From a virus: DNA of 55,590 nucleotides. Numbering within the stretch: the stretch's first letter is position 1; each line of letters opens with the position of its first letter. The stretch covers positions 1-55,590 of the IMG/VR virus record IMGVR_UViG_3300027114_000004; one strand, written 5' to 3'. The notes below the pieces were generated by a model that had not been told where the DNA came from, made no database searches, and saw only the letters and a program-made list of their open reading frames with translations. A program made the position numbers and the translations under genes. Positions 1 to 55,590 of the stretch are shown in pieces.

Positions 1-252
1 GTCCCCGTCTATGTTGGGGGCAATAAGTTGACCTTCCGCAGTGTGGTCGCGGGAAAGAATGGCGTAGAATGTGCGTCGCAAGTCAACTGGCGCGAAGTCG
101 ATACTGCGGGAACGTTGGCACAAGTTGCCCGTGACTATCTCGTCTCCGAATTGGAGCGGGAAGTTCCCGAATGGTTCAATAACGAGCGCAAGGTGTACAA
201 GTCGGGTCGCGGCTCGGTTAGTGTTGACGTTCTCGAATCGCTCGGCCTCTAA
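1..252 (+). CDS. Hypothetical early protein, 5' end cut by window edge
   Basis: The reading frame is open from the first base of the window to a TAA at 250-252, giving 83 visible codons. A TTG at 28 could be used, but the frame continues upstream without a stop, so the gene most likely begins outside the window. The visible part is a mixed alpha/beta sequence ending in a charged C-terminus (VSVDVLESLGL). I do not recognise a family. It is followed by a GC-rich hairpin (267-287) and then another small gene, which fits a T7-like early region. Confidence 0.6.
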   Translation, partial: VPVYVGGNKLTFRSVVAGKNGVECASQVNWREVDTAGTLAQVARDYLVSELEREVPEWFNNERKVYKSGRGSVSVDVLESLGL

Positions 253-266
253 TCCCTTCAGGATGT

Positions 267-287
267 CGGGGGTGAAATTATCCCCCG
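267..287 (+). repeat. Intergenic hairpin element, copy 1
   Basis: A perfect 6-bp stem (CGGGGG / CCCCCG) closes the loop TGAAATTAT. A second copy at 862-884 has the same 9-nt loop on a different stem (GTTCGGG / CCCGAAC). Stem bases covary while the loop is kept, which argues for selection on RNA structure or on a bipartite protein site. It lies between two small genes about 45 nt before the next start. Confidence 0.6.
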
Positions 288-329
288 ATGTCCTTTCTGA
301 ATTGTTCGCCTCTAACATTTGGAGTCAAT

Positions 330-533
330 ATGTCCAAAGTCAATCCAAAGGTACGGGATGTCATGGCACCGATTGTGCGGATGCAAGTAAAGTCTGCGTG
401 TGAACTTCGCACGGAACGTGCCATGCGTGAAGCATTGGATAGTGTGGTCAAATGGTCGGGAGAATCCCGCGTAAAGTGTTTCGCGGCATTGTGTGCCAAG
501 TATCCGCAATTCAAACAATTGGGGAGTCTCTAA
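330..533 (+). CDS. Small hypothetical early protein (67 aa)
   Basis: I chose the ATG at 330, not the in-frame ATG at 288, because 330 is preceded by a clear GGAG (321-324) and 288 lies inside the upstream hairpin region. The product is basic and largely helical, with many K and R residues (KSACELRTERAMREAL). No known domain is visible. Its TAA overlaps the next ATG (TAATG), so the two genes are probably translationally coupled. Confidence 0.6.
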   Translation: MSKVNPKVRDVMAPIVRMQVKSACELRTERAMREALDSVVKWSGESRVKCFAALCAKYPQFKQLGSL

Positions 534-853
534 TGGTCAAGCCAGTACACTACCTTCGAACGTGTGTTGGGAATGTTAGTAGGATTGTTCCTGCGGAGTA
601 TGTTCACAAGCGGGAACAATGCGAAACGTGTGGTGACTATATCACCACAAAGTGTGTGGTGGCATTGGTTTGGGCCGATGTCGATAGGCCAATTGAGTGG
701 GGACGTGTGAATCCCGCAAGTGTTGGGATTAGTTGGGAGGATATTGAGTTGGCTGACTTTGTTCACACAAAGTGTCCTGCTCCCGTGTGGATTGTTCCAC
801 AAGGTTTCGATGTCGAGAATATCGACGGGATGTGGGGCGTAGAGTGTGACTAA
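533..853 (+). CDS. Small hypothetical protein with cysteine cluster (106 aa)
   Basis: The ATG at 533 overlaps the preceding stop and has GGGGAG just upstream. Near residues 30-45 is CETCGDYITTKC, and a further TKC lies near residue 84, so a small zinc-binding site is possible but not proven. Tryptophans and acidic residues dominate the C-terminal half. I recognise no family. It belongs to the early operon and is followed by the second intergenic hairpin. Confidence 0.6.
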   Translation: MVKPVHYLRTCVGNVSRIVPAEYVHKREQCETCGDYITTKCVVALVWADVDRPIEWGRVNPASVGISWEDIELADFVHTKCPAPVWIVPQGFDVENIDGMWGVECD

Positions 854-861
854 TCAGGAAT

Positions 862-884
862 GTTCGGGTGAAATTATCCCGAAC
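862..884 (+). repeat. Intergenic hairpin element, copy 2
   Basis: A perfect 7-bp stem GTTCGGG / CCCGAAC encloses the loop TGAAATTAT, identical to copy 1. It is followed by GTTTCTTTC and TTTCATCGTGTGT (890-902), a string repeated after the third copy. The pyrimidine-rich run could make it a weak intrinsic terminator, or it may be a promoter-linked or RNA-processing element. Confidence 0.6.
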
Positions 885-928
885 GTTTCTTTCATCGTGT
901 GTATTACTCGCAACTTTGGAGTCAAACA

Positions 929-1030
929 ATGTACGTGACTGAATTGTTCTTCTACTGTGCCGTGGCAATGTTTGTGACGGGATGTATTGTGGCTGGCAAC
1001 ATGATCTCTAACATTGAGGAGCGAAACTAA
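929..1030 (+). CDS. Tiny membrane peptide (33 aa)
   Basis: The ATG at 929 follows GGAGTCAAACA, the same leader seen before the gene at 330. The product has one hydrophobic stretch (LFFYCAVAMFVTGCIVAG) covering most of its length and a charged end (IEERN). It is therefore probably a single-pass inner-membrane peptide. The stop overlaps the next ATG (TAATG at 1028-1032). No family can be assigned at this length; early T7-like phages often carry such peptides. Confidence 0.5.
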   Translation: MYVTELFFYCAVAMFVTGCIVAGNMISNIEERN

Positions 1031-1356
1031 TGCGTCAAATTGAACATGCAATGTGCATCGCAATTCGTTCGAACAAGTATTTCAAGCGTGGAAATACGGA
1101 AGTGTTGGTCACGGATACGGGGTGCGAAGTATTCCTGTACGGGAATAACATCGCACGATATCACCGTCCGTCACACACTATGTTTGTGACAATGTGTGGG
1201 TGGAATACTAGCACAACAAAGTCACGAATCAATGCGCTCTTGCATTCGTTCGGAACTGGTGTGCGAGTGTATACGAAGAAGTTTGAGCCACACTATATGG
1301 TGTGTGGTCAATCGTTTGAATTTGAGAGCGAAGGACATATCTTCCTCTGCAACTAA
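1030..1356 (+). CDS. Hypothetical phage protein (108 aa)
   Basis: It starts at the ATG that overlaps the previous stop. The order of features is a strand-rich N-terminus, a YHRP segment, a GWNTSTTKSRINALL segment (about residues 58-72) and a C-terminal strand with FEFESEGHIFLC. The segment with W-x-T-x-TTK-x-RINAL resembles a pattern I know from many small phage proteins of unknown function, so it is probably a conserved phage family. No enzymatic motif is visible. Confidence 0.6.
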   Translation: MRQIEHAMCIAIRSNKYFKRGNTEVLVTDTGCEVFLYGNNIARYHRPSHTMFVTMCGWNTSTTKSRINALLHSFGTGVRVYTKKFEPHYMVCGQSFEFESEGHIFLCN

Positions 1357-1367
1357 TCTCGGAATGT

Positions 1368-1402
1368 GTGGGTAAAATATCCGATACGTTTCATCGTGTG
1401 TG
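1368..1402 (+). repeat. Intergenic element, copy 3 (degenerate)
   Basis: GGGTAAAATATCC at 1370-1382 matches the core of the hairpins at 267-287 and 862-884 with a shorter stem. It is followed by GATACGTTTCATCGTGTGT, nearly the same as the sequence after copy 2. All three copies lie between short early genes on the same strand. Confidence 0.45.
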
Positions 1403-1421
1403 TCTTTCCAAGGAGTAAGAA

Positions 1422-1760
1422 ATGTCCAAGGCCGAACAAGAACTTCGTGAGTGGTGTGAAGGTGTTGAGGCAGATAACGATACTCTTCGTTCCGATTTGG
1501 CACGTATCCAGAAGGAACGGAATGAATTCAGGGAACTTGTTAGTGATGCAATGCGATTTGCGGAACGTTGTGCCTTGAAGTGTGAGGAACTCAACAGGGA
1601 GGCAAAGGAACTCCAACGTATGTATTGCCACGCGGCAGCATTGATTGGTCGATGTACCCCAAATCAGATCGCGAAGCAACAAGGTTGGGACTGTTTCTAC
1701 AATGATTTAGTTGACGCGAACGTAAACAACCAAGACTTCCGTACCACGGACATGGGCTAA
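1422..1760 (+). CDS. Coiled-coil hypothetical protein (112 aa)
   Basis: The ATG at 1422 follows AAGGAGTAAGA. Residues 1-65 are strongly helical and charged, with heptad-like leucines (an EELNREAKELQRM-type pattern), consistent with a coiled coil. The C-terminus contains AKQQGWDCF. A very similar AKRRGWDCL follows a coiled coil in the gene at 11161-11406, so the two may share a C-terminal motif. The function is unknown. Confidence 0.6.
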   Translation: MSKAEQELREWCEGVEADNDTLRSDLARIQKERNEFRELVSDAMRFAERCALKCEELNREAKELQRMYCHAAALIGRCTPNQIAKQQGWDCFYNDLVDANVNNQDFRTTDMG

Positions 1761-1772
1761 GGAGACAAACTA

Positions 1773-2243
1773 ATGGGCTACTATGTTTCGACAGAACGTT
1801 CAGACATCTCAATCAGTGACAAGGATTTGTTCGTTGAATGTGTCAAGCGGATGTTCTCTCCTGAGAATATCGCCAAGTATGGCGAGACATATTCGTGGGG
1901 AGATGACGAAAGTGTTGTGAAGTCTCTCAAGTTCATTTCCCCCGACGATGTGGACATGGCGTTCGTCAAAGATTCTGTTGTCCGAATCTTCGATCTCTTC
2001 GGATATGCCGTTGATGAGTGTGGAGATGGGTCTATTCAGATTAGTAAGGATGGCAAGTGGGGAGACGATGAATTGTTCTTCTCAACTATTGCCCCTGCGA
2101 TTGGTGATGGTAGTTATGTTGACATTGTTGGAGAGTGTGGCGAACGTTGGCGATATGAATACCACGAAGGTGTTTGTTATCTCCGTGAGTGCAACGAAGT
2201 CAAGTGGGTATTTGATCCCGCAATTCAACTGAAAGGACTGTGA
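1773..2243 (+). CDS. Hypothetical protein (156 aa)
   Basis: The ATG at 1773 follows AAGGAGACAAACTA. The C-terminal half reads as a small beta domain: SIQISKDG, then FFSTIAPAIGDGSYVDIVG, then RWRYEYHEGVCYL. This 'IAP - DGSY - GE - WRY' layout occurs in small phage proteins of unknown function. It is acidic overall. Its TGA overlaps the next ATG (TGATG). Confidence 0.6.
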   Translation: MGYYVSTERSDISISDKDLFVECVKRMFSPENIAKYGETYSWGDDESVVKSLKFISPDDVDMAFVKDSVVRIFDLFGYAVDECGDGSIQISKDGKWGDDELFFSTIAPAIGDGSYVDIVGECGERWRYEYHEGVCYLRECNEVKWVFDPAIQLKGL

Positions 2244-2548
2244 TGAACAAGTATACGATCTACATTCCGTTCTACATTGCTGACGAAACTGGCAACCCTA
2301 GTGTGTGTGCCAAACAAATTGGTCTGTCGATTGTCGAGGAGATTGTCAACGAAACTGGAGGTGCAACTGTCACCGAAGGTAAGGGGTACTGGAGTAACGG
2401 GAAGCACATCGTCAATGAAAGTGTGTTCATTGTCGAAACGTGTGCAGAATCTCTCAACACACAACGTCTTGCAGCAAGTATCAAGTTGCAACTGAACCAA
2501 CAAAGTGTTCTCATTCTTCGCCAAGAAGTGGAGTCTTTCTTCCTATGA
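2243..2548 (+). CDS. Hypothetical protein (101 aa)
   Basis: I prefer the ATG at 2243, which overlaps the previous TGA, to the GTG one codon earlier. Upstream AAAGGACTG provides a ribosome site. The protein looks like a compact alpha/beta fold with a G-x-GYW loop near residue 50 (GKGYWSNGK) followed by a strand ending FIVETC and a helix. No catalytic residues are evident. The gene ends in an ATGA overlap with the next. Confidence 0.55.
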   Translation: MNKYTIYIPFYIADETGNPSVCAKQIGLSIVEEIVNETGGATVTEGKGYWSNGKHIVNESVFIVETCAESLNTQRLAASIKLQLNQQSVLILRQEVESFFL

Positions 2549-2718
2549 ATACCACGACATACATTTCTGACAATCTTGTTCAGTCAGCAATGTTCGGGAT
2601 TCGTAACGAGCGGGAGTATAACTTGTGGCAGTTTGTCCAGTCTAACTTCTGGTTGAACGATACTGAATCTACCATTCTCGCAGACCTTATTGAGGAGTAC
2701 AACAATGAAAGCGTATAA
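2545..2718 (+). CDS. Small hypothetical protein (57 aa)
   Basis: The start at 2545 overlaps the previous stop as ATGA, which supports coupled translation. The product is acidic and helical (REYNLWQFVQSNFWLN, then ILADLIEEYNNES). Its 3' end carries the GAGGAG that serves the next gene and overlaps that gene by 14 nt. I recognise no family. Confidence 0.5.
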   Translation: MNTTTYISDNLVQSAMFGIRNEREYNLWQFVQSNFWLNDTESTILADLIEEYNNESV

Positions 2719-2989
2719 CATCTACACCAGTAATCGTGAATCAATTGCTGTCGATCTGTCTGTGATGTCTGATGATGGTCGAGACTATCAAGGTCTGTTG
2801 ACCGTCTATCTTTCACGGTGCTATCGTAAGAGCGGTATGACGTGGGACGTATCTTTCGTCCGCTATAAGGATGGGACTGAACATCGGCATGAACCAACTC
2901 TGAAGATTGAATTCTTCGAGCAACTGTGGGTAGCCGCAATGTTTGAACCCGAACGTCTTCTTCAATACTATACGGAGGTCACCAAGTGA
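2705..2989 (+). CDS. Hypothetical protein (94 aa)
   Basis: The ATG at 2705 is preceded by GAGGAGTACAAC, so I use it over the in-frame ATG at 2690. The sequence suggests alternating strands (AYNIYTSNRES, LLTVYLSRCY, WDVSFVRYKDG) and a C-terminal helix. The stop overlaps the following GTG start. No motif gives a function. Confidence 0.55.
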   Translation: MKAYNIYTSNRESIAVDLSVMSDDGRDYQGLLTVYLSRCYRKSGMTWDVSFVRYKDGTEHRHEPTLKIEFFEQLWVAAMFEPERLLQYYTEVTK

Positions 2990-3231
2990 ATCACTATATC
3001 GGTCTGCTCTATGTCGAATCTAGTTTGGGAGATTTGAAGGATGCGTGTGAGGATCTAGGTATTATCCCACAGAATGTGGAGATTGAAGAGGGTGTGTGTT
3101 TCTTCGATGTCCATCTTCTCACTTCAGATAACTACGAAGATCCTGAAATGTACTTCGATTCTTTGGCACGTGACTTGTCCGAATACATGAACCGCGAAGT
3201 TGTCCTCGAAGATATCGAGGAGGAGAACTAA
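2986..3231 (+). CDS. Acidic hypothetical protein (81 aa)
   Basis: It starts with GTG at 2986 overlapping the preceding stop (GTGA), with GGAGG at 2974-2978 upstream. The protein is strongly acidic, especially its C-terminus (VVLEDIEEEN). A ferredoxin-like beta-alpha-beta pattern is possible (YIGLLYVES, CFFDVHLLT). The function is unknown. Confidence 0.55.
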   Translation: MNHYIGLLYVESSLGDLKDACEDLGIIPQNVEIEEGVCFFDVHLLTSDNYEDPEMYFDSLARDLSEYMNREVVLEDIEEEN

Positions 3232-3375
3232 ATGACCAACGAGAAGATTGATATTACATTGTTGCTCAAGCGTCTTGAAACTGATTACCCTCTCAACTAC
3301 AATGTGAATGTGTTGCGAGAAGCGGCACGGGTTATTCGAGAACTCCAACTGGAGAAGAAGAATGGACAACAATAA
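3232..3375 (+). CDS. Small helical hypothetical protein (47 aa)
   Basis: The ATG at 3232 directly follows the previous TAA and has GAGGAGAAC upstream. It encodes a short helical protein with LLLKRLETDYPLN and a basic tail (LQLEKKNGQQ). It overlaps the next start by 14 nt. The tight coupling on both sides makes it a likely real gene. Confidence 0.5.
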   Translation: MTNEKIDITLLLKRLETDYPLNYNVNVLREAARVIRELQLEKKNGQQ

Positions 3376-3499
3376 CTATGTATCGTTCGATGGTAAGTGG
3401 TGGAATGTCTTTGTTGCAGGGGAATGTATTGACGGGTTTCGAGAAGAGGATGATGCTCATCTCTTTCTTAGCCATGTGTTGAGGTATCAGAATGTATGA
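3362..3499 (+). CDS. Small hypothetical protein (45 aa)
   Basis: The ATG at 3362 sits within the end of the previous gene, with GGAGAAGAAG upstream. The product reads as two or three strands (YVSFDGKWWNVFVAG) and a helix. It overlaps the next start by 8 nt. No family is recognisable. Confidence 0.45.
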   Translation: MDNNNYVSFDGKWWNVFVAGECIDGFREEDDAHLFLSHVLRYQNV

Positions 3500-3584
3500 T
3501 CCAATTCCGTGGGGACAAATCGTTTTGATCTTTGTGATTATCGGTATCGGTATCTACTTCAGCAAGGATGATAACAATGGATAA
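3492..3584 (+). CDS. Tiny membrane peptide (30 aa)
   Basis: The ATG at 3492 overlaps the end of the preceding gene. The product has a single strongly hydrophobic helix (IVLIFVIIGIGIYF) followed by SKDDNNG, giving a predicted single-pass membrane peptide. Its end overlaps the next gene by 8 nt. It resembles the peptide at 929-1030 in design, not in sequence. Confidence 0.45.
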   Translation: MYDPIPWGQIVLIFVIIGIGIYFSKDDNNG

Positions 3585-3936
3585 AGATGTCAAGAAGCTT
3601 TGGATTGATGCGCTTCGTTCGGGCAAGTATCGGCAGGGAAAGTTTGCTCTGAACTATCAGGATCGCTTCTGCTGTCTCGGTGTGTTGTGTGATCTGTACG
3701 ATCAGCAACGATGTGGTGATACACTGTGGTACCACCACGACAACGGAGTGAAGGGTATTGGTGGAAGTCTTCACCATCTTCCTGTTCCAGTTCGTGAGTG
3801 GGCTGATATTGAATCGTATGATCCTCCCGTTATTTATGACGGTCGGACTATGGTTATCAGCGATCTGAATGACCATGAGAGACTTTCGTTTGAAGATCTT
3901 GCAAACATCATTGAACAACAAGGAGATCAGTTCTAA
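3577..3936 (+). CDS. CCLGVLC-motif phage protein (119 aa)
   Basis: The ATG at 3577 is preceded by AAGGATGATAAC; an ATG at 3568 is possible. The order is LWIDALRSGKYRQGK, then FCCLGVLCDLY near residue 32, then a VPVREWADI segment and a C-terminal LNDHERLSFEDLANIIE. This layout defines a small protein found across many phages and some bacteria, whose role is not established. It is in the early operon with TAATG coupling to the next gene. Confidence 0.7.
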   Translation: MDKDVKKLWIDALRSGKYRQGKFALNYQDRFCCLGVLCDLYDQQRCGDTLWYHHDNGVKGIGGSLHHLPVPVREWADIESYDPPVIYDGRTMVISDLNDHERLSFEDLANIIEQQGDQF

Positions 3937-4364
3937 TGTCTAAGTATGTTGATTCGTTCTTTACTGTTCTGAAACTCGACTATAATGGTGGCTGGGAATT
4001 GGTTGACTCTATCAAGGGTCTTATCAGCGATGAGATCAATGATCTCTCCATGAGTGTTGACGATATCAAGAAGGAACTTGAAGACTCTGTTAGTCAGGCT
4101 GTGTCTAAGGAAGTTAACGAGACAATCAATGACGCTGTGTATGACTTGCGTTGTAACCTTGAGTACACAATGACGCAGATGGTGAATGATTGTGTTGACT
4201 CGGTTGTGTGCCAGTCTGATACGCTTGAACGGGCTGCGGAAAGTGCGGTCGATGAGTACCTTGACAACAACCTCGACTTCTTTGTGCGACGTTACTTGGA
4301 GTCTGAGCGTGGTAAGCAATGGCTCAAGGATGTTCTCAAGGAAGGAGATGTTAATGTTCAATGA
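3936..4364 (+). CDS. Acidic helical hypothetical protein (142 aa)
   Basis: It starts at the ATG overlapping the previous stop, with AAGGAGATC upstream. The protein is mostly helical and acidic, with repeated D/E-rich segments (SVDDIKKELEDSVSQAV) that could form a coiled coil. No domain is recognised. Its 3' end contains AAGGAGATG, the ribosome site for the next gene. Confidence 0.6.
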   Translation: MSKYVDSFFTVLKLDYNGGWELVDSIKGLISDEINDLSMSVDDIKKELEDSVSQAVSKEVNETINDAVYDLRCNLEYTMTQMVNDCVDSVVCQSDTLERAAESAVDEYLDNNLDFFVRRYLESERGKQWLKDVLKEGDVNVQ

Positions 4365-4545
4365 CGAATTCGGAGAGTTTGTGAACGACGATACTGGTCG
4401 AGACGAATGGGATGGAGGAATGTGGGATATGTTTATTGACGAATATCATTGCACGGATTACTGGGTAGATACTGACGCATTGATGGACGAAGGTACCTTC
4501 GAAGATGACATTGAGGTGGAGGAAGAAGACGGTGATTGTGGATAA
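4354..4545 (+). CDS. Very acidic small protein upstream of RNA polymerase (63 aa)
   Basis: The ATG at 4354 lies 7 nt after AAGGAG. I count 25 D/E residues of 63 and only one arginine, for a net charge near -24. Aromatic residues are interspersed (DEWDGGMWDMFIDEYH). Small acidic phage proteins of this kind include DNA mimics such as T7 Ocr and host-RNA-polymerase inhibitors such as T7 gp2, but there is no sequence match here, so such a role is only an inference from composition and early position. Confidence 0.55.
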   Translation: MFNDEFGEFVNDDTGRDEWDGGMWDMFIDEYHCTDYWVDTDALMDEGTFEDDIEVEEEDGDCG

Positions 4546-4572
4546 CTTGTGAACCACCAGTCCCTGATTCCG

Positions 4573-4600
4573 TGCTAGGAATCCAACGGTTGGACTCCAA
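4573..4600 (+). promoter_or_regulatory. Hairpin in leader of the RNA polymerase gene
   Basis: The 83-nt gap before the polymerase gene contains GGA-a-TCCAA-cgg-TTGGA-c-TCC, an inverted repeat with one mismatch and a 3-nt loop. No T-run follows, so a terminator is unlikely. T7 has an RNase III site in the same place; a processing site or a translational control element is plausible. The rest of the gap is A-rich and ends in AGAAAGAACATAA before the ATG. Confidence 0.4.
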
Positions 4601-4628
4601 TAACTAAACCAAAACAGAAAGAACATAA

Positions 4629-7025
4629 ATGAACAATCTCTGTTATGGTAAGAAGTGGATAGCAGAAAAGAATAAGGAACATAAACTTAATCTTAATGCT
4701 GTCATAGAAGAAGCAATGGCTGATAAGTCTATCATGGATTACTGTAAGGAACGTAATAGAATCCTTGGAGTACCTGAAACAGATTTATGTTATGCTCTGG
4801 TAGACAAGACTGAACAAGCCATTGAGGAATATCTTAGCGAGTTATCTAAGAGAAACCTTTCTTGGATTACCCCGATCTACAAACTTGGATCTAGGACTGT
4901 CTCTGCTATCATTGTCTCTACGTATTTGGATTTTGTGTTTGTTGATGGCTCTCTTCCTAAGTTACAGTCAGTCATCAAACATATGCGTGTCAACCTTGAA
5001 CTCGCAAGTACATTCCATCAAGCACGTTCAGACCACTCGGGTGCGTGGGTTCTTGCTTCACGTTCTCTTGGAACAAAGTGGACGAAGCGTCAGATGCAAC
5101 AGTTTATGAAGACACATAGTGCATCTGTTGATTGCAGAATCCCAAAGAAGGATGGAGATACCTTGTGTCTTCATCTTATCGAGGTGTTAATCAAGGTAGG
5201 GTTGTGTGTTGAACGTCACTCTTACGACAGTAAGGGAAACAGAACAACGTGGTTGATGCCATCTGATTCTGTCACGGATAACTTGAATGCCGTGCATGAA
5301 GAACTTATGGCAATGGCAAAGATTATCTATGCCCCCATGATTGTTCCACCAGTACGTCACACAATCAACGAGTGTGGTGGTACACATTCACCACATCTCC
5401 GCAAGGGTATTGTGTCATCGTCGTATCTCTTCTTTCAAGACGATACGTATAAGACTAAGTATGTGGGATCAGAGCCATCGTCCAAGTGTGTCGAGGCTGC
5501 TAATCGTTTGATGTCTACCGAATGGTGTGTCAACGAGCGTGTGTTCGAGGTGATGAAGAATCTATTCGAGAACAACACTAGGGTTGGCAACCTTCCATCA
5601 TATGAACCCGATCCTAAATTGTTTTCTGATTCGGGAAACGAAGAAAGTATTCGGGTTAATCTCTGGAAGGATTGGTTCAGACGATTGAATGACACCGTGC
5701 GTATGCACCTTCGATTGAAGATTGCAAACGATATGATTGGTCATGGATATTTCTATCATGGTTGGACGTTCGACTTTCGTGGTCGAGCCTATGCCTTGTC
5801 TGATCTGTTGTCCCCACAATCGGGAGATCACGACAAGTCATTGCTGTTGTTTGCCAATCCCATGAAGCAAACACCTGACGGCTTGTATTGGTTGAAGGTA
5901 CAGGTTGCGAATCTGTTTGACCAAGACAAGTTACCATTCGCTGATCGTGTGGCATGGGTGGATAAGAACATGGATATGCTACGCTGTATCCATAACGATC
6001 CATACGGTACGGTTCGTTTGTGGGCAGACGATAAGCCAAAGAAGAATCAATCCTTCCAACGTCTTGCTGCTGTGTTCGAGTTGTTTCGTACTGATGGTAT
6101 GACACAACTTCCGATTGGTATGGATGGTTCATGTAATGGTATCCAACATTGGGCTGCTATTGCAAGAGATCCAGTCATCGGTGCTATGGTTAATCTGTTA
6201 CCATCAGATAAGCCAGGAGATGCTTACTCAGTTGTTGCCAAGTCTGTGACTGCTAGTGTTGCAGCGTGTGTTGGCAAGGATGATTGGGCAACGATCTTTA
6301 TGGAGTACTGGAAGGGATCTGTTGGTCGCGGTGTTGTGAAGCGAGCTGTTATGACAGATCCTTACGGTGTCACTAGGCGTGGCATTGTGGACGGTCTAGT
6401 GAATGATGGCAACCTGTTGTTCATCGACATCAAGGAACGACACAAGGCTGCTAACTATCTAGCCGACCACATCATCAAGGCTATGGATCATCTGTTGAAG
6501 ATTCCAAACCAAGGTAAGTTGTGGCTTAAGGAAGTCACGAAGATTGCTGCTGAAATGAACAAGCACCTTGCTTGGGTAACACCTACTGGGTTCCTTGTTC
6601 GTCACCGATACTATCCGATGATAAACAGATCGGTTGATATCTATACGTTGGTCAAGCGTCGGCAAGTTTTGTTCGCTGAGTTTGATCGCTATGCTGTTCA
6701 CCCGCGACGTGCAAAGAATGGTATCTCACCAAACGTCATCCACTCCTTCGATGCTGCACACATGGTCAACACCATCTGTGAGATGGCAGATGAGGGTATC
6801 GAAGACTTCTCGTTTATCCACGACTCGTATGGTTGCCATGCGCCACTGGTAAACAAGATGCGTGAGATTACCAAGCGCAAGTTTGTTGAACTCCACAGTG
6901 AGAATCTGCTAGCAAATCTTAAGGAGCAATTAGAAAAGTATCTTGGTGTTGAGTTGCCACCCGTTCCTGAAACGGGTACGCTTGACATCAACAAGGTATT
7001 AGAAAGTGAGTACTTCTTCCATTGA
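4629..7025 (+). CDS. Phage single-subunit DNA-directed RNA polymerase (T7 gp1-like)
   Basis: This enzyme would transcribe the phage middle and late genes from phage-specific promoters. The 798 residues are somewhat shorter than T7 RNA polymerase (883). The palm motif MDGSCNGIQHWAAIARDP places the first catalytic aspartate at D499, VKRAVMTDPYG gives the nucleotide-binding lysine K571 and tyrosine Y579, and IHDSYGCHAP gives the second aspartate D732. HSFDAAHM precedes it as in T7. The C-terminus ends YFFH, in place of the T7 FAFA. The gene marks the early/middle boundary. I could not derive its promoter sequence by eye. Confidence 0.97.
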   Translation: MNNLCYGKKWIAEKNKEHKLNLNAVIEEAMADKSIMDYCKERNRILGVPETDLCYALVDKTEQAIEEYLSELSKRNLSWITPIYKLGSRTVSAIIVSTYLDFVFVDGSLPKLQSVIKHMRVNLELASTFHQARSDHSGAWVLASRSLGTKWTKRQMQQFMKTHSASVDCRIPKKDGDTLCLHLIEVLIKVGLCVERHSYDSKGNRTTWLMPSDSVTDNLNAVHEELMAMAKIIYAPMIVPPVRHTINECGGTHSPHLRKGIVSSSYLFFQDDTYKTKYVGSEPSSKCVEAANRLMSTEWCVNERVFEVMKNLFENNTRVGNLPSYEPDPKLFSDSGNEESIRVNLWKDWFRRLNDTVRMHLRLKIANDMIGHGYFYHGWTFDFRGRAYALSDLLSPQSGDHDKSLLLFANPMKQTPDGLYWLKVQVANLFDQDKLPFADRVAWVDKNMDMLRCIHNDPYGTVRLWADDKPKKNQSFQRLAAVFELFRTDGMTQLPIGMDGSCNGIQHWAAIARDPVIGAMVNLLPSDKPGDAYSVVAKSVTASVAACVGKDDWATIFMEYWKGSVGRGVVKRAVMTDPYGVTRRGIVDGLVNDGNLLFIDIKERHKAANYLADHIIKAMDHLLKIPNQGKLWLKEVTKIAAEMNKHLAWVTPTGFLVRHRYYPMINRSVDIYTLVKRRQVLFAEFDRYAVHPRRAKNGISPNVIHSFDAAHMVNTICEMADEGIEDFSFIHDSYGCHAPLVNKMREITKRKFVELHSENLLANLKEQLEKYLGVELPPVPETGTLDINKVLESEYFFH

Positions 7026-7249
7026 AAGTACACATCGTAGATAATGAAGGGGCAATCGAAGAAGCAGTCAAGTCTATTCACAAGGCTATGATTGACAAGA
7101 AGAAGACAGAAGTAACCCTGAGTTTCATGTGTCCTAGTGACTTCATGCACACTCAGTTCCTATCCTACTTAGCCAAGTATCTTGGCGCAAAGAAAGCAAA
7201 GAAGGCTACGCATGTCAAAGTTGACATCTACATCGAAGAACAAAGTTGA
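7022..7249 (+). CDS. Small hypothetical protein (75 aa)
   Basis: The frame starts with TTG at 7022 overlapping the polymerase stop (TTGA). No good ribosome site precedes it, so the start is uncertain. The product is lysine-rich in its middle (MIDKKKTEVTLSF) and could form an alpha/beta fold. It overlaps the next gene by 38 nt. No family is recognised. Confidence 0.45.
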   Translation: MKVHIVDNEGAIEEAVKSIHKAMIDKKKTEVTLSFMCPSDFMHTQFLSYLAKYLGAKKAKKATHVKVDIYIEEQS

Positions 7250-7430
7250 ATTGAATGGACGAAGCTATCGTACTGGAGATCTCTACGATAGTTGGAACGT
7301 GCATCAACAAGCACACTTCGATGGCACTGGCATTAATGTTTACGCACCTATCCCACAAAAGGATGGGCCTCCGCTTCCATCCCTCGCTGAACAATGGCGA
7401 GAGGAATATAAGAACAGGAAGAATAAATGA
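7212..7430 (+). CDS. Small hypothetical protein (72 aa)
   Basis: I use the ATG at 7212, which lies 5 nt after AAGAAGG; a TTG at 7182 would extend it. The product contains YRTGDLYDSWNVHQQAHF and a proline-rich stretch before a basic C-terminus (EEYKNRKNK). It ends in an overlap with the phosphoesterase start. No function can be assigned. Confidence 0.5.
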   Translation: MSKLTSTSKNKVELNGRSYRTGDLYDSWNVHQQAHFDGTGINVYAPIPQKDGPPLPSLAEQWREEYKNRKNK

Positions 7431-8086
7431 GTCGAGTTCTAGTTATTGGTGACTTGCATTGTCCTGCTGTACATCCACAGTACTTGGACTTTGTGAAGGA
7501 TGTCAAGAAGAAGTATCGTACTGATACAACGGTGTTCATTGGTGACGTGGTTGATCACGCATCCATCTCCTTCCACAAGAAGAATCCCGAACATCCCGCA
7601 GCAATGGATGAATACCATCAGACTGCTGAGTCTTTGCAGAAGTGGATCAAGGCTTTTCCTAAGGCTGTTGTGACGATTGGTAATCACGATGAACGTGTTG
7701 CACGTCTTGCTGCCGATGCGGGTATTCCCTCGCACTATCTTCGAGAGTATGATGCCATATACAAGACCAAGGGTTGGTCATGGGTTAACTCATACGAAGA
7801 AGATAACGTCTACTACTACCACGGTGTTGGTGCTGGCGGTATGTACCCCGCAATCAACGCTGCTAAGATGCGACTTCAATCTGTAGTGATGGGTCACTAC
7901 CATAGTGTGGCTGGTATCAACTGGATTGTTGGGCCAACCTCACGTATCTTCGGAATGAATGTTGGATCTGGTGTTGATCGCTTCCATCCCGCAATGCAAT
8001 ATGGTTCGGCATATCTTAAGAAACCAATCGTTTCGTGTGGTGTTGTCATCAATGGTCATCCATATCTTGAACTGATGAATCTTTAA
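7427..8086 (+). CDS. Calcineurin-like metallophosphoesterase
   Basis: The protein (219 aa) has the ordered metal-binding motifs of the superfamily: GDLH near residue 8, GDVVDH near 39, GNHDER near 83, then YYYHGVG and GHYHS near residue 153. These ligate two metal ions and hydrolyse phosphoesters. Phage members may act on nucleotides, nucleic acid or cyclic nucleotides, and the sequence alone does not tell which. The gene sits between small unknown genes ahead of the ssDNA-binding protein, and so among DNA metabolism genes. Confidence 0.88.
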   Translation: MSRVLVIGDLHCPAVHPQYLDFVKDVKKKYRTDTTVFIGDVVDHASISFHKKNPEHPAAMDEYHQTAESLQKWIKAFPKAVVTIGNHDERVARLAADAGIPSHYLREYDAIYKTKGWSWVNSYEEDNVYYYHGVGAGGMYPAINAAKMRLQSVVMGHYHSVAGINWIVGPTSRIFGMNVGSGVDRFHPAMQYGSAYLKKPIVSCGVVINGHPYLELMNL

Positions 8087-8095
8087 GGAGAACTC

Positions 8096-8482
8096 ATGGG
8101 CTTGGATACATACGCTTACTATGGTGGACTTAGTCCACAAGCCACGGCAGAGGGAGACAACATGATGCCAGATCATCTGTTCCCACCGAATCGTTTGTGT
8201 GGTGGCTTGTTCTCTGGCGGCGGTGCTTCCTTTCGTGGTAAGGTATACAACGAATGGATTGAGTGGTGTACAAACGGTAAGTACACCCTTTACACGGAAG
8301 AGTTGAGCGAGAATCAAGTTCGTGATATCTATGATGCTTTGTACCGTAAGCAAGAAGACACGTACTACAAACGGTTTGTTCGTGAAACAGGTAGTGACAT
8401 CACCTACGGACAGACTGTTGACCTTCTCAAATGGTTTGAGATTGTGGTGGATAACAAAGGTGTCGTTGTAGGCTGGTGGTAA
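8096..8482 (+). CDS. MGLDTYAY-type hypothetical protein, paralogue A (128 aa)
   Basis: It begins at ATG 8096 after AAGGAGAACTC. The order is MGLDTYAY, FRGKVYNEWIEW near residue 45, YTLYTEELSENQVRDIY and a C-terminal LLKWFEIVVDNKGVVVGWW. The gene at 19300-19656 has the same layout (MSLDTVAM, RGRYYDEVI, YTLYHQL, LNKWFKIA), so the phage carries two diverged copies. The function is unknown; the family occurs in other phages. Confidence 0.65.
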   Translation: MGLDTYAYYGGLSPQATAEGDNMMPDHLFPPNRLCGGLFSGGGASFRGKVYNEWIEWCTNGKYTLYTEELSENQVRDIYDALYRKQEDTYYKRFVRETGSDITYGQTVDLLKWFEIVVDNKGVVVGWW

Positions 8483-8483
8483 T

Positions 8484-8930
8484 GTGAATCTAACCTTACT
8501 CAGAAAGCGAGCCAAGTATTGGCAAAACCAACTTGGCCTCAAGCATTGGACAATTAAAGTTGTGTGGGCCAAGGCTGGAGAATTAGACGATGAAGATAAC
8601 CTTCGGGTCTATGGGTTGAACACCTATGATCCCAATCACATGACATCTCTAATTCAAGTCTTGAACCCCAAGGATGCAGACGAAACGTATAACGTAGAGG
8701 AAACGCTTATACATGAACTGCTGCACCTTTTTATGTTCCCGCTGGAATCGGCGGCGGGTTTCTCAATCAAGTCTCCTACCGATCAATGGGAGACGGCTAT
8801 GGAACAGACGATCAATCGTCTATCGGAGTTATTGAATAATGGAAGAACAAGTTCAGAATCAAGTGGTAGCCGTCAGCGATCTTCGGACTTACCTGACAGC
8901 AATGCAGACGGACATCAACCGAATGCGTGA
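8484..8930 (+). CDS. Zincin-like (HELLH) putative metallopeptidase
   Basis: The start is GTG at 8484. Residues 1-35 contain a helix and strand (YWQNQLGLKHWTIKVVW), and near residue 78 is VEETLIHELLHLF, a classic HExxH zinc-binding helix. Phage proteins of this size with this layout are SprT/zincin-like; whether they cleave protein is not established. The last 30 residues are low-complexity (SSESSGSRQRSS) and overlap the next gene by 92 nt in another frame, so this tail may be under weak constraint. Confidence 0.7.
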   Translation: MNLTLLRKRAKYWQNQLGLKHWTIKVVWAKAGELDDEDNLRVYGLNTYDPNHMTSLIQVLNPKDADETYNVEETLIHELLHLFMFPLESAAGFSIKSPTDQWETAMEQTINRLSELLNNGRTSSESSGSRQRSSDLPDSNADGHQPNA

Positions 8931-9015
8931 CTTTGCTAACGAACTCAGCAATCAAATCGGTACCGTGCTTACCAACATCGACAACCTTTCTACGGAGACT
9001 CCAAACAATGGCTGA
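8839..9015 (+). CDS. Small helical hypothetical protein (58 aa)
   Basis: The ATG at 8839 has GGAG at 8825-8828. The 58-residue product is helical with polar heptads (DLRTYLTAMQTDINRMRDF), a likely short coiled coil. It lies across the end of the zincin-like gene, overlapping it by 92 nt, and overlaps the ssDNA-binding protein start by 8 nt. The start site and spacing make it a likely real gene. Confidence 0.5.
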   Translation: MEEQVQNQVVAVSDLRTYLTAMQTDINRMRDFANELSNQIGTVLTNIDNLSTETPNNG

Positions 9016-9556
9016 TCGTATCAAGAACTTTATCACCACCAACCTTACTGTTAAGTGGAGCAATCTTCTTAAGCCTGATACCATGTTCGGAGATGCGTCT
9101 GCAAACCACAACATCACCGTGGTATTGACTCCAGAGTTTGAGCAATCACTTATGCAGATTGCTAAGGACAATGGTGTGAAGAAGGTAAACGGTACCTACG
9201 AAAAGGATGGTGTTAAGACCATCAAGTTCAAGAGTAAGTCGCACGTTGACAAGGGTGCATATCCTTGCCAAGATGCAACTGGTAACTTTACCGATGTTGT
9301 TCCATTCGGTGAAGATGTTGTTCGCCTTAAGCTTGCCCCTGTTGTTATCACCAAGGGTGCAAGTAAGTCAATGTCGTTCTATCTCAACGGTGTTCAGATC
9401 GTTCAGAAGAATGCTACGATGGAGAAGAAGACCAACGGTTTCGCACCTGTTGAGGGAGGGTTTGTTGGGACGCACGTTGATGCACCAACAACAAGCAAGC
9501 CAACTGAGGCTTCCCCAACTCCTGCTGGAATTACGGATGATGAGATTCCATTCTAA
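9008..9556 (+). CDS. Single-stranded DNA-binding protein (T7 gp2.5-like)
   Basis: The start is the ATG at 9008, after ACGGAGACTCC. The 182-residue protein has an N-terminal strand region (FITTNLTVKWSNLLKPD) and beta-rich body (KTIKFKSKSHV, VVRLKLAPVVI), typical of the phage OB-fold ssDNA-binding family. It then has a flexible P/T-rich linker and an acidic tip ending DDEIPF. That tip matches the partner-binding tail of bacterial SSB and the acidic tail of gp2.5, which recruit polymerase and helicase. It would coat ssDNA at the replication fork. Confidence 0.88.
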   Translation: MADRIKNFITTNLTVKWSNLLKPDTMFGDASANHNITVVLTPEFEQSLMQIAKDNGVKKVNGTYEKDGVKTIKFKSKSHVDKGAYPCQDATGNFTDVVPFGEDVVRLKLAPVVITKGASKSMSFYLNGVQIVQKNATMEKKTNGFAPVEGGFVGTHVDAPTTSKPTEASPTPAGITDDEIPF

Positions 9557-9921
9557 TGAAATGGAAGTTCCCAATCTCACCTGTGGCTGCATCACGGCCA
9601 CGGGTGAGTAAGTGGGGCAGTTACTATACTGGAACTTATAAAGAGTTTCGAGAACAGGCTGTGCCTGTAATTGAAAAGGTATTAGAGGGATACGAACCAA
9701 CAGATAAGAATCTACGTGTGTACGTTCAACTCTATGTCGATAAGCCCAAGTCCAGTAAACTGGATTATCCCCGACCTGATATCGACAACTATCTTAAGTC
9801 TGTGTTTGATCTAATGAACGGTCGCCTGTGGACAGATGACCGTCAGATCATATTCGTAGAAGCAACTAAAGAGTGGGCCAAGTCCACTGGCTACTTTACT
9901 GTGGAGATTCAAGATGTCTGA
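9556..9921 (+). CDS. RusA-like Holliday junction resolvase
   Basis: The protein (121 aa) carries RPDIDNYLKSVFDLMNG near residues 72-88 and WTDDRQI just after. This matches the RusA catalytic layout (D-x-D-N-x-x-K, then a later D). RusA-family enzymes cut four-way DNA junctions as dimers. Here it takes the place after the ssDNA-binding protein that gene 3 endonuclease I occupies in T7, so it probably resolves concatemer and recombination branches before packaging. TAATG couples it to the gene before. Confidence 0.9.
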   Translation: MKWKFPISPVAASRPRVSKWGSYYTGTYKEFREQAVPVIEKVLEGYEPTDKNLRVYVQLYVDKPKSSKLDYPRPDIDNYLKSVFDLMNGRLWTDDRQIIFVEATKEWAKSTGYFTVEIQDV

Positions 9922-10117
9922 TTGGAAGCTTACTGGAACAATGTATAGCAGTGAAGACAACAGCAAGGCTGCTGTTATTATTGAACGGTGTGAAGAAGAC
10001 AGCAATAAGGTTACTGTTTCTGTTATGGAGTATGGAACAACATGCACGTGCAAGGTTTACCTTGACGATCTTGAACAGATCATCCGTGCGTTGAATACCA
10101 ACGACCCAATCTTCTAA
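9914..10117 (+). CDS. Small hypothetical protein (67 aa)
   Basis: It overlaps the end of the resolvase gene by 8 nt and starts with ATG at 9914, preceded by GGAGATTCAAG. The product reads as a small beta-rich protein (VIIERCEEDSNKVTVSVMEY, then CTCKVYLDDLEQII). A role cannot be assigned. The tRNA cluster begins 37 nt after it. Confidence 0.55.
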   Translation: MSDWKLTGTMYSSEDNSKAAVIIERCEEDSNKVTVSVMEYGTTCTCKVYLDDLEQIIRALNTNDPIF

Positions 10118-10154
10118 TGTAACAGAGGGGTGCGGCTCTCCAACGCACGTTCAT

Positions 10155-10232
10155 GGAAGGGTGCCTGATAGATTTGGTAAAAGGTCGTGACTTATAATCG
10201 CGCTCATGTGGGTTCGACTCCCACCCCTTCTA
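10155..10232 (+). tRNA. tRNA with anticodon UAU (Ile, AUA codons)
   Basis: The cloverleaf folds by hand: acceptor GGAAGGG / CCCTTCT (one G-T pair), D stem CCT / AGG with a loop holding TTGG, anticodon stem CGTGA / TCGCG, loop CTTATAA with TAT at 10193-10195, variable loop CTCAT, T arm GTGGG-TTCGACT-CCCAC and discriminator A. CCA is not encoded. The D loop is long and the D stem only 3 bp. By anticodon it would read AUA isoleucine codons. Confidence 0.75.
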
Positions 10233-10238
10233 CTATAA

Positions 10239-10311
10239 GCCACAGTAGACCAACGGCAGAGTCAATAGACTTAAAATCTGTGTAGTGTGGGTTCGAGTCC
10301 CACCTGTGGTA
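10239..10311 (+). tRNA. tRNA with anticodon UAA (Leu, UUA codons), short variable loop
   Basis: The acceptor is GCCACAG / CTGTGGT, the D stem GAC / GTC, the anticodon stem ATAGA / TCTGT and the loop CTTAAAA with TAA at 10272-10274. The variable loop is only GTAGT (5 nt) and the T arm is GTGGG-TTCGAGT-CCCAC. CCA is not encoded. Bacterial tRNA-Leu normally has a long variable arm, so this is an unusual class I-shaped Leu-anticodon tRNA. Confidence 0.78.
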
Positions 10312-10325
10312 CTAAAGGAGATCAT

Positions 10326-10544
10326 ATGCAACGAATGTACAGCGTAACAATTGAGTTAGTTAGGAACGTTTCGGAAACATGGTCATTCCCAATCTCTGAG
10401 GACACTGATGTTGCTCAACTTGAAGAAGACTTGAAGCGCAACCCAAATATCTTATGGACAAAGTATGACGCAGATCTTGTAATGTCGGATGACTTTGATG
10501 AGAAGGTAACACAAATTGTGGAGGGCTTCGAATGGCAGACGTGA
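10326..10544 (+). CDS. Small hypothetical protein, tandem paralogue 1 (72 aa)
   Basis: The ATG at 10326 follows AAAGGAGATCAT. The layout is a strand (YSVTIELVRNVSETWSFPI), an acidic loop, a helix with NPNILW and a C-terminal segment near IVEGF. The next gene (10532-10762) has the same order, VTVEIVYRRYETWSFDI, DPSLLF and LEVIDF, so the two are tandem duplicates. The function is unknown. The gene overlaps its paralogue by 13 nt. Confidence 0.6.
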   Translation: MQRMYSVTIELVRNVSETWSFPISEDTDVAQLEEDLKRNPNILWTKYDADLVMSDDFDEKVTQIVEGFEWQT

Positions 10545-10762
10545 TGAGTGTAACAGTTGAGATCGTCTATCGTCGCTATGAAACGTGGTCGTTTGACATA
10601 GACGATGATGATAAGCCAACAAAGATCTTCAAACAAATTCAAGAAGATCCGTCTCTGTTGTTTAAACAATCCCGTGTTGAATGCGTCAAGGCATCAGATA
10701 TTTCTGAAACAATTCTTGAAGTAATTGATTTCGATACTGATACCTTAAACATCATCGAATAA
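10532..10762 (+). CDS. Small hypothetical protein, tandem paralogue 2 (76 aa)
   Basis: It is the second copy of the preceding gene, sharing the ETWSF strand and the later helix (see 10326-10544). It is more acidic after the ETWSF strand (DIDDDDKPT). It starts at ATG 10532, preceded by GGAGGGC. The third tRNA follows 7 nt after its stop. Confidence 0.6.
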   Translation: MADVMSVTVEIVYRRYETWSFDIDDDDKPTKIFKQIQEDPSLLFKQSRVECVKASDISETILEVIDFDTDTLNIIE

Positions 10763-10769
10763 ATAAATT

Positions 10770-10843
10770 ATCCCTGTAGCTCAGTTGGATAGAGCATTCG
10801 CCTTCTAAGCGAATGGTCAGTGGTTCGAGTCCACTCAGGGATG
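10770..10843 (+). tRNA. tRNA-Arg (UCU)
   Basis: A canonical cloverleaf: acceptor ATCCCTG / CAGGGAT, D stem GCTC / GAGC with loop AGTTGGATA, anticodon stem TTCGC / GCGAA, loop CTTCTAA with TCT at 10804-10806, T arm AGTGG-TTCGAGT-CCACT and discriminator G. CCA is not encoded. It reads AGA (and AGG) codons, which look frequent in the late structural genes. Confidence 0.92.
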
Positions 10844-10858
10844 TTAGAAAGGAAACCT

Positions 10859-11164
10859 ATGGATACTGATACTATGATTATGATTGGCGGTATGACGTTG
10901 ATTGTTGGCGGTATGTTCGCATCTTGGAAAATGCAGGATAAGGAGATCGCAAAACTTCGAAAAGAAGTCGATGAGAATTACGACTTGATGTACGAACTTA
11001 AGGCTGAAACAGAACACGGTCTTAACAACCGAATCAGCGCAGTTGTGCGTGAGGTATCGGCGTGGCAACACTCGCTTGCCGATATCAAGAAGGCAGAAGA
11101 CGAGAAGCGTCGTGTCGCTGAAACGAAGTCTGTTATTAAGAAGCTTAGGGATTCTATTAAATGA
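10859..11164 (+). CDS. Membrane-anchored coiled-coil protein (101 aa)
   Basis: The ATG at 10859 follows AAAGGAAACCT. Residues 6-22 are a hydrophobic helix (MIMIGGMTLIVGGMFAS), followed by a long charged helix with heptads (KEIAKLRKEVDENYDLMYEL) and a basic end. The topology, one N-terminal membrane helix plus coiled coil, resembles inner-membrane spanins, but the position amid DNA metabolism genes gives no support for a lysis role. The function is left open. Confidence 0.55.
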   Translation: MDTDTMIMIGGMTLIVGGMFASWKMQDKEIAKLRKEVDENYDLMYELKAETEHGLNNRISAVVREVSAWQHSLADIKKAEDEKRRVAETKSVIKKLRDSIK

Positions 11165-11406
11165 AAAACGTAGACGTTAATAACGAACCTGTAAGAAACG
11201 CTGATGAGTTCACTAAAACTATTACAGAACTTCAAGAGCGTATCAAAACGCTTACCGCCGAACGCGACGAAGCAAGGCGTGAAGTCTTGACGAACGAAGC
11301 AAATCATCTACCAACAATGTCTGATCCACATAGGGAAGCAAAGCGTCGTGGTTGGGATTGCCTTGAGCCTCGCCGTCCGTGGGACTCCCACAAGGATTAC
11401 AAGTGA
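11161..11406 (+). CDS. Coiled-coil hypothetical protein with GWDCL motif (81 aa)
   Basis: It starts at ATG 11161, overlapping the preceding stop (ATGA). Residues 14-45 form a predicted coiled coil (ELQERIKTLTAERDEARREV). The C-terminus carries AKRRGWDCLEPRRPW, close to AKQQGWDCF in the early gene at 1422-1760. The shared order, coiled coil then A-K-x-x-GWDC, suggests a small paralogous family of unknown role. Confidence 0.55.
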   Translation: MKNVDVNNEPVRNADEFTKTITELQERIKTLTAERDEARREVLTNEANHLPTMSDPHREAKRRGWDCLEPRRPWDSHKDYK

Positions 11407-11714
11407 ACTACGACAATGTGACAAACGACCCTTATCTTGATGAATACTACAAGATTCATAGAGGTTTTGGTCAACCTGAGATCATCGACAAGATGATCTA
11501 CGAACGCCACGATCAGCGCAACTGCTCTCCGCGCATTCAGGATAAGATTCTGAGTGCAGCATGGCAGATCAAGGAAGAATGGGTAAAGGAAGAAGTTCGT
11601 GAGTTCGTGTTGCGTATGTCGTGGCACATCCTGCACCTTGAGGAAACACTCAAGCGGAACAATATTTCCCACGAACCATACCGAAGTTACTACAACATGC
11701 CAAAGGAAGAGTAA
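11403..11714 (+). CDS. Hypothetical protein (103 aa)
   Basis: The GTG at 11403 overlaps the previous stop (GTGA) and is preferred to an upstream TTG. The product is helical and charged, with SAAWQIKEEWVKEEVREF and HILHLEETLKRN. No domain is recognised. It is part of a run of overlapping small genes between the tRNAs and the PEP-CTERM gene. Confidence 0.5.
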   Translation: MNYDNVTNDPYLDEYYKIHRGFGQPEIIDKMIYERHDQRNCSPRIQDKILSAAWQIKEEWVKEEVREFVLRMSWHILHLEETLKRNNISHEPYRSYYNMPKEE

Positions 11715-11723
11715 GGTACACAA

Positions 11724-12209
11724 GTGAAACCAATTCCAACAGAACCAAGTATTGTTGTCTTTAACGGTGGACCAAAGAATGGAACCACCGTGCCATACAA
11801 GGTTTCCATGTATCCAGAATACAAGGTGGCAGATAACCCATGCTATAGCATTGGAAACTACTACACAGACAGTGATCCACTTCCATTCGAAGATATCAAG
11901 TGGGTTCGGTATGAATTAAAGAAGGCAATGCGTCATATTTTCGAGCCGCGTAGGTACATGGAAATAAATCCAGAATACGCTAAAGATAAATATACTGTTA
12001 AGGTTTATCACCTAAAGCACTTTGACTTTGCTTATGTCTATCAACTAGAGGGAAGTAAAAGTGAACCCGTTGTTCCAGAAGATGCGTGGTTTGGTCGTGT
12101 AACTGACACAGAATTGATTGATTCATTTCAGACTAGTAATGACGATGCCTATCTTGCTTGGGTTTACGAGGAAGAAACAAGAAAGTTAATGGAGAATGGT
12201 AATGCCTAA
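11724..12209 (+). CDS. Hypothetical protein (161 aa)
   Basis: The start is GTG at 11724. The N-terminus reads IVVFNGGPKNGTTVPY, a 'GG-x-x-x-G' strand pair that I know from small phage and actinobacterial proteins of unknown function. The remainder includes KVYHLKHFDFAYVYQLEG and an acidic C-terminus. No catalytic motif is seen. Confidence 0.55.
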   Translation: MKPIPTEPSIVVFNGGPKNGTTVPYKVSMYPEYKVADNPCYSIGNYYTDSDPLPFEDIKWVRYELKKAMRHIFEPRRYMEINPEYAKDKYTVKVYHLKHFDFAYVYQLEGSKSEPVVPEDAWFGRVTDTELIDSFQTSNDDAYLAWVYEEETRKLMENGNA

Positions 12210-12444
12210 GACAGTACAATTTCCGCCAGATGAACCAAACGACTTTGGCTTCAGACCAACGGCTGCCATAGAAGTTACTTGGATACCTACACGAAACCGT
12301 TTAGAACTTAGTGGATACTACGATGGGTTCGTGCATATCCACGGTGCATCAATGACTCTCCGCGAGTTCTTCGATGCACTGGGGATTGACAAACGAACTT
12401 GTGACTTAGCTTTCAAGGAGAAAAAGACCAGTGGATTACCATGA
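12202..12444 (+). CDS. Hypothetical protein (80 aa)
   Basis: I use the ATG at 12202 because GGAG at 12191-12194 is correctly spaced for it and too close to the ATG at 12196. The protein appears strand-rich (AAIEVTWIPTRNRLELSGYY) with a C-terminal helix (LREFFDALGIDKRTC). No family is assigned. It overlaps its neighbours by 8 and 14 nt. Confidence 0.5.
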   Translation: MPKTVQFPPDEPNDFGFRPTAAIEVTWIPTRNRLELSGYYDGFVHIHGASMTLREFFDALGIDKRTCDLAFKEKKTSGLP

Positions 12445-12625
12445 TATTGAAGATATTGAAATTAAATTAGAGATTCTTCAGCAACGTATTTACAATGCCT
12501 CTATTCTCTTGGCTGATTGGGATGGTTACTATAATCCCAAGACTAGGAAAGGCAACGCAGAGGAACTTGCTAAGTTGATCGAAGAGGTATACATTGTATT
12601 ACAAGGTAAGAGTTGGCGTAATTAA
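12431..12625 (+). CDS. Small phage protein with DWDGYYN and LQGKSW motifs (64 aa)
   Basis: The GTG at 12431 starts a helical acidic protein with LADWDGYYNPKT near the middle and AKLIEEVYIVLQGKSWRN at the end. Small phage proteins with the ending 'LIEE-x-Y-x-x-LQGKSW' are familiar, though their role is unknown. It is the last gene before the PEP-CTERM cassette. Confidence 0.55.
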   Translation: MDYHDIEDIEIKLEILQQRIYNASILLADWDGYYNPKTRKGNAEELAKLIEEVYIVLQGKSWRN

Positions 12626-12630
12626 TTCTA

Positions 12631-12665
12631 AGGGAATGTGTAGTTCGTTCCCTAAAACTTTAGGG
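12631..12665 (+). promoter_or_regulatory. Leader with two mutually exclusive hairpins before the PEP-CTERM gene
   Basis: AGGGAA (631-636) can pair with TTCCCT (648-653), or the same CCCT arm within CCCTAAA (650-656) can pair with TTTAGGG (659-665). The two structures share bases, so only one can form. A ribosome site AGGAG follows at 12672-12676. No long T-run is present, so this is not a clear terminator; it may be an attenuator, processing site or promoter element. Confidence 0.45.
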
Positions 12666-12685
12666 ATACGTAGGAGAATTTTAGA

Positions 12686-13345
12686 ATGAAGAATGTGATC
12701 GGTTTGCTTGGTTTGGTTGTGGCTGGTTCAGCATCAGCAGAGTTCGTTGTTGTTAATAACCCAGTAGTAGAGACTGTTGGGTTCTACTCAGATGCCTTCT
12801 CATCGGGCGGTGCATACACCTATGCACAGAGTGGCGCACAGCTTTTTGATTTAGAGGATTCGTATACAACCTCATCCCTCAAGTGGTGGGGTTCATCCAA
12901 CGGATTCAATGATCAAGGCGTATCAAACTTTACCTCATTCGAGATTAATGTTTGGGATGCTGGCTTTAACGGTATCGTCTATACGACAACCGTTGATATG
13001 TCAAACGTAACGATCTCAAAGACAGGTGATTCAAACTTCTTTGGTCAACCCGTCTATGAGTTTTACGTTCCTTTTGTTGCTCAACTTACCGCTGGTAGTT
13101 ATGCAATGAATATTGGTGTTAATCTTGAGGACGCAAATGGAGATCAGTTTGTGTGGTCTCAGGGTATGGACTCAAACAACTTCTGGCAAACATCTCCGTT
13201 TGGTCCGGGTGGTTGGGGAACTTGGCGTCCATTACCACCATCTATTGGTAATACCGCTGGTGGTGCATTCGTTCTTTCAGCACCATCACCCGCAGCAATT
13301 GCGCTGCTTGGTTTAGCAGGACTTGTTGCTAAGCGTCGCCGCTAA
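12686..13345 (+). CDS. Secreted protein with PEP-CTERM-type sorting signal
   Basis: Residues 1-18 (MKNVIGLLGLVVAGSASA) are a typical Sec signal peptide with cleavage after ASA. The mature part is rich in G, S, N, W and aromatic residues and reads as a beta-sandwich (SLKWWGSSNGF, FTSFEINVWDAGF, YEFYVPFVAQL, GSYAMNIGVNL). The C-terminal 21 residues are AP-SP, then a small hydrophobic helix (AAIALLGLAGLVA), then KRRR, the three-part PEP-CTERM layout recognised by exosortases. The phage shows no exosortase, so sorting would need the host enzyme. Hairpins lie on both sides, which fits an acquired cassette. It could be surface-exposed or secreted and alter the infected cell. Confidence 0.85.
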   Translation: MKNVIGLLGLVVAGSASAEFVVVNNPVVETVGFYSDAFSSGGAYTYAQSGAQLFDLEDSYTTSSLKWWGSSNGFNDQGVSNFTSFEINVWDAGFNGIVYTTTVDMSNVTISKTGDSNFFGQPVYEFYVPFVAQLTAGSYAMNIGVNLEDANGDQFVWSQGMDSNNFWQTSPFGPGGWGTWRPLPPSIGNTAGGAFVLSAPSPAAIALLGLAGLVAKRRR

Positions 13346-13357
13346 GCAAACTAACAA

Positions 13358-13388
13358 AACCCCACAGGTCGCTTGGGCCTGTGGGGTT
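13358..13388 (+). terminator. Strong hairpin after the PEP-CTERM gene
   Basis: AACCCCACAGG (13358-13368) pairs perfectly with CCTGTGGGGTT (13378-13388), an 11-bp stem with a 9-nt loop. On the + strand only TT and then GGAGG follow, so plus-strand termination would be weak. On the - strand it runs into TTTTGTT. The GGAGGATAAATG that starts thyX is directly downstream, so the stem may also insulate that start. Confidence 0.55.
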
Positions 13389-13397
13389 GGAGGATAA

Positions 13398-14045
13398 ATG
13401 TTAACTTACGTAGATCATATGGGTTGTGATGAGTCTGTATGTGATGCTGCTCGCGTGAGCATGAACAAGACAGCTGATCTGTTTACCGTTACACAGAACG
13501 AGAGACTGATTAATTACTTGGCAAGACACAATCACTGGAGTCCCTTCTCGCATTGTGTCCTAAAGGTTCGTGTAACAGCACCAATCTTTATCGCACGTCA
13601 ACTGGCAAAGCATCAAGTTGGTTTCTCTTGGAATGAGGTATCACGTCGATACGTCTCAAGCGATCCAGAGTTTTGGATTCCAGACGAGTTTAGAGATAAG
13701 GCAGACAATGTAAAACAGGGTTCATCAAGTACCGTTAATGAGTACTCTCAAACCTACAAGACAAAGCTTGATAACCTGTGTAAGTATGCGGCTGAGATCT
13801 ATGGTGATATGTTAAAAGATAACATCTGCCCAGAACAAGCACGTGCCATTCTTCCACAAGCCATGATGACTGAATGGATCTGGACTGGATCGTTATATGC
13901 TTGGTCTCGTATGTACAATCTTCGCTCCGATTCACACTCTCAAGTTGAGGTTCGCAGTTATGCCGCTGCACTTGGTTCAATCTGTGACAATTACTTTCCA
14001 CTTTCATGGAGAGCGTTGACGAACTATGGCGTTCAATCTGAATGA
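13398..14045 (+). CDS. thyX: Flavin-dependent thymidylate synthase (ThyX)
   Basis: ThyX makes dTMP from dUMP with FAD, NADPH and methylene-tetrahydrofolate. The protein is 215 aa. The signature region is KHQVGFSWNEVSRRY near residues 74-88, the counterpart of RHRxxSxNExSxRY with Q in place of the second R. Upstream NHWSPFSHCVLKVRV and downstream LPQAMMTEWIWTGSLYAW and DSHSQVEVRSYA fit the dUMP-binding and C-terminal regions. It supplies dTMP together with the adjacent deaminase-like gene, Dut and RNR. The start follows GGAGGATAA. Confidence 0.93.
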   Translation: MLTYVDHMGCDESVCDAARVSMNKTADLFTVTQNERLINYLARHNHWSPFSHCVLKVRVTAPIFIARQLAKHQVGFSWNEVSRRYVSSDPEFWIPDEFRDKADNVKQGSSSTVNEYSQTYKTKLDNLCKYAAEIYGDMLKDNICPEQARAILPQAMMTEWIWTGSLYAWSRMYNLRSDSHSQVEVRSYAAALGSICDNYFPLSWRALTNYGVQSE

Positions 14046-14388
14046 TCTACTGAAACTCGCACGGTTGTTTCCACCAAAGGAACGAACACACTATTCGGTT
14101 GTGTTGCATGGTAATAAGATCATGGCCTGTGGCGAGGAGAATAGAAAGAAAACACACCCTAAGGCAAAGAAGCTGGGCTACAAGTATCCAACAATCCACT
14201 CAGAACTTGCTGCCTTCATGGCAATCGACAAGTCAATCGCAAAGGAGTGTACGTTGATAAACATGCGGATCACACCAACTGGTTCTGTTGGTATGTCTAA
14301 GCCCTGCCCATATTGTCTTGGGTGGGTGTCGGAGGTTTTTAAGGATGTCTGGTATACAAATCAGGATGGAGTTTTTGTGAGGCTATGA
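14026..14388 (+). CDS. Cytidine/dCMP deaminase-like zinc protein
   Basis: The protein (120 aa) has TIHSELAAFMAI near residue 64 and KPCPYCLGWVSEVF near 100, the HxE and PCxxC elements of the cytidine deaminase zinc site. The glutamate is the proton shuttle in this superfamily. Next to thyX, deamination of a cytosine nucleotide to feed dUMP is the natural role, but nucleic-acid or other substrates cannot be excluded. It overlaps thyX by 20 nt. Confidence 0.78.
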   Translation: MAFNLNDLLKLARLFPPKERTHYSVVLHGNKIMACGEENRKKTHPKAKKLGYKYPTIHSELAAFMAIDKSIAKECTLINMRITPTGSVGMSKPCPYCLGWVSEVFKDVWYTNQDGVFVRL

Positions 14389-14570
14389 AACGCGCAAACA
14401 TTAATGTAACTCTTCTAAAGGAACAGATCGAACTAATTGAGAGTGGTCTGCCATACAGTTTGCTTACCGACGAGGAAGCAATGATTGATGGTCTGTTAGA
14501 TTTTCTACACGATATTGCAACAGGCGAGATCGTGTGCTATAAGAAAGAACTAAATGGAAACCTTGAATGA
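14385..14570 (+). CDS. Small acidic helical protein (61 aa)
   Basis: It starts at an ATGA overlap with the deaminase-like gene and overlaps the primase-helicase start by 17 nt. The sequence is helical and acidic (DEEAMIDGLLDFLHDIATGE). No family can be assigned. Confidence 0.5.
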   Translation: MKRANINVTLLKEQIELIESGLPYSLLTDEEAMIDGLLDFLHDIATGEIVCYKKELNGNLE

Positions 14571-16287
14571 GTCAACTGTAGTTTCGAGAGATCGTTGTCC
14601 CAAGTGTGCCGCAATGGGCGGTGACAACAGCGGAGATAATCTTGCCGTCTATAGTGACGGTCACGTACACTGCTATTGCTGCGGATATCACAAAGGAAAC
14701 AAAATGTCAGCCGAACCTAGTACTTCTAACTTTAACAAACTGAATGGTACCTTCTCCGACCTTAGTCATCGACGTATTGAGGAGAAGACGTGTCGGCAAT
14801 TTGGTTATCAAGTTGCACACGTAAACAATAACGATGTCGAGATTGCCAACTACTTCTCAACAGAGGGTGAGTTGGTTGCTCAACATATCCGTGGACCCAA
14901 CAAGCAATTCGCTTGGAAGGGTTCACCCAAGAGTGTTCAACTCTTCGGTCAACACTTGTGGAAGATGTCAGGTAAGCGGTTGGTTATCACCGAAGGTGAA
15001 ATCGACTGCATGACTGTGTGTCAATTGCTTGGTGGTACTTGGCCTGTTGTATCTGTTCCTAACGGAGCGCAATCAGCAATCAAGGCCATCAAGGATAACC
15101 TTGAGTTCGTCTCTTCTTACCAAGAGGTTGTCCTTTGCTTTGACATGGATGACGCTGGTCAAGACGCGGCCAAGGCTATCAGTGAGATTCTTCCACCCGG
15201 TAAGTGTAAGATCGCTAAGCTTCCACTCAAGGATGCAAACGAATGCTTGGTCACAAACCAAGGCAAGGCTGTTGTGTCTGCGATCTGGGAAGCACAGGTC
15301 TATAGCCCCGATGAGATTCTTCACATCTCTAAGATTGTAGAGTCTACCGATAATCTTCAGGCTAGGGTTTACCCCTTCCCGTTTGACAAGTTGTCTGAGT
15401 TCCTCATCGGACAACGATCAGGAGAGATTACATTGTGGGCATCAGGTACGGGTTCTGGTAAGTCAACCATTCTCCGTGAGTTGATGTATCACCACCTTGA
15501 AGAAGGTCGATCTGTTGGTGCTATCATGCTTGAGGAATCCCCTCAAGAAACTATGGATGATATGATCTCGCTTATGATTAACAAGCCAGTTCGTGCCATC
15601 AATGCAGCGAAGATGATGAATGATCTTCGTGTCCGTATGGGTAAGCCACCAATCGACATTGAGTTGTTGACCAATGACTTCTCTACTGACGAATACTTGG
15701 AGGCTAAGAAGAAGCTATCTGCCACCAACATGTACATCTACGATCACCTTGGCAACAACGCTATGGCTAACTTGCTTGCTCGCATGGAATACATGGCTGT
15801 GTCACTCAAGGTAGACGTGATTGTCCTCGACCACATCACAGCAGCAGCGGCTGGGTTAATGGGAACATCCGACAAGGACATTGAGGGTGGTGGTTCGGAG
15901 CGTATCATTATCGACACGCTTATGAAGGAACTACGATCTCTCGCTGTTCGTACTGGTGTTCACGTCGATATTGTTTCGCAACTCAAGAAGACGGATAAGG
16001 CTTATGAAGAAGGCGATAGAATTACGCTTCAGGATCTTCGCGGTTCTGGTGCTTTGGCATCTGTACCTAATACGGTCATCGCTCTTGAACGCGATAGACA
16101 GAATCAAGACCAGACCCTAGCCAACACAACCATCATTCGTGTTCTTAAGAATCGCTTGACTGGTCGTGCTGGCATCGCTAGTGCTTTGTTCTACGACAGA
16201 ACAACTGGTCGTTTGCGAGAAGTTGATTGGGCAACCAACGATGAGGGAGAGGTTGTATTCCAACCCATTCAAAATGGAACAGCATGA
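14554..16287 (+). CDS. Bifunctional DNA primase-helicase (T7 gp4-like)
   Basis: The protein (577 aa) has an N-terminal zinc ribbon (C15, C18, C40, C43), a TOPRIM primase core ([11 protein letters not shown] and [10 protein letters not shown]) and a RecA-like hexameric helicase with Walker A GTGSGKST at residues 298-305, LDHITAAA as Walker B-like strand and the DIVSQLKK segment. It would lay primers and unwind the fork, acting with the polymerase and ssDNA-binding protein. An internal ATG at 14704 with its own ribosome site could give a shorter, zinc-free form, as in T7 gp4B. Confidence 0.95.
14693..14706 (+). promoter_or_regulatory. Internal ribosome site and start for short helicase form
   Basis: AAGGA at 14693-14697 lies 6 nt before an in-frame ATG at 14704, which is Met51 of the primase-helicase. 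Met51 comes seven residues after the last zinc-ligand cysteine, C43. T7 gene 4 uses an internal start (Met64) at the equivalent place to make the zinc-free 4B helicase. Confidence 0.55.
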
Positions 16288-16501
16288 AGTTATGCGAATG
16301 ATGGCTTGGGATATGTATGCCGCGTCGATCTTGGGTATGTCTTTACATCCCGGCACAACAAGGGATGCAGCTAAACCTAAAACCATAAAAGAGATTTGTA
16401 ACCTTGCCGACGAGATGTTGGCAGAAAGAGATACTAGATTTAATGCGCTTGGTTATCGACATCGAATCGAATGCCTTGATGGAGTTGACCCTCGACAATA
16501 A
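16274..16501 (+). CDS. Small hypothetical protein (75 aa)
   Basis: The ATG at 16274 overlaps the end of the primase-helicase gene, and the 3' end overlaps the polymerase start by 59 nt. The sequence is helical and Met-rich at its start ([15 protein letters not shown]), with [17 protein letters not shown]. It has no recognised domain. Its place between gp4- and gp5-like genes recalls T7 4.x genes. Confidence 0.45.
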
Positions 16502-18149
16502 GGGTAGACCTGTCAAGGAGTGTACAAAAGTTCACGTTGTTGTTACAAAGGATATTGATAGCGGAGAGGTTCGAACATGGACTGTGTTTGATGAGACCTT
16601 CGATGCGTATCTCAACAAGGCAACGCAACTCATTGGACACAATCTCTATGGTTTCGATCTTGAATGTCTTAAGCGTATGCTTGGGTACAAAGGTACTGCT
16701 AAGATCTACGACTCACTGGTTGTTAGTAAACTGATGTATCCAGATCTTACAAATCACCCGCTTGGTGGTAACTCGCTTGAGTGTTGGGGTAAGCACCTTG
16801 GTAATGAGAAGATCAACTATCAAGGTACATGGGAGGAGTTGACTGATGACATGATTACGTACTGCATTCAGGACGTACACGTTGCACATCACATCTACAA
16901 CCACCAACAGAAATGGATTGCGGATAACAAGTACGAGAAGATTGTTCAGCTTGAGTTTCTTGCTAGTGCTGTTGTTGCACAGCAGCAAGCCAATGGTTTC
17001 AATTTCGACATCAAGGCTGCTGAGAAACTACAACATGATCTGTTGATGTTCAAGGCATCTGTTGAAGATGAAATGCGTACCATCTTCCCAGACAAGGTTA
17101 CTGAGCGTTACTCAGAGAAGACGGGCAAGCGTCTCAAGGATTCCGTTGAGGCTTTTAATCCCGGCTCTCGCAAGCAGATTGCTGAGCGGTTGTATGAGAA
17201 GTATGGTTGGTCTGCACCGAAGACAGAGAATGGTAATCCAAACGTGGATGCCACAATCCTCAGTCAACTTGACTATCCAGAAGCCAAGAAGCTTGTCGAA
17301 TACTTCGATGTTCAGAAGCTTATGGGTCAGGTAGACGATTGGGTTAGCCGCTCATCGTATAGTCGAGACGGTCGCATCCACGGCTTTGTAAACGTACAGG
17401 GTGCTGCTACTGGTCGATGCACACACTCGCAACCAAACGTTGCACAGGTGTCTGGCGATCACCGTGCCAGAGAGTTATGGATTCCACACGATGGCGAGGT
17501 GTTACTTGGGTCAGACCTTAGTGGCCTTGAGTTGCGTATGCTTGCCCACTACATGGCACCATACGACAAGGGTGCGTATGCCGACGTTATTCTTAACGGA
17601 GACATTCACACCCACAACCAACAGAAGGCTGGTCTTCCCACCCGTAACAACGCCAAGACTTTTATCTACGGCTTCTTGTATGGGGCTGGCGATGCAAAGA
17701 TTGGTAAGATTATCGAAGGTTCATCTAAGCAGGGTGCAGCACTCAAGGAGAAGTTTCTTCGAGAGTTGCCAGCACTTGCTAAGGTCAAGCAAGATGTTGA
17801 GTTTCAGGTAGCCAAGCGTAGTGCGGTTAAGTTAGTTGACGGTCGCTATGCACCAGTACGTAGCGCACACGCTGCACTCAATACCTTATTGCAAGGTAGT
17901 GGTGCTGTAGTGTCTAAGTACTGGATGATCCTTGCTAACACCAGACTGAGGGAACGGTTTGGTGCCAACGTTGTCAAGCAACTAGCGTATGTGCATGACG
18001 AACTTCAGTTCTCATGCCCATCAGCGATTGCTGAAGAGGCTGGCAAGATAGTTACTAATGCGGCAATCGAAGCAGGTACTAGACTTGCTATCGCTATGCC
18101 AATCAACGCGGAGTATAAAATTGGAAACAACTGGTCACAAACTCACTAA
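16443..18149 (+). CDS. Family A DNA polymerase (T7 gp5-like)
   Basis: I use the ATG at 16443, since the exonuclease motif VIDIESNAL begins at residue 4 as in T7 gp5; no strong ribosome site is seen. Exo II and III are [10 protein letters not shown] and [13 protein letters not shown]. Polymerase motif A is [12 protein letters not shown] (D358), motif [17 protein letters not shown] and motif C YVHDELQF (D519). At 568 aa it is well short of T7 gp5 (704). The segment between [11 protein letters not shown] and FNPGSRKQI is about 20 residues where T7 has about 100, so the thioredoxin-binding loop appears absent. It replicates the genome with the gp4- and gp2.5-like proteins. Confidence 0.96.
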
Positions 18150-18639
18150 AGCATCTGTCGGCTTCTACGACTTCAGTAAGATTCAGGGTAGGTATTTTGG
18201 ATTGTTGGCTAAGATTCTTAACGGTAGCCATGTAACACACGCTGGCCTCATCCTTGAGGCTGGCGGCAAGGAGTACCACTTTGTAATCTGTAGCGCAAAA
18301 CAAGAATGGGATGGTCGTATAGTACCAGTCAGTAAACTATACAATCTAGAAACCTTACAAGGGTTGGGTGCTGTCCTCATCGGTCGAACAGAAATGTGGA
18401 TCACTGAGGATATGTCACTTGGGGATGCTATAACGGGGGCATCGTCATATACCGACAGTAATGCTTGGGATATGATTTTCCATTACTTTGTTGGGCGGTT
18501 CATTGGTTTAACAAGACCACGGAATTGCACAACACATATCTGTTCTTTCTTTAATATCGAAGACTGCTTTACACCAGCAGAGTTGTTTAGGAGATTCAAT
18601 GATAACAATCTTATTGTCCGGCCAAGCGAGAGTCGGTAA
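18121..18639 (+). CDS. Putative permuted papain-fold (NlpC/P60-like) protein
   Basis: The frame's best start is TTG at 18121, 9 nt after GGAG; an upstream start would lie deep inside the polymerase gene. The 172-residue product has SHVTHAGLILEAG near residue 37 and NCTTHICSFFN near residue 142. A histidine strand followed later by a cysteine helix matches the circularly permuted papain-like fold, used by some peptidases, amidases and acyltransferases. The family call is tentative. Because no standard endolysin is seen elsewhere, a cell-wall role is one option. Confidence 0.5.
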   Translation: METTGHKLTKASVGFYDFSKIQGRYFGLLAKILNGSHVTHAGLILEAGGKEYHFVICSAKQEWDGRIVPVSKLYNLETLQGLGAVLIGRTEMWITEDMSLGDAITGASSYTDSNAWDMIFHYFVGRFIGLTRPRNCTTHICSFFNIEDCFTPAELFRRFNDNNLIVRPSESR

Positions 18640-19303
18640 GACTACAGCTGCTGAGTTTATTGCAGCGTATGCAAAGAAGTGTGACTTCAAACCAATCATC
18701 CTCCCCTTCGCTAAGGCTATTAAGGATGAGGCATTAGCTGCCGGATTTGACAAGGCAACTAAGCCACTAGAGTATCGTGCCTATTGTCAAGACGTTGGTG
18801 AGTCCAAGCGCAAGGAAGATCCAGATTACTGGTTGAACTTGTTTAAGAAGGCTTGGAAAGAAGCCGCAATCAAGGATGCAAACGCAGCACAAGACGAAGA
18901 AAAGCTTTGGAAAGAAACCGTAATCATCGTTGACGATTGTCGGTACCTTAATGAACTTAACTTCGGTCGAACGAACGGAGCCATCACTGTCTTCATCAGC
19001 CGTGGTTCAAGAGACCTAGAAGATCAGAATGCTGATTGGCGTAAGCATGAATCAGAAGAGATGGCAAACCGATTCGAGTCTGGCGATAAGGATTACGTTC
19101 AGATGTTTGATTGGGTTATCAAGAACGAAGGAGACACCAAGCTTCTTCACTCCAAGTTAAGCGCACGTCTTCCTGATTGGTTGGGTCTTGATCCACACTG
19201 CTATCTGTCTTGTGATTGCCTTGGTTGTACAAAGACCAAGAAGGATGAGCCTATGAATCTTGATGAGTTCTTTGAAGAGTTGTTTGGAGACGAAGAAGAA
19301 TGA
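18599..19303 (+). CDS. Deoxynucleoside monophosphate kinase-like P-loop protein
   Basis: The ATG at 18599 follows TAGGAGATTCA. The 234-residue protein has a P-loop GQARVGKTT at residues 8-16 and IIVDDCRYLNEL near residue 120, the D-R-x-x-NE element of phage dNMP kinases such as T4 gp1. These enzymes phosphorylate dNMPs to dNDPs for DNA synthesis. The C-terminal 40 residues add a cysteine cluster (CYLSCDCLGC) and an acidic tail, an extra element that may bind metal. Its neighbours are replication genes. Confidence 0.8.
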   Translation: MITILLSGQARVGKTTAAEFIAAYAKKCDFKPIILPFAKAIKDEALAAGFDKATKPLEYRAYCQDVGESKRKEDPDYWLNLFKKAWKEAAIKDANAAQDEEKLWKETVIIVDDCRYLNELNFGRTNGAITVFISRGSRDLEDQNADWRKHESEEMANRFESGDKDYVQMFDWVIKNEGDTKLLHSKLSARLPDWLGLDPHCYLSCDCLGCTKTKKDEPMNLDEFFEELFGDEEE

Positions 19304-19656
19304 GTCTTGATACCGTTGCAATGATTGGATATGAACATGGAGAGTTTAGGGAGGCACCGGAGGATTGGTTCTCTGGTACTGATCTTCTTGTTCGTGGAAC
19401 AAAGGGAACAGATAACTGGATTCGTGGTCGATACTATGATGAGGTTATTAAGCAGACCACTGGTTATACATTGTATCACCAACTTAAGAACGGTACCGTC
19501 AGAGACATCTCACGTCTTTTGAATGAGTACACCTTTGCCCACATCTCCAGTGTAGCAAACAGACGTGTACAAATATCTAACGAAGAGCTGCAACAATTAA
19601 ACAAATGGTTTAAGATAGCAGCTGAGAAAGGTTGTTTCCTTGAAGCTTGGTATTGA
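19300..19656 (+). CDS. MGLDTYAY-type hypothetical protein, paralogue B (118 aa)
   Basis: It begins at an ATGA overlap with the kinase gene. MSLDTVAMIG, RGRYYDEVIKQTTGYTLYHQ and LNKWFKIAAEKGCFLEAWY align in order with the gene at 8096-8482. Sequence identity is limited to those blocks. The function is unknown. Confidence 0.62.
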   Translation: MSLDTVAMIGYEHGEFREAPEDWFSGTDLLVRGTKGTDNWIRGRYYDEVIKQTTGYTLYHQLKNGTVRDISRLLNEYTFAHISSVANRRVQISNEELQQLNKWFKIAAEKGCFLEAWY

Positions 19657-20365
19657 TCGTGCAATCTTAGATGGCGACATCATTGCGTATCGTGCTGCCT
19701 TCTGGGCAGACCAAGAGGGAGCTGAATGGTTAGATAGACGATTGATGGATGACGTTAAACGGTGGACACCACCGGGAATAACTGATATCACAATTGCTAT
19801 CTCCTGTTCACGTAAGGATAACATCCGAAAGGATTACCTCCCTAGTTACAAAGAACACAGAGACGGCAGACCATCACCAGATTGTCTATCCGACGCTATT
19901 GCTTTCTTACGGGATAACTATGAGACAGCAAGCGAACCTAGACTTGAGGCTGATGACCTAATGGGTATTGCTAAGTCTGGGTTTAAAGCAATTTGTGTAA
20001 CCATCGACAAAGATTTACAACAAGTTCCCGGCTATTCGTGGAAGCCACGGCTGAACTTGGATGACCAAGAGGCTGAGATAGAATATACCTCAGTTTCTGA
20101 CGCAGACTTTTGGTTTCATCGACAATGGATCACAGGAGATTCGACCGATAATATCGGGGGTATCTGGAAGCTTGGCCCCAAGAAGGCTGAGAAGCTTCTG
20201 AATTCCACCCACCCCAAGAACCATACCGCCCTAGTCCTGAGCCTCTACGAGACCCGTAGCGACAAGGATGGCAAGCCGTATACCCTTGAGGATGCTGTAG
20301 CAATGGGACGCTGTGTCCGCATTCTACGGGATGGGGAAAATACCCCATGGCACCCATACGAGTAG
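19640..20365 (+). CDS. 5'-3' exonuclease (T7 gp6-like, FEN family)
   Basis: The start is TTG at 19640, 8 nt after AAAGG; no ATG lies nearby. The 241-residue protein has ILDGDIIAYRAAF at the N-terminus, YLPSYKEHRDGRPSP, EPRLEADDLMGI, VTIDKDLQQVPG and GDSTDNIGGIWKLGPKKAEKLL (the metal ligands and helix-hairpin-helix of the flap nuclease family). It removes primers, processes DNA ends and probably digests host DNA. It lies after the polymerase as gene 6 does in T7. Confidence 0.92.
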   Translation: MKLGIDRAILDGDIIAYRAAFWADQEGAEWLDRRLMDDVKRWTPPGITDITIAISCSRKDNIRKDYLPSYKEHRDGRPSPDCLSDAIAFLRDNYETASEPRLEADDLMGIAKSGFKAICVTIDKDLQQVPGYSWKPRLNLDDQEAEIEYTSVSDADFWFHRQWITGDSTDNIGGIWKLGPKKAEKLLNSTHPKNHTALVLSLYETRSDKDGKPYTLEDAVAMGRCVRILRDGENTPWHPYE

Positions 20366-20907
20366 TCCCTGAGTTAGAGCTAGGAAACAAGAAGATGATC
20401 GAATATAACACTAATACAACAACCTTTGACAACCCCAATAACTATACATCAACAAGTTCCGTCTTTGTGAAAGACACAGACGTGTACATTAAAACAGGAA
20501 GACATGGCTATCCCTCTAGGGGAACCCAAGCAGCAGCTGGGTTTGACCTACGTGCAGACATCTACGAGCCAATAAAGATCAAGCCTAATGAAACGGTTAT
20601 GATTTCTACTGGTATTCAATTAGCTCTTCCAGAAAACGTTTGCGCTTTGGTCTTACCAAGGTCTGGCCTTGCGGCCAAGCATGGCATTACCGTAGCAAAC
20701 ACACCGGGTCTTATTGACCCAGACTATCGTGGCGAGATTAAAGTTCTACTTCGTAATGAAGGAACCAATACATTTGTCGTTGAGGATGGCGACCGTATTG
20801 CACAACTTTTATTCACTCCCTTCTTTGCACCGTCCTTTGTAACCGTTGAGGAACTTAGCCAGACACTCAGAAATGACGGTGGCTTTGGCTCAACTAACGT
20901 AAAGTAA
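20347..20907 (+). CDS. dut: dUTP diphosphatase (dUTPase)
   Basis: It hydrolyses dUTP to dUMP, limiting uracil in DNA and feeding ThyX. The five trimeric dUTPase motifs appear in order: AAGFDLRAD, PRSGLAAKHG, GLIDPDYRGEIKV, GDRIAQLLF and the C-terminal RNDGGFGSTN that closes over the active site. The length is 186 aa from ATG 20347; ATG 20395 (170 aa), with AGGAA upstream, is an equally possible start, and the first 45 residues are poorly conserved and Asn/Thr-rich. Confidence 0.95.
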   Translation: MAPIRVVPELELGNKKMIEYNTNTTTFDNPNNYTSTSSVFVKDTDVYIKTGRHGYPSRGTQAAAGFDLRADIYEPIKIKPNETVMISTGIQLALPENVCALVLPRSGLAAKHGITVANTPGLIDPDYRGEIKVLLRNEGTNTFVVEDGDRIAQLLFTPFFAPSFVTVEELSQTLRNDGGFGSTNVK

Positions 20908-20909
20908 TT

Positions 20910-22790
20910 ATGAATACATTTGAGAATTTTATTGCTCTTAGTCGATACGCCCGATGGATTGAATCTGAACAACGTCGAGAGACTTGGGAAGAAACTGTTG
21001 ATCGTTGGTGGAATTATTTCACAAACAAGGAACCAGTTCTTAAGGAAAGACCAGACATCAAGCAAGCCGTCTTGGATCGGGAAGTATTCCCATCCATGCG
21101 AGCGTTGATGACCGCTGGCCCTGCCTTGGATCGTGACCATACCGCTCTTTATAATTGCTCTTATCTAGAGATTGACTCTGTTGAATCATTTGCCGAACTT
21201 CAATATATCTTGATGTGCGGTACGGGTGTTGGCTACAGCGTTGAACGACGTTGTATTGGTAAGCTTCCACAGGTGCCATCAACAATCGAACGTAAGCCAG
21301 ATACCGTCATCACGGTAGAAGACTCAAGAGAAGGTTGGTGCAACGCACTTAAGGATCTCTTGATCTGTCTTTATCATGGAGTCCATCCAACGTGGGATAC
21401 CACATTGGTACGTCCCGCTGGCGCACGTCTCAAGACATTCGGTGGAAGAGCATCTGGCCCTGGACCACTTGAGGCTGTGTTCAAGTTCATCGTCAACTCT
21501 TTCTATAAGGCTAAGGGTAGACGCTTAACAAGTCTTGAGTGTCACGACATCTGCTGCGTCATTGCTCAGTCAGTTATTGTTGGTGGTGTTCGTCGCTCTG
21601 CGATGATCTCCCTCAGCGATCTTGAGGACAAGGAGATGGCAGATTGCAAGAGTGGTAACTGGTGGCAAAGCCACTCGTACCGCGCCCTTGCAAATAACTC
21701 CGCAGTTTATGCGGAGAAGCCAAGCCTTGGTAAGTTCATGCAAGAGTGGTCTTCACTGTATAATTCATTCAGTGGAGAACGCGGCATCCTTAACCGTGAA
21801 GCTCTTCAGACAGTTTGCTCACGTGTTGGTCGTGGCGTACCAGATGGTGTTCATCTTGGAACCAACCCATGCTCTGAAATCATTCTCAGACCGATGGAGT
21901 TCTGCAACCTATCGACTATTGTCGTAAGACCAAACGACAGCAAGAAGGATATTCGACGCAAGATTGAACAGGCCACCATCATCGGTACCGTTCAATCGAA
22001 GTTCACATACTTCCCATACCTACGGGAAGAGTGGAAGAAGAACTGTGAAGAAGAACGCTTGCTTGGTGTCAGCATGACTGGTATCTTTGATAACATGTTT
22101 ACTGCGGGACAGACAAGCCCAATGGATCTCATTGGTTTCTTACAGGACATCAGAGATGCAGCACAAGACATCAACGTTGAGTGGGCTAACAAGCTAGACA
22201 CCGAACCAAGCAAGGCTATTACTTGCGTCAAGCCAGAAGGTACAACTTCATGCTTGGCTGGTTGCTCGTCTGGTATTCACCCACCGTATGCACCATACTA
22301 CATTCGACGTGTTCGCTTGGATAAGAAAGATCCAATGTATCACTTGATGAAGGATCAAGGCGTACCAGTAGAGGATTGTGTAAACAACCCAGACTCTACT
22401 GCCGTCTTCTCCTTTGCAATGAAGTCAGCACCCGGATGTAAGACAACCCAAGACCTAGATGCACAGACGCACTTGATCTTGTGGAGAATCTACGCAGACT
22501 ATTACTGCGAACACAAGCCATCCGTAACAATTAACTATACCGATGACGAGTTCTTGCGACTTGGTGCATCGGTCTATGAGCAGTTTGATTATATTTCGGG
22601 TGTGTCATTCTTGCCAAAGGCTGAACACACCTATGAGCAAGCACCGTTTGAACCAATCACAGAAGAAGAATACAATAACTTCCCAAAGGTAGTAGTTGAT
22701 TTCTCTCTCTTAAAGCAGTACGAAAAAGAAGATGAAACAAAGGCAGCACACGAACCAGCGTGTACTGCAGGAGGTTGCACAATCGTATGA
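20910..22790 (+). CDS. nrdJ: Class II (adenosylcobalamin-dependent) ribonucleotide reductase
   Basis: The single-chain enzyme (626 aa) reduces ribonucleotides to deoxynucleotides using B12. CGTGVGYSVE and NPCSEIILRPMEFCNL are the barrel motifs; the two cysteines in the latter are 11 residues apart, as C408 and C419 are in the Lactobacillus monomeric enzyme. The C-terminal pair C618 and C623 has the same spacing as its redox relay cysteines. No small subunit gene is nearby, which supports class II. It is shorter than the Lactobacillus enzyme (739). It depends on host cobalamin. Confidence 0.93.
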   Translation: MNTFENFIALSRYARWIESEQRRETWEETVDRWWNYFTNKEPVLKERPDIKQAVLDREVFPSMRALMTAGPALDRDHTALYNCSYLEIDSVESFAELQYILMCGTGVGYSVERRCIGKLPQVPSTIERKPDTVITVEDSREGWCNALKDLLICLYHGVHPTWDTTLVRPAGARLKTFGGRASGPGPLEAVFKFIVNSFYKAKGRRLTSLECHDICCVIAQSVIVGGVRRSAMISLSDLEDKEMADCKSGNWWQSHSYRALANNSAVYAEKPSLGKFMQEWSSLYNSFSGERGILNREALQTVCSRVGRGVPDGVHLGTNPCSEIILRPMEFCNLSTIVVRPNDSKKDIRRKIEQATIIGTVQSKFTYFPYLREEWKKNCEEERLLGVSMTGIFDNMFTAGQTSPMDLIGFLQDIRDAAQDINVEWANKLDTEPSKAITCVKPEGTTSCLAGCSSGIHPPYAPYYIRRVRLDKKDPMYHLMKDQGVPVEDCVNNPDSTAVFSFAMKSAPGCKTTQDLDAQTHLILWRIYADYYCEHKPSVTINYTDDEFLRLGASVYEQFDYISGVSFLPKAEHTYEQAPFEPITEEEYNNFPKVVVDFSLLKQYEKEDETKAAHEPACTAGGCTIV

Positions 22791-23002
22791 TCGAAGAAAC
22801 ACTAAAGGTAAAACTTGAGCGTGGCCTTCCAATGACCGAAGCTGAGTTTAGTCGGCTTGCTCGCCAACTTTATAATATGATGACCGCTCTAGAGAAGGAA
22901 CTAAATGAAATCAAAGTATCCCTACCTAGACCCCGAATGGATTCCTTTGCTGAGGGAAATGATTTCCCCGACAAATCAGTACGATCCAAACCAAACAAGT
23001 GA
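22787..23002 (+). CDS. Small hypothetical protein (71 aa)
   Basis: The ATG at 22787 overlaps the RNR stop (ATGA), and GGAGG lies upstream at 22770-22774. The first 45 residues are helical (EAEFSRLARQLYNMMTALEKEL). The remaining tail overlaps the next gene by 98 nt in another frame and is low in structure. No family is recognised. Confidence 0.45.
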   Translation: MIEETLKVKLERGLPMTEAEFSRLARQLYNMMTALEKELNEIKVSLPRPRMDSFAEGNDFPDKSVRSKPNK

Positions 23003-23105
23003 ATATCTAGCTCGTAGCCTTGCTTACCAAGCTGGCAAGCTAGATCTATTATCGAAATTAGAAGCTGTTGTTAGAAAGCAACAGGAGGATATGACAAATG
23101 GCTGA
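22905..23105 (+). CDS. Small hypothetical protein (66 aa)
   Basis: It starts at ATG 22905 inside the previous gene, with AAGGAAC upstream. The product reads YPYLDPEWIPLLREMISP and then a helical region (ARSLAYQAGKLDLLSKLE), which looks like a compact folded protein. It overlaps the next gene by 8 nt. The function is unknown. Confidence 0.5.
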   Translation: MKSKYPYLDPEWIPLLREMISPTNQYDPNQTSEYLARSLAYQAGKLDLLSKLEAVVRKQQEDMTNG

Positions 23106-23847
23106 TCCTTTTGTAAACTATAACGCAGCACTACAGGCGTTTATGCAGGGAGGCAGGACAGATACTGCCTCTCTGTATGAGGCCACGAATAGACTGCGAC
23201 AAACTTCTTTTGTGGGAGAAGAAAGCACACCACTAAGTCGTTTCTACGATGACGTTGCACAACGTTATCTAGAAAAGACTGAAGCTGCCAAGATCGAAGA
23301 AGAATCTATGCGTGAGAAGTTTGAGAAAAGGTATAAGGCTGCTGAAGATCAGTGGCTTGGTATTGCTAAAGAACAACTTCTTGAAAACATGGCAGCTACT
23401 AGAGGTCGTGATCTATTAAGCCGCAGTGAAAAAGAAAAACAACTAAATGAAATTTCTGCGATAACTTCTGTAGAAGATTTTAGAAAGAGATTTCCATCCT
23501 TTAAGATGCAGACTGAAGGCGGTAGTTTTAAATCTTCGGCCCGAAGAAGTCAGAATAGTATGTTCAAAATTCTAACAGAAACGGGAGAACGTCGTAAGGC
23601 ATCTGAAATCTACCGTAGCACAGCACTTCCGGGCTGGGGTAAATACGCAAAGGCTTTGACTGATGTGGAAGTCTTTGGTTCCCAATCAGCATCCGCAAAG
23701 AAATCTGCTCAACAAGAGTTAGACAAACTTGCTAAAGAAAACGAACGAAGACAACGTGAGTTTAACGAATCTAAACAACAACTTTTAGAAAGTGCCGAAG
23801 CAGTCGGGCGTACCAAGCGTCCCGGATATGTTGAGCGGCCCTTATAA
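23098..23847 (+). CDS. Charged coiled-coil protein upstream of portal (249 aa)
   Basis: The ATG at 23098 follows AGGAGGATATGACAA. The protein is almost wholly helical and charged, with long stretches of K/E heptads (REKFEKRYKAAEDQW; ELDKLAKENERRQREF). A central part (FPSFKMQTEGG) is less regular. It sits at the DNA-metabolism to structural boundary, where T7 has genes 6.5-7.3, so a virion or assembly role is possible. No family is recognised. Confidence 0.55.
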   Translation: MADPFVNYNAALQAFMQGGRTDTASLYEATNRLRQTSFVGEESTPLSRFYDDVAQRYLEKTEAAKIEEESMREKFEKRYKAAEDQWLGIAKEQLLENMAATRGRDLLSRSEKEKQLNEISAITSVEDFRKRFPSFKMQTEGGSFKSSARRSQNSMFKILTETGERRKASEIYRSTALPGWGKYAKALTDVEVFGSQSASAKKSAQQELDKLAKENERRQREFNESKQQLLESAEAVGRTKRPGYVERPL

Positions 23848-23856
23848 GGAGCTAAT

Positions 23857-24180
23857 ATGGGCGCACCAAAAATCTCTGGCGGTATGACCGCCGCAGAACA
23901 GAAGGAGCTGCTCGCTGAAGAGCGGGAGTTTCAAAAAGAACAAGAAGAACGCCGCCGTCTCATGGCGGAAGAAGAAGAGAATAGACGCTTGGCTAGAGAA
24001 GATGCCGAAAAGCAACGACTCGCTGCCCAAGAAGCGGAGAAGATAGCCTCAGCAGATCGTGCCGAACAGTCATTGATCGAAGAAGCTGAGAGCATGGACA
24101 AGGATAAAGAGAAGGGTGTTATGGCCCTCACCTTCTTCGAAGCCTTGAATAAGGGTGTAACTACCCAGAGGCCACAATGA
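23857..24180 (+). CDS. Coiled-coil protein before portal (107 aa)
   Basis: It follows AAGGAGCTAAT. The N-terminus MGAPKISGGMTAAEQKEL is followed by a highly charged single helix rich in E, R and A, ending in MALTFFEAL near the C-terminus. Similar short coiled-coil proteins precede the portal in marine T7-like phages, where their role is unclear; by position it may correspond to T7 gp7.3. The stop overlaps the portal start (ATGA). Confidence 0.6.
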   Translation: MGAPKISGGMTAAEQKELLAEEREFQKEQEERRRLMAEEEENRRLAREDAEKQRLAAQEAEKIASADRAEQSLIEEAESMDKDKEKGVMALTFFEALNKGVTTQRPQ

Positions 24181-25718
24181 ATACACTAGCCGAACGCTTT
24201 CAGAGAATGCACGGCAATCGGCAAACTAAACTAAACAGAGCAAGGTATTGCTCAGCTGTTACCGTACCCACATTGCTTCCGCCAGAAGGATGGAGCGAGG
24301 GTACGTCATTACCTCAACCATACTCTTCGGTTGGTAGTCGTGGTGTAACGGGATTAGCAAGCCGAATCCTCAGTGCGTTAATGCCGCTTAACGATACACC
24401 ATTCTTTAAGTTTCAACTGAGGGATGGTAGTCAGGCACCACCAGAAATTCAACAATACCTAGATACCCTATCGTTTCAAGTATACAATAAGTTATCCTCT
24501 ACAAATCTTAGAGAAACTGTATATCAAGCCCTTCAACATCTCATCGTTACTGGTGACGTGCTGATTGAAATGGATTCAGATTACTTCTTTACCATCTACC
24601 GCCTTGACCAATACTCTGTACAAAGAGATATCATGGGTGAGGTGCTTGAGGTTATTCACCTTGAGTATGAGGTAGATGATCCAGAGTTTATTGATTACTC
24701 ATCGTACTCTGACATTGAACACAGAGTTGGTTACAAGACCTACTACTGCCAGTATCTTCGCCAAGATGATGGTACATGGGCATACTCGAAAGAGAATGCT
24801 GAGGGTGAAGTTATAGAGTCTGGTATCTATCTCGTTGTTCCGATGGCTGTCCTTCGGTGGTACGCCATCGCTGGCGAGAACTATGGTAGATCGCATTGCG
24901 AAGATATCCTTGGAGATCTCAATACACTTGAGGCTTATACGAAAGCGCAGATTGAAGGCATGGCAGCTGCCAGTGCTTTCTGGATCGCAGTAGACCCTCA
25001 GGGTATTACAGAGGTCGATGATCTAGCGGGTGTTAGAAACGGATCATTCGTTGCTGCAAAAGCTTCGGATATCTCCGTCATCTCACCAGCCGGAACCATT
25101 CAACCACAGGTAGCAGCAGCTGCTCAGGCTGTCGAGAACATGAGACGCGAGGTTGGTCAGGCATTCCTAATGACTGGTCAAGCGATTCCATCAGGTGATC
25201 GTGTTACCGCTACAGCAGTACGCATGATCGGTCAAGAACTTGAAACGGTTCTTGGTGGTGCATTCTCTTCGATTGCACGTACACTTATGGAACCAATCGT
25301 CAAGCGTTGCATTGTACAAATGTTGGAAGATAAACTTCTAGATGAACGCCTAACAGAACAGTTCTTTGACAATGACGGTACCTTAACCGTTAACATTGTA
25401 ACAGGTCTTCAAGCACTTAGTCGTGACTCCGATCTTCAGAAGCTTATGCAAATGGGTGAGATGGTTCGAAATCTCCCACCAGATGCGTTGGCTACATTTA
25501 GATGGGACTCATATTCCAGTGCGCTTATTACAGCCCTTGGGTTTGACGCAAGAAACTGGGTCAAGTCACAGGATGAAATTGCACAGGAAAGAATGGCAGC
25601 TCAATCTATGCAAGTACAAGCAGATACCGCATCCGCTGTTGGCACTGGTATTGCTTCATCCGCTCAGGATTTAGCAAGTGCCGCTGTTCCCGCACTCATG
25701 GAGCAACAATTACAATGA
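24177..25718 (+). CDS. Portal protein (head-tail connector, T7 gp8-like)
   Basis: Twelve copies would form the ring at the capsid vertex through which DNA enters and leaves. The protein is 513 aa (T7 gp8 is 536). The N-terminus (FQRMHGNRQTKLNRARYCS, TVPTLLPP) and YSSVGSRGVTGLASRILSAL fit the T7 connector family, as do LRWYAIAGENYGRSHCEDIL and QAFLMTGQAIPSGDRVTATAV. A Q-, A- and S-rich helical tail ends the protein. It opens the structural block. Confidence 0.94.
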   Translation: MNTLAERFQRMHGNRQTKLNRARYCSAVTVPTLLPPEGWSEGTSLPQPYSSVGSRGVTGLASRILSALMPLNDTPFFKFQLRDGSQAPPEIQQYLDTLSFQVYNKLSSTNLRETVYQALQHLIVTGDVLIEMDSDYFFTIYRLDQYSVQRDIMGEVLEVIHLEYEVDDPEFIDYSSYSDIEHRVGYKTYYCQYLRQDDGTWAYSKENAEGEVIESGIYLVVPMAVLRWYAIAGENYGRSHCEDILGDLNTLEAYTKAQIEGMAAASAFWIAVDPQGITEVDDLAGVRNGSFVAAKASDISVISPAGTIQPQVAAAAQAVENMRREVGQAFLMTGQAIPSGDRVTATAVRMIGQELETVLGGAFSSIARTLMEPIVKRCIVQMLEDKLLDERLTEQFFDNDGTLTVNIVTGLQALSRDSDLQKLMQMGEMVRNLPPDALATFRWDSYSSALITALGFDARNWVKSQDEIAQERMAAQSMQVQADTASAVGTGIASSAQDLASAAVPALMEQQLQ

Positions 25719-26371
25719 ACCCAATGAGAATTATTGGTGCAAGTAATAACGACATCAAGTCCGTAAATCGAGTAACATATGTGGTAGACACAAATGAGGT
25801 TGTTGCTTACGTAAACAAATCAACTTTACTTGGACGTTATCCAAATCTTTACTATGCGTATGAAGCTGTTCGTGGTGCAATGATGCGTTGTGGTTGTAGA
25901 GACATGATTGATGTCATCACAAAACCTACAGATGTTGTATCAAGCCACACGCTAGTTCCAACCATTGGTACGGCATTTCTAGCAAACATGAGTTTAGAAG
26001 CTACTGGATCAGTGTCTTTTATTTATGTTACAGCTCAAACAAGATTTGAGGGAGTAACCGCAGTTCCAATTGTTTTAGTTCCTGTATTTGAAGCACCTCC
26101 ACAGCTTACATTTTGCTATAAAATATCATCAGCTATAATTACCGCACCAACAAACCCAACAGCGGCTCTTGCAGCTGGATTCACGCGCATAAACTCAGGT
26201 GATTCAATTGTAATTCCAACCGGAAACCTAACAAATAATCGTTGGTTTCTTAGAATAGCCCCGCTTTGGGATGTAAATGAAGTTTTTACAGCACCATCCT
26301 TTACATTTAGAGTATTCCTAGCTACTAGGCCATCCTTGGCTTTTGGTTCATTTAACGTAAATCTCGGATAA
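25715..26371 (+). CDS. Hypothetical protein inserted between portal and scaffold (218 aa)
   Basis: The ATG at 25715 overlaps the portal stop; ATG 25724 is an alternative. The sequence is strand-rich (VSFIYVTAQTRFEG, PIVLVPVFEAPPQLTF, NRWFLRIAPLW) and ends in FRVFLATRPSLAFGSFNVNLG. No enzymatic motif is present. By eye it is more AT-rich than the portal gene. T7 has no gene here, so it is an insertion; a head decoration or accessory virion role fits, but that is inference. Confidence 0.6.
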   Translation: MNPMRIIGASNNDIKSVNRVTYVVDTNEVVAYVNKSTLLGRYPNLYYAYEAVRGAMMRCGCRDMIDVITKPTDVVSSHTLVPTIGTAFLANMSLEATGSVSFIYVTAQTRFEGVTAVPIVLVPVFEAPPQLTFCYKISSAIITAPTNPTAALAAGFTRINSGDSIVIPTGNLTNNRWFLRIAPLWDVNEVFTAPSFTFRVFLATRPSLAFGSFNVNLG

Positions 26372-26375
26372 CAAT

Positions 26376-28112
26376 ATGCCCTTTATTACATATAACCCAG
26401 CAAGTTTTACTACTCCGGCGTATGAGGATGCAAGATCTTTTGCTATCTGGGGCGTGTCGTGGTTTACAGAAACAGACCTAAGTCGCTTAGGTCCATCAAC
26501 ACCAGCCGTTGTTTGGATGGCCCCCCAGACCCTAAACGGTGGAACACGTCGATCTGACCACACCGGAACAACGAACTTACCAACAGCTGTAACATCTTAT
26601 ATTGATAAGGTTAAACAATTTCCTAAGGGAAGACGTGTTATCATGCCACAGTATTGGTTGGATGACACTCTTGGTGGTAATGATCGCGCAAATAGTAACC
26701 ACTATAAAACACTTGGACAACAGATGGCAGCACACGGTGCTGCTGGTACTTTCATAAATTCCCCGTTCCAACGTTTACACCAATCCGTTGACTTTAAAAC
26801 CACATGGACCAAGTGGGTAGAATTATGCGAAACAAACGATGCAACGTTTGATTACATTGTGGATGACCAAGAACAATGGCGCTTATGGTCTTTAAACAGC
26901 AATCAAATTATAGCAGATCCGGGTTGGACTGCACCAACCTGGATGACCGATAAGGATGCTAGAGTACCATTCTCTATGATAAACGACGCACGTTTTGAGA
27001 ATCCACTGTATGGCGATCCAGTTACAAATCAAAGCATGAGAGAATTGTTGGTCTATTACACAAACATTGCAAGACCATCTTCTCCAATAGCCAATACACT
27101 ATCGGCTGTTCAGACTGCATTTGCTGATTGGAACATTACCGTAGCAAGTCCAGGAATCTCTCCGTACACCAGCAGCAGAAATCCATTATGGTACGCATGG
27201 CGTAGAATGATGGGCCGCGTTCATATTCGACAACGTGTAGAGTTAGTTCTAAAAGAGACCATTCAAAAGCCGTGGTTTACTGGATACTATTCTGACTATG
27301 GTGTTATTGGTGGAGAGCCGTGGGAAACTCCTTGGCTCATTCGCGCACAACACTATGCAGAAAACTATTTAGCACACCCTCTCTGTCGAGGAGCTCCGGA
27401 GCTATACGGATACGCTAGCAACATGCCAACAGTCTTTGGATATCACCCAACACCGACAACTGATGTTCAAAGATACGGTTTTGTTCGACCCGCTGATGGC
27501 GGCGTTTTAACCAACGCCCTAGCTGGAGATGCTGGCCGCGTCATGTACTCCTTCATGGGAGATCTTGCTGAGGCTGTTGAAACATCTAGAGTCAATTATA
27601 GACGGGATTGGGCTGCATGGGTAGGCACACCACACTGGGCGTATAATCCATCATTCTATCAGTTCGATGATCGTTATGCCATTGAATTGTATTACCACCT
27701 TGCTTTATTAGGTTGTAATCCCTTTATCATCTTCCCCGGAGAAGGTGAGATCCCAGAAGGAGAAAACCCATACGTATTGCCATCTGATATTCTTGTTGAG
27801 ATTAAACGAATTACAGATAACGGTGGCTTACGACCATGTGACTCTACTGGTAATCAGTACGCCCCGCCAGATAGATATGTATTAGCTGATTGTTTAACCG
27901 ACAAGGGTATTGTTACGGGTGGAACAATTCAGCACGGACCAAAGAAGGGCCAAAATGTTTGGAGAATTACAGTACCTCCTCACATTATAGATGGTAGTGG
28001 CAATTCTTTCATTAACCTACCCGATGGAACAAAGTATCAAGTAGGACCAACTACAAGAGGTGCTTGGTACTTTGGTCAAACTAAACCAACTGTAACTATT
28101 ACGACAAGTTAA
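26376..28112 (+). CDS. Glycoside-hydrolase-like protein inserted in head module (578 aa)
   Basis: The protein lacks a signal peptide. Its first 400 residues look like a beta/alpha barrel, with strands followed by acidic residues: FDYIVDDQEQW (D163, D164, E166), TGYYSDYGVIGGEPW and YQFDDRYAIELYYH. Such placement is typical of barrel glycosidases, but I cannot name the family. The C-terminal 100 residues form a beta-rich module (NVWRITVPPHI). It sits between portal and scaffold, where T7-like phages normally have nothing, so it may be a virion enzyme or a decoration protein. Confidence 0.55.
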   Translation: MPFITYNPASFTTPAYEDARSFAIWGVSWFTETDLSRLGPSTPAVVWMAPQTLNGGTRRSDHTGTTNLPTAVTSYIDKVKQFPKGRRVIMPQYWLDDTLGGNDRANSNHYKTLGQQMAAHGAAGTFINSPFQRLHQSVDFKTTWTKWVELCETNDATFDYIVDDQEQWRLWSLNSNQIIADPGWTAPTWMTDKDARVPFSMINDARFENPLYGDPVTNQSMRELLVYYTNIARPSSPIANTLSAVQTAFADWNITVASPGISPYTSSRNPLWYAWRRMMGRVHIRQRVELVLKETIQKPWFTGYYSDYGVIGGEPWETPWLIRAQHYAENYLAHPLCRGAPELYGYASNMPTVFGYHPTPTTDVQRYGFVRPADGGVLTNALAGDAGRVMYSFMGDLAEAVETSRVNYRRDWAAWVGTPHWAYNPSFYQFDDRYAIELYYHLALLGCNPFIIFPGEGEIPEGENPYVLPSDILVEIKRITDNGGLRPCDSTGNQYAPPDRYVLADCLTDKGIVTGGTIQHGPKKGQNVWRITVPPHIIDGSGNSFINLPDGTKYQVGPTTRGAWYFGQTKPTVTITTS

Positions 28113-28114
28113 TT

Positions 28115-28993
28115 ATGGAAAACACAGAACCAACGACTCCACAAGCAGTGGAACAATCAGCGGTTTCAACACCTGTTGACCGCGAGGCTAGGGCGTTTGA
28201 AACACACGTTATTCAAAACCAAATCCAAGTACCAGACAACTTCAAGTCTGTCGGGGATTGGTTCAACGCCCTTAAGTCTGCTCAAAAAGAGTATACCAAG
28301 GCTCGACAGGAAATCTCTGACCTTAAGAAGCAGATTCCAGTAGCAACACCCGAAGCTCCAGAGCAACCAAAGGAAGCCCCAGCTCCTGTGATTCCGGAGG
28401 AACTTCGCATTCCAGATAAGCTACCGGAGCAACCTACTTCACCACAGCAGACAGAAATTCTCACTAAGGATGAATGGAACAAGTATTCAACTGAAGTTGC
28501 TGTCAACGGCACTCTATCTAATGAGTCACGTGAAGCAATCAAGACGAAGACAAAGTTACCAGATTACGTTATTGATGACTTCTTAGCGGGACAGAAGGCC
28601 CGTCTGCAACAGGCATACGGCAGCGCAGCAGGGGTTGTAGGAGGAAAGGATCAACTCGCCCGTGTATTCGATTGGGCAAGTAAGAATCTTTCAACCGAAG
28701 ACCAGAAGTCTGTGAATGCCGCATTGTCTTCACCTTCTTGGGAGGTAGCTTTGCTTGGATTGAACGCTAAGTATCAATCCGCAGCAGCAAAGAAGCCAAC
28801 CGCAAATGAGCCAGTTAAGGCACCATCATCCCAAAAGGTTGGTGCTACGACGGCTACCCCAACGCTTGGAGCGTATGCTTCCAAAGCAGAATTTTATAAG
28901 GATCGTAAAGACCCCCGATTCGCGGGTGATCCACGATTCCGCCAAGCGGTAGAAACACGCATGGCAAAAACAGATTTCAATTCATTAAGATAA
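28115..28993 (+). CDS. Capsid scaffolding protein (T7 gp9-like)
   Basis: The 292-residue protein directs capsid assembly inside the prohead and leaves before DNA packaging. It is acidic, proline-rich in the middle (EAPEQPKEAPAPVIP) and has a basic C-terminus with RKDPRFAGDPRFRQAVETRM, the 'DPR-F-x-x-D-x-R-R' end found in T7-type scaffolds that docks on the coat protein. It lies directly before the capsid gene. The start at ATG 28115 has no obvious ribosome site. Confidence 0.88.
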   Translation: MENTEPTTPQAVEQSAVSTPVDREARAFETHVIQNQIQVPDNFKSVGDWFNALKSAQKEYTKARQEISDLKKQIPVATPEAPEQPKEAPAPVIPEELRIPDKLPEQPTSPQQTEILTKDEWNKYSTEVAVNGTLSNESREAIKTKTKLPDYVIDDFLAGQKARLQQAYGSAAGVVGGKDQLARVFDWASKNLSTEDQKSVNAALSSPSWEVALLGLNAKYQSAAAKKPTANEPVKAPSSQKVGATTATPTLGAYASKAEFYKDRKDPRFAGDPRFRQAVETRMAKTDFNSLR

Positions 28994-29007
28994 TAAGGAT
29001 ATAAAAC

Positions 29008-30402
29008 ATGCCAGTAACAGGTACAGATATTACAGCAGACAATCTTCCATACAGATCAGACGTAGCAGCAGGAATCTCAGGTCCAATCGCAGGTGCTAGT
29101 AAGCTCTGGCTCAGCATTTGGTCTGGTGAAACCATTCACGCTTACGATGAATACAACATGTTTGAGTCACTCGTTGATTCAAAGACCATCAGCAACGGCG
29201 TTGCTATGGAATTCCCAATCACTGGTACCGTAGCTCTCAACGCTGCGTGGGCCGCTGGTAAGGAACTCGTTGGTTCAACAACCGACAGCACTTCTGCGAC
29301 CATCGCTATCAAGCTTGATAAGCGTCCAATCGCAGCACACTTCGAAATCGACAACGTAGATCTCATGCAAACTCAGTGGGAATTCCGCTCTGAGCTTGCG
29401 CGTCAAGCTGGTCTCACCCTTGCTAATGCACGTGATAAGCAAATTGCTGCTTACATTGCAAGAGCAGCAGCTGAAGACCTTAACTTTAACACAGCGTGGG
29501 ATGGCGACGGAACACCATCTGTCGTTGGCACTGATGACCCACGCTCAGTTCCAGCTGGACCAGTCTTCCTCAACGGTAAGTTCTTCGACCTCGGTCGCTC
29601 AGCTTCTGCTTCAGCAGACCGCGCAAACGCAGCTCTCGCAGCTCTTCAGGCTTGCGAAGACTTCGTTGTATACCTCCAGACGATCAATGCACCAACCGAT
29701 GGCGTTTACCTCGCCGTCGAACCACGCGCATTCCAAGACATCCGTGCGCTTGGCGTTGCACGTGCATCAACCGAAACTGTCAACATGCAACCAATGTTCG
29801 GTGGCGTTGCTCAGGCTGGCGGTCTTGGTGCTGCTCTCACACAGGGTATGAACGGTCTCATGGACTCGCTTGAGTACATGGGTGTTCGTATCATCAAGAG
29901 CAACCACCTCCCAACCTCCAACTTCTCCGGTATCGGTGAAGATCGTTACAACCTCGCCTTCGGTGATGCTGGTGTATGCGGTCTTCTCTTCCAACGTAGC
30001 GCGGTTGCAGCTCTCAAGTTGCAAGGTCTCAAGGTTGATACCCTTGATGATATCCGTCGCAACACCACCTTCACTGTCGCAAGCATGATGGCTGGTACTG
30101 GCGTTCTCCGTCCAGAATGCGCCGCAGTTCTTGTCAAGCCAACCGCAAGCAACTGGGTCGTTACTACCGAAACAACCGAAGCAGCCTTTGCTGCTGCAAC
30201 CACCGTAACGAATAAGGCAAATGCAAACTTCTTCACTGGTGCAAACCTCAATGGCACGGCTACCGTAGCAACCTACCTCCAAGCAGCTGGTTCTGGTGGC
30301 GAAGCTGCAGCTAAGGCACGTCACGGCCTTCGTTGCAACTACGGCTCAACCTTCAGCCGCGAAGTCGTAAACACTGCAAGTGGTGCCTTCCCCTACGCAT
30401 AA
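29008..30402 (+). CDS. Major capsid protein (T7 gp10-like, HK97 fold)
   Basis: The protein (464 aa) is longer than T7 gp10A (345). The N-terminal region (YDEYNMFESLVDSKTI, FPITGT), RPIAAHFEIDNVDLMQT and ANARDKQIAAYIARAA fit the T7 coat family. The C-terminal 90 residues beyond GTGVLRPECAAVLVK are Ala/Thr-rich and may be an added surface domain. Codon use is biased toward a narrow set (CTC, GCT, CGT), as expected for the most abundant product. The ribosome site is AAGGAT. A strong terminator follows. Confidence 0.94.
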   Translation: MPVTGTDITADNLPYRSDVAAGISGPIAGASKLWLSIWSGETIHAYDEYNMFESLVDSKTISNGVAMEFPITGTVALNAAWAAGKELVGSTTDSTSATIAIKLDKRPIAAHFEIDNVDLMQTQWEFRSELARQAGLTLANARDKQIAAYIARAAAEDLNFNTAWDGDGTPSVVGTDDPRSVPAGPVFLNGKFFDLGRSASASADRANAALAALQACEDFVVYLQTINAPTDGVYLAVEPRAFQDIRALGVARASTETVNMQPMFGGVAQAGGLGAALTQGMNGLMDSLEYMGVRIIKSNHLPTSNFSGIGEDRYNLAFGDAGVCGLLFQRSAVAALKLQGLKVDTLDDIRRNTTFTVASMMAGTGVLRPECAAVLVKPTASNWVVTTETTEAAFAAATTVTNKANANFFTGANLNGTATVATYLQAAGSGGEAAAKARHGLRCNYGSTFSREVVNTASGAFPYA

Positions 30403-30456
30403 TTAGTGTAGGATACTTCTATTACTTTTGTAATGGAACGGTGATCATATATCTAG

Positions 30457-30494
30457 CCAAGAGTCCTCGAAAGGGGACTCTTGGTTTTTTTTTT
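30457..30494 (+). terminator. Intrinsic terminator after the capsid gene
   Basis: CCAAGAGTCC and GGACTCTTGG form a perfect 10-bp stem with loop TCGAAAGG, followed by ten T residues (30485-30494). This is a textbook rho-independent terminator. T7 has its phage-polymerase terminator (T-phi) in exactly this place, after gene 10, so it probably reduces transcription from the abundant capsid gene into the tail genes. Confidence 0.95.
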
Positions 30495-30516
30495 CTTTCT
30501 TAGAAAGGTAAACAAC

Positions 30517-31176
30517 ATGGGATACTTAACTAAACTAGATGCAGTAAATCAAATGCTGCTTGCTGCTGGAGAATCGCTTGTTGCGGATCTTAACGAAGCA
30601 AGTGGTATTGATACAGGAATTTCAGAATTTCTCTTAGACCAAGCCTCACTTGAATATCAATTAAGAGGCTTAGCTAATAACAAAATCATTAAGACGGTAC
30701 AACCAGACGCTCAAGGATACATTCTTTTGGGTTATCCAAACACAGACTTTGGTGGTGTACTCGATGCTAAGTTACTATCGTTACACCAAACAGAAGATGG
30801 TTCAGCCATCGTTGCCAGAGTACAAGAGGGAAATCCTCCAAAGCTTTGGAACATGACAGAAGACACAGATGTTTGGGTAGATGGCGATTATCGTATTGAG
30901 CAGATTAACTTCTTACAATACGACCAACTAGATACAAACTCTCAGCGTACAATTCTTTCAGCTGCTACCAGAAAGTATCAGCTATACACTCAAGCAGATC
31001 CAGCCGTAGACAACTACTTGGCACAACGAGAGATGCTTGATCGTATGCGGTCACGTGCAAATGATATCTCAGCAAAGCAAAGAACCATTTGGGCAAACGA
31101 TGTCTCTTATGCAGCTGGCAAACGACCGCCATACTTTGGTACAGATCCTGCCGCAATTAGACGAGGACTAATATGA
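30517..31176 (+). CDS. Tail tubular protein A (T7 gp11-like)
   Basis: I use the ATG at 30517, after AAAGGTAAACAAC; the longer frame would begin inside the terminator. The 219-residue protein begins GYLTKLDAVNQMLLAAGES, typical of the gp11 family, and contains DYRIEQINFLQYDQLD and AATRKYQLYTQADPAVDNYL. It forms the ring that connects the portal to the gp12 nozzle. It is coupled to tail tube B by an ATGA overlap. Confidence 0.92.
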   Translation: MGYLTKLDAVNQMLLAAGESLVADLNEASGIDTGISEFLLDQASLEYQLRGLANNKIIKTVQPDAQGYILLGYPNTDFGGVLDAKLLSLHQTEDGSAIVARVQEGNPPKLWNMTEDTDVWVDGDYRIEQINFLQYDQLDTNSQRTILSAATRKYQLYTQADPAVDNYLAQREMLDRMRSRANDISAKQRTIWANDVSYAAGKRPPYFGTDPAAIRRGLI

Positions 31177-33824
31177 AAATAACAATTCCTGTTTACTCAT
31201 TAAGCGGGGGTGTAAGCCGACAGCCAGACTCAAAGCGTACTCCCTTTGAGGCACAGGAGATTGATAACTGCTTCGTCACAGTAGAGAAGTCTATTGAGAA
31301 GAGAGCTGGCTTTAAGGTTCTTGATAGCAACACCGAAAACTATGATCTATCATTTCTTCCGTTAACTGTAGACCCAGCATTCGTTTGGTATACTATTAAC
31401 GATGAAAACAGATATCTCTTAATCATTGACCGTAGTGCATCAGGCGCAACAACAAATATCTTGTATGTTGTTAAGCTTACAAGCGATGGTTGGGTAAACG
31501 AAACACCAAACTTTCAGTGGGATTCAGAAGACCCGTCTCTAGAGTGGGATGGATCTACGGCAATTCTAGACGGAGATGTTAGATACCCAATCCATCAACT
31601 AGCATTACAAGAAGGTGGATTAGATACACTTCTTGTTAGATACAACACTGTAAAAGCGCGTGGTATTATTTCACGATACTCAAGAGCCTACCTTACACAC
31701 GAAACTGGAAACGCACAAGAAATCCTAAAGTCATTACAGTTTGGTACTTCAATCTTAATGTTGAATACCAAGGTATATGCTGGCTTTACTTCGGGGACCA
31801 ACGGAAAGACAGTAAACCTCAATGGTCAAGAAACAACCGAAGATGATCTAGTTGGTCGAGCTGTTACGTACTATACGTCAGCTCGAATCCGAAAGACAAC
31901 CAACGGTCGTTTGTATCCAGAAGGTACAACCCTAAACGATGGTGAGGCATGGGATACTGGCTTCATTGCTAAGCAGATTCCAGTTGAAGATTATATCTAT
32001 GGGGATTTTGATAAGCCTTGGTTGGGTCAATCAATGGCTAACTTCTCTGAGATTCGCTTTCCACCAGATAAGAATGACTGGAAGGCTATCAACAAGAACT
32101 TAGATACAACGCCTGTCGATGACAAAGCAAAGACCATGTTGGATCTTTTATACGATCCAGATGCTCCTCTAGGTTCTCTACAAGAAGGCGATGGAAAGGT
32201 CTACTTTACCGCAGCTCCATACCTTTCGGTTGATGCTGGATATTACCGTATCGTTTCTTTTCCAGAAACAGAAGCATATGATGGTTCTGTTATTGGTCCG
32301 GGAAAGCCATACACGCAACGTGTACGAACCCCCGATCACTGCAGCGTACTTGATAAAGCAAGAATGCCTCAGCGGATTACGTTCAACAACGGTAAGTTCA
32401 CGATGGCACCTATTGACTGGGCTGCTAGAACTATTGGTGACCGGGAAACAAATCCCGGACCCTCGCCATTCCTCACATCAACGAGACAAGCAAGACACAT
32501 TCAACTAACAGCTCTTGCTAACTTTAGAGATAGATTGTTTATTGCCGCTGGTGATATTATCTTCTCATCTCAACTTGGTGTATTAGAAGACCTATGGATT
32601 AAAGACCCATCAAACGTTACCACGGCTGACCCAATTGATATTCGCGCAGCGAGTAACTCATACGCTGAAGTTACAGCGATGATTCCATTCAATGCCTATC
32701 TATTTATCAATACAAAGTCAAATGTTCAGTTCGAACTAAAGGGCGATAGTAATCTAATCTCTCCACTCACAGCAGAAATCTCTGCGACAACATTCTATTC
32801 TACAGCTGAACTTGTTGATCCAATTAGCCTTGGCAGTAACATCTACTTCTGGGATAGCCAGAGATTGTACATTTACTTGAATCAAGATAGTAGAGAATTC
32901 AATACCGCCTTTGATTTATCACAGGGTATTCGAGGCTACTTGCCGTCTACCTTTAAGTCAATCGCTGTAGCCACAGCTAATAACCAACTCATTGCTGTAG
33001 ACGGTGCAAACACACACCACCTTTACTTCTATGGCTCACGTTTCATGGGTGATGAGATTCGTCAATCAGCATTCTGGCGATATACGCTATCGGATGTTGA
33101 AGACATTCAAAGTATCAATACTTATAAAACAATTCTGTATGCTATTACCAAGAGACAGACAACTAATGCAACTGCTTGGTATTTGCTTGCACATGATTTA
33201 GAAGACCACGAAAACCCAAGACTAGATAACTTCTCAGACATTGTTCTAACAGAAAGCAATTGCACAAGTGTTGGTATGACATCGACACTTATCGTTCCTT
33301 ACGTCTTAGACACCACACAAGATGTCTATGTTGTATTGGAAGAAGATTGGGAAGGTCTAGCCGGATCGGTCTTCAAGGCAGCTGCTAGCTCCGTTGTTGG
33401 GTTTAATACCGAACTTACTATTGCTGGTATCTCTTTACCAGACCATGTAGGAAAGACAGTATTTGTTGGTTCTGGTTTTAGAATGAATGTTGAGTTGTCC
33501 AAGCAATACTACAGACAGAATGATGGAAACATTATTGAGGGTGTTGCAAACCTTAAGACCTTACACATCAGGCACAACGACACGGGTACATATCGTGTCG
33601 AAGTAACCAGACGTGGAAGACCAACACCCCTTATCAGTGAATTCTCTGCAACCAATACCGAAACCACAGAATACAGAGAAGGTAACGGAACGTTTGTTGC
33701 TAAGGTATTTGGGTTTTCTGATGAGACAACGGTTCGTTTAATCTCTGATGGTGTTACTCCATGTAACATAACCCAACTAGAGTTTAGAGGAACCTTTAAT
33801 AAGAAATCAAAATCATTGAGATAA
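31173..33824 (+). CDS. Tail tubular protein B (T7 gp12-like nozzle)
   Basis: The protein (883 aa; T7 gp12 is 794) starts with YSLSGGVSRQPDSKRTPF, the strand-and-loop opening of gp12 proteins ('GGVSQQP' type). It also has RDRLFIAAGDIIFSSQLG and AYLFINTKSNVQFELKGD. It would form the hexameric nozzle of the tail tube, below gp11. The neighbours match T7 order. Confidence 0.95.
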   Translation: MKITIPVYSLSGGVSRQPDSKRTPFEAQEIDNCFVTVEKSIEKRAGFKVLDSNTENYDLSFLPLTVDPAFVWYTINDENRYLLIIDRSASGATTNILYVVKLTSDGWVNETPNFQWDSEDPSLEWDGSTAILDGDVRYPIHQLALQEGGLDTLLVRYNTVKARGIISRYSRAYLTHETGNAQEILKSLQFGTSILMLNTKVYAGFTSGTNGKTVNLNGQETTEDDLVGRAVTYYTSARIRKTTNGRLYPEGTTLNDGEAWDTGFIAKQIPVEDYIYGDFDKPWLGQSMANFSEIRFPPDKNDWKAINKNLDTTPVDDKAKTMLDLLYDPDAPLGSLQEGDGKVYFTAAPYLSVDAGYYRIVSFPETEAYDGSVIGPGKPYTQRVRTPDHCSVLDKARMPQRITFNNGKFTMAPIDWAARTIGDRETNPGPSPFLTSTRQARHIQLTALANFRDRLFIAAGDIIFSSQLGVLEDLWIKDPSNVTTADPIDIRAASNSYAEVTAMIPFNAYLFINTKSNVQFELKGDSNLISPLTAEISATTFYSTAELVDPISLGSNIYFWDSQRLYIYLNQDSREFNTAFDLSQGIRGYLPSTFKSIAVATANNQLIAVDGANTHHLYFYGSRFMGDEIRQSAFWRYTLSDVEDIQSINTYKTILYAITKRQTTNATAWYLLAHDLEDHENPRLDNFSDIVLTESNCTSVGMTSTLIVPYVLDTTQDVYVVLEEDWEGLAGSVFKAAASSVVGFNTELTIAGISLPDHVGKTVFVGSGFRMNVELSKQYYRQNDGNIIEGVANLKTLHIRHNDTGTYRVEVTRRGRPTPLISEFSATNTETTEYREGNGTFVAKVFGFSDETTVRLISDGVTPCNITQLEFRGTFNKKSKSLR

Positions 33825-33827
33825 TCT

Positions 33828-34733
33828 ATGCCTACAAATCAGACTTCAGTAACAACAACAGTACAAACAACGTATGTGTTACCGATCTCCTTCTCAGCCT
33901 TAACGATGGCAGATGGAATTGGAATGCAAGAACAGTTGTTAGTATTTAGACCAAACATTGACTCTATCTATGGGTCATCCCTAACCATTGAGGACTATCG
34001 CGGTCTTGGTCAAATCGCTTCCTCTTGGCTTACAATCAACACCACAACAAGACAGATTACGGGAATCTCTATTCCACCGTCAGCAACCTATACCCTCAGT
34101 ACTGGTGCTACGGTGGCATATCCAGCTCTTGTTGCGGCAGAGCCTCTTATTGTTTTACGCTCTGTGGTTTCATCAGAGCCTTATGTTGATTGGGTAACTG
34201 GATCAAGAATCACAGCTGACCAGCTTAATCTTAATACGTCACAGCTATTGGCTGTATCGCAAGAACTTAAGAATTCCTTAAGTGATAAGATTGGTCGTGA
34301 TGATTTTGATGCTATCGTTAACCCTCTCACAGAAGACTTGAATTGCAATACTAAGAAATTAACAAACCTTGCAACACCAACTTCAGCATCGGATGCGGCA
34401 ACTAAGGCATACGTCGATGACGCTATTAACACAGCCGTCACAAGCAAGCTTGGTCAAGCCAACGGTATTGCAACCCTTGATTCAAGCAACTTGCTAACCA
34501 CATCACAGCGTCCTTCCTCAACGTCCGTACTACCCGGATCATTCTTCTCTAAGGCCACCGCACCAGTTAGAACAACAGGTGGCGATGGTCTATACAAGCA
34601 TGGTTCAATCTGGTTCAATACATCAACTGGTCGGTTGTTTGTATACATTCCAGATGATCGGTATACTGGATTATTAGACACACATAACGGAGACATTGGC
34701 TATTGGGTCGATGTTTCCTCACCCGCATTGTGA
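33828..34733 (+). CDS. Tail fibre protein with T7 gp17-like adaptor N-terminus (301 aa)
   Basis: The N-terminal 130 residues have VLPISFSALTMADGIGM and VDWVTGSRITADQLNLNT, which fit the gp17 adaptor domain that docks to the tail nozzle. The segment after it (KKLTNLATPTSASDAATKAYVDDAI) is a common fibre shaft motif. The C-terminal 70 residues (GLYKHGSIWFNTSTGRLFVY) form a small beta unit. It is short for a whole fibre, so it probably serves as an adaptor for the following fibre proteins. Confidence 0.82.
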   Translation: MPTNQTSVTTTVQTTYVLPISFSALTMADGIGMQEQLLVFRPNIDSIYGSSLTIEDYRGLGQIASSWLTINTTTRQITGISIPPSATYTLSTGATVAYPALVAAEPLIVLRSVVSSEPYVDWVTGSRITADQLNLNTSQLLAVSQELKNSLSDKIGRDDFDAIVNPLTEDLNCNTKKLTNLATPTSASDAATKAYVDDAINTAVTSKLGQANGIATLDSSNLLTTSQRPSSTSVLPGSFFSKATAPVRTTGGDGLYKHGSIWFNTSTGRLFVYIPDDRYTGLLDTHNGDIGYWVDVSSPAL

Positions 34734-36174
34734 GGCATTCTTGGCTATTAACTTTCCAAACGCTCCAGCAGATGGAGCCACATACACTGAGGGTACTGTT
34801 CAATGGCAGTACTCCAGTTCTAATAATGCTTGGACAATGATCACCACGGGAACCGTTGGCATTGACAACGGGGTGAATCACGATCAAGAAGTTGTCTTCT
34901 TAGACCGTAACGTCACAAATCAAAACATTCCTACAGCTGGTGTTGGTCTTACCTATAATCCAACAACCAGAAAGCTTGGAATCAAGGCTAACGCATTTCA
35001 AGCAACCAACCTATTCGAACTCACGAATAGCTCAGACGTAGTTCTTTCTGCGTTCAATGCTAGGGGTATTCTCAACAAGGCTGGTCAGATTTATTACCAA
35101 GGTACTTCGCCAACGGTTGATGCTGCTGATACAGGTCAACTTTGGTATAACACGGCGTCTGGTACACTTAATATTTGGACTGGTTCCGTATGGTCATCTG
35201 CTGGCGGTGGTGTAGACATTGCCTCTAATCAGGTTATCACTGGTGCCAAGTCATTCTCAACTAACGTTACCTTGGGCAGCAGCGCATCTTTAGTTGGTGA
35301 ATCATCGTTGGTGTTTAAGCCAACGAACACCACAGCATTAACGCTTACAACCACAGCAGCAACCTTTGCTGTACCTGTAAACTTCTCAGCTGTTGGAGCA
35401 GACGTTAAGAACGCCGTTGTAACTAAGGCAGATAACATGACGGTTGATGGGGTTAAGACCTTTAGCGGAACAATCAATGCCGCTGCTGGTATTCTTATGA
35501 ACTCAGGTTCTGGAACAAGCAGAATCTTTGCATCAGCTGCCACATCAAGTGGTGCAATAACAAATAATCTAGTTCTTCAACCAAGCCAAAGTTCAACTGG
35601 CCGATACATTCAGCTCAATTCTAACTCAGATACTCTTGCATCGCAAGGTATTACAATTAGACCTAAGAATGAAAATAATCAAGGCGACTTAAACGTAATT
35701 GGTAATACAAAGATTACTGGTAATCTAGAAATTACTGGATCGTTTACCGTACCAACTACTGTTGCAACTATTGGTGCGACATCTATTGGCTCCTTTAAAT
35801 CACAACAGAGTGGCACAGGCGATGGCAATATTAATACCGTTCCAGTAGACATTGGACCACTCAGCTTTAGTCACACCCTTGATACCTCGACCTGGCTTCC
35901 TACGACAACCGTATCAAATAACTCATCTGCTCCTGTATCCTTTTATTACAAGCGAGAGCAAATAAAGAATACTGGTATTTCAACCTACGGTATTCATAAG
36001 TTTAAGGTCTTTGGTAATAAGTCAGTAGTTATTCCAATTACAAATTTAAGTGGAATGACCGCAGACCCAACGGCTTACGAACGAACTACAGTTGTCACAC
36101 ACAGCATAGCTGTTCAGCTAGCTGGTCAAACAGACGCACCCGTTATTACGAGTTTTACAATATGTCCGGGTTAA
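34711..36174 (+). CDS. Tail fibre protein (487 aa)
   Basis: I use the ATG at 34711 rather than the TTG at 34696; it overlaps the previous gene by 23 nt. The N-terminal FPNAPADGATYTEGTVQWQY is a beta unit seen in phage fibres, followed by GQLWYNTASGTLNIWTGSVW. The middle is a low-complexity Thr/Ala/Ser-rich shaft (FSTNVTLGSSASLVGES). The C-terminal 100 residues appear beta-rich. It would lie distal to the adaptor. Confidence 0.75.
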   Translation: MFPHPHCEAFLAINFPNAPADGATYTEGTVQWQYSSSNNAWTMITTGTVGIDNGVNHDQEVVFLDRNVTNQNIPTAGVGLTYNPTTRKLGIKANAFQATNLFELTNSSDVVLSAFNARGILNKAGQIYYQGTSPTVDAADTGQLWYNTASGTLNIWTGSVWSSAGGGVDIASNQVITGAKSFSTNVTLGSSASLVGESSLVFKPTNTTALTLTTTAATFAVPVNFSAVGADVKNAVVTKADNMTVDGVKTFSGTINAAAGILMNSGSGTSRIFASAATSSGAITNNLVLQPSQSSTGRYIQLNSNSDTLASQGITIRPKNENNQGDLNVIGNTKITGNLEITGSFTVPTTVATIGATSIGSFKSQQSGTGDGNINTVPVDIGPLSFSHTLDTSTWLPTTTVSNNSSAPVSFYYKREQIKNTGISTYGIHKFKVFGNKSVVIPITNLSGMTADPTAYERTTVVTHSIAVQLAGQTDAPVITSFTICPG

Positions 36175-36443
36175 CAGTCGAGCAGTTATTAGCCGTCATT
36201 ACGGCAGTTGTTATTCCTATTTCGGTTTCGACCTATTGGATCGCAAACCGTCTATCATCTCTAGAGACTGCACTTAAAATGCAAAAAGAAGTGACAGACC
36301 TAGAGCAAAGACAAGTTCTCTACCGTGTTGATAAACTAGAAAAACACGTCCATGAAATTAGAAACGTCTTACAAGCACTCACTTTTAAGTTAATGAGGGG
36401 AGATACATTGGATGACGATTTTAAGACTCCTACTGGTTTGTAG
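36162..36443 (+). CDS. Membrane-anchored coiled-coil protein, holin- or spanin-like (93 aa)
   Basis: Residues 8-30 are a transmembrane helix (LLAVITAVVIPISVSTYWI), followed by a charged coiled coil (DLEQRQVLYRVDKLEKHVHEI). It overlaps the fibre gene before it by 13 nt and the lipoprotein gene after it by 32 nt. Position after the fibre equals T7 gene 17.5 (holin). An N-terminal helix plus coiled coil could also serve as an inner-membrane spanin. Which role is right cannot be told from the sequence. Confidence 0.55.
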   Translation: MSGLTVEQLLAVITAVVIPISVSTYWIANRLSSLETALKMQKEVTDLEQRQVLYRVDKLEKHVHEIRNVLQALTFKLMRGDTLDDDFKTPTGL

Positions 36444-37029
36444 CTTTCTTTTTGGTTGTTCTTCGGTAAAGAAGATCCAAGAGGGTTCGAATACTATTAA
36501 CACAGCATCAACGACAACAACCAAGGCTTTGGAAGAAATTAAAGAAGCTGCTATTGTTGCCGATCATAGTTTAGAGGTTATCTATGAGAACGTCAAAGAA
36601 ATCCCAGCGGCAGAAGAAATCAAACAACACGTCGCAATCGCCTCAGAAGCCCAACAAACGATCATCGAAAGATCCGATCAAGGGCTTTTGGAACAGGCCA
36701 CGATCTCTTCGACAGTTAAAGAAATCATCGAGGCAACCTCGTCGGTGAAAGATGCAGAACCGTGGTGGGCTGTACTATTGCAGTACGCCTCAGTTGCGGT
36801 TATTAGCTTGGCTGTTGTAATTATCTTATGGCAGACAGGCGTTGGTTTAGTTATTCGACGGCTTATTGGATTTATTCCCACAGCCAAGAAGGAAGAAGCA
36901 AAGATACTAGATGAGGCTTTGTCCTCAGAGTCCGAAACAACTATCCGCGAAGCTGTCGCAATGCTTAGGGCTAAAGACCCAGAGCTAAACGAAGCTTTTA
37001 AACGGAGAAAGAAACGTGCCAAACTATAA
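36412..37029 (+). CDS. Lipoprotein with C-terminal-side membrane helix, u-spanin-like (205 aa)
   Basis: The N-terminus has a hydrophobic leader (LRLLLVCSFLFGC) with a lipobox at residues 13-16 and Cys16 as the lipid site. Residues 30-112 are helical and charged, and residues 119-148 form a transmembrane helix (WAVLLQYASVAVISLAVVII), followed by a 57-residue basic and acidic tail. A lipid anchor plus a later membrane helix is the u-spanin layout, which links outer and inner membranes in T1 gp11. The tail after the helix is longer than expected. It is overlapped by the preceding membrane gene. Confidence 0.6.
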   Translation: MTILRLLLVCSFLFGCSSVKKIQEGSNTINTASTTTTKALEEIKEAAIVADHSLEVIYENVKEIPAAEEIKQHVAIASEAQQTIIERSDQGLLEQATISSTVKEIIEATSSVKDAEPWWAVLLQYASVAVISLAVVIILWQTGVGLVIRRLIGFIPTAKKEEAKILDEALSSESETTIREAVAMLRAKDPELNEAFKRRKKRAKL

Positions 37030-37300
37030 ACGTACTGGAATTAAACCACCAGATCTTGATTTGCGTGGTAGAATTTCACGTATTTATACCAACAGCAACG
37101 GAGATCTGGTATTTGAATTTGCTACAGGAAACATAACTGTAGTTCAAGGCGGTGGTACCTCACCCGTCTCTTCTATTCTGGACGGTGGCAACGCATTAGC
37201 CGTCAACACAAATGATATTGATGGCGGCAACGCTCTTGCAAATAACGTAAATGATTATGATGGCGGCAACACAGACGCTAATGTCATCTTCCCACCATAA
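37016..37300 (+). CDS. Small structural-type protein with DGGN repeats (94 aa)
   Basis: The GTG at 37016 overlaps the lipoprotein gene. The N-terminus is basic (PNYKRTGIKPPDLDLRGRI) and the body has a short beta hairpin. The C-terminal 45 residues contain three tandem units (LDGGNALAVNTND, IDGGNALANNVND, YDGGNTDANV). Such DGGN-A/N repeats occur in phage surface and head-fibre proteins. The gene sits between lysis and fibre genes. Confidence 0.6.
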   Translation: MPNYKRTGIKPPDLDLRGRISRIYTNSNGDLVFEFATGNITVVQGGGTSPVSSILDGGNALAVNTNDIDGGNALANNVNDYDGGNTDANVIFPP

Positions 37301-37309
37301 GGATAATAC

Positions 37310-40300
37310 ATGAATGACTTAATTCGAATACGACGTGATACATATACAAACTGGCAATCAGCAAATCCAGTTCTTCCGTTAGGTGAAATTACATACGATA
37401 GAACCAACGCTGAAATTCGCGTTGGTGATGGTACGTCTAATTGGCTTGATCTTCCAACGATTGGCTCAGCAAGCCTTGCTGATGGAGACAAAGGAGATAT
37501 TGTTGTCTCCGCTGGTGGAACTACTTGGTCATTATCTTCAGCGGTTGCTGCAGATATCGCGGCAAAGTTAGAAGCATCAGATCTCAACCTCGGTACCTCG
37601 ACCACCCCAGCCACTACGCCGCTTCAAATTAGACGTGGTGCCACACTTAGCTGGACAGGCGTTATCCTAGCAGCTGGTGAAATTGGGTTTGACTCATTAC
37701 TAAACGAAATTCGTATTGGTGATGGTATTACCGACTGGGACAACTTAGATCCGGTTGGTCTTAATAAGTTACAGAATCTTTCACTTGAACAGATTGGGGA
37801 CGTTGAGGTTACAAATCTTAATCCCGGTGACTTCTTATCCCACGATGGAACAAATTGGGTTAATACTCCAATTACCTTCCCAGCGGTTGACCTTGACGAT
37901 CTAACTTCGGTTACTCTTACATCCCCAACTCTAGGTCAAATCCTACAGTTTAACGGATCAGTTTGGGTAAACGCTGCAGCACCAACTTCTGGTGGCTCTG
38001 GCGTAACTCTTGGTGTCAAGAACAACATCACTGTTGTTGGAGAAAACGATTGGCAAATCACAGCCAACAGTATTGAAACAGCAATGATTAAGAATGCCAA
38101 CGTCACGGCTGCAAAGCTTGGCGGTACTGGTATTACAGTCGCTGGTAAAGAGCTTTTAAATATCGCGGTTGCAGCTAACGATCAAATTCTAGTCTATAAT
38201 GAAGGTGAAGTTCGTTGGGACCCAACCGATCTTAATACCGCCGTTGGTGGCCCAGCCTTAAACGCTGTTGCTCAAATTACCAACGTTCCAAACGGAGTTC
38301 TTGGTATCTCCAACGAAGCTGTTGTTGATCCAAGTTTCCTTGGTTATGGTCACTTAACGACAGAACGTCAGGTACTTAGTAATACTTCTTGGATTCCAGA
38401 AGATCTCTATAAGAATCCAAACACAGAGACCGTAGCATATACGGATGGAAAGACCGCTGGTAACTGGACAACACTAACGACAACTGGTGCAGTTCAATTT
38501 AACTCACCCGGTCAAACAGCTATTATTTCCGCTAAAGCCACAACAGTTAATTCAACCGGACAACTTAAGCTTTTAGAAACAAGGAAGTTACTTGATACTT
38601 CAATCAAATTAACTTCTAGAGTTCGTGTACGCGGTACTGCTGTAAGCCCAAATACTAATTATGTTGTTGGTTTTTATACAACCACCGGAAACACAAAGAG
38701 ATTTGCTGCTGTTGGTATTAGACCAGGTCAAACAACATGGCATGTTATAGAAAAACCAGTAAGCTCAGAACCAGAATCCGTCTACGATAGTGGAATCAGC
38801 GCGCTAGAGTGGGTTAACATTGACATTAGTGTTAAAAACGGCTTGATTACGTGTCTAGTAAACGAAACCGTGGTTGCAATCTTAACAGCAGCTAACTTTG
38901 GAACTACACAATATAATATTGGTTGTTCTGTGTTTTGCGAAGCTTCAACAACACCACAGCCAGAACTTGAAGTTGATTACTTGCGTTGTTACATTGAAGA
39001 ACAGCCAACAATATCTACGAGATTACTTGAGCAGTCAAATGCTACTACTGGTGAAGTTTTAAATTGGAACGGTACTAGTTGGGAACCTACAGATGTATCT
39101 CAAACTGTTATTCCAGCTACTCTTGATGCCGTTTTTGAAACAAAAGATATTGCTAATGGCTTGCTTGGTATTTCAAATAATAGCCTTGTTGATCCAACCT
39201 TCTTAGGAAAATCCTATTTAACAAATACCCAACAAGTATTAACGAATACTGGGTGGATACCATCGTCGCTATACACTAACACTAATACACAAACAGTGGC
39301 TTATAGCGACGGAACGGATGTTGGTAGTTGGTCTATACCTACCCTCACTAGCGGTAGTGTGACTTTTAATCCAACTGGAATAATTGCGGCATACGCGGCA
39401 ACGGCGGATTCAACGGCCAGCGTAAAACTACCAACAATACAACGGATTACAGATACTGCGACAGATTTTACAGCAAGAGTTCGTGTTCGTGGTGCCTCAA
39501 TCACACCAAACACAAGTTATGTAATCGGTTTCTTTAGTTTAACACCTAGCACTAAGCTATATGCTGCGGTAGTTGCCAAAGATGTATCAACATGGAAAGT
39601 TATCTCTAAACCCAGCGCAACAGCAACAGAAACAAACACGACAGTTTCCGTACTAGGCTGGACCGATATTAGAATCACGACCAATAACAATCAAATTAAA
39701 TTTTATATTAACGGCACACTAATAACCACCGTTAATGCGTCTGATTTTATTGGTGTTAGCTTAAATCTTGGTTGCGCTGTTTATTGCGAATCAGCAGTAT
39801 CTCCACAACCAGAGCTTGAATTTTCTAGTTTACAAACCAATGTTATGGTTTTGCCTAATATTTCTCCACGAATTATTGAGCAAGACGGGGCAACCTCTGG
39901 TCAAGTCCTTTCCTGGAACGGAACAAAGTGGACCCCAGAAACTGTAACAACAGGTCCAGGTGGAGCCACAACTTTAAGTGATCTTACAGATGTTACCATA
40001 ACCACCCCAACACAGGGTCACTTCTTGTGGTACGATGCTGGCGAGTGGAAGAATAATTTTCTAACTCTAGATAAGGCATTCGATGTTGATGCGTTTACTG
40101 GGTTGGCAAATGAACAAGTTCTTGCCTATGATGCAAATACTAGTTTGTGGCAAAACAAAAACAAGATAACGCTAGATAGACTTTCCTTTAATTTCACACC
40201 TTCACCGTTTTCTGTTGTTGAGGGGCAAATCTTCTATGGGCAAACAGAACAAGCCATAGTAACTACCCTCAATGGAAACGTTAAGGCTAAGATTGGCTTA

Positions 40301-42826
40301 GATCAATACGTAAAGGTTTGGAATAATACCGGAGACGATATTCTATCTGGTCGCGTTGTTCGTGTTACTGGCGGACACGCATCAACAACGTTAACAGTAG
40401 CCTTAGCAGACGCAACATCTGAAGCCAATTCTTCAGCTACAGTTGGTGTTGCCGCAGAACTTCTTCCCGATGGTGGATCTGGATATGTAATTACCAGCGG
40501 ATTACTTCGCGGTATTAATACAAATCTTCTTGTAAACGGAATAAACCCACAAGAAGGTAACGCTATCTGGCTTGATACCACAACAGGTGAGATGACGGTT
40601 GACAGACCCGCTGCACCAAACCACGGTGTCTTTATGGGTTGGCTTATTAAGAAAGCGTCTGGAACGTCTGGTGAAATCTATGTTAAGGTTATCAACGGAC
40701 ATGAACTAGATGAAATTCACGACGTTAGTATTACAACACCAACCAATGGACAGGTACTAAAATATAATGGTACGCTTTGGGTAAACTCTGATTTACCAAC
40801 ACACACTCACGCAGCTGGTGACATTACTTCTGGAACCATAGCTACAGCGAGACTGGGGAGCGGTACCGCTGATAATACAACTTTCTTAAGAGGTGATAAT
40901 ACTTGGCAAACCGTATCGGGTGGTACTACAAATCTAGATGGCCTTACAGACGTTGTTATAACTTCTCCCATAAGTGGTGATATATTAAGATATAATGGAA
41001 CTGTTTGGGCAAACGCAACTAATACTGTAGCTAACATTAATGAATTCCAATCTCCGGTTAATGGTACAGTATTAGCAGTTAGTAGTGGTTCGTGGACTGC
41101 AACAACCCTAGAGTCTGTGTGTACGATTACACCGCTTACCATAAACAGTCTCGCGCGATCAACAAACGCTGGTCGGTTTCTTTTAACAAGTCTATTAACC
41201 TCTGCTGGCGATGCGACATCAGAAGTTGTTTATGGTAACTTTATTGATACAGCAACTATTGATGCCACCTTTGAAGATCGTTCGGTCGGTTCTCCTGCAG
41301 CGGTAGCTAAATGGAAATTCGATGTAAAGGATTCATCCATTACAACAACAAAGCTTGGTGGAGATATTACACCAGCTGGTAAGGCATTATTAGATGATAC
41401 TGACGCAGCAGCGCAAAGAGCCACCCTTGAATTGGGAACAGCAGCAACAGCTAATACAAGTGCTTTTGCCGCTGCCTCGCACACTCACGCCATTGCAGAC
41501 GTTACGGGTTTACAGACAGCTTTAGACGGTAAGGCTTCTACAACCCACACTCACGCAGCTGGTGACATTACTTCGGGAACAATAGCTACAGCTAGACTTG
41601 GTAGCGGTACAGCCGATAACACAACCTTCCTACGTGGAGACAACACTTGGCAAACGGTATCTGGAGGGGCAACAAATCTAGACGGTCTTACAGACGTTAC
41701 CATAACGTCAGCTGCTTCAAATAATCTATTAAGTTACAACGGATCTGCTTGGATTAATAGAGCGGTAGCGGATGCGCTACCGGATGGATCGGTTGGTGTT
41801 GGAAAACTTTCACAAGGCTTAGCAACCAGCGGTCAAGTATTGGCTTGGAATAACATAGCCGGAAGCTGGGCTCCAGCTGATCCTAGCGGTGGCAGCACAA
41901 CCCCACAAGGTAGTGATGGCTCTATTCAATACAATAGCGCAGGAGGATTTGAAGGTGCAACATATGCCTCTATTTCCCCAGCTGGAAATATTCAACTCGC
42001 TAATTCCACAGAATCAAACGGCGTAGCTAGCACGGCTATTCTAACCTCGCAAGATTTAGCTGGTAGACCAATGCTTTCCATGATTAGTGGAAACAATTGT
42101 CCTATTATAAATCTGCAAACATGTATTGCAAGAAACCGTATTGGCTGGATTATAGCTAACGGTAATACTGGTTATCATTCAATGGGACTTGCTTCTTCGG
42201 TCGTTGGAACGGGTGCGGCAGGAACAATCGCTGATAGTAGCAATTTAGCAAGAGTTGTAAGAGTTGTACAGCCATCAGCAGCTGCAATATCCTCATTTGG
42301 TAATTTTAGAATAACAACACTTGCAGCTATGCGAGGAACTGTTGCCGAATCTGGTGGTGGTCACATCATTTATAAATTCGGTAGATCGGATGCCCTTAGT
42401 AGCTGTTCGGAATATCACGGACTTACAACAACGACAGCAGCACCAGCAGCAGCACAAGTCGATCCGTCCGCAGCAAGTTCATTTTCACACAAATTTGGTA
42501 TAGGTTTACGAACTACTGATACAAACTATCAGTTAATGCACTGCACAAACACTGCTGCAGCTACTGTTGTTGATACAGGAATAGCTGCAGTTCAAAACGT
42601 TGCATATACGCTGGAGTTATTCTGGCCTCCAAACCCATCCACAACAATGTATTGGAAACTTACGAGAGATGATACCGGAGCATCGGCTACTGGTAGCGCA
42701 ACATCTAACTTACCGTCAGCCGGTACCGCGCTTGGTTTTTCAAGCTCAAGGTGTACTGCAGAAAATACAACAGCAGTATCACTTAATGTTATTTCTTACT
42801 ATCACGAAAGAATAGGAAACAAATAA
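37310..42826 (+). CDS. Giant modular tail fibre protein (1838 aa)
   Basis: The N-terminus holds two units of the 'RRDTYTNWQ ... LGEITYDRTNAEIRVGDG' type (the second at about residue 104), known from the base of many phage fibres. Two long homologous modules follow (38261-39100 and 39125-39950), each ending in a 'QVL-x-WNGT-x-W' unit. That unit recurs about nine times, for example GQILQFNGSVWVN and GQVLKYNGTLWVN. Two near-identical THAAGDITSGT blocks lie at 40802-40954 and 41546-41698. The last 300 residues, after QGSDGSIQYN, are a distinct beta-rich tip, probably the receptor-binding domain. The ribosome site is AAGGATAATAC. Confidence 0.88.
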   Translation: MNDLIRIRRDTYTNWQSANPVLPLGEITYDRTNAEIRVGDGTSNWLDLPTIGSASLADGDKGDIVVSAGGTTWSLSSAVAADIAAKLEASDLNLGTSTTPATTPLQIRRGATLSWTGVILAAGEIGFDSLLNEIRIGDGITDWDNLDPVGLNKLQNLSLEQIGDVEVTNLNPGDFLSHDGTNWVNTPITFPAVDLDDLTSVTLTSPTLGQILQFNGSVWVNAAAPTSGGSGVTLGVKNNITVVGENDWQITANSIETAMIKNANVTAAKLGGTGITVAGKELLNIAVAANDQILVYNEGEVRWDPTDLNTAVGGPALNAVAQITNVPNGVLGISNEAVVDPSFLGYGHLTTERQVLSNTSWIPEDLYKNPNTETVAYTDGKTAGNWTTLTTTGAVQFNSPGQTAIISAKATTVNSTGQLKLLETRKLLDTSIKLTSRVRVRGTAVSPNTNYVVGFYTTTGNTKRFAAVGIRPGQTTWHVIEKPVSSEPESVYDSGISALEWVNIDISVKNGLITCLVNETVVAILTAANFGTTQYNIGCSVFCEASTTPQPELEVDYLRCYIEEQPTISTRLLEQSNATTGEVLNWNGTSWEPTDVSQTVIPATLDAVFETKDIANGLLGISNNSLVDPTFLGKSYLTNTQQVLTNTGWIPSSLYTNTNTQTVAYSDGTDVGSWSIPTLTSGSVTFNPTGIIAAYAATADSTASVKLPTIQRITDTATDFTARVRVRGASITPNTSYVIGFFSLTPSTKLYAAVVAKDVSTWKVISKPSATATETNTTVSVLGWTDIRITTNNNQIKFYINGTLITTVNASDFIGVSLNLGCAVYCESAVSPQPELEFSSLQTNVMVLPNISPRIIEQDGATSGQVLSWNGTKWTPETVTTGPGGATTLSDLTDVTITTPTQGHFLWYDAGEWKNNFLTLDKAFDVDAFTGLANEQVLAYDANTSLWQNKNKITLDRLSFNFTPSPFSVVEGQIFYGQTEQAIVTTLNGNVKAKIGLDQYVKVWNNTGDDILSGRVVRVTGGHASTTLTVALADATSEANSSATVGVAAELLPDGGSGYVITSGLLRGINTNLLVNGINPQEGNAIWLDTTTGEMTVDRPAAPNHGVFMGWLIKKASGTSGEIYVKVINGHELDEIHDVSITTPTNGQVLKYNGTLWVNSDLPTHTHAAGDITSGTIATARLGSGTADNTTFLRGDNTWQTVSGGTTNLDGLTDVVITSPISGDILRYNGTVWANATNTVANINEFQSPVNGTVLAVSSGSWTATTLESVCTITPLTINSLARSTNAGRFLLTSLLTSAGDATSEVVYGNFIDTATIDATFEDRSVGSPAAVAKWKFDVKDSSITTTKLGGDITPAGKALLDDTDAAAQRATLELGTAATANTSAFAAASHTHAIADVTGLQTALDGKASTTHTHAAGDITSGTIATARLGSGTADNTTFLRGDNTWQTVSGGATNLDGLTDVTITSAASNNLLSYNGSAWINRAVADALPDGSVGVGKLSQGLATSGQVLAWNNIAGSWAPADPSGGSTTPQGSDGSIQYNSAGGFEGATYASISPAGNIQLANSTESNGVASTAILTSQDLAGRPMLSMISGNNCPIINLQTCIARNRIGWIIANGNTGYHSMGLASSVVGTGAAGTIADSSNLARVVRVVQPSAAAISSFGNFRITTLAAMRGTVAESGGGHIIYKFGRSDALSSCSEYHGLTTTTAAPAAAQVDPSAASSFSHKFGIGLRTTDTNYQLMHCTNTAAATVVDTGIAAVQNVAYTLELFWPPNPSTTMYWKLTRDDTGASATGSATSNLPSAGTALGFSSSRCTAENTTAVSLNVISYYHERIGNK
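40802..40954 (+). repeat. Fibre gene direct repeat, copy 1
   Basis: The 153-nt block encodes THTHAAGDITSGTIATARLG and the following DNTTFLRGDNTWQTVSG. It matches 41546-41698 with the same reading frame and mostly silent differences. The two copies are 744 nt apart. Confidence 0.85.
41546..41698 (+). repeat. Fibre gene direct repeat, copy 2
   Basis: This is the second copy of the block at 40802-40954; see there. Differences from copy 1 are largely at third codon positions, which implies selection to keep the protein while the DNA drifts. Confidence 0.85.
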
Positions 42827-42827
42827 A

Positions 42828-42959
42828 ATGATTTTAGCTTCATTCGAATCGTTACTTGGCAGCATCTGGTTTGCTGGTCTTGCTTTAGTTGTCGGCTACA
42901 TTGCCGCACACATTGTTCCAATCTCAAGTCTTACAGACCTCTTTAAGAAAGGTAAGTAA
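42828..42959 (+). CDS. Small membrane protein (43 aa)
   Basis: It starts 2 nt after the fibre stop. The product has one hydrophobic helix (SIWFAGLALVVGYIAAHIV) and a short basic C-terminus (LFKKGK). A single-helix holin or accessory peptide is possible, given the position between fibre and terminase genes where T7 keeps lysis genes. There is no sequence proof. Confidence 0.5.
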   Translation: MILASFESLLGSIWFAGLALVVGYIAAHIVPISSLTDLFKKGK

Positions 42960-42960
42960 T

Positions 42961-43068
42961 ATGCCAAAGGTAGGAAAGAAAGAATTCCCATATACTGCTA
43001 AGGGTATGGCAATGGCTAAGGCCGCTGCTAAGAAGAAGCCTATGAAAAAGGCACCAAAGAAGAAGTAA
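42961..43068 (+). CDS. Tiny lysine-rich protein, MPKVGKKEFPYT type (35 aa)
   Basis: The ATG is 2 nt after the previous stop. MPKVGKKEFPYTAKGMAMAK followed by a lysine-rich tail matches a small basic protein seen near the terminase genes of many aquatic phages; its role is unknown. Fourteen of 35 residues are lysine. It is coupled by TAATG to the next basic protein. Confidence 0.6.
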   Translation: MPKVGKKEFPYTAKGMAMAKAAAKKKPMKKAPKKK

Positions 43069-43184
43069 TGAAGAAAACCCACTCAATGAAGTCCGAATTT
43101 AAGAAGCATGGAAAGAAGCACGAAAAGGCAGAATCCAAGGCTTTTGAAAAGAAGGAAAAGAAGGTTTACAAGAAGAAGAAGTAA
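43068..43184 (+). CDS. Tiny lysine-rich protein (38 aa)
   Basis: It starts in a TAATG overlap and consists largely of K, E and H (KSEFKKHGKKHEKAES; KKEKKVYKKKK). It ends in a TAATG overlap with the next basic protein. Binding to nucleic acid is plausible from composition alone. Confidence 0.55.
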   Translation: MKKTHSMKSEFKKHGKKHEKAESKAFEKKEKKVYKKKK

Positions 43185-43519
43185 TGCCAAAGAAACCATC
43201 AGTCTCCATGACCAAGAAGGATAAGAATCCAAAGGGCGGTCTTACCCAAGCTGGTCGAAACAAATATAACAGAGCAACTGGATCAAACCTGAAGGCACCT
43301 GTTGGCCGTTCGCCAAAAACACCAGAGGAAATGCGTAGACAGGGTTCATTCTTAGTTAGAATGGGTTCTGCAGCTGGACCACTAAAGGATGAGAAGGGAC
43401 GTAAGACCCGACTCAAGCTAAGCCTAGAGGCATGGAATCACTATGGTGATAAAGCTTCTGCGGTTTCAAAGGGTCGCCGCCTTCTTGAGCGATACCAGAA
43501 CAAAAAGAAAAAGAAGTGA
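43184..43519 (+). CDS. Basic phage protein, GGLTQAGRNKYNRATGSNLK type (111 aa)
   Basis: The protein contains GGLTQAGRNKYNRATGSNLK near residue 19 and then RQGSFLVRMGSAAGPLKDEKG, TRLKLSLEAWNHYG and a poly-lysine end. These blocks define a conserved basic phage protein of unknown function (I believe DUF6321, not checked). It lies in the packaging region with two other lysine-rich proteins and the terminase genes, so DNA condensation or packaging is a fair guess. Confidence 0.68.
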   Translation: MPKKPSVSMTKKDKNPKGGLTQAGRNKYNRATGSNLKAPVGRSPKTPEEMRRQGSFLVRMGSAAGPLKDEKGRKTRLKLSLEAWNHYGDKASAVSKGRRLLERYQNKKKKK

Positions 43520-43522
43520 CAC

Positions 43523-43723
43523 ATGGACAAGGGAATCAACACACTAAAGGATCTTCTCATTGATTGTCTGATTGAAGATCTTAGCGATCCCGATAAGCGA
43601 TCACCTGGACTATATCAAGTAGTCGCACGGGTAGTTGCAGATAATAAATCAGACACAATTCCAGCCGTCAGGGCTGAAACCTTAGAGGGACTATCTCCCT
43701 TTAAGCTCAAGAAACAAGCCTAG
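43523..43723 (+). CDS. Probable small terminase subunit (T7 gp18-like, 66 aa)
   Basis: The protein reads LKDLLIDCLIEDLSDPDKRS, then PGLYQVVARVVADNK, then a C-terminal LEGLSPFKLK. Marine T7-like DNA maturase A proteins share the 'helix, YQVVRKVLADN, LPF' layout, and the gene directly precedes the large terminase. It is shorter than T7 gp18 (89 aa). It would recognise DNA concatemers for packaging. Confidence 0.6.
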   Translation: MDKGINTLKDLLIDCLIEDLSDPDKRSPGLYQVVARVVADNKSDTIPAVRAETLEGLSPFKLKKQA

Positions 43724-43884
43724 TCCGCATAGACAGCGCAAGCTGGGACTAGTCTATATTGGCCGCACCCGCTATGATAGGCTGGTGTATTATGGCCGCT
43801 CTACCGGGCAATCAATTGCGCCGGGAATTTCGCTACGGGAGGGTAGATCGGTAGGTCTACCCTCCTATTTGAAAGGAGGTACTC
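43720..43884 (+). ncRNA. Structured noncoding stretch between terminase subunit genes
   Basis: Two hairpins are visible. CTAGTCC (43720-43726) pairs with GGACTAG (43746-43752), enclosing CAGC-GCAA-GCTG, a 4-bp stem with a GNRA loop. GGAGGGTAGA (43838-43847) pairs perfectly with TCTACCCTCC (43856-43865). Between them are two copies of TGGCCGC and a GC-rich segment. CCTCCT at 43861-43866 can instead pair with AGGAGG of the terL ribosome site (43874-43879). No ORF is present. It may be an RNA switch, a packaging signal or both. Confidence 0.5.
43872..43880 (+). promoter_or_regulatory. Consensus ribosome site of the large terminase gene
   Basis: AAAGGAGGT matches the bacterial anti-Shine-Dalgarno sequence perfectly and lies 4 nt before ATG 43885. 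It can be masked by CCTCCT at 43861-43866, which otherwise forms the upstream hairpin. Confidence 0.7.
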
Positions 43885-45555
43885 ATGCAAGTACCAGATG
43901 AAGTCTTAGAAGACTTTCGAAATCATTGCTTCTTTTGTATGAAGTACCTAGGACTTGGTGAGCCAAGCCCACTTCAGTATGCAATCGCTGAGTGTGTACA
44001 GAATGGTCCCAAGGATATGCAGCTCCAAGCTGGTCGTGGTGCTGGCAAGTCAACCATCGTTGCTATGTATGCTTCGTGGTTATTGTTAAATAACCCAAAC
44101 ACAACAATCATGGTCTTGTCTGCAACTCAAGACAAGGCCATCAAGTTTATTTCTCAGGTTCGTCAGATCCTGAGTTTAGTCCCCTATATGCAACACCTAC
44201 TTCCAAAGGAACATGATAAAGACTCAGCCTTTGGTTTTAATGTTGGTATTCGGGATAAGGTTGGTCAGGACTTGTCTTGTTATGCCAAGGGTATCACAGG
44301 ACAAATTACAGGTAGCCACGCAGATTATGTGTTGGCTGACGATATTGAGATTGAGAAGAACTCCGACAGTCCTCAAGCTCGACAGAAGTTGTTAGACAAG
44401 TTAACAGAATTGGAACAGATTAGAAACCCAGTTCCATACGGTAGGATTGTATTCTTGGGTACATATCAAAGTACGGATTCAATCTATCTACGTCTACCCT
44501 ATGAGATTGTAAAGTTTCCTGCTGTCATCCCAGATCCAGAAATTGAGTCTCAGTGGTTACACTGTCACGAATACATCTCTGATCTTGAGGGACAACCCGG
44601 AGATACAGTAGATCCAATGCGCTTTCCTCAGCACATTCTAGAGGAGCGTCTAGCTAAGATTGGACCACGGCAGTTTGCTTTGCACTACTTGCTTGACCCA
44701 TCCCTTAGCGATGCCAGCAAGCATCCTCTAAAGCTTGAGGATCTTGTTGTCATGGATGTATCTCCAGAGGTGTTCCCAGAGAAGGTCGTGTGGGCAAGAA
44801 ACAAGCCACTAGATATTCCTAGCTATGGCTTGAATGGAGATCTCTTGTATGGCCCCATGTGGGCATCTGCTACGATGACCAAGTATGTTGATACCAGATT
44901 GTGTATCGACCCCTCTGGTCGTGGCGCAGACGAAACAGCTTACTGTGTGGCATCCTTCGTGAATGGATACATTGTCATCCACGAACTGGATGGTCTACCC
45001 GGTGGCTATGATGATATTACTTTGGGTCGAATTGCAAAGATTGCAAATCAATATCAAGTATCAACCATCATGGTCGAAGCAAACTACGGAGACGGTATGT
45101 TTACGTCATTGCTTAGACCTATTGTATATGGAATCTGTGGTCGTGTTGCGATTGAAGAGTTCAAGGTATCGGGAGCCAAAGAGAAAAGAATCCTAGATAC
45201 ACTAGAGCCTGTAATGTCTCAACACCGATTGATCTTTGATACCGAAGCTATTCGATCAAAGGAAACACAAATCCAAATCTCAAGAATGCAAAATAAGCGG
45301 GGAGCGTTAAAGCACGATGACCGTGTTGACGTTCTCGCCAGTATTGTAAAACTCTGGGTAGATAATCTGGTAATCACACCGGATGAGATTATCCAAAGAA
45401 ACGTAGACAGAGAACACCGTGATACTGTCAAGGAATGGCTCAGCAATAAGCGTATTGTTGGTCTATTAGGCGAGAAGTATCGTGGTATCGTTGAAGCACA
45501 AGAGCGTGTCAATAAACGACATGGCTCTATAATTGATAATTTCTACAGGAGATAA
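43885..45555 (+). CDS. Terminase large subunit (T7 gp19-like)
   Basis: This 556-residue ATPase-nuclease packages DNA. Walker A is GRGAGKST near residues 50-57, Walker B is VLADDIEIEK, the coupling element follows (VFLGTYQS), and the nuclease domain has CIDPSGRGADETAY near residue 342 with MVEANYGDGMF and DDRVDVLAS as later metal ligands. The size and order fit T7 gp19 (586 aa). The gene is separated from the small subunit by a structured leader. Confidence 0.95.
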   Translation: MQVPDEVLEDFRNHCFFCMKYLGLGEPSPLQYAIAECVQNGPKDMQLQAGRGAGKSTIVAMYASWLLLNNPNTTIMVLSATQDKAIKFISQVRQILSLVPYMQHLLPKEHDKDSAFGFNVGIRDKVGQDLSCYAKGITGQITGSHADYVLADDIEIEKNSDSPQARQKLLDKLTELEQIRNPVPYGRIVFLGTYQSTDSIYLRLPYEIVKFPAVIPDPEIESQWLHCHEYISDLEGQPGDTVDPMRFPQHILEERLAKIGPRQFALHYLLDPSLSDASKHPLKLEDLVVMDVSPEVFPEKVVWARNKPLDIPSYGLNGDLLYGPMWASATMTKYVDTRLCIDPSGRGADETAYCVASFVNGYIVIHELDGLPGGYDDITLGRIAKIANQYQVSTIMVEANYGDGMFTSLLRPIVYGICGRVAIEEFKVSGAKEKRILDTLEPVMSQHRLIFDTEAIRSKETQIQISRMQNKRGALKHDDRVDVLASIVKLWVDNLVITPDEIIQRNVDREHRDTVKEWLSNKRIVGLLGEKYRGIVEAQERVNKRHGSIIDNFYRR

Positions 45556-45556
45556 T

Positions 45557-46195
45557 ATGCCTCCATTTACGGCAGCAATCGTCGGTGGTCTAGCCGCTGG
45601 ATCTGGAATCTTAAGCGGAATGAGCGGAGCTTCTCAAGCAAACGCTCAGGCTATGGCCCAGCAGATGCAACAAGACCAACAGAACTTTCAGAATCGTTGG
45701 GCTAATGAATCACAAAACAGAAACATTCTCAGACAATGGCAAGCTCAGTACCACACGAATAGAGCATTAGAACGCTCGTCATTACAACAAGCTGTGGCAG
45801 CTCAGTACTATGGAACCAAATCATATCAGAATGCCACGTCAGAGCTTAGCAAGCAAACCCGTCAGGTTACAGATCAGGCATTAGCTTCTGCATCCTCTAG
45901 TGGTATTTCGTTAAACTCTGCTTCTGTTCGGGCAACCCTCAGACAAGCGGCAACGGAAGCTCAGAAGATGTCCAAGAATATGCGAGTTAATTATATGAAC
46001 ACAATGCAAGATATTTCTACACAACGAGAGAACATCTTGGGCCAAAGAAACCTAGCTGCTCCAGAGCAGATGGCTTTCTTAAACACTACGGGCGGTATTG
46101 TTAATTCGTCCTCAAACATTATGGCAACTGGCTTGGCTACTGGACTTATGTCTGGTCTATCTGCTGGTATTGGTGCATACAGGGCGGGATCATAA
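45557..46195 (+). CDS. Internal virion protein B (T7 gp14-like)
   Basis: The ATG at 45557 follows AGGAGATAAT. The protein (212 aa; T7 gp14 is 196) has a glycine-rich hydrophobic N-terminus (AAIVGGLAAGSGILSGMSG), a long Q/A-rich helix (AQAMAQQMQQDQQNF) and a second hydrophobic stretch (ATGLATGLMSGLSAGIGAY). T7 gp14 is ejected first and forms the outer-membrane pore of the DNA channel; the same role is expected here. Confidence 0.82.
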   Translation: MPPFTAAIVGGLAAGSGILSGMSGASQANAQAMAQQMQQDQQNFQNRWANESQNRNILRQWQAQYHTNRALERSSLQQAVAAQYYGTKSYQNATSELSKQTRQVTDQALASASSSGISLNSASVRATLRQAATEAQKMSKNMRVNYMNTMQDISTQRENILGQRNLAAPEQMAFLNTTGGIVNSSSNIMATGLATGLMSGLSAGIGAYRAGS

Positions 46196-47163
46196 TGCTT
46201 AATCAAAACAAACTACAGAAGCTTTTTGAAATCGCTACTGGTCAACAACCAGAAACGCAACGTCTTACAGCTGCAAAGAAGAAGACCAATACACTAGATC
46301 GTGTAAAGAAGCGTAAGGATATCTTTAAGTCTATCTATACCGATCCGTTTGATGCCTTCGAAAAGTGGTACCAAGACTCTCTTAAAGATGTATCTTCAGA
46401 TAACGCAGATGAGTTTTGGTCTGAAGCTGAGCAGGAGTTTCCCGGCAGTCCCGATCAAGCTAAGGATTGGTTACGGTCTCAAGTTAAGAAGCCAACCGAT
46501 CCAGCTGCACGGGAATCGTCTTTGCGAAACACAATGACCAAGGCACCGTCGTGGTTAAACCAAGAGCTATCTCCAGAGTTAGCAAACACAGAACAAGAAG
46601 TAACGTCACAAAATCTCAGCAAGTCACAGCTTGCATATCGCAAGGTTCTTGAAAATAAGCTTCAAGCTTTTAAGTTTGATCAATTAGATCCAGACGTGCC
46701 AGCTGAGATTCACGTAGATGACATGATTAAGTTAGAGCTTATGGGCCTACTTGATGGTGCATCAATCATTGAGGGACGCTTTGCAACAACAAATAGAGAT
46801 GGCTCTATTCAACCAGCATTTGCTTTAAGCAATTCTACTGAAGCTAATGGTGTTGGTCTTGGTCCAGAAACAGAAATCATTACAAAGATGGCTAAGCCAT
46901 TATTTGAAAAAGCTGTGATTGAAGGTTTGGATACTGGAATTGCAACACAGGAAATGAACAACAGAGCGGTAACGGGTGCTGGCCTACAGATGCTACCAAA
47001 CATGGATGTATCTGAGTGGTCAACAATCTTAGGCGCAATGCCAAAGCAAGATATTCCAGCTGCTGTTCAACAGGGCTTTAACAGACGGGCTGAGATAGAT
47101 CCCTTTGCCTCTGGTGAAGAGATGCTAGCTGATTCCCTATCTATAGAGGACTTACTTAGATGA
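46195..47163 (+). CDS. Probable internal virion protein (322 aa)
   Basis: It starts in a TAATG overlap with the gp14-like gene and ends overlapping the next ejection protein (ATGA). The sequence is helical and charged, with FDAFEKWYQDSLKDV, DEFWSEAEQEFPGSPDQ and IHVDDMIKLELMGLL. T7 has no separate gene between 14 and 15. It probably belongs to the core or ejection apparatus by position; no domain is recognised. Confidence 0.6.
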   Translation: MLNQNKLQKLFEIATGQQPETQRLTAAKKKTNTLDRVKKRKDIFKSIYTDPFDAFEKWYQDSLKDVSSDNADEFWSEAEQEFPGSPDQAKDWLRSQVKKPTDPAARESSLRNTMTKAPSWLNQELSPELANTEQEVTSQNLSKSQLAYRKVLENKLQAFKFDQLDPDVPAEIHVDDMIKLELMGLLDGASIIEGRFATTNRDGSIQPAFALSNSTEANGVGLGPETEIITKMAKPLFEKAVIEGLDTGIATQEMNNRAVTGAGLQMLPNMDVSEWSTILGAMPKQDIPAAVQQGFNRRAEIDPFASGEEMLADSLSIEDLLR

Positions 47164-50100
47164 TTGAAATGCAAGGACCGGGGGTATTTCTAAATCCCCC
47201 TAATCAACCAATATATCAAGAAACACAAGTTAAGCTTCCAGAGAATGTCGTTGGCGTTGGTCAAGGAATTGACTGGGGTGCCATTGGACAATCAGTTGCT
47301 CAGTTTGGAACAGAACTCGTATCTTACGATATTGAAGATAAGAGAAATAAAAAGAAGAAGCTACTAGAGGATCTTGAGACAAGAACAAAGATGGGCATTG
47401 ATCACGCATCAGCCGTTAATGATTTTGACTCAGTAGATGCTCAAATCTCAGAATACAAAAAAAGTGTTAAAGATATTGTTGGATACGATATTGATTCTGA
47501 CGGTGAAGGTCAAACTAGTTCCTATCTACTGGAACAAGCTAGACAAACATCATATGGGTTTGAACTGTACGGTCAAAAGGCCAGACGAGAAACCGCAGAC
47601 GATGTAATGTTGTCTGCATTTAACGATGACAGCTTACAATTTAGAGAGCAATTACTAAAATCCGACAATCAATCTTTGGATATTGAAGGAAGACTTGCTC
47701 AGCTTGGTCAAATGGAACAAGATGTTCAGGCTAAGGAACAGAAGACAATGGGCGATAGAGCCTTTGGTGCTGCTGTTCGTAAAGAAAAAATTGAACTTCT
47801 TGAGATTCAAGCGAAGATGCGTGATGCAAATGCTAAAAATATTCAGGATGTAAAAGACGCAACTCAAAAGAAACGACAAGATCGGATTATCAATCTTAAT
47901 AAAAGTCTAGGTAAGCAGTGGGAACAACTATCTGCTTTAACTAAACAGGCCGACAGTTTAGCGTCTAAGGCTGATAAGACCGAAGCTGAATTACAAGAAC
48001 ATAGATCTGTTCAAACTAAATTAAATGCACTTGCCTTTAACATTTCCAAATCAGAAGCTATTCTTGAACAAGAGCAGAACGATTTTGCAATGGAATATTT
48101 TGGTGTCAAGTGGGATGAGAATTTTGCGGCAAATAATCTAGGAGCTGATCAATACAATACAGTTTTAAATGTTGGGGATAATCGTAAGGTTGCACTAGAT
48201 TCTATTTCACTTGCTCCATTTAAGAGACAGGCAGAGGCTCAACGGTCTCAAGTTAAAACCGTAAACGATCAGGTAGATTCTATAATCTCTGCCGCTACAG
48301 CTGAAATTGCAGCGTATGATTCTGCAATTAAAGTAGCAAGCGATGCGGAAAGAGCTGGTTTACTTTCCCGTAGAAACTTGGCTATCACCCGTATTGAACA
48401 AGACTTAATCAAGGTGGTTGAAGCTGGAGTTCCAACCTTTGCTAGAGATCTAACACAAACAGTTAGTGGTCTTAAATTCTTTGGCGAATCTCTTCCATAT
48501 CAGTATTCCACCAGCGAATTAAGCGTGGCTGCTGCAAATGCGGTTGAGGCGGAAAAGGCACCATATGAAACTATCTATAAAACGTTTAGACCAACTGTTG
48601 ATAAGTTTAATAACTTTCTCAGCACACGCCTAGATATACCAAACTCAACTGGCGGTGGTGGCTCAGGGGATTCCGACGCACGTCTTAAAAGACGTCTTGA
48701 AAACCTAACGATTATAGATGACCTTCAAAAACATAAAGAGACCACTGCATCACCAGATCGCATTAATGAAGCAATGATCGAAAGGGTTCAGCTTGGTGGG
48801 GTTAATCCATATAAAGAGAATGGTGTTTTAAAATCATGGAGTGAACTAGCTCCAGAACTTAAGAAAGCAAACATTGTTCTTCCCGCTAATGGTTTTATAC
48901 ACACGGAGTTCTTCTCCAGCTTTCTAGATGATCTACTCAGAAACAATACCCCTCTTGAAGAATGGGATGCTAGAATAGCTGATGCTTTTTCATCCCCCGA
49001 AAATGAGTTCTATTCTGGTGTGTTTTCAGGAACAAACAGAGCAGCCATTAATGCTGCCAAGGCGGATCTAATTGTTGGTGGTCTTCAAAATGAAGTAACT
49101 AGAACCGCAGCAATGGCTGCATTCATGCTATTCACCCCACCAGATAGAGTACAAGAAAACATTAACATGCTCAGGGCTTCTGGTAAAGCAGAAGCAATTG
49201 GTATGGCTACTGTTATTAATGAACTAGAAGCGCATGCTACAGGACACCAAGGAAACGGAAGTCCTATAAAGTATATTCAACAACGTAGAGGAGAAATGCC
49301 TTCTGGTAAGTTGATTGAAGCCCAGCGACTCAAGAAGTTAATTAGACACAAGGACACCCAAAACCAACTTTTTGGTACCTACACAGCTGGAAACCGGGAT
49401 ACTGTTTCCGAAGAAGTGCAAGATAAAGTCTTACTTAATTCTATAATGGCTGATCTTAGAGAAAATGTTTTTGAAAAGTTAACTGTACGCCAAGATGGTG
49501 TGCTTGATCCAGCTGCTTGGAAAAACAATCTAACTGGAAACTACGTTAACTCTACCCTTAGAGATGTTGCCGAAATAGCACTAGGCCACTATTACGAAGC
49601 TGCTTTTAACACAAAGACTGGATATAAAGATGATAACTTGTGGACGGCAGTAATCCAAAGAACAAACGAATCTCTAAAAGATTACAGATTTTCCAGTGAA
49701 GGACTTACACCAGCTACACGAGACGTACAACCACTACCAGCTGGATTAAGACTTACATATACATCCGGATCTGCTATTAGCTATGATTTGCAAGATTCTG
49801 GTAAGTATGATTTAGACCTTGTACTAGATTCTAATTGGGATACTAACGGATTAGATAAAAATACCTTTAGTCAATATGGTATCTTTAGCGAAGCACCAAA
49901 CGTAGAAAACCCAACAGCATTCGTTCTTGCAGCGTCTACTGTTAAGGGTGCAGATCTTTCCAGTATTCCTGGAGATCCGGGAACAAACCTAGTCGCTATT
50001 GCTGAGGCTGTGTTGGGCGGTAAAAAAGACAATCGAACATTGCTTATTGCTCAAGCGGCTATCAAAGATACCCGTGGAGCTAAGACTGTACAGGAAGCTA

Positions 50101-51752
50101 TTTCTCTAGCCAAAACAAACATGAAGAAATACATGGATGGTTTAGAGCGTGGTGATTTCGTTTTTGGTGTAGATACTGAAAAGAGCAACATAAATAAATC
50201 TCAACTGGTTTCACGTGTTGTCCTACAGCAGAAGGGTGGAAGTGTAGTTGCTACATTCCAACCAACTCCAATCCGTAAGTCTCTCGCTGGTACCGATGTT
50301 CACCGTAACGCGATGAAGCGTGTGACTAAGGAACAGTTCGGTCAGTGGGCTACAAGACAGATTAATGCTGGTACTGTAGACCATGCCAAGGTTGTGGATT
50401 ACTTAACAGCGAATGGTATCACTAAACAATCCCTCAGTGAAACTACACAGTGGGCATCTATTGGTCCAGTCCCAATACCTGTCTCAATCCCAAATGAAGA
50501 TTATACTTACGAGTATGTTAATCACTTGGGTACGCCTCAATGGTTTGTTACTAAAGATGGTGAACCACGAAAACCAGTAAAGGGCTTTATTGATACGGCT
50601 GATCTAAAGCCATCCTCCAGTGAACGTTATGTTTATACTGGTGCTGAAAAGGGATTATCTCGTCGTACTGGTGTAACTGGTATTGCTGGTAAGCCTCTGC
50701 TCATGTATGAGTGGAAGGGTATGGGTACAAAGTGGATGCTTGATAAGTCTAGGTATGATATGACTGTTGATTCAACAAGCAAACAAACCTTACAGCCAGA
50801 AGAACTTGAGTTTCAAACGAAATGGCGCAATGTTGTTCAAGCACCAACACCGTTTCAACAGACACTGGGTGAATTCTTAGCTCCAACGATGAGACCAAGA
50901 AGCACTAAAGAAGATCGTCCACAGACATCGGATGGTTTTAATTGGTCGAAGTTTGGAAATGAAGTGCAGAAGCTTGTTGAACCTGGCGGCGCACCACAAG
51001 TTGAACAAGGCCGTCAATTTATTGAAGATCAAAATAGACGTTTTGCATTGTTGGGTATTACAACCGAAACAACGGCAGAACCAGAATCACGACTTGGTGT
51101 ACGTAGCGATGGTCTAATCGACCAGAAGACCGTACTTACTACAGTTGCTGGTAAACCTATTGTAATCTCCTACTCTAAACCGACCCTCAGTGATAACTGG
51201 GTCATGGATGTTATTGAACCAGAGGTCGAAGAAAGCGAAAGCACAAACGGCTTCATGGACTTCAAGCGAGTATCTTCCGTCATCAAGGGCGTTGGAGCTT
51301 CGTTCATCTATGCTAAACCAATCAGTAGTAAGAACTGGTCTCTTATTCAAGGACCAATGGTAACTGATATTGGTGGTGCTGTTATTAGATCACTAGAGCA
51401 AGGTTATGCAGAAGATCAGCTATTCAGTTTGACTCTACCAGCTACTAATCTAGTTGCAAAGGCAGCAGCTGCCGTCAGCGATCCAATCGAAAAGTTTACA
51501 ATGATTACAGGTGAAATCCTTAGACAAGCACAACTTGCTCTTAAGATTCACCCAACAAATAAGTATCGAAGACAGGAATACGTTAGAGCGCATGAAGCGT
51601 ATATGAGATCCATATCGCTTTCAGCTGAACGTAACCGCATTCGAAATCAACCGAAACAAGTTATTCGTGACTTTGAAAACTATGTTTCGAAGGAAGCGGA
51701 TTACTTTGTGGAATACGTTTCCGACAAAGTAGATAATTTTGTAGAACAATGA
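47160..51752 (+). CDS. Large internal virion protein (T7 gp15-like position, 1530 aa)
   Basis: The product is about twice the length of T7 gp15 (747). The first 450 residues are helical and highly charged (SVAQFGTELVSYDIEDKRNK; a QARRETADDVML-type pattern), as in the core rod proteins. The middle includes GGGGSGDSDARLKRRLENLT, a flexible link. Residues 1050-1390 repeat a 'AGKPLLMYEWKG / AGKPIVISYSKP' beta unit. The C-terminal 90 residues are helical. It should be ejected into the periplasm with the other internal proteins. A hairpin follows the stop. Confidence 0.72.
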   Translation: MIEMQGPGVFLNPPNQPIYQETQVKLPENVVGVGQGIDWGAIGQSVAQFGTELVSYDIEDKRNKKKKLLEDLETRTKMGIDHASAVNDFDSVDAQISEYKKSVKDIVGYDIDSDGEGQTSSYLLEQARQTSYGFELYGQKARRETADDVMLSAFNDDSLQFREQLLKSDNQSLDIEGRLAQLGQMEQDVQAKEQKTMGDRAFGAAVRKEKIELLEIQAKMRDANAKNIQDVKDATQKKRQDRIINLNKSLGKQWEQLSALTKQADSLASKADKTEAELQEHRSVQTKLNALAFNISKSEAILEQEQNDFAMEYFGVKWDENFAANNLGADQYNTVLNVGDNRKVALDSISLAPFKRQAEAQRSQVKTVNDQVDSIISAATAEIAAYDSAIKVASDAERAGLLSRRNLAITRIEQDLIKVVEAGVPTFARDLTQTVSGLKFFGESLPYQYSTSELSVAAANAVEAEKAPYETIYKTFRPTVDKFNNFLSTRLDIPNSTGGGGSGDSDARLKRRLENLTIIDDLQKHKETTASPDRINEAMIERVQLGGVNPYKENGVLKSWSELAPELKKANIVLPANGFIHTEFFSSFLDDLLRNNTPLEEWDARIADAFSSPENEFYSGVFSGTNRAAINAAKADLIVGGLQNEVTRTAAMAAFMLFTPPDRVQENINMLRASGKAEAIGMATVINELEAHATGHQGNGSPIKYIQQRRGEMPSGKLIEAQRLKKLIRHKDTQNQLFGTYTAGNRDTVSEEVQDKVLLNSIMADLRENVFEKLTVRQDGVLDPAAWKNNLTGNYVNSTLRDVAEIALGHYYEAAFNTKTGYKDDNLWTAVIQRTNESLKDYRFSSEGLTPATRDVQPLPAGLRLTYTSGSAISYDLQDSGKYDLDLVLDSNWDTNGLDKNTFSQYGIFSEAPNVENPTAFVLAASTVKGADLSSIPGDPGTNLVAIAEAVLGGKKDNRTLLIAQAAIKDTRGAKTVQEAISLAKTNMKKYMDGLERGDFVFGVDTEKSNINKSQLVSRVVLQQKGGSVVATFQPTPIRKSLAGTDVHRNAMKRVTKEQFGQWATRQINAGTVDHAKVVDYLTANGITKQSLSETTQWASIGPVPIPVSIPNEDYTYEYVNHLGTPQWFVTKDGEPRKPVKGFIDTADLKPSSSERYVYTGAEKGLSRRTGVTGIAGKPLLMYEWKGMGTKWMLDKSRYDMTVDSTSKQTLQPEELEFQTKWRNVVQAPTPFQQTLGEFLAPTMRPRSTKEDRPQTSDGFNWSKFGNEVQKLVEPGGAPQVEQGRQFIEDQNRRFALLGITTETTAEPESRLGVRSDGLIDQKTVLTTVAGKPIVISYSKPTLSDNWVMDVIEPEVEESESTNGFMDFKRVSSVIKGVGASFIYAKPISSKNWSLIQGPMVTDIGGAVIRSLEQGYAEDQLFSLTLPATNLVAKAAAAVSDPIEKFTMITGEILRQAQLALKIHPTNKYRRQEYVRAHEAYMRSISLSAERNRIRNQPKQVIRDFENYVSKEADYFVEYVSDKVDNFVEQ

Positions 51753-51754
51753 TA

Positions 51755-51786
51755 GGGTGGGGGTGTAACAGCCCCCACTCTTTATT
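51755..51786 (+). terminator. Terminator-like hairpin between ejection protein genes
   Basis: GTGGGGG (51757-51763) pairs with CCCCCAC (51772-51778) around an 8-nt loop and is followed by TCTTTATTA. The stem is strong and the T-run short, so partial termination or an RNA-processing site is likely. It sits 21 nt before the next ATG. Confidence 0.6.
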
Positions 51787-51798
51787 ACAAGGACTTAA

Positions 51799-54700
51799 AT
51801 GAATAACGACTTAACTAAGCTTCTCGAAGAGGTTGGAAAGCCTCTTCCTTCGGAGCAGAGTGTTGTAAGTTTTGCAAATCCAACATCCATGTTTGGCGAT
51901 CAGAAACCAAACATGAATGAGCAACAGATTTTTAATGAGAAGGTATCGCTTGGCTTGCTTAGTCCATCGTTCTTAAACGGACGTTGGACTGTGGGTGAAT
52001 CAAAGCTAACGCGAGAAGAAGTTGGAGATGAAGCCCTTGCCTTTACTATTGGTGAAGGTTCTAAGGGTTGGGGTGAACGTAGCGTTCAAAAAGCATACCG
52101 TATGGTAGATCAGTTTGAGAACAAGGGCGATGCCATGTTCACAGAAGATCAACGGGAAACCAGCTATACAGAACAGTTTGTGGAAGGTATTAACTTCTTC
52201 AATATTCTTGGAGAGAACGAAACATTCCGTAAGGCTGATGAGGTTAAGAAGATTCTACAGACCGTAGATCCTGAGTGGACAACGGATAAGCAACTCTCAG
52301 CTCTAACGGATTGGCAAGACTCTAATCCGGAAGTAAATGAGTTTATTGCGGCAGCTGGTATTAACATCCAAGACTATGTTCTTGAGACCAAGAATGAGCG
52401 TGCCTTTATCTTTAATATTAATGAGGCTGTCCAACAGGCTCGTATTAACGTTGGTATGAATCTCTTTGAGCAAGATAACGGATTCTTCTCAAAGCTTGGC
52501 AACTCCTTAGTTGAGGGTATAAAAGACCCATTGATCCTCCGGGATATGGCACTCACAAGCGTAGCTACCCTTGGTCTAGGTACCGTAGCTGGCCTTGCTG
52601 GGGTCTCTGCCAGAGCCTTGTCTGGGTCGGTTGCTGCGGGTGTTAATTCCTCCCGCGCCCTTAGGGGTTTAAACCTCGTTAGACAGGCCGCTAACACCGC
52701 CGCGCTAGCGACAGGCCCAATGACTGGTCTCATCGAAGGACCAGCCTACGCGGCTATTAGGGCCGTTGTACCGTCAGCTGGTAGATCAGCTGTAAGTACC
52801 TTGTCAGCCCGTGGCTTGGCCTTGGCCCTTGAGGGTGGCGTTGCCGGAGCTGTATCGTCCTTGGCAGACCAGAAGGCCGATAACGAATGGCGTTCATTGG
52901 TCTTTGCAGATACCGAAAAGGCGCTTAAGTATAACCTTGGCGAAACCGCCCTAGCTGCTCTAACTGGCTCCCTCGGTGCCGTTGGTGTTGCAAGCGCAGT
53001 ACGCTTTGGTCTTGGGTCCATCGGTGACTATAAGTATTATAAGACCGGAGACTGGGACGGTTTCCGTAGACAGATTGCAAACTCAATGGATACGTGGGCA
53101 ACCACCAAGGATGGCGATATCGTCTGGGGTAATACCCTTAGCGATGGTCGTGGTATCTTCTTTGGTGATACAGTTGATAAGTTTATGAAGAGCTATGACG
53201 GTAGAGACTTTACAAACGTCATGCTCAACGGCTCACGTCTCTTTGGTAAGTTCAATCCCCGTATTGCGGGTAAGATGAACCTTGACGTTAAGCGCGTCAT
53301 GCCAGTTATCGAAGAGTTTGAGAAGGCAACAGGTGTGGCTGGTGAAGCTGCTATGCTTAGCGTAGATGGCGTAGATCCAGAAACCCGTGGTATCTTTAAT
53401 CAACTTGTTAACGAGTCAAACCTTGCAGATGCAGACCTAACCATTGATGATGTTAAGGCTGTATTGGTTGATTACAATACCAAGCAACAACCACAACCAC
53501 CTACGGCAACTGGTCGGTTACTTACCGAAGCACCAGTAGCCACCCAACAAGTTGAGGTTGCAAGACAACTTAAGAGATTGGTTGCTGCCAAGAGTATTGA
53601 TAGACGCTTGGAACAAATCGGATTATCATCCGCTACGGTTCTAAACAACGCAGAAGCAACACTTGGTCGCAGTATCAATCTATCGTCAGATGCAGATTTC
53701 CAGAACTTTATTACTGCCGCACGATACGAAGCCGCATCGGTAGACGAAGCTCAGGTTGTGAATACCTTTAAGAGAATCGTCACAGGTGACTTTGGTGGCG
53801 GTCGTGTTATTCCAAAGGAAGTTGTTGATAGCATCTTTGTTGCAGCTTTTGGCGATAAGCCAATCGTTGTTACCGCAACTGGTTCAAATAAGAACTTTGC
53901 TGTTGTCGTTGATCCGAAGAATAAGGATGTCTTTGCCACCAAGCGAACCTTGGAGAAGGGCGATGATGGACAACTCAGTATTAAGCTTCGAGCCGATGAT
54001 CCTAAGTCCCCATTCTTCTCGAAGGATGTTCTTACGGTCGATACGGATACCTTGCAAGCAAAGCTTGTTGAGGTAAACGAAAAGCTTAACAAGGCTTGGA
54101 ATGACGTAAAGACGGCTAAAGTTAAGGAAACAATTGAAAAGATAAAGAAGACAAAGGTCAAGGAAGAACTTGTTAAGACCTTTGCTGAAGGTACCTCTGT
54201 AACCGTAGACAGCATTAAGAAGATCTTTGATCTTACTAAGGAAGAGGCTACGGTTGCTAAGCTCATCATGGACTCATTAGGTTATGATGGTGATTCTAAT
54301 CTACTTAGAATCGCTTCCCTAGTGGCTGATGATAGAAACGCAGAGATCTTCTTTGAGGGTAACACTGCTCTTATTCGAGCAACCAAGTCTTCAGACGTTG
54401 GTACCGTTACCCATGAAATGTCTCACTACTTACAGGTAATGATTCTTGATGAACTTACTCCAGACGCTCGACATGCCATCGGTATTACAGACGAGATCTG
54501 GGAAAAGTTTAAGGACTGGGTTGGTTATACAGGAACTGAGTGGACCGAAAAGGCAGCAGAGAAGTTCGCTAATGGTATGTCACAATACGTTAGACGAGTT
54601 ATGTCTGGTGACGGTCGCGCTCCTAAGACCCAAGTTCAACGTCTCTTCCACAGAATTGGCGACCACCTTGGAGATCTTGGTCAACGTTTCAAGAGCCAAG

Positions 54701-55590
54701 AGGCACTAGAAGCTGGTATGATAATGAGCAAGGAAGCCGAAGATGTATTCGAAGCTTTGTTCAATCGTTCCAACTCTAAGATCGGTGAGTTGTTTGACTC
54801 AGCCTATCAGGGCTTGTTCAAGCGATTGCCAAAGGAACAACGCCTTGCCATTGGTAAGGAAATCCTTGGAGAGATGGCCTTTAACGATTATCTCGCTAAG
54901 AAAGAAATTGAATTCGAAAAGGCTAAGCCAGTTGTAGATAAGCTTGCTGAAGCTGCGGCAACTAAGCCAGTTACCGTAACAAGTGTTGTGAATGAGATCT
55001 ATGAAAAGGTCAACAACGCAACACGAAAGGTCATTAAGGAAGCTATTGCTTCTGGTATGAGCAAGGACTTTGTTCTCAACTTCCTTAAGGAATCAGAAGC
55101 AAAGATTGGTACGGTTACATCTATTGATGCCCGTCCAGCTAACAAGCTTACAAAGCCAACAAAGCTTACAGACGAAGAGCTTGCAAAGTTTGCTGCAATT
55201 GAATCCCCATTCATCAGCGTTGTAGACGATGTAAAGGTTAAGTTTATTGATGCTGCTTTCAAGACTGAAGAGAGTAAGCTATTCTTCAGTAAGGAAGAAC
55301 TACAGGCTGAGATTAAGAGACGCGCTGCGTCAAAGGTCAGTAAGACTGAAACCGATATCGGTATTTCATCTGAGCTTAAGGCAGACCTTGAAGAACTTCT
55401 TGGTCCAGGAACCTTTGTCGATTCTGCTGGTATGAAGGTAGAACTAACCCCAACTGAAACTGTTGTTGCTACTAAGGTTGCAACCGTAGTTGAAACGGCT
55501 AAGGTAGACAAGGAACACGCTACGGCTGTCATTGCTGCTTTGGAAGAAGGTAGAACACTAGATGCTGTAGAAGCAGAACGTGCGCCTATC
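51799..55590 (+). CDS. Large internal virion protein with metallopeptidase-like motif (gp16-like, 3' end cut by window)
   Basis: The frame is open from ATG 51799 (AAGGACTTAA upstream) to the window end, 1264 residues without a stop; T7 gp16 is 1318. Residues 250-400 are Ala/Gly-rich and hydrophobic (SVATLGLGTVAGLAGVSARAL), suggesting membrane insertion. VTHEMSHYLQV places HEMSH at residues 872-876, followed by AEKFANGMSQYVRRV, the usual third-ligand region of zincins in phage polyvalent proteins. The rest is helical and lysine/glutamate-rich. It probably enters the host during ejection. T7 gp16 has a transglycosylase domain at its N-terminus, and I see no such signature here. Confidence 0.72.
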   Translation, partial: MNNDLTKLLEEVGKPLPSEQSVVSFANPTSMFGDQKPNMNEQQIFNEKVSLGLLSPSFLNGRWTVGESKLTREEVGDEALAFTIGEGSKGWGERSVQKAYRMVDQFENKGDAMFTEDQRETSYTEQFVEGINFFNILGENETFRKADEVKKILQTVDPEWTTDKQLSALTDWQDSNPEVNEFIAAAGINIQDYVLETKNERAFIFNINEAVQQARINVGMNLFEQDNGFFSKLGNSLVEGIKDPLILRDMALTSVATLGLGTVAGLAGVSARALSGSVAAGVNSSRALRGLNLVRQAANTAALATGPMTGLIEGPAYAAIRAVVPSAGRSAVSTLSARGLALALEGGVAGAVSSLADQKADNEWRSLVFADTEKALKYNLGETALAALTGSLGAVGVASAVRFGLGSIGDYKYYKTGDWDGFRRQIANSMDTWATTKDGDIVWGNTLSDGRGIFFGDTVDKFMKSYDGRDFTNVMLNGSRLFGKFNPRIAGKMNLDVKRVMPVIEEFEKATGVAGEAAMLSVDGVDPETRGIFNQLVNESNLADADLTIDDVKAVLVDYNTKQQPQPPTATGRLLTEAPVATQQVEVARQLKRLVAAKSIDRRLEQIGLSSATVLNNAEATLGRSINLSSDADFQNFITAARYEAASVDEAQVVNTFKRIVTGDFGGGRVIPKEVVDSIFVAAFGDKPIVVTATGSNKNFAVVVDPKNKDVFATKRTLEKGDDGQLSIKLRADDPKSPFFSKDVLTVDTDTLQAKLVEVNEKLNKAWNDVKTAKVKETIEKIKKTKVKEELVKTFAEGTSVTVDSIKKIFDLTKEEATVAKLIMDSLGYDGDSNLLRIASLVADDRNAEIFFEGNTALIRATKSSDVGTVTHEMSHYLQVMILDELTPDARHAIGITDEIWEKFKDWVGYTGTEWTEKAAEKFANGMSQYVRRVMSGDGRAPKTQVQRLFHRIGDHLGDLGQRFKSQEALEAGMIMSKEAEDVFEALFNRSNSKIGELFDSAYQGLFKRLPKEQRLAIGKEILGEMAFNDYLAKKEIEFEKAKPVVDKLAEAAATKPVTVTSVVNEIYEKVNNATRKVIKEAIASGMSKDFVLNFLKESEAKIGTVTSIDARPANKLTKPTKLTDEELAKFAAIESPFISVVDDVKVKFIDAAFKTEESKLFFSKEELQAEIKRRAASKVSKTETDIGISSELKADLEELLGPGTFVDSAGMKVELTPTETVVATKVATVVETAKVDKEHATAVIAALEEGRTLDAVEAERAPI

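Follow-up and report, generated by a model that had tools for sequence, protein, structure and literature searches.

The window is a stretch of viral DNA of 55,590 nucleotides. It derives from a lake-type, T7-like bacteriophage that encodes a single-subunit RNA polymerase, a primase/helicase, PolA, a ribonucleotide reductase and head, tail and terminase genes. Its terminase is ~39% identical to cyanopodovirus terminases and 38% identical to that of a Limnohabitans phage. Relatives measure 61-69 kb, so the window is probably an incomplete genome. An open reading frame on the + strand (12686-13345, ATG at 12686) encodes a 219-residue protein that begins with MKNVIGLLGLVVAGSASA, continues with EF after the predicted signal peptide and ends with LSAPSPAAIALLGLAGLVAKRRR at the stop codon. 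The elements of this locus and two genes outside it are listed in Table 1. After thyX, positions 14026-14388 encode a 120-residue protein with a CPYC motif that is deaminase-like by eye. Far downstream, a small TM/coiled-coil protein (36162-36443) is followed by the u-spanin-like gene as a candidate lysis pair, with kin at L025:6816-7639.

Table 1. Positions of the cassette, its internal elements and two outside genes in the window.
Feature	Position	Strand	Basis or remark
Entire accessory cassette, 770 bp	12627..13396	+	Empty site in 96%-identical phage L177
Leader; two short hairpins that exclude each other	12628..12665	+	Sequence, RNAfold
Ribosome binding site AGGAG	12672..12676	+	Direct reading
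Sec-type signal peptide, 18 residues	12686..12739	+	Sequence, hydropathy; cleavage between ASA and E predicted by eye
Mature domain, ~180 residues	12740..13279	+	Conserved WWGSxNGFxxQG and GDQFVWSQG; beta-sandwich-like model
PEP-CTERM-type tail: A-P-S-P, short hydrophobic helix, KRRR	13280..13342	+	Alignment, TIGR02595 family scores, tail profile
11-bp perfect hairpin	13358..13388 (arms 13358-13368 / 13378-13388)	+	Region fold -27 kcal/mol; terminator-like, no T run here
thyX	13398..14045	+	TIGR02170 3.6e-40, phrog_85; downstream flank, outside cassette
u-spanin-like protein	36412..37029	+	Lipobox LFGC, coiled region, C-terminal TM; read from translation; outside cassette

A first-pass annotation made from the sequence alone had described a reading frame with a signal peptide and a C-terminal sorting tail at this position, and all three were found on reading the sequence. 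Inspection and hydropathy place a hydrophobic core and a small-residue cut site at the N terminus of the window protein and its relatives, and the small residue preceding the cut is conserved across the family. The mature part is acidic, with a computed pI of 4.05 and 16 Asp+Glu versus 3 Lys+Arg, and contains 7 Trp and no Cys. The protein has no TM segment other than the C-terminal helix. Structure prediction of the mature part, which the first-pass annotation had proposed as a check, did yield a beta-sandwich (mean pLDDT 73). A fold and sequence search of the PDB and a fold search of BFVD returned generic jelly-roll matches only, with TM-scores of at most 0.4, so any binding or masking by the modelled domain is inference only, without demonstration. 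An alternative model led by L081 was of lower quality and was set aside.

The 770-bp segment is a true accessory cassette. Phage L177 has ~96% DNA identity around the site and a primase that is 99% identical, and it lacks the cassette gene. It aligns with window positions 12192-12626 and 13397-20000 with only 10 bp between them, directly before the thyX start. This empty site, which is without exactly the 770 bp, substantiates the earlier proposal of an added accessory gene. The thyX slot is in view in 49 type-A relatives and contains the gene in 7 and not in 42, one of which, L196, has the gene elsewhere on the contig, as locus L164. In type-C T7-like phages the gene lies between terS and terL in 15/67 and is absent in 52/67. 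Among these 52, L261 and L264 hold another gene in the slot, and in the remainder terS and terL nearly abut. The L261 and L264 slot encodes a different protein of ~327 residues that starts with MFINTGNFEYRDYHVSPDGNDE and is beta-helix-like by eye. L177 is also without window positions 11161-12191, a further ~1 kb beside the cassette, and the region therefore gains and loses genes. An orphan 44-residue frame at a contig end (L096:42-176) ends with GAIALLGMAGMISRRRR and is perhaps a relic of the gene. Misassembled host DNA is ruled out by phage-gene flanks in dozens of independent contigs and by the empty sites.

The cassette had also been described as bracketed by hairpins. The perfect pairing of the 11-bp hairpin was confirmed, and this hairpin is strong. 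With the exception of type C, most other contexts also have C-rich terminator-like hairpins 3' of the gene, frequently with a T run, as would suit a self-contained transcription unit. The leader can form the two alternative pairings that had been suggested (12628-12636 with 12648-12656, or 12650-12656 with 12659-12665), but these are not conserved beyond near-identical relatives. No conserved leader switch is shown because only the closest, near-identical relatives L001-L005 share this leader and L002 has a damaged second hairpin, and a regulatory switch is not supported.

PEP-CTERM signals are defined by a near-invariant Pro-Glu-Pro motif, a TM helix and a basic cluster at the end of exported proteins without other TM segments (Haft et al. 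2006, PMC1569441). The window family meets every element of this definition except the Glu. The motif is Pro-[Ser/Ala/Thr]-Pro in all members, with both Pro invariant and the Glu never present, and residues A199, P200, P202, L207, G212 and R217-219 are invariant in 24 aligned members. The three-part layout claimed by the first-pass annotation is thus present in altered form, as P-[SAT]-P and never Pro-Glu-Pro. The curated cut-offs are 16 bits for TIGR02595 (PEP_CTERM) and 20.7 bits for PF07589. The window copy scores 12.8 bits against TIGR02595 (E 0.023 for the whole contig) and stays sub-threshold, and family members L015 (16.0 bits) and L046 (16.6 bits) reach the cut-off, so the model search that had been proposed passes in these two relatives and not in the window copy. 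PF07589 gave weak matches only. Every copy that reaches the C terminus retains the tail, its two P-x-P prolines and at least three terminal Arg; this holds also for the distant members L081 (48% identity with the window protein), L084 and L164. Homologues without the tail or the signal peptide, which would have refuted the assignment, were looked for, and all that could be checked retain both. A virion transmembrane anchor, the other refutation foreseen, is disfavoured because a signal peptide is present, because conservation of the tail extends to its residues and not merely to hydrophobicity, and because it is common to an unrelated exported protein.

That unrelated protein was found with a tail-only profile (A2), which identified a second, different exported protein on 4 contigs that also bear the first family and none in the window. 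The second family comprises 16 viral loci, and its protein begins with MKTLIATAFI, ends with VVPAPSALALLAVAGIVGRRRR or similar and also passes the TIGR02595 cut-off. Its C-terminal part (L105, L107) resembles the PEP_CTERM_QFxxD subfamily NF038120 (E 1e-5), with a score of ~25 bits versus a cut-off of 80; the window protein has no match to this model. A profile built from the tails of the second family alone recovers the first family (best relative 3.6e-8; window E 0.0059 in ~14,000 frames), and none of 2000 shuffled versions of the window tail equalled its score against this profile. Because an unrelated family's tail profile finds the window tail and 0/2000 shuffles reach its score, the resemblance is judged on these sequence statistics not to be due to chance. 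The cross-detection and the shuffle test are the strongest evidence for the tail as a modular, recognised signal, a reading inferred because a second family with a different mature domain bears this tail too and is encoded alongside the first on four contigs.

Members of the second family (L105:4688-5317 on the - strand, also L106, L107, L108 and L109-L124) have a mature part that is distantly NF038120-like, and in type-B phages the genes often lie 5' of the UvsX/DnaB/DnaG module. L133:3304-3849 and L134:4254-4640 have PEP-CTERM-like ends (VPAPSVLLAVGLGFAILSRKGTRR; IPAPASLFLLAMLVVGRMKRKSRYE) without a clear signal peptide.

A scan of viral contigs found 51 loci of the first family, and a broader alignment extended this to 55 (about 55 IMG/VR contigs). 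The first 51 comprise 46 intact reading frames, 3 that run off the contig end and 2 that are frame-broken yet have the tail present downstream. A tblastn search of isolate phages and plasmids gave no family match, with one plasmid match at chance level. Pattern searches of GTDB genomes with the mature domain and with a strict tail DNA pattern, which may be too narrow, found none. No cellular donor is therefore identified, and a host counterpart sharing the beta domain, which the first-pass annotation had hoped for, was not found in the GTDB genomes searched. The gene also occurs in type-B phages (UvsX, DnaB, DnaG, thyX, RNR, RuvC). Larger contigs (102-168 kb) carry it too; these may be type-B kin because some genes are in common. 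Three phage groups that differ clearly from one another have the gene, in five or more insertion contexts. Phage type is not followed in the protein tree: monophyly of type A is rejected (AU p=0.012), and B and D members join the window clade with support of 100/99. The dN/dS values are ~0.1-0.2 for most related pairs, from which the gene is inferred to be under purifying selection. The multiple contexts, the AU test and the dN/dS values together indicate, at the level of sequence comparison, that phages exchange the gene and that selection maintains its function.

No exosortase (PF09721) was found in the window and 26 related contigs (27 in total, many partial), a search for which control genomes were positive, and the first-pass statement that the window encodes none holds. 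Without a phage exosortase the host's must therefore serve; a matching host exosortase is not shown. Dockerin domains score above the Pfam cut-off in 8/30 contigs searched and cohesin in one, and a planctomycete host is inferred because related phages encode these dockerin and cohesin proteins. Dockerin-like repeats and tails of this style are typical of Phycisphaerae planctomycetes. A domain search of the window detected no dockerin or cohesin, and the window protein has neither. Freshwater CL500-3 planctomycetes (Nemodlikiaceae) are reported to have cohesin/dockerin modules (PMC6461901).

Several exported dockerin proteins were seen near the family. Proteins with a C-terminal dockerin pair lie directly 3' of the PEP-CTERM-type gene at L030:8998-9759, L021:8707-9564, L046:8965-9759 and L013:4194-4988. 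L195, whose primase is 74% identical to that of the window phage, encodes two dockerin proteins (2960-3814 and 4045-4740) before thyX, the first of which is C-type lectin-like by eye with no Pfam lectin match. A phage subtilase (PF00082, E 8.8e-38) at L085:11174-12088 on the - strand ends in dockerin-like repeats.

The data demonstrate that the gene is intact, is under purifying selection, encodes both an export signal and a PEP-CTERM-type tail, and lies on a 770-bp unit that is inserted and exchanged among phages. The likely interpretation is that the cassette is mobile phage cargo for a host-sorted surface protein, with receptor masking as its most likely use. During infection, Sec would export the 219-residue protein, signal peptidase would cleave between ASA and E, and the C-terminal helix and Arg cluster would retain it in the inner membrane. 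The host exosortase would recognise the P-[SAT]-P region, and the ~180-residue beta-domain would be released or transferred to the outer surface or matrix, where it may bind a host surface glycan or receptor and mask it. Such masking would guard the infected cell against superinfection and the progeny against sticking to debris. Sorting by the host exosortase is well supported and unproven, with cleavage and location inferred; the sub-threshold score of the window copy and the missing near-invariant Glu count against it. Receptor masking as the end function is only a tentative suggestion that rests on inference alone. The type-C copies lie with late genes, between terS and terL, and this timing fits early superinfection exclusion less well.

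The main rival leaves sorting unchanged and alters the end role, so that the protein would mimic a component of the host matrix or a surface complex and change aggregation or particle attachment rather than block a receptor. The dockerin and cohesin proteins of related contigs, several of which adjoin the gene, and the modules reported for CL500-3 planctomycetes are consistent with such a role and recall the freshwater planctomycete cohesin/dockerin complexes termed 'planctosome' (PMC6461901), but the window phage and its protein have no such domain. Matrix alteration remains possible without being probable, and masking of a surface receptor or glycan is favoured. A broader and speculative extension is that freshwater planctomycete phages share an exchangeable surface kit of two PEP-CTERM-type families, cohesin/dockerin proteins and a subtilase, and that in infection this kit remodels the envelope surface by means of the host's exosortase and cohesin-dockerin assembly.

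It is doubtful that the tail belongs to another sorting class such as MYXO-CTERM or is an unspecific membrane anchor with a convergent likeness to PEP-CTERM. Room for this reading is left by the missing Glu and by 14/24 members that score weakly against several CTERM models, MYXO-CTERM among them. A Cys is typical of the MYXO-CTERM family. No Cys of that type is present, both Pro are invariant, and two members and the second family pass TIGR02595. An envelope-spanning, u-spanin-like lysis protein with the tail as a mere anchor is unlikely. N-terminal export, a beta-domain and a C-terminal TM with a basic end do give a topology similar to a u-spanin, and the type-C slot between terS and terL is where T7 has its Rz gene, but the 219-residue protein has no lipobox and no Cys after the signal, the window (36412-37029) and type-C phages (L025 7079-7639) encode a separate lipobox and C-TM protein, most relatives including L177 dispense with the gene at these slots and so do not need it for lysis, and the sequence of the tail is itself conserved and recurs on an unrelated protein.

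Sorting by the host's exosortase remains the preferred reading. The window family resembles the PEP-CTERM/exosortase (EpsH) system (TIGR02595 / PF07589; PMC1569441) in its signal peptide, its motif, helix and basic cluster without other TM segments, its use of one tail on unrelated proteins and a mature part without a Pfam match. It differs from this bacterial system in its location on phages, its P-[SAT]-P motif, the lack of an accompanying exosortase and the sub-threshold window copy. The search of open literature (subscription literature was outside its scope) found no report of phage-encoded PEP-CTERM proteins.

Llp of phage T5 is a phage-encoded surface-modifying lipoprotein that follows the lipoprotein export route. 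The window protein is likewise phage-encoded, exported and expected at the host surface, and differs in the proposed host exosortase route and in masking that is only inferred; if it masks a receptor, its role would be comparable to that of Llp. The phages probably redecorate the host surface with the host's own sorting machinery, and proteins put on display via a host sorting enzyme would then be an additional class of phage cargo. The PEP-CTERM/exosortase sorting system is widespread among bacteria, and its purpose is little understood so far. Repeated acquisition, exchange and conservation of its substrates by phages would show a role for the sorted surface in infection, and such phage-borne substrates would offer a ready probe of exosortase function.
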